From contig NZGL01000017.1 in NCBI GenBank assembly GCA_002690945.1, forward strand, positions 11,879 through 43,996: a stretch of 32,118 bases of DNA, written 5' to 3'. Numbering within the stretch: position 1 is the first letter of the stretch; the number at the start of each line of letters is the position of its first letter. Source of the stretch: Gammaproteobacteria bacterium. GTDB taxonomy: Bacteria > Pseudomonadota > Gammaproteobacteria > Magnimaribacterales > TMED112. The notes beneath the pieces were generated by a model. The model worked only from the letters and a program-made list of their open reading frames with translations, did no database searches and was not told where the DNA came from. Below, one piece after another: positions 1 through 32,118 of the stretch. The position numbers and the translations under genes were made by a program.

Positions 1-415
1 TAACATCTTTAACATTTTTATAAAGTCTACCATATGGTTCATAAATCATTTGGCAGCAGGCTCTCAGATCTCCATTAGAAAATGTGCTTAAATGATTCCA
101 CGGAATTGGGCAAAATGTATCACTAAATGGTTGAACTTTTTTTAGATTATTGTTTATTTTTTCTCTTTCATCGTCTACTAACACATTACTATTCATTAAT
201 TCTTTCAATATTAATGGTGTGTTAATAAATTCTTTGTTAAGACTATTATACACTTCTTTGTCAAAATTAGGATTTTTGATTATGTTATGAATTACCATTT
301 CGTCTACATCCGGTGATAACCACATTAATATATCTTTATTTTTTGTTTGTAAAGCCAGATTCGCCCGTTCATTGGGGTTGGCCATGTTTATACTTTTAAT
401 TTCTTCTGGTATCAT
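1..415 (-). CDS. Radical SAM/twitch-type protein, N-terminal part (cut by the left edge)
   Basis: An open frame of 138 codons runs leftward from the ATG at 413-415 off the window. Its start overlaps the stop of the preceding gene in an ATGA arrangement (412-415), which implies translational coupling. Residues about 10-95 are helical and contain a stretch with alternating NP-x-R and L-x-x-L-S-x-D-x-D-E patterns followed by NPN, reminiscent of leucine-rich-variant or HEAT-like repeats. After residue 100 there is FCPIPWNHLS, then GDLRACCQM about ten residues later. This Cys-Pro...Cys-Cys signature resembles the N-terminus of the 482-residue protein two genes upstream and of phage proteins annotated as twitch-domain radical SAM proteins. 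The CX3CX2C motif expected further on would lie outside the window, so the radical SAM assignment is inferred from this homology and from context. Confidence 0.72.
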   Translation of the reverse strand, partial: MIPEEIKSINMANPNERANLALQTKNKDILMWLSPDVDEMVIHNIIKNPNFDKEVYNSLNKEFINTPLILKELMNSNVLVDDEREKINNNLKKVQPFSDTFCPIPWNHLSTFSNGDLRACCQMIYEPYGRLYKNVKDV

Positions 416-1887
416 TGATTTTTAAAAAATTCTAATTCTGATGGGGAATAATCTGCTAGACCTTCTTCTTCTCGAGTCCATGAAGACAATCGTATAGGAA
501 CTAAACTACAACATCCTTTCATTCTACCATTTTTGCCAGGCTTTTCTAACTCTTTAATATTTAGTTTTTCCTTAAATTTTAAAGCATAGTCTAACCATCC
601 CGGCGGTGTCATTAATTTTATCTCGACCCAATGATCGTCGTCGTTATTATTATGCCAGTCTAATACTAGATTTACATTTTTTATAAATCTATCTTCGTGT
701 CTATTAAACTTAGCCATACTTTCAAAGTGGGCCGAAAATAAAACAGAATTACAATATTTTCGTAATTCTTTCCAATAATTATTGTCTCGAGAACCATTTG
801 TTGTTAACATAACCCATTGATTTTTTTCTTTTAAAAATTTAACAATGTCTAAAAAATTAGGATGCAAGGTTGGTTCTCCGCCTCCGAAGCTCCATCGAAT
901 TTCTTTTTCTTTAGACCAATTTTTTATAATATATGTTATGGTCTTTTTTATAGCCACAAAATCATGATGCGATGCTGTAGGACTATGAACATCGGGCCAA
1001 CAATAATTACAGTTATAATTACATCGTTTTCCTATATCCCATAAAATTTGAAATGGTACTGGAAAATTTAACTCTATTGCAACTGGTTCTTGTATATCAG
1101 GAGAATAATTATTCCTTGTCCGAAATTGTCCTTTTTCTGCTTCTCGACTTACTGCAAGATGTAAAAATTTAAATGGAGGATCATTAACAAATTTACTTTC
1201 TTTAGCTTTACTTATATTAATATCTGCTCCACACCCACAATATTCATATGGACATTTAACCCAATATCTAGGCAATTTTATTTCATTATAAATATCTCCG
1301 CAATAACCAAAATTATCAGGATTGGGTTTTTTAAAAGAAAAATTTTTTCTATCTACTTGTACCCAGTCTCTTAACTTTAAAAAATTATTATTATCGATTT
1401 CTTCTTTAGAGCACAATCCTCTATCTAACAGAAATTTCTGTAAATATTCTGTTTCAACCTTACTTCGTTCTATTTCAAATATTTTTATTGCCTTTTTCTT
1501 TTGCTCATAATCCTGCTCATTTGCCATATGAAGATCATGCTTTGTAAACCAGTCACGATGGGGCCATGGTCCAAAACAATCTTTTATATGTCTGACAAGT
1601 CCGGCTTTGTATTCGTCACCTATTAACCCATATCGACGACCTAATCTATTATGATGTTCTCCTTTTTCTTTAAAATAATTACTACTAGAACAATTACTAA
1701 TCCAAACACAACCATTATAATCAATATATAAAGATCGTTCCCCTGCAGAACAATACCAATTTTTCCAATAATTAATTTTATTTGCTATTAGCTCGTCCGG
1801 ACTTAATCTTGTAAAAAGACCTGATTTATCATAAACTCGAAGTTGTTTATTACCAAGAGGTACAAGATTATCAGATTTTATTGGCAT
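412..1887 (-). CDS. Radical SAM protein with permuted order: Cys-rich twitch-like domain first, radical SAM barrel last
   Basis: This 491-residue protein has a canonical radical SAM motif, CNYNCNYC (Cys289, 293, 296), followed by GGGEPT near residue 335, so it should bind a 4Fe-4S cluster and S-adenosylmethionine. The barrel occupies about 270-491. The first 228 residues are a Cys-rich auxiliary-cluster-like domain: Cys46, Cys60, Cys66, Cys196, Cys212, Cys217 and Cys219. They align with the C-terminal domain of the 330-residue radical SAM protein encoded two genes upstream (IANK-x-N-x-W-x-x-W-x-C, then a Cys 20 residues later, then YNEIKLP and C-x4-C-x-C). About 110 residues, roughly 75-190, are inserted within that domain. 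The barrel ends where the homologous barrel of the neighbour would lead into its C-terminal domain. The ATG at 1887 overlaps the upstream gene by 17 bases. The substrate is unknown. Confidence 0.85.
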   Translation of the reverse strand: MPIKSDNLVPLGNKQLRVYDKSGLFTRLSPDELIANKINYWKNWYCSAGERSLYIDYNGCVWISNCSSSNYFKEKGEHHNRLGRRYGLIGDEYKAGLVRHIKDCFGPWPHRDWFTKHDLHMANEQDYEQKKKAIKIFEIERSKVETEYLQKFLLDRGLCSKEEIDNNNFLKLRDWVQVDRKNFSFKKPNPDNFGYCGDIYNEIKLPRYWVKCPYEYCGCGADINISKAKESKFVNDPPFKFLHLAVSREAEKGQFRTRNNYSPDIQEPVAIELNFPVPFQILWDIGKRCNYNCNYCWPDVHSPTASHHDFVAIKKTITYIIKNWSKEKEIRWSFGGGEPTLHPNFLDIVKFLKEKNQWVMLTTNGSRDNNYWKELRKYCNSVLFSAHFESMAKFNRHEDRFIKNVNLVLDWHNNNDDDHWVEIKLMTPPGWLDYALKFKEKLNIKELEKPGKNGRMKGCCSLVPIRLSSWTREEEGLADYSPSELEFFKNQ

Positions 1888-3316
1888 AATTTATAATTTG
1901 ATTAAAATATCCATATGTATCTATAGAATGGATACTTTGTTTTCGTATTTTATCTAATGTCTTTGTTCGTGCTACAAATGCCTTAAGGGGATGCATTTTT
2001 CCTTCTGCTTGTTTTTTATATCTTTCAGGGTAGTCTTCATATTTTTTACATAAGTCTGTCATCATAGCTCTTAAATTATGAGGTTCAGAAATCATACCAT
2101 TATCAATTGTGGGTTCCATTTTTATTTGATCAAGTCTATTTAAAATTTTTTTAGATATCTCCTGTCTCATTTCAAACGGCAAGTGATAAGGATTGAGATC
2201 CATGTTCTCAACAAACTGAAAAGAAACTTTGCTTCTTATAAAAAAATCATTTTCTTCATAAAAATCTAAAAGATCAGGAACTGAAAAAATACTTAAAATG
2301 CTAACTGTAGATATTATTGTTGTTGTAGTTTTACCTGTTTCGCTCTCTATTTTTGTTGCTGTCATATCCCTATATTTTTTATAATTATTATGAATTTTTT
2401 CAAAAGATCCTTGGGGTATACCTCTTATATATTCATGCACTTTTCCCGGAGCGTCTATGCTTATATTAATTGGAACTCTGCCTACATTACTGAACTGGGT
2501 CATTAATTTATCATTTAATACCAAAGCATTTGTTGTAATTTTTAAAATTAAATATTTTTTAAATTCATATTTTGATAATTTTTCCATCATATTGAAAAAT
2601 GCAGGAGTAACTGTAGGTTCACCTCCTATAATACCCCATTCTAAATATAATCCGTTTTCCGATATATGTTCTAACATATCAAGATTATTCTCTAATTCAT
2701 TCATATAGTTATCGATAGATGAATCTTCTATCCAATTTAAACTTTTTTTGTTATATTCTAACCAATGTGGTTTGTTTTCAATTTCTAAAGATCCTGCTCC
2801 TAAATTATATTCTCCAGATGCCCATGCCCATTCTTCCTCTCTTATTTCTTCTAAATTATCTATAAACTCATTTGCCAATAAACTAGATACTAATGGAAAA
2901 CACATTCTACATTTCATATTACATGCATTTCCTACTCTAAATTCTACTCGCATAGGTAATTTTATATTCTCTGATCCCTCTATTGAAGGTATAATACGGT
3001 TATAAAACTTATGTTTTCTTGGTTTACTAGTCATAGACCTTAACGAAACAGTACCTCTATCTTCCTCTCGTTTACATCTAGCACATTCTTTTGGCCATTT
3101 ACCTTTTAGAAAAGTTTCTCGAACTTTTTGCATTCTAGGTGATGATCTATATGTTTCTGATATATCAAAATTAGGTGCTACTTCTTCTCTATTAGGCATA
3201 ACTTCTTCAACACAACATATCTTTACAGTTCTATCATACCATAAAACCATTTCCTGAAATGGTCTAGGACAAAAAGAATCCGGATACTTATCTAAATAAT
3301 CATTAATAGTTTTCAT
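1871..3316 (-). CDS. Radical SAM protein with N-terminal twitch-type cysteines
   Basis: The radical SAM motif is CNMKCRMC (Cys132, 136, 139 counting from the ATG at 3316), with IGGEPT near 229-234 as the SAM-binding GGE motif. Ahead of the barrel lie FCPRPF (Cys16), the pair Cys34-Cys35, and C-x-x-C (Cys78, Cys81). This N-terminal arrangement resembles the phage proteins usually annotated as twitch-domain-containing radical SAM proteins. The protein is expected to be a cytoplasmic SAM-dependent radical enzyme, possibly with an auxiliary Fe-S cluster. An in-frame TTG at 3319 precedes the ATG directly; I chose the ATG. It overlaps the upstream 330-residue gene by 14 bases and the downstream 491-residue gene by 17, so the genes are probably co-translated. 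The substrate could be a peptide or a sugar; neither can be read from sequence. Confidence 0.88.
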   Translation of the reverse strand: MKTINDYLDKYPDSFCPRPFQEMVLWYDRTVKICCVEEVMPNREEVAPNFDISETYRSSPRMQKVRETFLKGKWPKECARCKREEDRGTVSLRSMTSKPRKHKFYNRIIPSIEGSENIKLPMRVEFRVGNACNMKCRMCFPLVSSLLANEFIDNLEEIREEEWAWASGEYNLGAGSLEIENKPHWLEYNKKSLNWIEDSSIDNYMNELENNLDMLEHISENGLYLEWGIIGGEPTVTPAFFNMMEKLSKYEFKKYLILKITTNALVLNDKLMTQFSNVGRVPINISIDAPGKVHEYIRGIPQGSFEKIHNNYKKYRDMTATKIESETGKTTTTIISTVSILSIFSVPDLLDFYEENDFFIRSKVSFQFVENMDLNPYHLPFEMRQEISKKILNRLDQIKMEPTIDNGMISEPHNLRAMMTDLCKKYEDYPERYKKQAEGKMHPLKAFVARTKTLDKIRKQSIHSIDTYGYFNQIINYANKI

Positions 3317-4295
3317 CAATATTTTCCTTTTTACACATTATATCAAAATTACAATGACAAAATGTTTTAGTACACCTAACTGGTTTGTAAGGTAATTTAA
3401 TTTCGTTATAAACATTTCCTAATGACCCACCTTCTCTACACCAACCTCTCCATACTTCGCCATCCCAATCTATTACTAAATTTTCTAACCCTGCATAGCA
3501 ATCCCAATCTGACCAGTCATTAACTTTATTTGCAATTAGCCTATGTGCCGAACTTATCTCTTTTTTATTTGTATTTGTGTTTATCATTTCCATTGCTCCT
3601 CGAGGCACTGGAAAATTTGTATTCCATTTTATATGTTTTCCGTATAAGTGATGTTGTCTATCTAATACTTCTTGTTGCTCATCGGTATACGGAAAAACAG
3701 TTTCTTCTTCACCTAAACCTTCCATTAGTGGTTGTAGTGCAAGGCTAATATTATGACATTCTTTAGGTATTCTTTCGGCTAACATAATACACTCATCCCA
3801 TTTATCAGGATTCATCATTATATTTACATGAGTTCTAAATTCTCCATTTACTTCTTTTATTACATTTAAAAATTTTTCTGCATTACTAAATTCAGAATGA
3901 TAACTGAAACATACATGATCGAAATATTGTTTATTTTCTCGCCACCATCTAGGGGGGCGGGTTCCATTACTAATAATACCAACAGTGGCATTTTTCTCTT
4001 TTATAAATTTTGCCAATGGTATCAAATCTTTCCATAATGTAACTTCTCCGCCAGTAAATTCAAAATATATTTTCTTAGGAGCATAATGTTTAATAGCACG
4101 AAATATAAATTCCTGTACGTCTTGAACTGACCTAGAAGGCCATTTATGATAATTATTAGGCCATCCTACTTCGCCTTCGTGTAACCAAGAAGGACAATAA
4201 CTACAAGAAAAATTACATTTTGTGCCCAACAACCAATTTACAACTACAATTTCTTTTGCATGATCATGTGAATGATCAAGTATATTATATTCCAA
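3303..4295 (-). CDS. Radical SAM protein with C-terminal twitch/SPASM-like domain
   Basis: The radical SAM motif CNFSCSYC (Cys27, 31, 34) starts the barrel, and TGGEVTLW at 81-88 is the GGE motif. FSYHSE at 130-135 is shared with the 491-residue paralogue as FSAHFE. The C-terminal 80 residues carry Cys266, Cys286, Cys308, Cys313, Cys315 and Cys321, a plausible twitch or SPASM-like auxiliary cluster domain. The domain order, barrel then Cys-rich domain, is the usual one. The start is a TTG at 4293-4295: the frame opens just upstream after a TAA and no ATG occurs before the essential motif, so TTG is the best available start. It overlaps the GT-A-like gene upstream by 11 bases. The residue stretch HSHDHAKE near the start is His-rich, with no assigned role. 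Confidence 0.87.
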   Translation of the reverse strand: MEYNILDHSHDHAKEIVVVNWLLGTKCNFSCSYCPSWLHEGEVGWPNNYHKWPSRSVQDVQEFIFRAIKHYAPKKIYFEFTGGEVTLWKDLIPLAKFIKEKNATVGIISNGTRPPRWWRENKQYFDHVCFSYHSEFSNAEKFLNVIKEVNGEFRTHVNIMMNPDKWDECIMLAERIPKECHNISLALQPLMEGLGEEETVFPYTDEQQEVLDRQHHLYGKHIKWNTNFPVPRGAMEMINTNTNKKEISSAHRLIANKVNDWSDWDCYAGLENLVIDWDGEVWRGWCREGGSLGNVYNEIKLPYKPVRCTKTFCHCNFDIMCKKENIDENY

Positions 4296-5211
4296 TTTGA
4301 TCTTCTCGTATTAAAGGAGCAGTTCTTGTAGGACTTACATATACTTCTTTAAAAAACTTACTATTTTGTGCTTCCATTTCTGCTATAGGTAGTTCTAATT
4401 CATCACGTATTTTATCACCTAAATTATATACTTCATCTAAAAATTTATCTTCATCATGCCCAAACTTTGGAAAAATTTCTGTTTCCCAAAATTCAGTATG
4501 CCATTTAAAATCACGTACAAGAGTATAGTCCCAGTCGGTGGAATTTGTCATCCAACAACCCAACCGAGCACCATATATTGCCCAAAACCCGTTTAGTGCA
4601 TCTGCGCCTACAGTCATCCATACCAATAATCGTTTAAGATTTTTATTATGCAACATTGTTAACGGTTTGTTTTCTAACTTGGAACCTTCGTCTAAACTCA
4701 TTTTTACTCCTTCACGAAACCCTGCTCTAAATGCTTGATATGGAGTAGCGTTATTATGTACATAACTATAAACATTGTTCATTTGGACATAATGTACATC
4801 CCAACAAAATTCTATAAGCGACTTTTTAGATCCCAGTATATTGGATGCTTCATGTGTTCGCATGTTTTCCACTACTTGTTTAGGCCAACATTTTAATCCA
4901 CCATTACCATATACCAAACCATTAACATCATTTTTACCTGACCAACTAATTACCCAATCATCTTCTATTTTATCTGTATCAATTTCTGCACCAAAGAAAT
5001 CAGGATCAACAATATTATCTGCATCAACTCCAACCCATCTGTCAGTTTCGGATAACGCTGATGCAGCTTTATGTGCAGCATCACTACCGAATACTCCATG
5101 TGATCGTTTTGCCCAAGGACACTTACTTTGTAAGTCTGCGAAATTTGTATTAGCATTAGGTTCATCGTACGAGATGAATATAATATCTAGTTCAGTTACC
5201 GGTATTTTCAT
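4285..5211 (-). CDS. GT-A-fold glycosyltransferase-like protein
   Basis: The 308-residue protein starts with a beta-strand segment, LDIIFISYDEPNA (8-20), followed by HGVFGSDAAHKAA (38-50) and RWVGVDADNIVDPDF (58-72). The last contains a DxD motif (Asp63, Asp65), the usual metal and nucleotide-sugar ligand of GT-A glycosyltransferases. Proteins of this pattern (DEPNA, HG...AHKAA, DxDN) are frequent in marine T4-like phages, usually as hypothetical or glycosyltransferase-like proteins. It lies between an unknown protein and a radical SAM gene with short overlaps on both sides (20 and 11 bases), which suggests one pathway. The donor sugar and acceptor are unknown. No signal peptide or membrane segment is visible, so it should act in the cytoplasm. 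Confidence 0.72.
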   Translation of the reverse strand: MKIPVTELDIIFISYDEPNANTNFADLQSKCPWAKRSHGVFGSDAAHKAASALSETDRWVGVDADNIVDPDFFGAEIDTDKIEDDWVISWSGKNDVNGLVYGNGGLKCWPKQVVENMRTHEASNILGSKKSLIEFCWDVHYVQMNNVYSYVHNNATPYQAFRAGFREGVKMSLDEGSKLENKPLTMLHNKNLKRLLVWMTVGADALNGFWAIYGARLGCWMTNSTDWDYTLVRDFKWHTEFWETEIFPKFGHDEDKFLDEVYNLGDKIRDELELPIAEMEAQNSKFFKEVYVSPTRTAPLIREDQIGI

Positions 5212-6070
5212 ATTTTATTTTTAATTGATTATTATTGCAATGGGTAGTTTTATTTGTTAATATAGCACCATATGGTTTATTAAAAGATAAAGTTTCGTTC
5301 TTTTTTAATTGGTTTAAAGTAAAAGATATATAATGTTCTAATTTAGTAGGATTATTTTTATCAACAAAACTAATTACAATTTTATCATTTAACATATGTT
5401 CAAATTCTTGCCAATATCTAATATTATTAGTTACAATAATAGTATTTGATAATCTATCATATACATTATGTAAGACATATAATTCTAAATGATACTGATT
5501 ATCTATTAAGTTTCTATCTAAAGGTTTTTCTTTTTCTTTAAATTCCATAATCTGATATTCATAGTTTTTAAAACATCGTTTTGTTTTAAAAACTAAATTA
5601 TTAACATCTACGATACTTAAAATTTTTGTAATGTCTTGCTCGTATTTCCCCGTTTTAAAATAATTGTCTAAATCTATTTCTAAGGTACCTAATAATTCTT
5701 GTCGATTTTTAGCATTAACATATATTTGTAATATTGGATTTTCAAATTTAACAAAATCTAATTGTTCATTATCTATAAAATTAATGGGGAAATCTATTTT
5801 TACTTTAATTAAATTATCTTCAGGAAAGATATTTAGTTGAACCGTTCCATTTTTGCCATATTTAATTTCTGTTAAATTACTTTCTTTATTAAATCTTACT
5901 ATATTATCTTTTCTAATTACTTGATTATCGTAAACTATATAATTTTCTAAACCATGTTTTATAAATTGATTAATATCATCAACTGATACTGATATCGAAT
6001 AATTTGATGGTTCAAGAGAATGTCCTGTTACCTCTCTAGACCATTTATTATAATGTATGTATTTCTGCAT
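5192..6070 (-). CDS. Unrecognised 292-residue protein inside the glycosyltransferase cassette
   Basis: I do not recognise this protein. It has no Cys-rich motif, DxD motif, signal peptide or membrane helix. The sequence is rich in Ile, Asn and Lys, with many short alternating hydrophobic patterns, for example in residues 75-130, which suggests a mainly beta fold. The start ATG at 6070 lies inside the 3' end of the GT8-like gene (23-base overlap), and its 3' end overlaps the GT-A-like gene by 20 bases. It is therefore embedded in the coupled cassette and probably serves the same pathway, perhaps as a binding or scaffolding partner, but this is only inference from position. Confidence 0.7.
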   Translation of the reverse strand: MQKYIHYNKWSREVTGHSLEPSNYSISVSVDDINQFIKHGLENYIVYDNQVIRKDNIVRFNKESNLTEIKYGKNGTVQLNIFPEDNLIKVKIDFPINFIDNEQLDFVKFENPILQIYVNAKNRQELLGTLEIDLDNYFKTGKYEQDITKILSIVDVNNLVFKTKRCFKNYEYQIMEFKEKEKPLDRNLIDNQYHLELYVLHNVYDRLSNTIIVTNNIRYWQEFEHMLNDKIVISFVDKNNPTKLEHYISFTLNQLKKNETLSFNKPYGAILTNKTTHCNNNQLKIKYENTGN

Positions 6071-6797
6071 TTCGATAATGTAATGGATAGTATTGATTAA
6101 AATTTTCTATATAAAAATTAGTCATGTCGCCCCAATAATCTAATTCTTCGCCCCAATTTCTAACATTAGCATTTAAACAAGATAATTTCATATCTATATA
6201 TTTAAAAACATTATTTTTATCATATACAGTATCTTGTATACCTAGCATTTTTATACAAGCCGGAAATATATGGCTGGTTCTAAGTGATGTTGGTCTTTTG
6301 TTAGGGTATATGTTTATACTTATAGATATAAAGTTTTGCATTATTTGTGACAACATATTAAAAAATTCTAATGCTTTGTCACCTTTTTTAAAATAAAACA
6401 TTTTCTCATACGCAGGACGAATTTCATGAGAGGTTAAAATTTTATCGTACTGTTCGTGTTTTATTGTTTCTTGTTTATAATTTATTATTGTGTCAGGAAA
6501 TAATAGATCAAATTTAGACAAATAATCCCACCAATAAGAATAGTCATTTAAAAACAACATATCAGCATCTAATACAATAGTTTCATCATACGGTGTTGCC
6601 CAATATATTTGCCAAAAATTTAATAAATTACTTGTAAATGTATTTTTGCTATATTCTTTTGTAATATCTCCATACGGGAAATTATCTGATATAATTGTTA
6701 CATTATCGTTTGTATGATGTTTTATACTTTTTTTGAGAGTTTGTGCCTTACTAATGTAAGGTTCGTCTACTGCATATATTAAATAACCTTTAGACAT
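6048..6797 (-). CDS. GT8-like glycosyltransferase
   Basis: The 249-residue protein opens with GYLIYAVDEPYISKAQTLKK, the typical first strand of retaining GT-A enzymes. It has ETIVLDADMLFL at 72-83 with the DxD motif at Asp77-Asp79. FWQIYWATPYDETIVLDADM resembles the family-8 layout in which an aromatic segment precedes the catalytic DxD. This supports a nucleotide-sugar-dependent transferase that should act in the cytoplasm. The ATG at 6797 overlaps the last codons of the preceding GT8-like gene by 8 bases. It is paralogous in layout to that neighbour, with its own distinct C-terminal half. The sugar and acceptor are unknown; family 8 is a pattern-based guess. Confidence 0.75.
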   Translation of the reverse strand: MSKGYLIYAVDEPYISKAQTLKKSIKHHTNDNVTIISDNFPYGDITKEYSKNTFTSNLLNFWQIYWATPYDETIVLDADMLFLNDYSYWWDYLSKFDLLFPDTIINYKQETIKHEQYDKILTSHEIRPAYEKMFYFKKGDKALEFFNMLSQIMQNFISISINIYPNKRPTSLRTSHIFPACIKMLGIQDTVYDKNNVFKYIDMKLSCLNANVRNWGEELDYWGDMTNFYIENFNQYYPLHYRNAEIHTL

Positions 6798-7734
6798 ATA
6801 GCTCCATTAATTCATCATAGTGTCTTTCAATAGCACGTTTATTCATCATATGTAAATTTTCGCCTTCACTATAAGTTAAAATATTTTTCCATTCTTCTTT
6901 TTGGTCATTTGCAAAAAATATAATACCATCTTTAGTTACACTATCAATGTCATCTTTATATGCCATATATTTCATAGGTGTTCCTGGTAATTCTGCAAAG
7001 ACATCATCAACACAATCATAAAAAGATTTTAATAAATGCATACTAATACTAACTGCAAAATCTGTCCTATATAATCCTTCAGGAAATTTATACAAAGATT
7101 GATAGTATTCATAATTTTCTTTCACGTGTGCCCACATATTAAAAAACAGTTTAGATTCAACTGATTTGTTGAAATATATAACAGTGGACCAATATAACGG
7201 AATGCTTACATCGTTTAATCTTTTGTCAAAAATATGGTCTGGTTCTGCATTTTTTAATGTGTGTGCATTTTTGTATAATTGTATAGGGGAAGCAATATTA
7301 AATGCTAAGTTTAATATATTATTATTAACAAGATAATCTACATCAAATAATATAGTTTGATCGTACGGAGACAAATCAAAAACTTCGTGTTTATTTAAAT
7401 TATTAAATTGTGCTTTATATCTAGCATAAGGTGTGTCGTAATAGTTACGAATATTTTCTGTAGAATCTGTTTTTTCGTATACTTTAACATCATCAAATAT
7501 ACCAGAAGAATATAAATTAGCATCAGAATATGCCAACGAACCGCTATCTGTAATCATCATACATGATAAATTTAAGTGTTTTTTTACGGAAGTAGCACTT
7601 AAACATGCTAATTTAACATAATCTAATTGTTCATTATTGTACGCAAAAAAAATTGCGCCTTTTTTATTGGATGTTGACAAGGGACCTGATTCCTCTTGCT
7701 TTTCGTATTTTTTCGTATCCTTGGAAGTGTTCAT
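6790..7734 (-). CDS. GT8-like glycosyltransferase
   Basis: From the ATG at 7734 the protein is 314 residues. It contains KGAIFFAYNNEQLDYVKLA near residue 25, a first beta strand and helix of GT-A type, and DQTILFDVDYLVNNN around 125-139 with a DxD motif at Asp131-Asp133. A later segment, DVSIPLYWSTVIYFNKS, fits an acceptor-site region in GT8-type enzymes. The frame remains open to a TTG at 7761, with ATGs at 7749, 7743 and 7734. All of these overlap the 3' end of the 116-residue gene (by 71 bases from 7734), and no clear ribosome binding site singles out one of them. A short overlap would require a non-ATG start such as the TTG near 7680. The start is therefore uncertain; the body of the gene is not. 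Confidence 0.76.
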   Translation of the reverse strand: MNTSKDTKKYEKQEESGPLSTSNKKGAIFFAYNNEQLDYVKLACLSATSVKKHLNLSCMMITDSGSLAYSDANLYSSGIFDDVKVYEKTDSTENIRNYYDTPYARYKAQFNNLNKHEVFDLSPYDQTILFDVDYLVNNNILNLAFNIASPIQLYKNAHTLKNAEPDHIFDKRLNDVSIPLYWSTVIYFNKSVESKLFFNMWAHVKENYEYYQSLYKFPEGLYRTDFAVSISMHLLKSFYDCVDDVFAELPGTPMKYMAYKDDIDSVTKDGIIFFANDQKEEWKNILTYSEGENLHMMNKRAIERHYDELMELYV

Positions 7735-8014
7735 TTTTTGCATTTGCATATGTGTAAACAATATTTTCTAAAAAGTCGTTTGGATCGTCTATTTTAACAG
7801 GATTACCATTAACATCATCTACAACAAATTCTGAATACTCTAAATCAATCATAGTTTTAGTTAATGCAATAAGCTGTTCTGTTGTTCTAATAAGTCTGTC
7901 TCTGTATGTTAGAAGTTTTAGGTCTTCTACTTTTGAAAATAATGTCTGTTGTTGGTTGTAAAGGGTTTGTCTAAAGTTTGAAAAGTCTAATGCTTTTTCT
8001 AATTTACTATCCAT
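7664..8014 (-). CDS. Conserved T4-like phage small protein, probably tail-associated
   Basis: The 116-residue, mainly helical protein starts FSNFRQTLYNQQQTLFSK near residue 11 after a short lead. It has the central segment VDDVNGNPVKIDDPNDFLEN (66-85) and ends with a basic KIRKARGIRSLV motif. This pattern (a helix, a D-x-NGNPVKI turn, and a terminal K-x-RKAR) resembles a small protein found next to tail genes in marine T4-like phages, remembered but not searched. The ATG at 8014 follows a strong Shine-Dalgarno AAGGAG. It lies 11 bases after the stop of the 556-residue structural gene, so it belongs at the end of the virion block. Its function is unknown; a virion or assembly role is inferred from position. 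Confidence 0.72.
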   Translation of the reverse strand: MDSKLEKALDFSNFRQTLYNQQQTLFSKVEDLKLLTYRDRLIRTTEQLIALTKTMIDLEYSEFVVDDVNGNPVKIDDPNDFLENIVYTYANAKNEHFQGYEKIRKARGIRSLVNIQ

Positions 8015-8017
8015 TTT

Positions 8018-8023
8018 CTCCTT
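8018..8023 (-). promoter_or_regulatory. Strong Shine-Dalgarno for the 116-residue protein
   Basis: On the minus strand AAGGAG stands three bases before the ATG at 8014, within AAAAAAGGAGAAAATGG. It is the best match to the 16S rRNA anti-SD among the leftward genes and fixes this start. Confidence 0.7.
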
Positions 8024-8025
8024 TT

Positions 8026-9696
8026 TTATGGTGATTGAAATGTTGCTCTAAGCCGTCTTTCATATATTGCAGAACTAGAATTAACCTCAGCAGTGGCATA
8101 AGATCTAGCTATTACAGGAACAGACTGGGCTATAAATTCATTTTTATTTATCGGTGCTCTCCATCCTACAGTAAATCCATTGCCACTTCCGTCCATTGTC
8201 ATTCGATTGACCGTGTTATCGCACATTATTCTAAAAAATACATCGTGATTAGTACCATCTCCTAATCCCAACCTCCAATCAAGGTACATATACCCATCAT
8301 CTCCACTAGGATCATGTAAACCACCGTATAATGCACTTTCGCCTTTAACATAACCACATCGGTACCATTTACTTACACACCATGTTTGGTCAGATAAAGA
8401 ACTTGTTTCAGTGCCGCTTGCATTTCTTAATTTTTGTACCAATGTAATTGTAGTTGTGCTGACCGAAGCAACTTCTCCTTCATAATAATCTCCTACTCGA
8501 ATAATATCGCCTGCGGCTACATTTGTCCAATTAGAACTTTTTGTAACAGAAAAATTACTGACATCAGCTCCTGTTCCTGTTTGAACTGCATTTGCTTTGT
8601 CACCTATACCATGAAAAGTCGGTAGATGATCTGTTACTGTATACGCTCCACCATTGCTACTTTGCCAACTTGTATTAGAATGTAAAGTGGCGTGTTCGGC
8701 TGGTGTTTGTCCTATGTAAAAATGGCCATGTTGCATGATAGCATTCCAAGTAGGATTTGCAGAGTTACCACTAGGATTATGATTTCCTCTAAAATAAAAT
8801 TTACCGCCTTGATTTAACCAATAACGTAAATGATTCCAATTTGTAAATCTATATCTCCATTCTGCAAATGGCCTATCATACCCCGAATCTGCACCAAAAT
8901 TTCCCCATTGATTAGAATAGGAATCGTTGCCCCAAGTTCCACTCCAAATTGCATTTCCTTTATTATTTTGATAATCAAATACCGCAGAATTACTAATATC
9001 CATATAATTATGTCTGTGATTAGATGTATTCCTGATATATTCAATATCATCGCTCATTCTGTCTAAATGTCTTTTACTAACTCTACCCGTATCTTCGGTT
9101 AATGCAGAAGCTGCACTTCCATCGTATTTTGTATACGAACCAGCAGTAGATAAAAGAGGAATAGTTGCATTACTGCTTGATCCATGTCCGGTATGCACAA
9201 TAGCATCATTGACTCTACCTAAAATAGCATGTATCTGATAATATGCAGGACCTGTTACAGTTGGATATGTATAACCTGATCCTTGAGTAACAAAATCTAT
9301 AGGAGTTTCGTCGCCCGAATTATCTGTAGTATCAGTTGGGGTTGTTACACTAACCGAAGTTGATGTTACGGCACTATTATCACCTGAACTAGAGGCAGGA
9401 TTACCTGATACACCTCCCAGTTTTGTAAAATTTACTGATGTATTAGATTCGTACTGAGAATCTGTGTACACACCATCAGGATCTTGATTCCAACCTATAC
9501 GCCTATCTGCTTCGTCGCCTGAATTCCAATTTGGAATATTTGGTCCTGGACCCCAAAAGCCAGCCCAAAGGTCGTATTTTAAATCTTTAATATCTTCTGA
9601 TATAATTTTACTAGGGGGCTCTGATCCTGCTGATCCCCCTGGTGCATCAGCAGGATTAAATCCTGTGACTGCATTATATTGTTTTGCATCTGCCAT
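8026..9696 (-). CDS. Virion structural or tail-fibre-like protein, 556 residues
   Basis: This protein is rich in Gly, Ser, Thr, Asn and Trp and has almost no long hydrophobic segment, as is typical for extended fibre or receptor-binding proteins. The N-terminus contains a Gly/Pro/Ser-rich stretch (residues about 15-30). The middle has MSDDIEYIRNTSNHRHNYMD, with a short His-x-His-Asn motif. The C-terminal part includes LDWRLGLGDG and a TMDGSGNGFTVGWR segment, suggesting a beta-rich tip. No enzyme motif is seen. The ATG at 9696 is preceded by TAGGAAAC, 11 bases after the stop of the 1526-residue fibre-like gene. A role in host recognition is inferred from composition and from its place between a fibre-like gene and the small tail-associated gene; it was not recognised as a named family. 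Confidence 0.7.
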   Translation of the reverse strand: MADAKQYNAVTGFNPADAPGGSAGSEPPSKIISEDIKDLKYDLWAGFWGPGPNIPNWNSGDEADRRIGWNQDPDGVYTDSQYESNTSVNFTKLGGVSGNPASSSGDNSAVTSTSVSVTTPTDTTDNSGDETPIDFVTQGSGYTYPTVTGPAYYQIHAILGRVNDAIVHTGHGSSSNATIPLLSTAGSYTKYDGSAASALTEDTGRVSKRHLDRMSDDIEYIRNTSNHRHNYMDISNSAVFDYQNNKGNAIWSGTWGNDSYSNQWGNFGADSGYDRPFAEWRYRFTNWNHLRYWLNQGGKFYFRGNHNPSGNSANPTWNAIMQHGHFYIGQTPAEHATLHSNTSWQSSNGGAYTVTDHLPTFHGIGDKANAVQTGTGADVSNFSVTKSSNWTNVAAGDIIRVGDYYEGEVASVSTTTITLVQKLRNASGTETSSLSDQTWCVSKWYRCGYVKGESALYGGLHDPSGDDGYMYLDWRLGLGDGTNHDVFFRIMCDNTVNRMTMDGSGNGFTVGWRAPINKNEFIAQSVPVIARSYATAEVNSSSAIYERRLRATFQSP

Positions 9697-9707
9697 CTAG
9701 TTTCCTA

Positions 9708-12700
9708 TTAGTTTCTAGCAACGGCTATTTCTATTGTACCTTCTCCATCAGAATCATGTGCTTCGATTGCTCTTCCAATTATAGCATATGCAGAATCTTT
9801 AGTCAAGTCTGCTTTTCTTGCTACACCTTTTGTTGAAGACGATACTAACCTATCACCTTTACTTATCTTGCCTTTAACCTTGCAAGGACAACGACCTACC
9901 ATTGCAACTTTTGGATGGGTTTTATCTCTTGATCCTTTTTCTCCTGCACCACCATTTAAAACAAATCCTGGTTCAGTTGATATTACTCCAAATACATTTT
10001 CGTCATTGTCTTTAGTAGTTGCAGATATTTCTTTATCGCCACCCATTGCAACTACTGTACCTGGTGTTAATTCTTCGTCTGCTTCGTATCTTTCTGCTAA
10101 GTCAGCTGTATATGTTGCTTGGAAAGTTGAACCAGCAGTTAATGACCAATCGCCTGTCACTGTACCAGTGTCTGAAGCAGATCCTGCACTAATATTTTTT
10201 ACATAAATAGTTTTCCATCGCCTGTTAGTTGACCCAGTAGCACTACTTCCTGAATTTTGACTAGCAACTTCAGTTTCATAATCTGTTGCACCTAGATCAT
10301 GTGTATTGTCACCATCTGGAAATATATCAGATCCTACATCGGATTTAAAATATGTCTTTCTAGTAAATTGATCCGAACTTGTATTTCCGTCACCTAAGTG
10401 AATATCACCACCATGACCTAATCTACAATCTGTAGCATGAACTTCAAATCGTTTTACTTGTCCTGTGCCAGCAGTATCAGCAACTTTAATATATTGATCT
10501 GCTTGCAAGCAAATGTTATTACCTGTAAATTCTGAATGACTTGATGCATATGGATATGCGGTACCTCCGGCAGTTCCTGCATGACCTGATGCTTTAAGAT
10601 AAACATAAGATACTCCGCCTCCTGTTGCAGTTTGTAATGTAGCATATGATGCTCCGCCATTACTTCTAGCTTCGACGTTTACGTTTCCTGTTCCGTCTGT
10701 CGAAGAATCAGTACCGCTTTGAGCTCTAATTAAAATATCACCATCGCCTTTAGTACCTGCATTTGTAGCAACAATGTTTATTTTTGCTTTTGCAGCAGTA
10801 CCACTAGCATGTGTATTTCTACTTAATATTGTCAATTCTTCTAACGAAGCATTTGGATTTTCTACACGAACATTTCTTGTATATGTATCAATAAAATGTA
10901 AATGTTGTGTACCTAATGTCATTCCTCCGCCTTTATACGGAAATGTTTCTGAAGTAATGCCATGATCATTATGACCATCCATTGCTGGATAAGCACCAAC
11001 ATATTTGTTATCACTATCTGCTACTGCAGAACCAGCAGTATTAGACGAACTTCTATCAGTGCTCGGCGTATTTTCTAATTTAGTAGTGGCCGGTATATGT
11101 CCAGGATATGCACAAAACGCACCATTAAATTTAATTGCATTTATTTCTTTAAACGGTTTGGCTGATCTATATCCAACTCCGGCAGTAGTAGTACCCATAC
11201 TACTAAGGTAATGACCGTATTGATTTGAAAGATTAGTACAAGTTACATCTTGTTTACCGCCAGTTGCTATGTAATCGGTTTGAGAAGCAGTTGTTGTATC
11301 TCTTGCTTCGCCGACTACTGCGGTATTAGGACCTGTTCCTGAATAATATTTTCCTTTAGTATATATAGTTCCGCCACCAATAACGCCTGTTGCGTTAACC
11401 GTTAAACCTACAAATCCTCCAGTTCCTGCAGCATCTTGAATAAGTAATCTAGGATTTTTCCATCCTATTGATCTGCCTTCAGGTAATGCAGTTAACACAC
11501 CTTCGCTATTGTTAATTACATACACAGGTTCATCTAAAAATCCTGTATCGTTATTAGCACTACCCCATGCATTAGTAGTATGTCCTGAATTAGTTGTAGG
11601 TACTGTACTATAATTGTACCGATAAGGACCAGCAGATCCTTTTATGTAACCTACAGATGTACTAGATCCTGTTGCCCAAGATTTTGCTACTGTTTGGGAT
11701 ATGCCCGACGATCCGATACCATCAGTAGTAGTAGAACTATTTGTAGTCAACACCGCAGAATCTTTTCCATCTACAGGAATAGCATCTCTATAAAAATGAA
11801 ACTCACCTCTTATGATACGTTCATCTTGGTCTACTAAAATAAAATCTTTATCTGCATTATAAGGGTATGACGCCGAATCTACATCTTGTGCAAATCCATT
11901 ATATGTTGTAAGTTTACCGCCATTGGATCTTCCGACCAATGAAGAACTACTATGATCTCTATGATCACTAACAATGTCTGCTTTTACACCCTGTTCTGCC
12001 ATTACTAGTCTAGCATCAAAGTTGGCTAGAGATACACCTGATCTTGTAATAGTGTCAGCTACCACATTAGGTTTATCTTTATTCGAGCTTTCTGCTTCGG
12101 TTAAGTCTGAATGAGCAAATGTTGATACTTTAAAATAATCTTGTCCATCAAAATCGTCTCCACCTGTTACTGCGGTTGAAGCATTTCCTGTACCTGCACC
12201 GGCACTATCATCCCACATTAATGCGGCAGGATTTACATAATTACCGCTAGTTTTTCCTCTGTTAACCCAAAATCCTGAAACTCCAGTATATGCATTATTA
12301 TCTAGATCACCACCTAATTGATGCTGACTACTGTTTAATTGAAATAGATTATCTTCAATTAGTAAATTATTAGATTCAACTACAAGAGAACTTCCTGATA
12401 CTGTATGAGTTCCTTTAACATGAACATTACCATTAACTTGAAGATTTTTTTCTATATGCACTCCGCCTTTAACTCTAAGAGCTCCATTTGGGTCGGCCCC
12501 TGAAGCAGAGTTTCCGATAGTTTGATCTCTTTCAAATGCTACTTCAACATAGCCTGCTAATCGTTTAACTGCGGCAGTCGAAGTTGCAGTTGTGGTTAAT
12601 GATCCACCTGAAGCAGAATTATATTCTGCTTTCCCTGTGTATGTACTTGAACTATTATCATCACCGCCTAATGCAGTACCTCCGTACCCCGAACTGGCTG

Positions 12701-14288
12701 TTGATTGTCCGTCATTTAATGTTAGTCCATCAATTCCGGGATCATTTTGAAATGGGTTTGTTAAGTCATTTATAGCATTAGATTGAAATTTAGAATATGT
12801 ACCACCATGTAACTTATCACCGCTAATAGCATCGGGATCTAATAAAATTCTATTGTCGCCTAATTCTGCAACTAATTTTGCTCCAGAACCACTTCCTACA
12901 CTACCTAGTGTAATACCACTGCCTTCGCCGGATTCCGTACTAAGAGCATATGTGTATCCTGAACCAGGCGTACTAACTGTAACTCCTGTTATAACTCCTC
13001 CTGTAACAGTCAATGAACCTACGGCAGTTACTCCTGAACTAGGAGCAGCAAATGTAATAGTTGTACCGTTAGCATAATTACTGCCTCCATCAATGATTTT
13101 TACACTTTGAATTGAGTTACCAAATCCTGATCGGCATCCTGTTAAATCTATTTGATCCGAAGGATTTATTCCTACACGAATACTACCATTAATAGCCGGT
13201 CTAATAGGAGGCGATGAATATCCTTTACCTCCTGTCATTCCGCCGCTGGCAGTCATTGTAATACCTGTAATCTTATCCTCGTCGGCAGTTCCGTCGCCTC
13301 CCCTAACAACATTAGCAGTTGCTGCGACACCGCCAGTACCTTGAGGTGGTCCTATTACTACTGTATGACCCGAAGTTGCAGTATATCCACTACCTTTATT
13401 GGTCATTACTGCACCGGTAATTTTTCCTAATTGGGAACTATCAGTTCTATCAATAATAGCATAACCTTCTGCTTGGGTACCATCCGATTCGTTAGGCGGA
13501 CTAAATTTTAAATCATATCTATAACCTGCCACTGTCGAACCTGACGAAGATGTTACATCAGGATCAAATTCTCCGGCTAAAGTTAGTCCTGTGGTTATTT
13601 TTGGAAACTCTGTATATATGGGCAATCCATCTGGATGCTTTTCTTGTTTATATACAGTAGAAGTAGAACCTATTGTTATAGTGGCATCTGCTTTCAATGG
13701 TTCCCAGGGTAGTTGAGTATTAGCAAAATTAAATATACCAACAATTTTTTTGTTTAGAACTACTTTAATACATGGATATGCAGTAGGAGGTGTTGATCCA
13801 TCTGTTACATGAGAATTTATAGATTGAAATAGGAACGTAGCATCAGCAGATACCGGTACACTTAATTGTCCCCATTGTAATACACCACTTTCGTCTTTGT
13901 ATCTAATATTCAAAATGCCATTATCTGAACTACTATCAAACCAAAAATCACCTTCTCGTGGAGTATAACCACTAGAATCGGTTGTAGGATCAGCAGTTGC
14001 AACCGTTATATTTGCTAACTGTTTCCATTTTTGATTACCTGAATTATCAGCATCAAGCATATATAAATACCCGTCTGTCGGTTTAAACCATAATTGGCCC
14101 ACCATAGGATTTGTAGGTGCAGTATCTCTTGAAAAATTTTCAAGGATATGAACAAAATTTTCTGAGATTAATTGTCCATAATTTTTATAGTTTTGACCTA
14201 TAAGGTTTAAACTTGTTTGAGTATTAACAGTACCTTCCAATACATTTGCTACTGTTGACCCTTTATAATTTTTTATATTATATGGCAT
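9708..14288 (-). CDS. Large tail-fibre-like protein, 1526 residues, with GSGY repeats and a C-terminal DLAERY domain
   Basis: The N-terminus (about 1-95) has the pattern NYKGSTVANVLEGTVNTQTS, then LIGQNYKNYGQLISENFVHI, then PMVGQLWF. It resembles the attachment end of tail-fibre-like proteins in marine T4-like phages, as I remember them. Residues about 285-480 contain several GSGY-type turns (NKGSGY, GGKGYSSPP, GGSNYANG, TPGSGYTY) in a repetitive beta-rich stretch. Residues near 610-660 show the ladder VKGGVHIEKNLQVNGNVHVK, a beta-solenoid-like pattern before the tip. The last 120 residues begin DLAERYEADEELTPGTVVAM and contain VAMVGRCPCKVKGKISKGD. This C-terminal type is common in phage fibres and resembles intramolecular chaperone or Peptidase_G2-like ends, though I cannot confirm self-cleavage. 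The start ATG follows AAAGGTAAAAAT. Host adsorption is the likely role. Confidence 0.84.
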   Translation of the reverse strand: MPYNIKNYKGSTVANVLEGTVNTQTSLNLIGQNYKNYGQLISENFVHILENFSRDTAPTNPMVGQLWFKPTDGYLYMLDADNSGNQKWKQLANITVATADPTTDSSGYTPREGDFWFDSSSDNGILNIRYKDESGVLQWGQLSVPVSADATFLFQSINSHVTDGSTPPTAYPCIKVVLNKKIVGIFNFANTQLPWEPLKADATITIGSTSTVYKQEKHPDGLPIYTEFPKITTGLTLAGEFDPDVTSSSGSTVAGYRYDLKFSPPNESDGTQAEGYAIIDRTDSSQLGKITGAVMTNKGSGYTATSGHTVVIGPPQGTGGVAATANVVRGGDGTADEDKITGITMTASGGMTGGKGYSSPPIRPAINGSIRVGINPSDQIDLTGCRSGFGNSIQSVKIIDGGSNYANGTTITFAAPSSGVTAVGSLTVTGGVITGVTVSTPGSGYTYALSTESGEGSGITLGSVGSGSGAKLVAELGDNRILLDPDAISGDKLHGGTYSKFQSNAINDLTNPFQNDPGIDGLTLNDGQSTASSGYGGTALGGDDNSSSTYTGKAEYNSASGGSLTTTATSTAAVKRLAGYVEVAFERDQTIGNSASGADPNGALRVKGGVHIEKNLQVNGNVHVKGTHTVSGSSLVVESNNLLIEDNLFQLNSSQHQLGGDLDNNAYTGVSGFWVNRGKTSGNYVNPAALMWDDSAGAGTGNASTAVTGGDDFDGQDYFKVSTFAHSDLTEAESSNKDKPNVVADTITRSGVSLANFDARLVMAEQGVKADIVSDHRDHSSSSLVGRSNGGKLTTYNGFAQDVDSASYPYNADKDFILVDQDERIIRGEFHFYRDAIPVDGKDSAVLTTNSSTTTDGIGSSGISQTVAKSWATGSSTSVGYIKGSAGPYRYNYSTVPTTNSGHTTNAWGSANNDTGFLDEPVYVINNSEGVLTALPEGRSIGWKNPRLLIQDAAGTGGFVGLTVNATGVIGGGTIYTKGKYYSGTGPNTAVVGEARDTTTASQTDYIATGGKQDVTCTNLSNQYGHYLSSMGTTTAGVGYRSAKPFKEINAIKFNGAFCAYPGHIPATTKLENTPSTDRSSSNTAGSAVADSDNKYVGAYPAMDGHNDHGITSETFPYKGGGMTLGTQHLHFIDTYTRNVRVENPNASLEELTILSRNTHASGTAAKAKINIVATNAGTKGDGDILIRAQSGTDSSTDGTGNVNVEARSNGGASYATLQTATGGGVSYVYLKASGHAGTAGGTAYPYASSHSEFTGNNICLQADQYIKVADTAGTGQVKRFEVHATDCRLGHGGDIHLGDGNTSSDQFTRKTYFKSDVGSDIFPDGDNTHDLGATDYETEVASQNSGSSATGSTNRRWKTIYVKNISAGSASDTGTVTGDWSLTAGSTFQATYTADLAERYEADEELTPGTVVAMGGDKEISATTKDNDENVFGVISTEPGFVLNGGAGEKGSRDKTHPKVAMVGRCPCKVKGKISKGDRLVSSSTKGVARKADLTKDSAYAIIGRAIEAHDSDGEGTIEIAVARN

Positions 14289-14298
14289 ATTTTTACCT

Positions 14299-14931
14299 TT
14301 ATGTTGCTACGTAATTAGTTCTTATTCTTATTGTATATAAGACTTGTATTTTTCTATTAGCAGACTTTTCCACAGGATGAAAAATAACATGACTTAACAA
14401 TAGTCCTTGATTTCTACCATCTACTGATTTAGATTTTAATCCTATCTCATCAAAAATAAATTGACCATCGCTATTATCAACTGTATTCTGCGATACAATA
14501 GGCGAAGACAAATTAAAATTTGTATCAGATGATGCTGGTTCGTCATATGCTAATGTAGATGTAATGACTATATCTGTATATGCTGATCCGTCAGCATATA
14601 CAATTTCCATTTTATTATTTGCAGTATCATCGTTATCGGCATCTAATGTATCTATATTTTTAAAAAACTTATCTGCATATAAATCATCATTTGCTAAATT
14701 AACTTTAGGTTCTCTATATGAAATATTTCCTTGAGCATCTGTAATAGTCCCATCACTACCAAAATGCATTTCGTATAAAGTAAAATTATCTTTATTACTT
14801 AAAGTATTAGCGATGCATCTACTCATATTTTCAGAATGTATTTTGTTAGGTTTATCTACAAAAACCTCACCAGTATCTACGTCAAAAATTTTAACGTGTC
14901 CTTGCATGTCTATATTAATATTACTTTTCAT
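14299..14931 (-). CDS. Conserved T4-like virion structural protein, 210 residues
   Basis: The N-terminal segment GHVKIFDVDTGEVFVDKPNK continues into IHSENMSRCIANTLSNK and then YEMHFGSDG. The C-terminal part reads FIFDEIGLKSKS, then LLLSHVIFHPVEKSANRKIQ and YTIRIRT. This beta-rich layout is familiar from hypothetical or structural proteins encoded next to baseplate genes in marine T4-like phages. Its exact place in the particle is not known to me. No signal peptide, membrane segment or catalytic motif is visible. The ATG at 14931 is preceded by ATAAGGTAAAATAATA, and a TATAAATA late-promoter-like box lies about 20 bases upstream, overlapping the end of the giant gene. It may therefore have its own late transcript in addition to readthrough. 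Confidence 0.75.
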   Translation of the reverse strand: MKSNINIDMQGHVKIFDVDTGEVFVDKPNKIHSENMSRCIANTLSNKDNFTLYEMHFGSDGTITDAQGNISYREPKVNLANDDLYADKFFKNIDTLDADNDDTANNKMEIVYADGSAYTDIVITSTLAYDEPASSDTNFNLSSPIVSQNTVDNSDGQFIFDEIGLKSKSVDGRNQGLLLSHVIFHPVEKSANRKIQVLYTIRIRTNYVAT

Positions 14932-14950
14932 TATTATTTTACCTTATTAA

Positions 14951-14958
14951 TATTTATA
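14951..14958 (-). promoter_or_regulatory. Putative T4-type late promoter TATAAATA
   Basis: The minus strand reads TATAAATA, the exact T4 late-promoter core, starting at 14958 and overlapping the TAA stop of the giant protein gene (14954-14956). It lies 19 bases ahead of the ATG at 14931, giving a short leader that includes AAGGT. Orientation and distance fit transcription of the 210-residue protein and the fibre genes beyond it. In such an AT-rich genome chance matches are possible. Confidence 0.5.
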
Positions 14959-17900
14959 TGGTTCCTTTTGTCACAGCTAAGCCTTGTATTGGACTAGTAC
15001 CAGCAATAGTAGTATTAGCTGAAGGATTAAACGCCGGATAACCTAACGGATCTGTTGCTAATGTTAAGTTCATATCAGTACCTGCTTTTACAACAGAAGC
15101 AGAATTTGCATGTGCTTGTGGAGTTGTACCATCGACTCCTCGTGTGCATCCTGTTAATGTATTTGTTGATACTCCTGTAAATGTAATTCTTTCAGATCCT
15201 ATAACTATTGTACCTGTATTTCCTGTTTCTTTAACTGCACTTGCCGAAGTTACCGGAATAGACGTTGCAGTTGCCGTAATTGCACTAGTTAATGTTGTTT
15301 TTTTAGTATTAATAATAGCTTCATATTTTCTTGTACCTGCATCTGTAATAAAAATTCTAAAAGCTCTAGATGCAGCGGCTTCTGTACTACCACTTGTGTT
15401 TGTTTGCACTCGTATATCTAATACTTCTGTTGCAGTAGTTTTAGATTCTTCTATTATGGTTCTAGCATCTGCAATAGTTTCTATTTTACTATGATACGGT
15501 TTTGTATCATTTAAAAATTCTAAAATATCATCTTCACTACCTATATCAAATGTTTTAGGTGTTAAATTTAATGGTGTACTTCTTGTTAATTGTAGCACAG
15601 ATGATTTTGCAATCCAATCTATGTTTTCCTGTTCACTATAAATATATCTTATCATCGCAAAGAAAAATTCTTTGTAAAATGATTGATATGCTCCAACAAA
15701 TACATCCAATCGTAATGCATCTAAAATATTTAAAAATTCATTATTATAATTTTTATCCCAGCCGGTTATGTCCCATTCTACGGCATCCCAGCCTCCATCT
15801 TCGTCATTAATATTATACAATGTTTCTTTAATTTGTATAGTACCATTTTGTTTACCAGTTTTTAACCATTGGTTAGATACCCACTGATAAAATGCCCATG
15901 CTCCTGCTCCGTCGTCGTCATCTACTCTTACAGTTGTATACAATGATGTGTTTACATCGTATAATTCATTTCTTGTGTTTACTGTTTGTTGAGTAACTGT
16001 AGATGAATTAATAGTATAATCAGGACGGAACCAGTCGGCATATACCCAATAATCTTGAGGTGTGTATGTAGTATTGCCCTTATTAAATGTTCCACCTAAT
16101 CTTTTTCTCCAATTAAGTTGAGAATCGCTTAAATTTATTGTTAATAATAATTCATTTACTTTTTGTACTACAACTCGTATTGCTTTTAATCTATCTTTAA
16201 TTAAACTTTGTTTATATGGACGTATTTGACTACCATATCTAAATAATTCATTTAATCTTAAATCTGGCACTCTGTTAGGAGCTTCATATGATATTGTATT
16301 ATCATTCAAATATTCATATGTTCCTGTTAATAATTGAGTCCATGGTTGTCTGGAAAAGTTTCCTATTTCATTAAATGAGGCAAACTGATCATGAGCAACA
16401 ATCGTAGAAGCAGTAGTAGTTACAGGATGATTGGTGCCTCTTGTAACTAGTAATCTATCTCCTGTTGATACATTTGTAAATTCAATATCATCAACAAAAA
16501 TTATTACATCACTACTAGGTGAAGATTGTAAATCTATTTTTAAAAATACGGATTGATATCTATCACTTTGTGCAACTACCTCTAATTGAAGGCCGTATAA
16601 TTCATTTGCAGCAACCGATGTTATAGCAATGGTGTCGCTGGTCTCTACTGTAAATCCTGAAAAATTAGTTTGAGACGAACTTGCATGTCCGTACGATAAT
16701 GTCGCAGATCCTGATCCTGACCAAGCAGAAGAAGATCTAAATTTAATCTTAATTAAATGTTTTACACCAGCAGTTATACCTGCATACGCAGGTAATGTTA
16801 TGTCTATTTTTTGTCCTACATATCCAACTTGTGTACCAGATGATATAGTAAATTTACCAGAATATGTTCCGTTTAATACTTCACCACTAGTTGATGTAAT
16901 CGCTAATGCACCTGCTTGTGTAGACCAATAAGTTGTTGCATTGGTATTAAAATCAAAATTTTGTAAGTAATTAGTATCAGACAAAAATTTTTCAGTTGCA
17001 TAACGATCATAATATTTTAATTCTACAACTTCGTTTACTATTTTTGCATATGATTGAACATAACCTGATCCTTTTCTTGCGGCATTCATTGTTATAGCAG
17101 TAATAGAACCATTAGTTAACGTAACGTCTGCATCTATAACAGTTGCTCTAGTACCTGTCGAAGTTTCGGGATATGAAATGTATACACTTGGTTTAGATTG
17201 ATATCCTGAGCCGCCTCGAACTATTGTAATACTATCAATTACTCCTCCTACTATATTTGGAAAAGCAAATGCAGTAATATCTTCTAGAGGTAATCCTAAA
17301 GTATTACCTACCGGTGGATCTATTGTAACAACAGCTCCAAAAGTTAAATTATTTGCTATTGGACTTATTCTTATTTCAGGATAATGTTTTGCCCAATGAC
17401 TAGTAGAAGTTAATGCATTTCCTGTATTGCTATTTGCAAGTGAAATATATTGTATTTTATTTGTAGCATCATTTACTATGGCATCTTTTGCATATGTTGT
17501 TCCGCCGGCGTAATTAGCAATAGTAGGCAAACTTAACATTAATCTTGCCGATTCTAATTCTATTGATATTGCATTATTATGCAAATTACCACTATAAGAA
17601 ACAACAGAATTGGCTGGGTATTCTAAATCTCCGCTCCAATTATATGATACTGTATTAATACTACCACCGACTGCTGTTTCTTGTCCGACTAATCCTAATG
17701 TTGTTTTTGTTTGATCGAATCCCAATATACTTTCGTGCATTCTGTTTGCTAATATTCTAGGAACAACCGAACTATCATTTTCTCTTAGTGTTAGCCATTC
17801 TTTATGTGTTTGTCCGACACTATTTGTAAAATTAATTTGAACTGTTGAATTTTTATTAAGAATTTTTTCTAAATTACCGCTTATTAAACTCGATGTACCT

Positions 17901-20900
17901 GCAGGAGATGCCCAAAAAATTCCCGACTCTGTAGGATTATCTATGTATTGTGCAACTTCTAATACACTAAAATTTCTATATGGGTTTGATTTAGGTACTG
18001 TTCTTTTATTTTTAACCCAAAAATAATAGTATGTAACTTCAGTACCTGTATAAGGATTATATTCTGTATCTTGGGACCAATAATAATATATTTGATCATC
18101 TATAATTTTATAATATGCTTCACCTGATGCTACTTCACCATCTATAACAAATTCACCATTTGCTAAAGTAGACCATTCGTCTGGAGTAACTGTACTTTTA
18201 GTCCATTCGTAAATATCTATACTCGATCCTGGAAATTTTGCTCCCCAATTTTTAAACGAATAGTCTAAATCTAATTTTTGTTCATAGTCCAAATATCTTA
18301 CAGTAGATAAATCCCACCATGTTTCACCAACTTTTTCTTTATCCCAATATCTTTCATCAACAACTTCTTTAGTTTCTTCTGTTGAATTGCTATATAATGC
18401 TTGATCATATCTAGTAGAAGAATCTATTTCAACTTCTGCTACTCCGGGTATAATGCCTTTAAATGGGTCCCAAACTTCTGCCTTACCTAATTCTTTATTA
18501 TCAATATAATCATATATTAAAACATTTGATATTTGATTTGAATCGGTTTTTGTTTGTTGTTGTCTTTTTACAGACCAATTTGTGTTAGATAAATCATATG
18601 AATAAACACCATAACCTAAACCTGTTGTGTTCTTAAATACAATTTCTAACGGTTGCCCGATAACCCATTGTGATATATTAGTTGGTGTAAATGTTATAGT
18701 TGTGCCTGAAACTGTCCATGCAACACTTCCTCCTGTTGATGCAGGCAACAGAGTTCTACCAGTTCCTATATAAACAGTTATGTCGCTGGCACTTGATACT
18801 GAATATGATAGTGTATATGCAGTTTGTTCAATTCCTGAACTAAGATACTGGCCACCTGTTGTTGTAGTATCTGATTGATATTTTAATGTTAAAGATTGTA
18901 CTCTATAATAAGAATCTGCATATGCAACCCAACCATCATTCCAAGCATATTTTGAATCTGTTACTGCATTATATAAATCATCTGTGCCTAAAAATCTGTG
19001 CGATCTAATAACAAAACATTTACAATATTGTTCATTTACTGCAATATATTGATCTATATAAAACTGCTTGTCGCTTCTTGAACCACAAGTAGCACAATCA
19101 GAACCGCTCGGAAAACCAGTTACTTTATGTATACCATTTAATCCTGCATTATTTTCCGCACCTACTATAAAAACATAATCACCAATACTTAAAGAATGAG
19201 ATTGATTTAATTTTACTAATGCTTCGTTTCCAGTATCATACCCTGGACAAACCAATTCAACATCAAGATTCTTATCATGCAACCCTACTACATCCCAACT
19301 TTGAGTATTTTCATCATCTGCAAACCAAGCAGTAAATAACCCATTCTCTGATACTGCTGTCCAAGGATTAGGATCGCTCGAACTTGCTCTATATTGAAAT
19401 GCTGAAATATAAATAAAGTCATTATCTGCAGGTAACTTACTATATGGCACAGCAGTAGGACCAAATGTAAATGCATATGTGTATTCACCTAATCCATCTA
19501 CTTTTGTATTAGTACTATCTCTAGATTGCATAGGATAATATGTTGTATTAAAATCACCTATTCTAACTTCTACTCCTAAATTACTAGTAGCAAATGGATC
19601 TGTTGCGGCAGTTAATTTTGTAGTGTTATCATATGAAAATACACACTTGTCTATATGTAATCCTGCAACATATAAATCTCCCGTCTTTGTCCAAAATCCT
19701 GTTTCAGTAGAAGGATTTTTATTTAAATTATTAGCCGTAGTTGTTGCTTTATATTCTGCTCCTTCATATACAACATAATCTGGATTAGTAGAAGAATTGT
19801 CCGTTCCATCATAAGCAAAATTAGCATTCCATGTAGGAAAGTCGTTATGTGAGCTACCTGCTACTCCGACTGCTACCCATTTAGTTGCATCTGTTCCTGG
19901 TGTTACATTTGAAAATGAACTTGCAATAGATCTATAATTTGTAGTTGTACCAGAATCTGTATGAGATACATAAGCATTAATACCATATGTTGTACCGTTA
20001 TTGTATGCGGTAAAAACAGTAGATGAATAATATGTAGTTCTAAGAGCATTGTTAATACCCCTAAAACTTTGTTTAGCAGATGTTATTACAGAGTTAGTCC
20101 ATCTTTGTCCTTTATGCCGTACAAAAGATCCGATAGCATATGATCTATTATCTCTCCATCCGTCTGTTTGTGTTAAATTATATATACTTGAGAGAGCTCC
20201 TTGATCTTTAACATCTTTGTATGTGTCATACAGTTTAGGTAAATCTTTCTTATTAAACATAGTATAAGTAACTTCGTCTAATTTAAGATAACCTGCATTG
20301 GGTAAATTTTTCTCGTCAGTTTCTATTTCTTCAAAATTAGATAAATCTCTATCTAAAGATCCTTGTGTAAAAGATATAGGAGGATCATTTGCCGGTTCTT
20401 CTAACCATCTAGAATCACCTTTTAACATACTAATCGTAGCATCGTAATCTATATCTCTGGCTTGGCCTGAAAATATAGCATCAAATCGAATTAATTGAGG
20501 ATTTGTTTTGATGTCGCTTTGTTTTAAAGTAAATTCTTGTGTTTGCTGAGTAGGTAAAGGACCAAACTCTCCTAACCTAAACATCCATTCTTCTTCTAAG
20601 TCAATATCAACACTTGATTCTAATAAAAATGTACTTCGTATTAATCGATTAAAACTTTCTGGCGTTCCTTTTTTATGAAGTAGTCCTTTCATAAATTGAA
20701 ATTGCACATCATCGGATAATCGCATATTACGCAAGAACTGTTTCTTCTCATACCCAATATTTTTTCTTGCAACCCCTGACAGATTTGAATCTGTTAAGTG
20801 CTGGGTTTCATCAAATAATTCATAATTTACATTTGATACCGACTTATCAAAATTTTCAAATATTGTATCGTTGTTGACTATGTATCCAGGTGCATAAAAT

Positions 20901-23900
20901 GTGCCGTTCCAATTGGATGTTTTTTGATAATCTATTTTTAATCTTAATTTTTCTTCGCCTAATAACGGAGAATAAACTATATCATTAAAAATTGTTGTAT
21001 TATCTAGTATCAATAGATGTTCGTAATCACAAACAACTAATATAGCACAATAAATTGCTTTATCATCATTTTTGCATTTTACAGTAACTTCTTTATACTG
21101 TCTATCTACACTTATCTCTGAAAGATTTAATAAATTTTTATCTTTATCTAAATATGCACTACCATATTCATCTTCATTATTTTTTAAATAACCATGAGCT
21201 AATGTTAAAGTCATGGATTTACCAACAGGACTTAATTGTACCGATGTATTAACATCCCAATTTGATTCTGCCCATATTACGAATTGATTAGCTGCAAAAT
21301 TCCAATTTTGTATATTATTATTTGCATCAACATTATTAAAAACGAAACCAACCGATTCTAAATATTTTTCATATTCTAACAGAAACCAATAAACATCCTG
21401 TATATTATTAAATGTAGTTCCATAATTAACTTTTACAGGAGATGTTCCGTAATTAACATATCTAATTAAATTTGTTTTTCCTATTGTTACTGCTCTTCCT
21501 GAAACCTTTACAGAAGGTAATACATTAAAATATGGTTCGTTGTTATGCCAACCATTAATTGTATACCCAGTCGACGATTTAATAATTTCTACTCCACTAT
21601 AAACTATTTTTTTATACGGAGATGACTTATGTAATTTTAATGAAATATTATCTGCTGGTATAAAATTATCAGATAGTTCTGATTGTAGACTATCTGCTAA
21701 TAATGATATATTATTTTTATTAGAATAGCCTTGTATTTTATACATTTGTTTTGAATTTAACTGTCGTATTTGTCTAGCAAAATCTTTATAAATTTCATTA
21801 CCTAGAAACATCAATCTATCAACCATTAATTGTTGAATTCCTAAAACTCTTCGGGTTAAATTGGTTGTGTCTACTTCATTATGAATGTATAATTCATTTG
21901 TATTATGTCGTTTTTTTGTTTTTTCAGATATTTTTTGTAATTCGTGCTTACTATCTACTATTTCAATTATACCTCCCATGCCTGAATGATTACCACAAGA
22001 ATAATATAACTGACTTATAGCAGTACCTTTAGGTATTATTAATTGTGTATATCTGTCACCTGTGTTATTTGATTTAAAACTTTGTTCATAATTAGAAGAA
22101 CCGGCAAATGTATTATAATCAGTTGAACCTATTTTCCAAACTTGTTGTGTTCCTTGGCTATATATAGAACCTTCAGTATCCCTTATTGTAGTAAGGTACA
22201 ACGGATGATTACTAGTGTATGTTAATGACCCGGCATTACTTGAATCTGTTTGATCAAAAATATATGTTTTACCTTGTTCTAATTTTAAAGTTTTCTGTGG
22301 GATTCCGTCTATGTAAAATCGATTCTGGGTTCCGTCATTTGCTACTGTTACTTTCAAGGTAGTTGAAGCATCAGGTCCATCGTTTATTTTATCTAAAACA
22401 TCATAATTGTCTTCTAAATATTTTCCAGGATTAGAAGAATGTAAAAATTTATTTTCTACATAAGGGAAGATTGAACTACGCAACCATACAGTTTCTATAG
22501 GACTTCCGTCACCAAATTTAAACGCAGCTTTTGCTTCGTTGGCAGTAGGAGAAGTAAGACTCCATGTATCTGGATCTTGTAACGTAACAGTTGCATCGGT
22601 TCCTCCTGCTGTACCGGCGCCTGTAACAGGAAAGGTTGCACCAGGTCTAGCAACATTTATATCCTGTATTATTGTCGTTGTAGGTTCGGATATAATTCCT
22701 TTTTGTAATGCAGATTCTAATGCGGCTTTTTTTGTTGCGTTTGCCCAACAATTATCATTTGTAGTTTTAGTTGTGGGACTACCATATCTTGCATCCCACC
22801 AACTAGGTTTTTCGACAAAACCTAACATTTCCCAAGGATGTGTATGTGGTCTATCTGTATCAAAATAATGTCTATAAATACCTCTCCAATATCCTATACC
22901 TTCTGACTGTGTTGATGAGTAATTATGTGTAAATTTATTATTAGCATCATACGAACTATTTGTTAATGTTGTAATACCTTTACTAACCCTATATGAATTA
23001 AAATAATTATCATAAAAATTATTTTGCTCAGTTTTTGTATAAGGTGTGGTTCTATATTTTCCGGGTATATAAGTTAAATCTTTTCTTTTATTTTTAAAGG
23101 AAGATTGTATATGATCGTATATTCTATTTTCTAATTCAAACAATGCTTTATCTCTAACATCTGTTAAAGAAGGAGTTAAGTCACTGTCTACAGTTGTATT
23201 AAACGAAACCGTTTTAGAACCATCGTGGCCTTCTATAATAACAACTTGCCTAGAACCTGTATTATCTAAATAATATGTAGGTTTAATACACGATGTAATA
23301 CCTAACTTCGTTAATGTAGGTGGTATAAAACTTAATCCTTGATCAATGCTAACTTTTATAACAACTTTACCTGAACTGACTGCACTATTCAATGTAATTT
23401 TATTAGTTGTTGATGTAGTATCTAATGTATATAGATCACTTGTTAAATATGTTTCAACCCCGTTAGTATCAATGGTATAGACATATACATGATTTTTATA
23501 TTGATTAGTTCTTGTAATATTTCTAGGTAAATTAAAATTAGACGTACTACTAGAAACACTATATGTTTTTTCAACCAAGTTAAAATAGTACATCATATCA
23601 CTATTTGCAAATGGAAATGTATTATTCTTACCTAAATTAATATCATAAAGAGCTTGATCAATTAATCCGCTAATAGTAGGACTTGACGCCATGCTTTTGT
23701 TTAATTGTTCTATTTTTTGAACAAATTTTTTCTTAAAAACATTATAAGAATCAGATACATATTCCAATGCTAATAATACATCGTAATCTTCGTTACTTAA
23801 TGTAAAACCTGTTTTTAATAATGAAGATAATTGTTGATTTATTATTCCACCAAATCGTTTTGTTTTATCTAAATTTCTATAATTATTAGAACCAAAAGAA

Positions 23901-26782
23901 CTGCCTGTTCTGCCTGGTTGTTTTTCTATTACGTCTATAAAATGATTAAACAATTCTGAGTATTGAATATATTGTACTTCACTATTATTTGAATTATTTT
24001 TTATCGAATTAGAAACATCATATGTCCATTCATCTGTTGCACTAGTATCTGTAGTAAAAAATTTTACATCAACTATATCGCCTACTGCTAATATATCTTC
24101 ATTATTTGATATTGCTTGGGCATAAGACGAATTACCAGTTTTATAAGGTATTACAATATTCTGTCCATTAAAAGTATAATGAACATTCCTTAATAATTTA
24201 TTACCATTATGAAATACTTCAGGCCATCCTTGTTCTAACACTTGATCTATAATTATAATTTTACCTGTCGAACTACCAGGAGCAGTATAATATAAAATGC
24301 TATTTGTTTCTGCGGCATCAACTGCAAATGTTGTTTTTGTTCCTGATGTACTAATACCGGAAGTAAAAGATGATCCTGCTTTATTTTGAAATGCTAATGA
24401 GGTAGTGCCATTTGTTACATCAAATGTATATGTTTTCCCTCGTGCCAAATATAATGTAGGATTAATACCTGTTAATTTTTCATAACCATATGCAGAATCT
24501 AAATGAAATTCCCATCCAGTTGTATTTGCTTTAAGCCAAAAATCTCTTTCAGGTTCATAATTTGTTGTGCCTAAATCTACACTTAAATCTGCAATAGCAG
24601 ATGTAACTTCCTGAGTGACAGTAATTGGAGTTCTTACTTGTTTGTAACTCTGATGCCAGCAATTATCATAATAATGTTTTCCGTCACTAACATCATATTT
24701 TTGTAGGTAATACAACCCTTTTATATCTACACCTGTAGTAAACGTATTATATTGATATGTTGTTTGTATAACAGAATTATTAAAAATTAAATTGCTTGTA
24801 TTTGTTGTTGTTATATAAGACGACGATGAATACGACAACGGAAATTTTAAATAATCATCATTTTTACGAGTAGCTGAAGTTGTATCTTCTAGATACTCAA
24901 ATACGGTTGACCCTGTAAAATCTGTTTCTTTATAATGAGACAGTGGTTGATGTTTGGCATCGTATAATTCATATAACGGATGTTTATTCGGTATTTCTTT
25001 TTCTTGAGTTGCGGACCATGTATCTAACTTTGCATTGTAATAATAATCTATTCCTTTAACTAATGTAGCAGAAGAAGTTTGCCATTTTGTTGCATCTTCG
25101 CCTGGTGTTACGCCTTTATTATTATTGACTAGTGAGCTAAAGTATACATTTTTAAATTTTACAATATTACCAGTAGAATAAGATTTATTCCAATCATATA
25201 ATGTAGGACCATTCATAATAGTAACCACATCACCATGATTTGGTACTGCGGTCGATCGGCTATTGTCATTTGTAATTGCTGTCAAAGCATAACTGTTACC
25301 AACTGTACAAATTTGGTTGTTTATGCCCGTTGATGCATTTGTAATTAATACTCTATCACCTACTTGAACCGTGTAACCATTATGAACTAGATTACTTGCT
25401 AGATCGGATCCCGGGTCCGATAATGTTGAAATTACCATAGCAACCGGTTTTCTACTTTCGATACCGTGACTATATAAACGTAAATCTTTTTCCCAACAAA
25501 TAATAGGTCGTTGTGCATAATCACTATCATCTAATGTTTGACCTAATGTTGTAGAACTAGATGGAGATGCCACACTATCTCCTATTTTAAAAGTTGATGC
25601 AACACCTATAAAAGTATTAACTGCTTTTACTGTATCAATATGATACCAATTATTTGTTCGAGACCATGTATTATTATCTCTTGCACCTCTGTCAATTGTT
25701 AGATATTCGTGCCTCCAATGAACATCTGTGTTTTGTCCGTTTTTAAAAGGTGTTACTTTTTGCCCACCGACTACTAATAAATGTACACCTGCACTTGCGC
25801 CATAACCTCCGCCACCTGTTGCAGATATAGTAGTACTAACTTTTCCATCGGTACCTATTGAACCTGAGGCAATAGCATGTGTTGAAGGTGTACCACTAGA
25901 ATCATATATATTAAAAAATGGCTTATAAACATATCCTGTGCCTTGCGTGGCACCGGCACTTATAGAAATAGCATTAACCGCATTACTACTTGTAGTAACA
26001 GCACCTGTTGCTATTGTTTGATTTGCTACGCCATGTGCATATGGAGTAATAGATGTTAAATTTGATTGCCATGCCGTATCCGAAGCACTATATGTGCTCT
26101 CTACAATTAATCTTATTTTAGATCCGACGCCAGTAACTAAGTAAACATTATTATCATTAGAAAATGTGATTCGCATACCATTTTCTAATTTAATGGTTCT
26201 ACTACCATATTCTGTTTGAGCATCTGATGTAAATTGTGCTAATCCTTCTACTGCCGATGCAGTAGTTCCATGAAGACCAAATATAGGTAATCCAAATGGT
26301 AACCATACATAATTATTCCAATTAATAAACATATCAAAATCAATTGGAGGTCTCCAGGAATAATTATTATCTGCAAATAATTTATCTAAATTAGTTGTGT
26401 TTGAATCTAAAAATTTTAATTTATTAATTACATCACTATATGTATATGCAGATTCGTATTCTCCGGTATCTGTTCGCTGACTTACTACACCTGGTTCTAA
26501 TTGATAACGATTATCTAATGTGCTTCTACTAGGTAAATATGAATCATCCACTGATGATCTAATTTTTCCTGTCTTCTTGCCGATATATCCTGATTTATTT
26601 TCAGAAACACCACTTTCAATCATAGGATCTAAAGTTGCATTTAAAAATTTTTTATTTGTATCGCTTTGAAAATATTCAGGTAACAAATCTGTTGAATATT
26701 TTTTTGATAAATTCCTATTAGTTGAACCTGGCGAAGTATTGTTAACTTGCTCTGTTTTTGCTTTGCTAGTAAAGTCAGCCAT
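14954..26782 (-). CDS. Giant tail/baseplate structural protein, 3942 residues, with cupredoxin-like and carbohydrate-binding-like modules
   Basis: It directly follows gp6, where T4 has gp7 and gp8, but is about four times the size of T4 gp7. I do not assign a T4 name. Recognisable pieces, approximate residues: HEYLTIDRGARDNNTW...RPIICWEKDLRLYSHG (357-450); CBM5/12-like modules of W/Y...Y-x-x-G-x-x-V...W form near 528-568, 2204, 2254-2304, 2314-2366 and 3086-3132; cupredoxin-like domains at about 771-844 and 1477-1609, the second with NHPLYL and CGNHSGMGG; LEEEWMFRLGEFG (about 2055-2067); a CxxC and CxC cluster (about 2560-2588); a galactose-binding-like domain (3272-3439); NDTKPYHSKIE (near 3757); and an IGSERITFTG...TRG segment near 3850-3905. 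The composition is Thr/Ser/Asn-rich without membrane helices. The ATG at 26782 follows TAGGAAATTAA. It probably forms a peripheral baseplate or short-fibre-like element binding surface glycans. Confidence 0.86.
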   Translation of the reverse strand: MADFTSKAKTEQVNNTSPGSTNRNLSKKYSTDLLPEYFQSDTNKKFLNATLDPMIESGVSENKSGYIGKKTGKIRSSVDDSYLPSRSTLDNRYQLEPGVVSQRTDTGEYESAYTYSDVINKLKFLDSNTTNLDKLFADNNYSWRPPIDFDMFINWNNYVWLPFGLPIFGLHGTTASAVEGLAQFTSDAQTEYGSRTIKLENGMRITFSNDNNVYLVTGVGSKIRLIVESTYSASDTAWQSNLTSITPYAHGVANQTIATGAVTTSSNAVNAISISAGATQGTGYVYKPFFNIYDSSGTPSTHAIASGSIGTDGKVSTTISATGGGGYGASAGVHLLVVGGQKVTPFKNGQNTDVHWRHEYLTIDRGARDNNTWSRTNNWYHIDTVKAVNTFIGVASTFKIGDSVASPSSSTTLGQTLDDSDYAQRPIICWEKDLRLYSHGIESRKPVAMVISTLSDPGSDLASNLVHNGYTVQVGDRVLITNASTGINNQICTVGNSYALTAITNDNSRSTAVPNHGDVVTIMNGPTLYDWNKSYSTGNIVKFKNVYFSSLVNNNKGVTPGEDATKWQTSSATLVKGIDYYYNAKLDTWSATQEKEIPNKHPLYELYDAKHQPLSHYKETDFTGSTVFEYLEDTTSATRKNDDYLKFPLSYSSSSYITTTNTSNLIFNNSVIQTTYQYNTFTTGVDIKGLYYLQKYDVSDGKHYYDNCWHQSYKQVRTPITVTQEVTSAIADLSVDLGTTNYEPERDFWLKANTTGWEFHLDSAYGYEKLTGINPTLYLARGKTYTFDVTNGTTSLAFQNKAGSSFTSGISTSGTKTTFAVDAAETNSILYYTAPGSSTGKIIIIDQVLEQGWPEVFHNGNKLLRNVHYTFNGQNIVIPYKTGNSSYAQAISNNEDILAVGDIVDVKFFTTDTSATDEWTYDVSNSIKNNSNNSEVQYIQYSELFNHFIDVIEKQPGRTGSSFGSNNYRNLDKTKRFGGIINQQLSSLLKTGFTLSNEDYDVLLALEYVSDSYNVFKKKFVQKIEQLNKSMASSPTISGLIDQALYDINLGKNNTFPFANSDMMYYFNLVEKTYSVSSSTSNFNLPRNITRTNQYKNHVYVYTIDTNGVETYLTSDLYTLDTTSTTNKITLNSAVSSGKVVIKVSIDQGLSFIPPTLTKLGITSCIKPTYYLDNTGSRQVVIIEGHDGSKTVSFNTTVDSDLTPSLTDVRDKALFELENRIYDHIQSSFKNKRKDLTYIPGKYRTTPYTKTEQNNFYDNYFNSYRVSKGITTLTNSSYDANNKFTHNYSSTQSEGIGYWRGIYRHYFDTDRPHTHPWEMLGFVEKPSWWDARYGSPTTKTTNDNCWANATKKAALESALQKGIISEPTTTIIQDINVARPGATFPVTGAGTAGGTDATVTLQDPDTWSLTSPTANEAKAAFKFGDGSPIETVWLRSSIFPYVENKFLHSSNPGKYLEDNYDVLDKINDGPDASTTLKVTVANDGTQNRFYIDGIPQKTLKLEQGKTYIFDQTDSSNAGSLTYTSNHPLYLTTIRDTEGSIYSQGTQQVWKIGSTDYNTFAGSSNYEQSFKSNNTGDRYTQLIIPKGTAISQLYYSCGNHSGMGGIIEIVDSKHELQKISEKTKKRHNTNELYIHNEVDTTNLTRRVLGIQQLMVDRLMFLGNEIYKDFARQIRQLNSKQMYKIQGYSNKNNISLLADSLQSELSDNFIPADNISLKLHKSSPYKKIVYSGVEIIKSSTGYTINGWHNNEPYFNVLPSVKVSGRAVTIGKTNLIRYVNYGTSPVKVNYGTTFNNIQDVYWFLLEYEKYLESVGFVFNNVDANNNIQNWNFAANQFVIWAESNWDVNTSVQLSPVGKSMTLTLAHGYLKNNEDEYGSAYLDKDKNLLNLSEISVDRQYKEVTVKCKNDDKAIYCAILVVCDYEHLLILDNTTIFNDIVYSPLLGEEKLRLKIDYQKTSNWNGTFYAPGYIVNNDTIFENFDKSVSNVNYELFDETQHLTDSNLSGVARKNIGYEKKQFLRNMRLSDDVQFQFMKGLLHKKGTPESFNRLIRSTFLLESSVDIDLEEEWMFRLGEFGPLPTQQTQEFTLKQSDIKTNPQLIRFDAIFSGQARDIDYDATISMLKGDSRWLEEPANDPPISFTQGSLDRDLSNFEEIETDEKNLPNAGYLKLDEVTYTMFNKKDLPKLYDTYKDVKDQGALSSIYNLTQTDGWRDNRSYAIGSFVRHKGQRWTNSVITSAKQSFRGINNALRTTYYSSTVFTAYNNGTTYGINAYVSHTDSGTTTNYRSIASSFSNVTPGTDATKWVAVGVAGSSHNDFPTWNANFAYDGTDNSSTNPDYVVYEGAEYKATTTANNLNKNPSTETGFWTKTGDLYVAGLHIDKCVFSYDNTTKLTAATDPFATSNLGVEVRIGDFNTTYYPMQSRDSTNTKVDGLGEYTYAFTFGPTAVPYSKLPADNDFIYISAFQYRASSSDPNPWTAVSENGLFTAWFADDENTQSWDVVGLHDKNLDVELVCPGYDTGNEALVKLNQSHSLSIGDYVFIVGAENNAGLNGIHKVTGFPSGSDCATCGSRSDKQFYIDQYIAVNEQYCKCFVIRSHRFLGTDDLYNAVTDSKYAWNDGWVAYADSYYRVQSLTLKYQSDTTTTGGQYLSSGIEQTAYTLSYSVSSASDITVYIGTGRTLLPASTGGSVAWTVSGTTITFTPTNISQWVIGQPLEIVFKNTTGLGYGVYSYDLSNTNWSVKRQQQTKTDSNQISNVLIYDYIDNKELGKAEVWDPFKGIIPGVAEVEIDSSTRYDQALYSNSTEETKEVVDERYWDKEKVGETWWDLSTVRYLDYEQKLDLDYSFKNWGAKFPGSSIDIYEWTKSTVTPDEWSTLANGEFVIDGEVASGEAYYKIIDDQIYYYWSQDTEYNPYTGTEVTYYYFWVKNKRTVPKSNPYRNFSVLEVAQYIDNPTESGIFWASPAGTSSLISGNLEKILNKNSTVQINFTNSVGQTHKEWLTLRENDSSVVPRILANRMHESILGFDQTKTTLGLVGQETAVGGSINTVSYNWSGDLEYPANSVVSYSGNLHNNAISIELESARLMLSLPTIANYAGGTTYAKDAIVNDATNKIQYISLANSNTGNALTSTSHWAKHYPEIRISPIANNLTFGAVVTIDPPVGNTLGLPLEDITAFAFPNIVGGVIDSITIVRGGSGYQSKPSVYISYPETSTGTRATVIDADVTLTNGSITAITMNAARKGSGYVQSYAKIVNEVVELKYYDRYATEKFLSDTNYLQNFDFNTNATTYWSTQAGALAITSTSGEVLNGTYSGKFTISSGTQVGYVGQKIDITLPAYAGITAGVKHLIKIKFRSSSAWSGSGSATLSYGHASSSQTNFSGFTVETSDTIAITSVAANELYGLQLEVVAQSDRYQSVFLKIDLQSSPSSDVIIFVDDIEFTNVSTGDRLLVTRGTNHPVTTTASTIVAHDQFASFNEIGNFSRQPWTQLLTGTYEYLNDNTISYEAPNRVPDLRLNELFRYGSQIRPYKQSLIKDRLKAIRVVVQKVNELLLTINLSDSQLNWRKRLGGTFNKGNTTYTPQDYWVYADWFRPDYTINSSTVTQQTVNTRNELYDVNTSLYTTVRVDDDDGAGAWAFYQWVSNQWLKTGKQNGTIQIKETLYNINDEDGGWDAVEWDITGWDKNYNNEFLNILDALRLDVFVGAYQSFYKEFFFAMIRYIYSEQENIDWIAKSSVLQLTRSTPLNLTPKTFDIGSEDDILEFLNDTKPYHSKIETIADARTIIEESKTTATEVLDIRVQTNTSGSTEAAASRAFRIFITDAGTRKYEAIINTKKTTLTSAITATATSIPVTSASAVKETGNTGTIVIGSERITFTGVSTNTLTGCTRGVDGTTPQAHANSASVVKAGTDMNLTLATDPLGYPAFNPSANTTIAGTSPIQGLAVTKGTI

Positions 26783-26793
26783 TTAATTTCCTA
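26783..26793 (-). promoter_or_regulatory. Ribosome binding site of the giant protein, same form as at 9697-9707
   Basis: The minus strand reads CTAATAGGAAATTAA before the ATG at 26782. The gene starting at 9696 has CTAATAGGAAACTAG, differing at two positions, and gp6 has AATAGGAATAACTAA. In each case AGGA serves as the Shine-Dalgarno and the upstream stop codon lies within the same short stretch, so termination and re-initiation are tightly linked. Confidence 0.6.
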
Positions 26794-29700
26794 TTAGTAA
26801 TAACTAGAACCGCCGCCACCCGAACCACTGCTACCACTGCCACTACTAGACGATGAAGTAGAACTAGTAGATGTTGTTACACCAGTAATTGAAGTTGTTC
26901 CGGATGCCGTATCTAATGTTCCGCCTGCAATTCTAATATTAGATTCTGTATACGACGAAACTATGTCTATATCAGACACTTTCGCGGCACTTATAAAAAT
27001 TTCATGCTCGTTTGGAGTTACTTGAAACATGTTACCAAATCTAGAACCACCGTCATTAGGTACTATAACAATAGACGAAACAATACCTATCATTTTTCGA
27101 TGTACATAACCGGCCAATTCTGTAAAATAAAATGTTTCTCCAAAGGCCCAATTAGCAGGATCAAAATATTCGTCTATATAACCTACAATTAATGCCTTTA
27201 TTTCATTATCTGTATATGACGTAGTAGAATTTTTAACTACCTTAAATTTTGCTTGCAATGCATAGTCTGCTTCTGCACCAAATAGTATTTTCATTTCACA
27301 AGGTTTGTAAATAATTGTATCGGACGAAGTTTTTGAACTTTCAATTGATGTAAACATATTTTTTAAATCTTCTGTTGTATGAGGTAACGGCTTAAAATCT
27401 GTACGCCTGTCATTTTTTAACCAATTTGAAAAAGAAGTATAATATGTATTTGTTAAGACAAATGTATCAATTATATTTGTAACCGCTGGATCTATTCTTG
27501 TTTCTTCACTAGCGGCATGTGTCCATTTAAAATTAAGATTTGATCTTCCGGTATAACTTTTATATGTTAATGTTCTAACATGTTCCCAATATGTAGTATT
27601 AGTTGGTAAACTTCCTAAATTATTATTTGCCAATGATTTATATTCAGAACCTTCATATTCGACTTTATCGTTTATTGAATATACTTGAGCTGAAGACCAA
27701 CTTATAACTGCACTAGGAGTAGCAGGTGTCCAATATGTAGTATTAGTTGGTACATTGCCTGTTGATGTTTGTAGTGCCTTATAATAATTTCCGTTGTATA
27801 TTACAACATCATTTACTCCGTAAGATGCAACAGCATTATATTCTAATGCTAAAGGCGGAGGATCTGTCATTAATGTTTTATATGTGTAATTACCGTCTTG
27901 AACATCTGTTATAAAAATAGTATTAGAACCAACAATAGAATCAAATGCAAACGGATCGTCAATTACAGAATCTTTATTATCGTCTGCAAATTTAAGCAAT
28001 ACTCTTCGAGGATCGGTATATCCGTCGTCATATGTATAATATCCTGATATATCAAATTTATAGTCTCCAGTAAATAACGTGGAGCCTGTGCCTCCACCAG
28101 TAGTTGTAAGCGGTACAGAATTTAATTTTAAAATATTAATAGCATCTATAACAGATTTTTTTGATAATTTGCTTACTTTATTTTCTAATCGTTGATTATA
28201 AAACCTTACGTTGCTGACAGAACCAAAATTAAATTTAACCGATCTTGCTAAAAATACCCATTGCGATGCTTCTTTTTCTATTCTTAACATCCAGCTATGA
28301 TCACCGTTACTACCTGTGCCGGCAGTTCCAAGATTAAATGCAGTATCTCTAGAAGCACCTAAATTTGCTACAGGCACTACTGTCCATGCCATTGTTGTAT
28401 GATTATAATATAAACCAAATGAATTATTTGCATCTAATTGTGTAGTTATATTTGTTCTTTCGGTTGATGTAAATTTTTTATTAAATGCAGGTGCTATTCT
28501 TTTAATTCTATAACCGGAAGGAATATTTCTAGATAATTGTATCGTACCTAGTCCTTCGGCAGTTTTACCTGTATAAGCCAATGTGGTATCTGTAACACCT
28601 CTACCATCTCCCGAAACACTAACTATGCTTGCCCATTCCGTTTTAGAAGAAGCAGTATAAGCATTAGTACCGGCGGTATCGGGCTGAACAAACTCAATGT
28701 TAGCTCCTGGTACTAAATATTTTCCTATTGCATCGGTTGTATATGTTCCTAAACTTGCGGTTGTTGCATCATCTTGAAAATAACCTGTTGACATTTTATT
28801 TGTGCTAGTTACCCTCGACCATGTCCATATGTTACTTGTTTCTGCTTGCAAATAATTAGAAGCAATATAGCTACCAGAATATTTTTGATAATAAAAATTT
28901 TCAACTTCTTTTTCATTCAAATATGATTCTATGTATTGTTCTATAATAGATGATGAAGTCAATGTCGAGGTAGTAGATAAAGTTGATCGTAATAAAGAAT
29001 CTTCTAAATAAATGTACCCATCGTCACCAAATATAGTTAAATCTTTATATGTACCAGTCGGATCATTAATATCAACATAACGTGTATGTCCACTATGTAT
29101 TCTGTTTGTACTTTTTATCTTTTTAATATTTGTAGATGCTTGTAATGGATATACTGCATAATCTTCAGCTGTAACCATTCTATCTTGAGTAGCATATACT
29201 TGTGGTGCATTTGTTTGTATAGACGTTAAAGACTCTGTTTCTGTGCTATTTTGAACTGTTTCTTGTAAATCCAAAACAACAGTTAAATCGTATAATTGAT
29301 TGTCGTTTCTACTAAAATAAGGAATAACAATGTTTATATTTTGCATGTCTTCTGGTCTAATAATATACGATTCATTGTTTCCTGTTCTGTACCAAGTTCT
29401 AATAACATCTTTAGGAGCATTGCCAAATCTTCCATCTGCAAACTTAATAGATATTTGATCGTCGACTCTTGTAACAACTTCAAATATATTTCTTAAACTA
29501 TTATCAATAGAATTAAAAATAACATTTGATCCTGTAACAACAGGTACTTTTGTCCAACTTGCAGATACTGATCCTAACTGGGTCACACTTTGAACCCATA
29601 CATCGTCGTTTACTACATCGTTTACATTAATATCTATAACTTGATTTTCAATAGGAGATGTGATCAAAACATCTTTAAATGCCAATGTTCCTTGTTTAAA

Positions 29701-30462
29701 ATAAAAGAAAAATCCTGTATTTTCACTTGCATTGCCTTTACCATCATTTAGATAAACACATTTAAATGATGCATTAGGATCAGGATAAGGTTCTACATAA
29801 CCAGCAGTATTTAAATTAACATTGCATACCTCAAATCCGGTTGACACTCCGTTAACATTAGCATTAAATGAATAAACAACATCTTGCCCTGTCAACGAAT
29901 TTAGAGTATAAATTTCTGTTTTAATACCATTATATGTTCCTGAATTAAATGGAGTACCAAACTGATTTGTAGATGTTAGCACAGAATTTACAATTAAAAG
30001 AAATTGTTCATAAGCATTTGCATTTGTAGCATCGTTCCATAATACTTCTACATTAGAAAGATTATTGCCGTCCGAATCTATTAATATTTCTGTAGTTTTT
30101 ACTGATTTTACTTTAGCTACTCCTTTTGAATTAATTGATCGTTTTGGATTATATCCTAAAAATCTAGCCAATCGTAACACTGATTCTCTAGAAGTAGCAG
30201 TTTCCATAAAATTTTCACGAGAAGAAAAATCGATTCTAAATGCTAGACTATGTCCTAAATATGCAATAAGATCTATTAAACTTACAAATTCTGAAGATTG
30301 AATCCAATCGTTATAATCTTCTGGATAATTTAATCTAATGTAATCGACCATTGCCGATTTAATTGTATCAAAATCGTATGCTTTAAAATTTGCTTGGGCA
30401 AACGATTGATATACCGCCGTGTAATCTTCTGCGGCAAATAACACATCTTGTCTTGTTGCCAT
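26794..30462 (-). CDS. 6: Baseplate wedge protein gp6, enlarged (1222 residues)
   Basis: In T4, gp6 forms the ring of dimers that connects the baseplate wedges. The N-terminal 115 residues carry the characteristic gp6 pattern: a helical lead, DTIKSAMVDYIRLNYPEDYN, FVSLIDLIAYLGHSLAFRID and RLARFLGYNPKRSI. The C-terminal third (about 1020-1180) has FGAEADYALQAKFKVVKN and FTELAGYVHRKMIGIVSSI, matching the gp6 C-terminal region. The protein is nearly twice the length of T4 gp6 (660 residues). The extra mass is in the middle and includes two CBM5/12-like modules at about 871-962, with NTTYW closing each. The last 35 residues are a Ser/Thr/Gly tail ending in SSYY. It starts at the ATG at 30462 after AGGA, 10 bases downstream of gp25, and ends 11 bases before the giant gene. 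Confidence 0.9.
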   Translation of the reverse strand: MATRQDVLFAAEDYTAVYQSFAQANFKAYDFDTIKSAMVDYIRLNYPEDYNDWIQSSEFVSLIDLIAYLGHSLAFRIDFSSRENFMETATSRESVLRLARFLGYNPKRSINSKGVAKVKSVKTTEILIDSDGNNLSNVEVLWNDATNANAYEQFLLIVNSVLTSTNQFGTPFNSGTYNGIKTEIYTLNSLTGQDVVYSFNANVNGVSTGFEVCNVNLNTAGYVEPYPDPNASFKCVYLNDGKGNASENTGFFFYFKQGTLAFKDVLITSPIENQVIDINVNDVVNDDVWVQSVTQLGSVSASWTKVPVVTGSNVIFNSIDNSLRNIFEVVTRVDDQISIKFADGRFGNAPKDVIRTWYRTGNNESYIIRPEDMQNINIVIPYFSRNDNQLYDLTVVLDLQETVQNSTETESLTSIQTNAPQVYATQDRMVTAEDYAVYPLQASTNIKKIKSTNRIHSGHTRYVDINDPTGTYKDLTIFGDDGYIYLEDSLLRSTLSTTSTLTSSSIIEQYIESYLNEKEVENFYYQKYSGSYIASNYLQAETSNIWTWSRVTSTNKMSTGYFQDDATTASLGTYTTDAIGKYLVPGANIEFVQPDTAGTNAYTASSKTEWASIVSVSGDGRGVTDTTLAYTGKTAEGLGTIQLSRNIPSGYRIKRIAPAFNKKFTSTERTNITTQLDANNSFGLYYNHTTMAWTVVPVANLGASRDTAFNLGTAGTGSNGDHSWMLRIEKEASQWVFLARSVKFNFGSVSNVRFYNQRLENKVSKLSKKSVIDAINILKLNSVPLTTTGGGTGSTLFTGDYKFDISGYYTYDDGYTDPRRVLLKFADDNKDSVIDDPFAFDSIVGSNTIFITDVQDGNYTYKTLMTDPPPLALEYNAVASYGVNDVVIYNGNYYKALQTSTGNVPTNTTYWTPATPSAVISWSSAQVYSINDKVEYEGSEYKSLANNNLGSLPTNTTYWEHVRTLTYKSYTGRSNLNFKWTHAASEETRIDPAVTNIIDTFVLTNTYYTSFSNWLKNDRRTDFKPLPHTTEDLKNMFTSIESSKTSSDTIIYKPCEMKILFGAEADYALQAKFKVVKNSTTSYTDNEIKALIVGYIDEYFDPANWAFGETFYFTELAGYVHRKMIGIVSSIVIVPNDGGSRFGNMFQVTPNEHEIFISAAKVSDIDIVSSYTESNIRIAGGTLDTASGTTSITGVTTSTSSTSSSSSGSGSSGSGGGGSSYY
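27577..27850 (-). repeat. Tandem CBM5/12-like modules in gp6
   Basis: Two modules of about 48 residues follow each other: YGVNDVVIYNGNYYKALQTS...NVPTNTTYW, then YSINDKVEYEGSEYKSLANN...SLPTNTTYW. At DNA level a 23-base identical direct repeat (27586-27608 and 27730-27752), spaced 144 bases apart, encodes the PTNTTYW end. This indicates a fairly recent internal duplication or gene conversion. The Y...V...G...Y...W pattern is that of type-3 chitin-binding (CBM5/12) modules; the binding specificity is unknown. Confidence 0.75.
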
Positions 30463-30472
30463 TTAGTTATTC

Positions 30473-30844
30473 CTATTCTGCTTCAGATAAGTTTCGATCA
30501 AAATTAATAGATAAGATATCTTCTTGATCAGTTGGTGTATATCTTAATCTCATCTGAACGCTAATTGCATTTTGATTACTATAAGTAACCACTTCTCGTA
30601 AATTCCATCTAGGATCTTGTGATACAATATCAACACAATCTTCTTTTACTGCATCTTCAACTGTATCATCATAAGGTTCAAATAATAAATCCCATATTAA
30701 AGAACCATACGAAGGATCCATTAATCTTTCACCTTTTTTAGTGTTAAAATGATTTGTTAAATCTTGTTTGGCAAGGTCCATATCTTTTAATTTCCTTACT
30801 GGTGTTTTAGAAGAATATCCCTTGAATATAACTTTTGTTGCCAT
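30473..30844 (-). CDS. 25: Baseplate wedge protein gp25
   Basis: The 123-residue protein has the gp25-like fold signature: a DMDLAKQDLTNHFNT helix, then KKGERLMDPSYGSLIWDLLF, then a C-terminal strand pair around VTYSNQNAISVQMRLRYTPT. gp25 is part of the conserved baseplate wedge core shared by T4-like tails and type VI secretion systems (TssE family). Its length is near that of T4 gp25 (132 residues). It is followed after 10 bases by gp6, a gene order common in marine T4-like phages. The ATG at 30844 has a weak GGAA eight bases upstream. The gene begins the leftward structural block, divergent from the small rightward genes. No consensus late promoter is obvious; TATAAT at 30859-30864 on this strand would leave a leader of only a few bases. 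Confidence 0.9.
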   Translation of the reverse strand: MATKVIFKGYSSKTPVRKLKDMDLAKQDLTNHFNTKKGERLMDPSYGSLIWDLLFEPYDDTVEDAVKEDCVDIVSQDPRWNLREVVTYSNQNAISVQMRLRYTPTDQEDILSINFDRNLSEAE

Positions 30845-30966
30845 AATTGTTCCAACTTATTATATTTAGTAAAAAATAAACCACATATTTAATATTTTTG
30901 GTTGACATTTGATCTTAAGAGTATATAATACTTGTAAAAGTAGTTAATCATATAACAAATGAGCAT
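30845..30966. other. Divergent intergenic region
   Basis: These 122 bases separate the leftward structural block from the rightward small genes. They hold the TTGACA/TATAAT promoter for the right side and, on the minus strand, a TATAAT hexamer close to gp25. No hairpin or tRNA was seen. Confidence 0.7.
30902..30929 (+). promoter_or_regulatory. Consensus sigma70-type promoter for the rightward genes
   Basis: TTGACA (30902-30907) and TATAAT (30924-30929) are both exact consensus hexamers, separated by 16 bases. Transcription would start near 30936, about 30 bases before the ATG at 30967. It lies in the 122-base divergent intergenic region. An exact match to both boxes suggests early expression by the unmodified host polymerase. 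Confidence 0.75.
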
Positions 30967-31212
30967 ATGAATGATTATAACCGCGGTAAACGTGACATTA
31001 TGTTAGAAATGGCAAAAGAAGATTTGATTAACGTAGCAACAAGAATTGCTGTGTTAGAAAACGATCTCGATGGTGCCCGAAAAACAAAGTGGGAGCTAGT
31101 TAATAAGATTCGTTTGCTAGAAAACAATGCGGCTTTTGAGTGTGTAGAAAAAGGAGAAGCATTAACCCTTCATGAAAAGATTAACATTATTAAGGAAGGA
31201 TTTACTGTATAG
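30967..31212 (+). CDS. Small charged helical protein, 81 residues
   Basis: I do not recognise this protein. It is strongly charged and looks like one or two helices; the stretch IAVLENDLDGARKTKWELVN (about 27-46), followed by KIRLLENNAAF, has a heptad-like pattern consistent with a short coiled coil. No catalytic or metal-binding motif is present. It is the first gene behind the consensus sigma70-like promoter and so may be expressed early. The predicted leader is short and carries only a weak GAG Shine-Dalgarno. A four-codon open frame starting at 30959 (ATG AGC ATA TGA) ends across this gene's ATG. Confidence 0.65.
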   Translation: MNDYNRGKRDIMLEMAKEDLINVATRIAVLENDLDGARKTKWELVNKIRLLENNAAFECVEKGEALTLHEKINIIKEGFTV

Positions 31213-31219
31213 ATAAATA
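31212..31219 (+). promoter_or_regulatory. Possible late-promoter-like box GATAAATA
   Basis: GATAAATA lies 24 bases before the ATG at 31244, starting on the last base of the preceding TAG stop. It differs from T4 TATAAATA at the first base, and an N-ATAAATA form is known for late genes of marine T4-like phages. AT richness makes chance occurrence plausible. Confidence 0.35.
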
Positions 31220-31243
31220 ATTTAAACAGTTTAGGACAGTTAT

Positions 31244-31711
31244 ATGAAAATCAACGACATTGTCAACGAAGCATCTTTTAAATTTTCTCCCGAAGACTTT
31301 AAAGATACAGAAAAGTATAGTGTACCTTTTGAGGATATGACAAGATTTGCTCAATTCTTAGCAAGGCAAATGGAAATTATGGGTGTCTCAAAAGAGATGG
31401 CGGAAAAGTTATATAATGCAGCAGAATCAGGTAATGATAGTTGGATTCATAGATTTGGAAAAAGTCCTAAACTTAAAAATCTTATCGGTCATAGTATTAA
31501 TACTGCAATGACATCCAATTTAGTTGCAATTCAAAAAGCAATGGGATTACATGCAGGCATTCTTAACCTTAAAAAGAAAAGTCCTAGCAAACCATCGCCT
31601 ACACCAGACGATATGCTACCCGGCGGACCAGACGACGAAGAAGCAAGAGATCGTCGAAGTGCAGCCGCATTTGGACCTCCAACAGATCCACGTGGTATTA
31701 GATCATACTAA
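31244..31711 (+). CDS. Hypothetical protein, 155 residues, with Pro/charged C-terminal tail
   Basis: I do not recognise a named family. The start MKINDIVNEASF is typical of many small marine T4-like phage proteins. The middle (about 25-105) is predicted helical, with FEDMTRFAQFLARQMEIMGV and a polar loop NDSWIHRFGKS. The last 45 residues are rich in Pro, Lys, Asp and Arg and probably disordered. The ATG has AGGA seven bases upstream. The gap from the preceding gene is 31 bases and contains a late-promoter-like box, so it may be transcribed both early and late. The function is unknown; there is no sign of an enzyme or membrane protein. Confidence 0.7.
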   Translation: MKINDIVNEASFKFSPEDFKDTEKYSVPFEDMTRFAQFLARQMEIMGVSKEMAEKLYNAAESGNDSWIHRFGKSPKLKNLIGHSINTAMTSNLVAIQKAMGLHAGILNLKKKSPSKPSPTPDDMLPGGPDDEEARDRRSAAAFGPPTDPRGIRSY

Positions 31712-31714
31712 ATT

Positions 31715-31933
31715 ATGAAAGAACTATTAGATCAACTACGAGTTGTTTTTGAAAAATCAGAATCTCGTATTACCCAACTCGTGGGTAAATGTAACGAGCT
31801 AGAACAAGAAAACGACAGACTTCGTGCAGAACTTCGAGACGAAGGATACATCATTAAAATAAACAGAAACTATGATAGGTCTAGAAAGTATGACAGAAGC
31901 AAATCCCAACGAGAGTTCGACTGCGATTTTTGA
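31715..31933 (+). CDS. Small coiled-coil protein, 72 residues
   Basis: The first 45 residues form a heptad-patterned helix (LLDQLRVVFEKSES, then ITQLVGKCNELEQENDRLRA), which is strong evidence for a coiled coil of leucine-zipper type. The remaining residues are basic and polar (NYDRSRKYDRSKSQRE) and could bind nucleic acid, which is inference only. The ATG lies three bases after the preceding stop. The 3' end overlaps the next gene by 44 bases. The family was not recognised. Confidence 0.55.
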   Translation: MKELLDQLRVVFEKSESRITQLVGKCNELEQENDRLRAELRDEGYIIKINRNYDRSRKYDRSKSQREFDCDF

Positions 31934-32118
31934 TTGGGCAAATAGATTTCATAAAACATTTAAAGAATTAAAACACAAAGGGTTAGACATACAAACAGTC
32001 CGTGTCTTTAGAAACTTAGTATGTAGAGACGGTTTTTCGTTTTCCCTCCAAGCAGGTCCTGCACATTATTCAGAACCAAAAGCAATAGCAGAAAAATATG
32101 ATGCCTGGGAAATAGGTT
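31890..32118 (+). CDS. Conserved hypothetical phage protein, N-terminal part (cut by the right edge)
   Basis: The frame is open from the ATG at 31890 to the window end (76 codons), with another in-frame ATG at 31872. It encodes FDWANRFHKTFKELKHKG, then VRVFRNLVCRDGFSFSLQAG and a PAHYSEPKA segment. The VCRDGFSFSLQAG pattern resembles conserved hypothetical proteins in marine T4-like phages, as I remember them; no function is known to me. I prefer 31890 because AGGT lies about ten bases upstream and the overlap with the preceding coiled-coil gene is shorter (44 instead of 62 bases). Confidence 0.65.
   Translation, partial: MTEANPNESSTAIFDWANRFHKTFKELKHKGLDIQTVRVFRNLVCRDGFSFSLQAGPAHYSEPKAIAEKYDAWEIG

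Follow-up and report, generated by a model that had tools for sequence, protein, structure and literature searches.

In the window (the whole 32,118-nucleotide stretch of DNA analysed here, part of a 44-kb contig of a 1.17-Mb MAG), the 491-residue radical SAM protein p491 carries its Cys-rich domain before the barrel, the reverse of the order found in the canonical radical SAM protein p330 encoded close by, and this swapped order is confirmed. Taken as one joint statement with the working, origin and role proposed below, p491 is on balance probably a member of a previously unnamed, conserved radical SAM family with an auxiliary-cluster (SPASM/twitch-like) domain ahead of the barrel. The permuted proteins form an old family, present in both phages and bacteria, whose members often lie next to p330 without descending from it. 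The features of the two proteins are:

412..1887, minus strand: p491, permuted radical SAM protein of 491 aa, Cys domain then barrel (ORF; Pfam Radical_SAM, 3e-12; two domain HMMs)
1690..1848, minus strand: p491 Cys domain, first half, residues 14-66, SPASM/twitch-like and N-terminal (BLASTP, family alignment, AlphaFold, hhalign)
1318..1689, minus strand: p491 helical insert inside the Cys domain, about residues 67-190 (AlphaFold secondary structure; family alignment)
1192..1317, minus strand: p491 Cys domain, second half, residues 191-232 (BLASTP, family alignment, hhalign)
415..1062, minus strand: p491 radical SAM barrel, residues 276-491 (Pfam, HMMs, family alignment, AlphaFold, hhalign)
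3303..4295, minus strand: p330, canonical radical SAM protein of 330 aa, barrel then Cys domain (ORF, Pfam, family alignment, AlphaFold)
3654-4253, minus strand: p330 barrel, residues 15-214
3327-3593, minus strand: p330 Cys domain, residues 235-323

p491 belongs to the radical SAM superfamily (PF04055), with a Pfam score of 47.4 bits against a cutoff of 29.5. Its barrel harbors C289-x3-C293-x2-C296, GGEPT (336-340), NG (364-365) and S-x-H (385-387), and C289/C293/C296 and G336-G337-E338 are invariant in the alignment of its family. The first half of the Cys domain comprises strands 16-19 and 25-28, helix 30-35, W44-x-C46 and C66, while the second half contains G-x-IYNEIKLP, C212-x4-C217-x-C219, D222 and K227. 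The helical insert between them (~120 residues) is missing from the compact relatives of 312-360 aa.

Homology between the two proteins can be followed domain by domain. BLASTP aligns p491 to p330 in three pieces that stand in permuted order, one from the barrel (283-389 with 21-135, 1e-16) and two from the Cys domain (29-66 with 249-286, 5e-8; 194-227 with 290-323, 2e-6). Comparing a profile of permuted proteins only with one of p330-type proteins only, hhalign gave 99.7% probability for the Cys domain (E 6e-26, 94 columns) and 100% for the barrel (E 4.5e-44), against 0.3-5.5% when the permuted Cys domain was compared with its own barrel, a glycosyltransferase family or the N-Twi domain as controls. 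The putative auxiliary-cluster domain of p491 is thus homologous to the C-terminal domain of a canonical barrel-Cys enzyme. AlphaFold models agree: that of p491 (pLDDT 81.3) contains the barrel and, in the Cys domain, strands 52-55 and 60-62 after the first half, then the insert, strand 195-198 and helix 220-223, and that of p330 (pLDDT 88.8) has strands 235-239 and 244-248, helix 250-255, strands 272-275, 280-282 and 291-294, and helix 316-319, that is, the same order of secondary-structure elements. Foldseek returned good matches of p491 only over barrel-sized regions and was uninformative on the permutation.

An earlier note on this DNA had proposed, from the letters and ORFs, that p491 is circularly permuted relative to its neighbour, and most of its description holds: both ORFs are present as given, the reversed order is borne out by BLASTP, profile-profile comparison and AlphaFold secondary structure, p491 being a circular permutant of p330 in the sense of the same two domains reversed, and the predicted folds match where a mismatch had been envisaged as a reason for doubt. 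The shared C46/C66 and C266/C286, YNEIKLP and C-x4-C-x-C were found as described, and the permuted enzyme retains all radical SAM and cluster motifs. The proposed line-up of the C-terminus of p491 with the end of the p330 barrel is sound as well, Y480 of p491 and Y203 of p330 varying little or not at all within their families. The spacing of exactly 20 residues between the first two Cys is correct for this pair but is not a family constant, as the second Cys lies at G-x4-C or G-x6-C in other members.

The earlier note had suggested looking for the same order among phage proteins. Separate HMMs for the barrel half and the Cys half of p330 orthologues were run over all ORFs of the retrieved loci, then in wider scans, and yielded 68 distinct proteins with the Cys domain before the barrel, from contigs of uncultured phages and from genomes of Bdellovibrionota, some of them near-copies of each other. 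They range from 274 to 494 aa (the shortest is clipped by its contig end), and W-x-C...C and C-x4-C-x-C are kept in all 68. An assembly or annotation artefact, which might be suspected since p491 comes from a single MAG contig, is ruled out by so many same-order homologues in independent phage and bacterial assemblies; we regard its probability as practically nil. A p330-type gene lies directly upstream on the same strand for 30 of the 68 permuted genes, and the ends of such pairs often overlap or nearly touch; in the window, another gene, p482, stands between the two.

A genome-contig search with the p491 sequence alone gave no match, and a profile scan of genome contigs retrieved the Bdellovibrionota members. 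These occur in genomes of 3-4 Mb, on contigs bearing housekeeping genes (nuo, obgE/rplU, gcv, metG or pheS/pheT-like neighbours, by sequence reading), and many have such surroundings without an obvious glycan cluster, a point that counts against the overall reading; the enzyme can therefore exist with neither phage nor p330 partner. Their distribution is sporadic: at E <= 1e-45, 4 of 129 genomes gave a hit in one order, and 11 of 144 in one class. In cultured phages, tblastn with p491, p330 and one compact permuted protein found no match among 50,697 records.

Does p491 simply belong to a family that is already known? SPASM/twitch domains are C-terminal extensions in textbooks, and the textbook SPASM pattern has seven Cys. 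p491 shares with SPASM/twitch enzymes (BlsE, SuiB, MoaA and YydG being structural or sequence neighbours) the radical SAM barrel, CX3CX2C and a Cys-rich domain with conserved Cys spacing, but its Cys domain is N-terminal instead of C-terminal to the barrel, its family pattern, C-x12-G-x(4 or 6)-C ... C-x4-C-x-C, differs from that of the textbook, and the Pfam SPASM model matches neither p491 nor p330 at E up to 1. The best NCBIfam match of the p491 barrel, viperin_w_prok (NF038283, 5.5e-16), reflects barrel similarity: at 58.6 bits against a cutoff of 180, and over only about 105 barrel residues, it falls short of membership. Two neighbours of p491 have a comparable domain order:

1871..3319, minus strand: p482, N_Twi_rSAM member between p330 and p491 (NF033640, 219 bits against a cutoff of 170)
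1..415, minus strand: first part of another N-Twi-type radical SAM protein (536 aa, L012:10683-12293), whose gene shares 4 bases with the stop end of p491 and runs beyond the window

Members of N_Twi_rSAM (NCBIfam NF033640), such as p482, occur in the same genomic clusters and likewise have a Cys-cluster domain before the barrel, so that p491 could be taken for one more of them, with nothing new about it. Against NF033640, however, p491 scores 27 bits (cutoff 170), matching on the barrel only, and its N-terminal domain is unrelated to theirs by profile comparison (hhalign, 1.9% probability), so we reject this assignment as very improbable. In LipA and the MTTases (MiaB/RimO), the ligands of the auxiliary cluster are also N-terminal to the barrel, ahead of it in the chain as in p491, but they lie in different domains, and we know of no homologous C-terminal version of those domains. 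What is already known is the N-terminal twitch order, catalogued as N_Twi_rSAM, and the N-terminal auxiliary clusters of LipA and MTTases; what is new, as far as searches could tell, is that a single lineage has a homologous domain at either end of the chain and also as a protein of its own. No description of circular permutation, N-terminal SPASM or phage radical SAM clusters was found in the searchable (non-subscription) literature.

How did the order come to be reversed? The earlier note favoured tandem duplication of the neighbouring p330 gene followed by loss of the outer halves, and it is here that it fails. The AU test rejects a group uniting permuted and p330-type barrels (p-AU 0.00375 in a 46-row tree, 3.6e-5 in a 53-row tree), so p330 is not the parent of p491 by barrel descent: p491 did not arise by duplication and rearrangement of p330, and its two halves do not both come from the p330 gene lineage. 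A barrel tree placed 33 permuted proteins in one group with one long-branch intruder (support 92/87) and grouped permuted with split enzymes (83/83). The permuted group was supported at 100/97 in the 46-row tree with 15 core permuted members, and its monophyly at only 55/69 in the 53-row tree that includes the two longest branches, where the permuted and split grouping received 72/50. Permuted barrels thus fall, with weak support, beside a group that contains split enzymes, an arrangement that the AU test does not reject (p-AU 0.263, 46-row tree).

In these split enzymes, a barrel gene (225-250 aa, ~230) is accompanied by a separate Cys-domain gene (95-133 aa, ~110), in phages as well as in bacteria. 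Separate genes of unrelated ancestry had been named as a reason to abandon the permutation, whereas the parts found here are related to those of p491. The split and tandem relatives are:

L108:5908-7013, L110:5938-7088, L208:3904-4858, L212:8001-9034, L221:8807-9851, L236:7950-8986, also L109: split pairs, adjacent genes with short overlaps
L216:8783-10464, L222:7995-10091: split pairs with one or two intervening genes
L115:3081-4781: fused tandem barrel-Cys-barrel-Cys protein, Omnitrophota MAG
L111:5959-7926: fused barrel-Cys-degenerate middle-Cys protein with the second Cys domain at its end, Oligoflexia MAG

A permuted gene and a split pair are both present at L208, L216 and L221. As relatives exist with one gene for each domain, a fission and later re-fusion in reverse order, the simplest route and the one we prefer, would be at least as likely as duplication from another ancestor, the direction of change being inferred. 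The Cys domain would first have become a small protein of its own that works in trans, the state of the present split relatives, and a single later fusion would have put it ahead of a barrel before the family spread among phages and Bdellovibrionota. The split state may itself be derived in several places instead of ancestral.

Two other routes have to be weighed against fission and re-fusion. A true circular permutation, in which one radical SAM gene, p330 or close kin, was duplicated in tandem and lost its outer halves, can point to the barrel-Cys-barrel-Cys fusion at L115 and to the related arrangement at L111, which show that such tandems exist in the superfamily; the AU rejection given above and the lack of any barrel-Cys-barrel intermediate among the phage loci nevertheless make it quite unlikely, a duplication from some ancestor other than p330 being possible. 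The main rival is a chimera without any single-gene permutation, in which the Cys domain of one paralogue, perhaps p330-type, was fused before the barrel of another within a tandem radical SAM cluster. The adjacent p330-type and permuted genes indeed read barrel-Cys then Cys-barrel, and a 105-row Cys-domain tree joins permuted and p330-type domains (84/84), whereas the barrel tree puts the permuted proteins elsewhere. Another Cys-domain tree places the permuted domains differently, however, and for this domain of about 100 columns the AU test rejects neither the p330 nor the split group as their sister, so that the chimera stands as a possible but rather doubtful origin. Returning to fission and re-fusion, we tentatively propose, with somewhat less than even confidence, that a single lineage uses one auxiliary-cluster domain in three states, at the C-terminus, at the N-terminus and as a free-standing subunit in trans, that the form with the domain in front is a natural permutation reached by this route, and that stand-alone Cys subunits might serve more than one barrel.

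As for the working of the enzyme, the barrel would cleave SAM at the CX3CX2C [4Fe-4S] cluster, while the Cys domain, in its new place, would dock on the barrel and hold an auxiliary cluster as in p330, so that the order of the chain would change the connection and not the chemistry. Does an auxiliary cluster need a fixed covalent position, and does domain order matter? The family offers a natural experiment on these questions, as well as a domain permutation that can be traced, possibly with intermediates still living.

The baseplate protein of the window is closest to those of jumbo phages, e.g., Agrobacterium phage Atu_ph07 and Salicola phage SCTP-2, and the contig is for this reason most likely the tail region of an uncultured jumbo-like myovirus. 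A 3942-aa ORF (window 14954-26782) lies between the baseplate and tail genes. Over dozens of contigs, a recurring gene order is observed (tail gene, small protein, GTc, GTb, GTa, p330-type, permuted, N-Twi), and the sugar-related genes are:

4285..5211, minus strand: GTa308, putative DxD glycosyltransferase-like protein
6048..6797, minus strand: GTb249, GT8/glycogenin-like (PDB profile match to glycogenin, 1.3e-6, joint GTb/GTc profile)
6790..7761, minus strand: GTc323, GT8/glycogenin-like (same joint profile match; conserved gene order)
L094:1405-4230, L082:4330-6936, L077:4672-6936, L090:4126-6942: fusions of GTa and p330-type enzymes (754-941 aa)
L012:1-10686: sugar/glycan-type gene cluster left of the window on the same phage contig

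GTa308 had no match in Pfam and PDB profile searches; its homologue is fused in front of a p330-type enzyme in seven phage contigs. The cluster at L012 encodes a carbamoyltransferase, a CMP-sugar synthase-like cytidylyltransferase, a HAD/nucleotidyltransferase, a B12-type radical SAM protein, a 2OG oxygenase and Sulfotransfer_2 proteins, one of them just under the family cutoff. This gene context suggests glycan decoration, and a sugar or glycan substrate is favoured because of the GT8-like glycosyltransferases, the GTa fusions, the sugar-type genes on the contig and the fold match to BlsE, a sugar-nucleoside radical SAM enzyme that is the best PDB fold match of both the p491 and p330 models. 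Together with the paired canonical enzyme and the glycosyltransferases, p491 would modify a phage-made sugar or glycan, probably on the tail or virion.

Alternatively, the target of the enzymes could be a peptide, for instance a protein of the tail fibre or a RiPP-like precursor. Peptides are the substrates of most SPASM enzymes studied so far. The best PDB match of the p330 profile is the peptide epimerase YydG (1e-11), and the cluster adjoins large tail genes. RiPP examples of SPASM enzymes are reviewed in PMC11002830. Yet the surroundings are rich in sugar enzymes and glycosyltransferase fusions, and no precursor-peptide gene was noticed, though no search was aimed at one, so that we see a peptide substrate as the less probable option, albeit one to be kept in mind. 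Whatever the substrate, these loci draw attention to uncultured jumbo-like phages as carriers of conserved gene clusters that combine canonical, permuted, split and N-twitch radical SAM enzymes.

Finally, on a Bacteriovoracaceae MAG contig, two permuted genes lie in tandem (L100:6001-8030), adjoining N-Twi-type radical SAM genes. Another contig of the window's MAG, C3, encodes a divergent permuted protein whose N-terminus bears a MORN-like repeat (L013:5252-6595); IMG/VR contigs (L015-L017) contain copies 83-84% identical to it, so that C3 is phage-like too.
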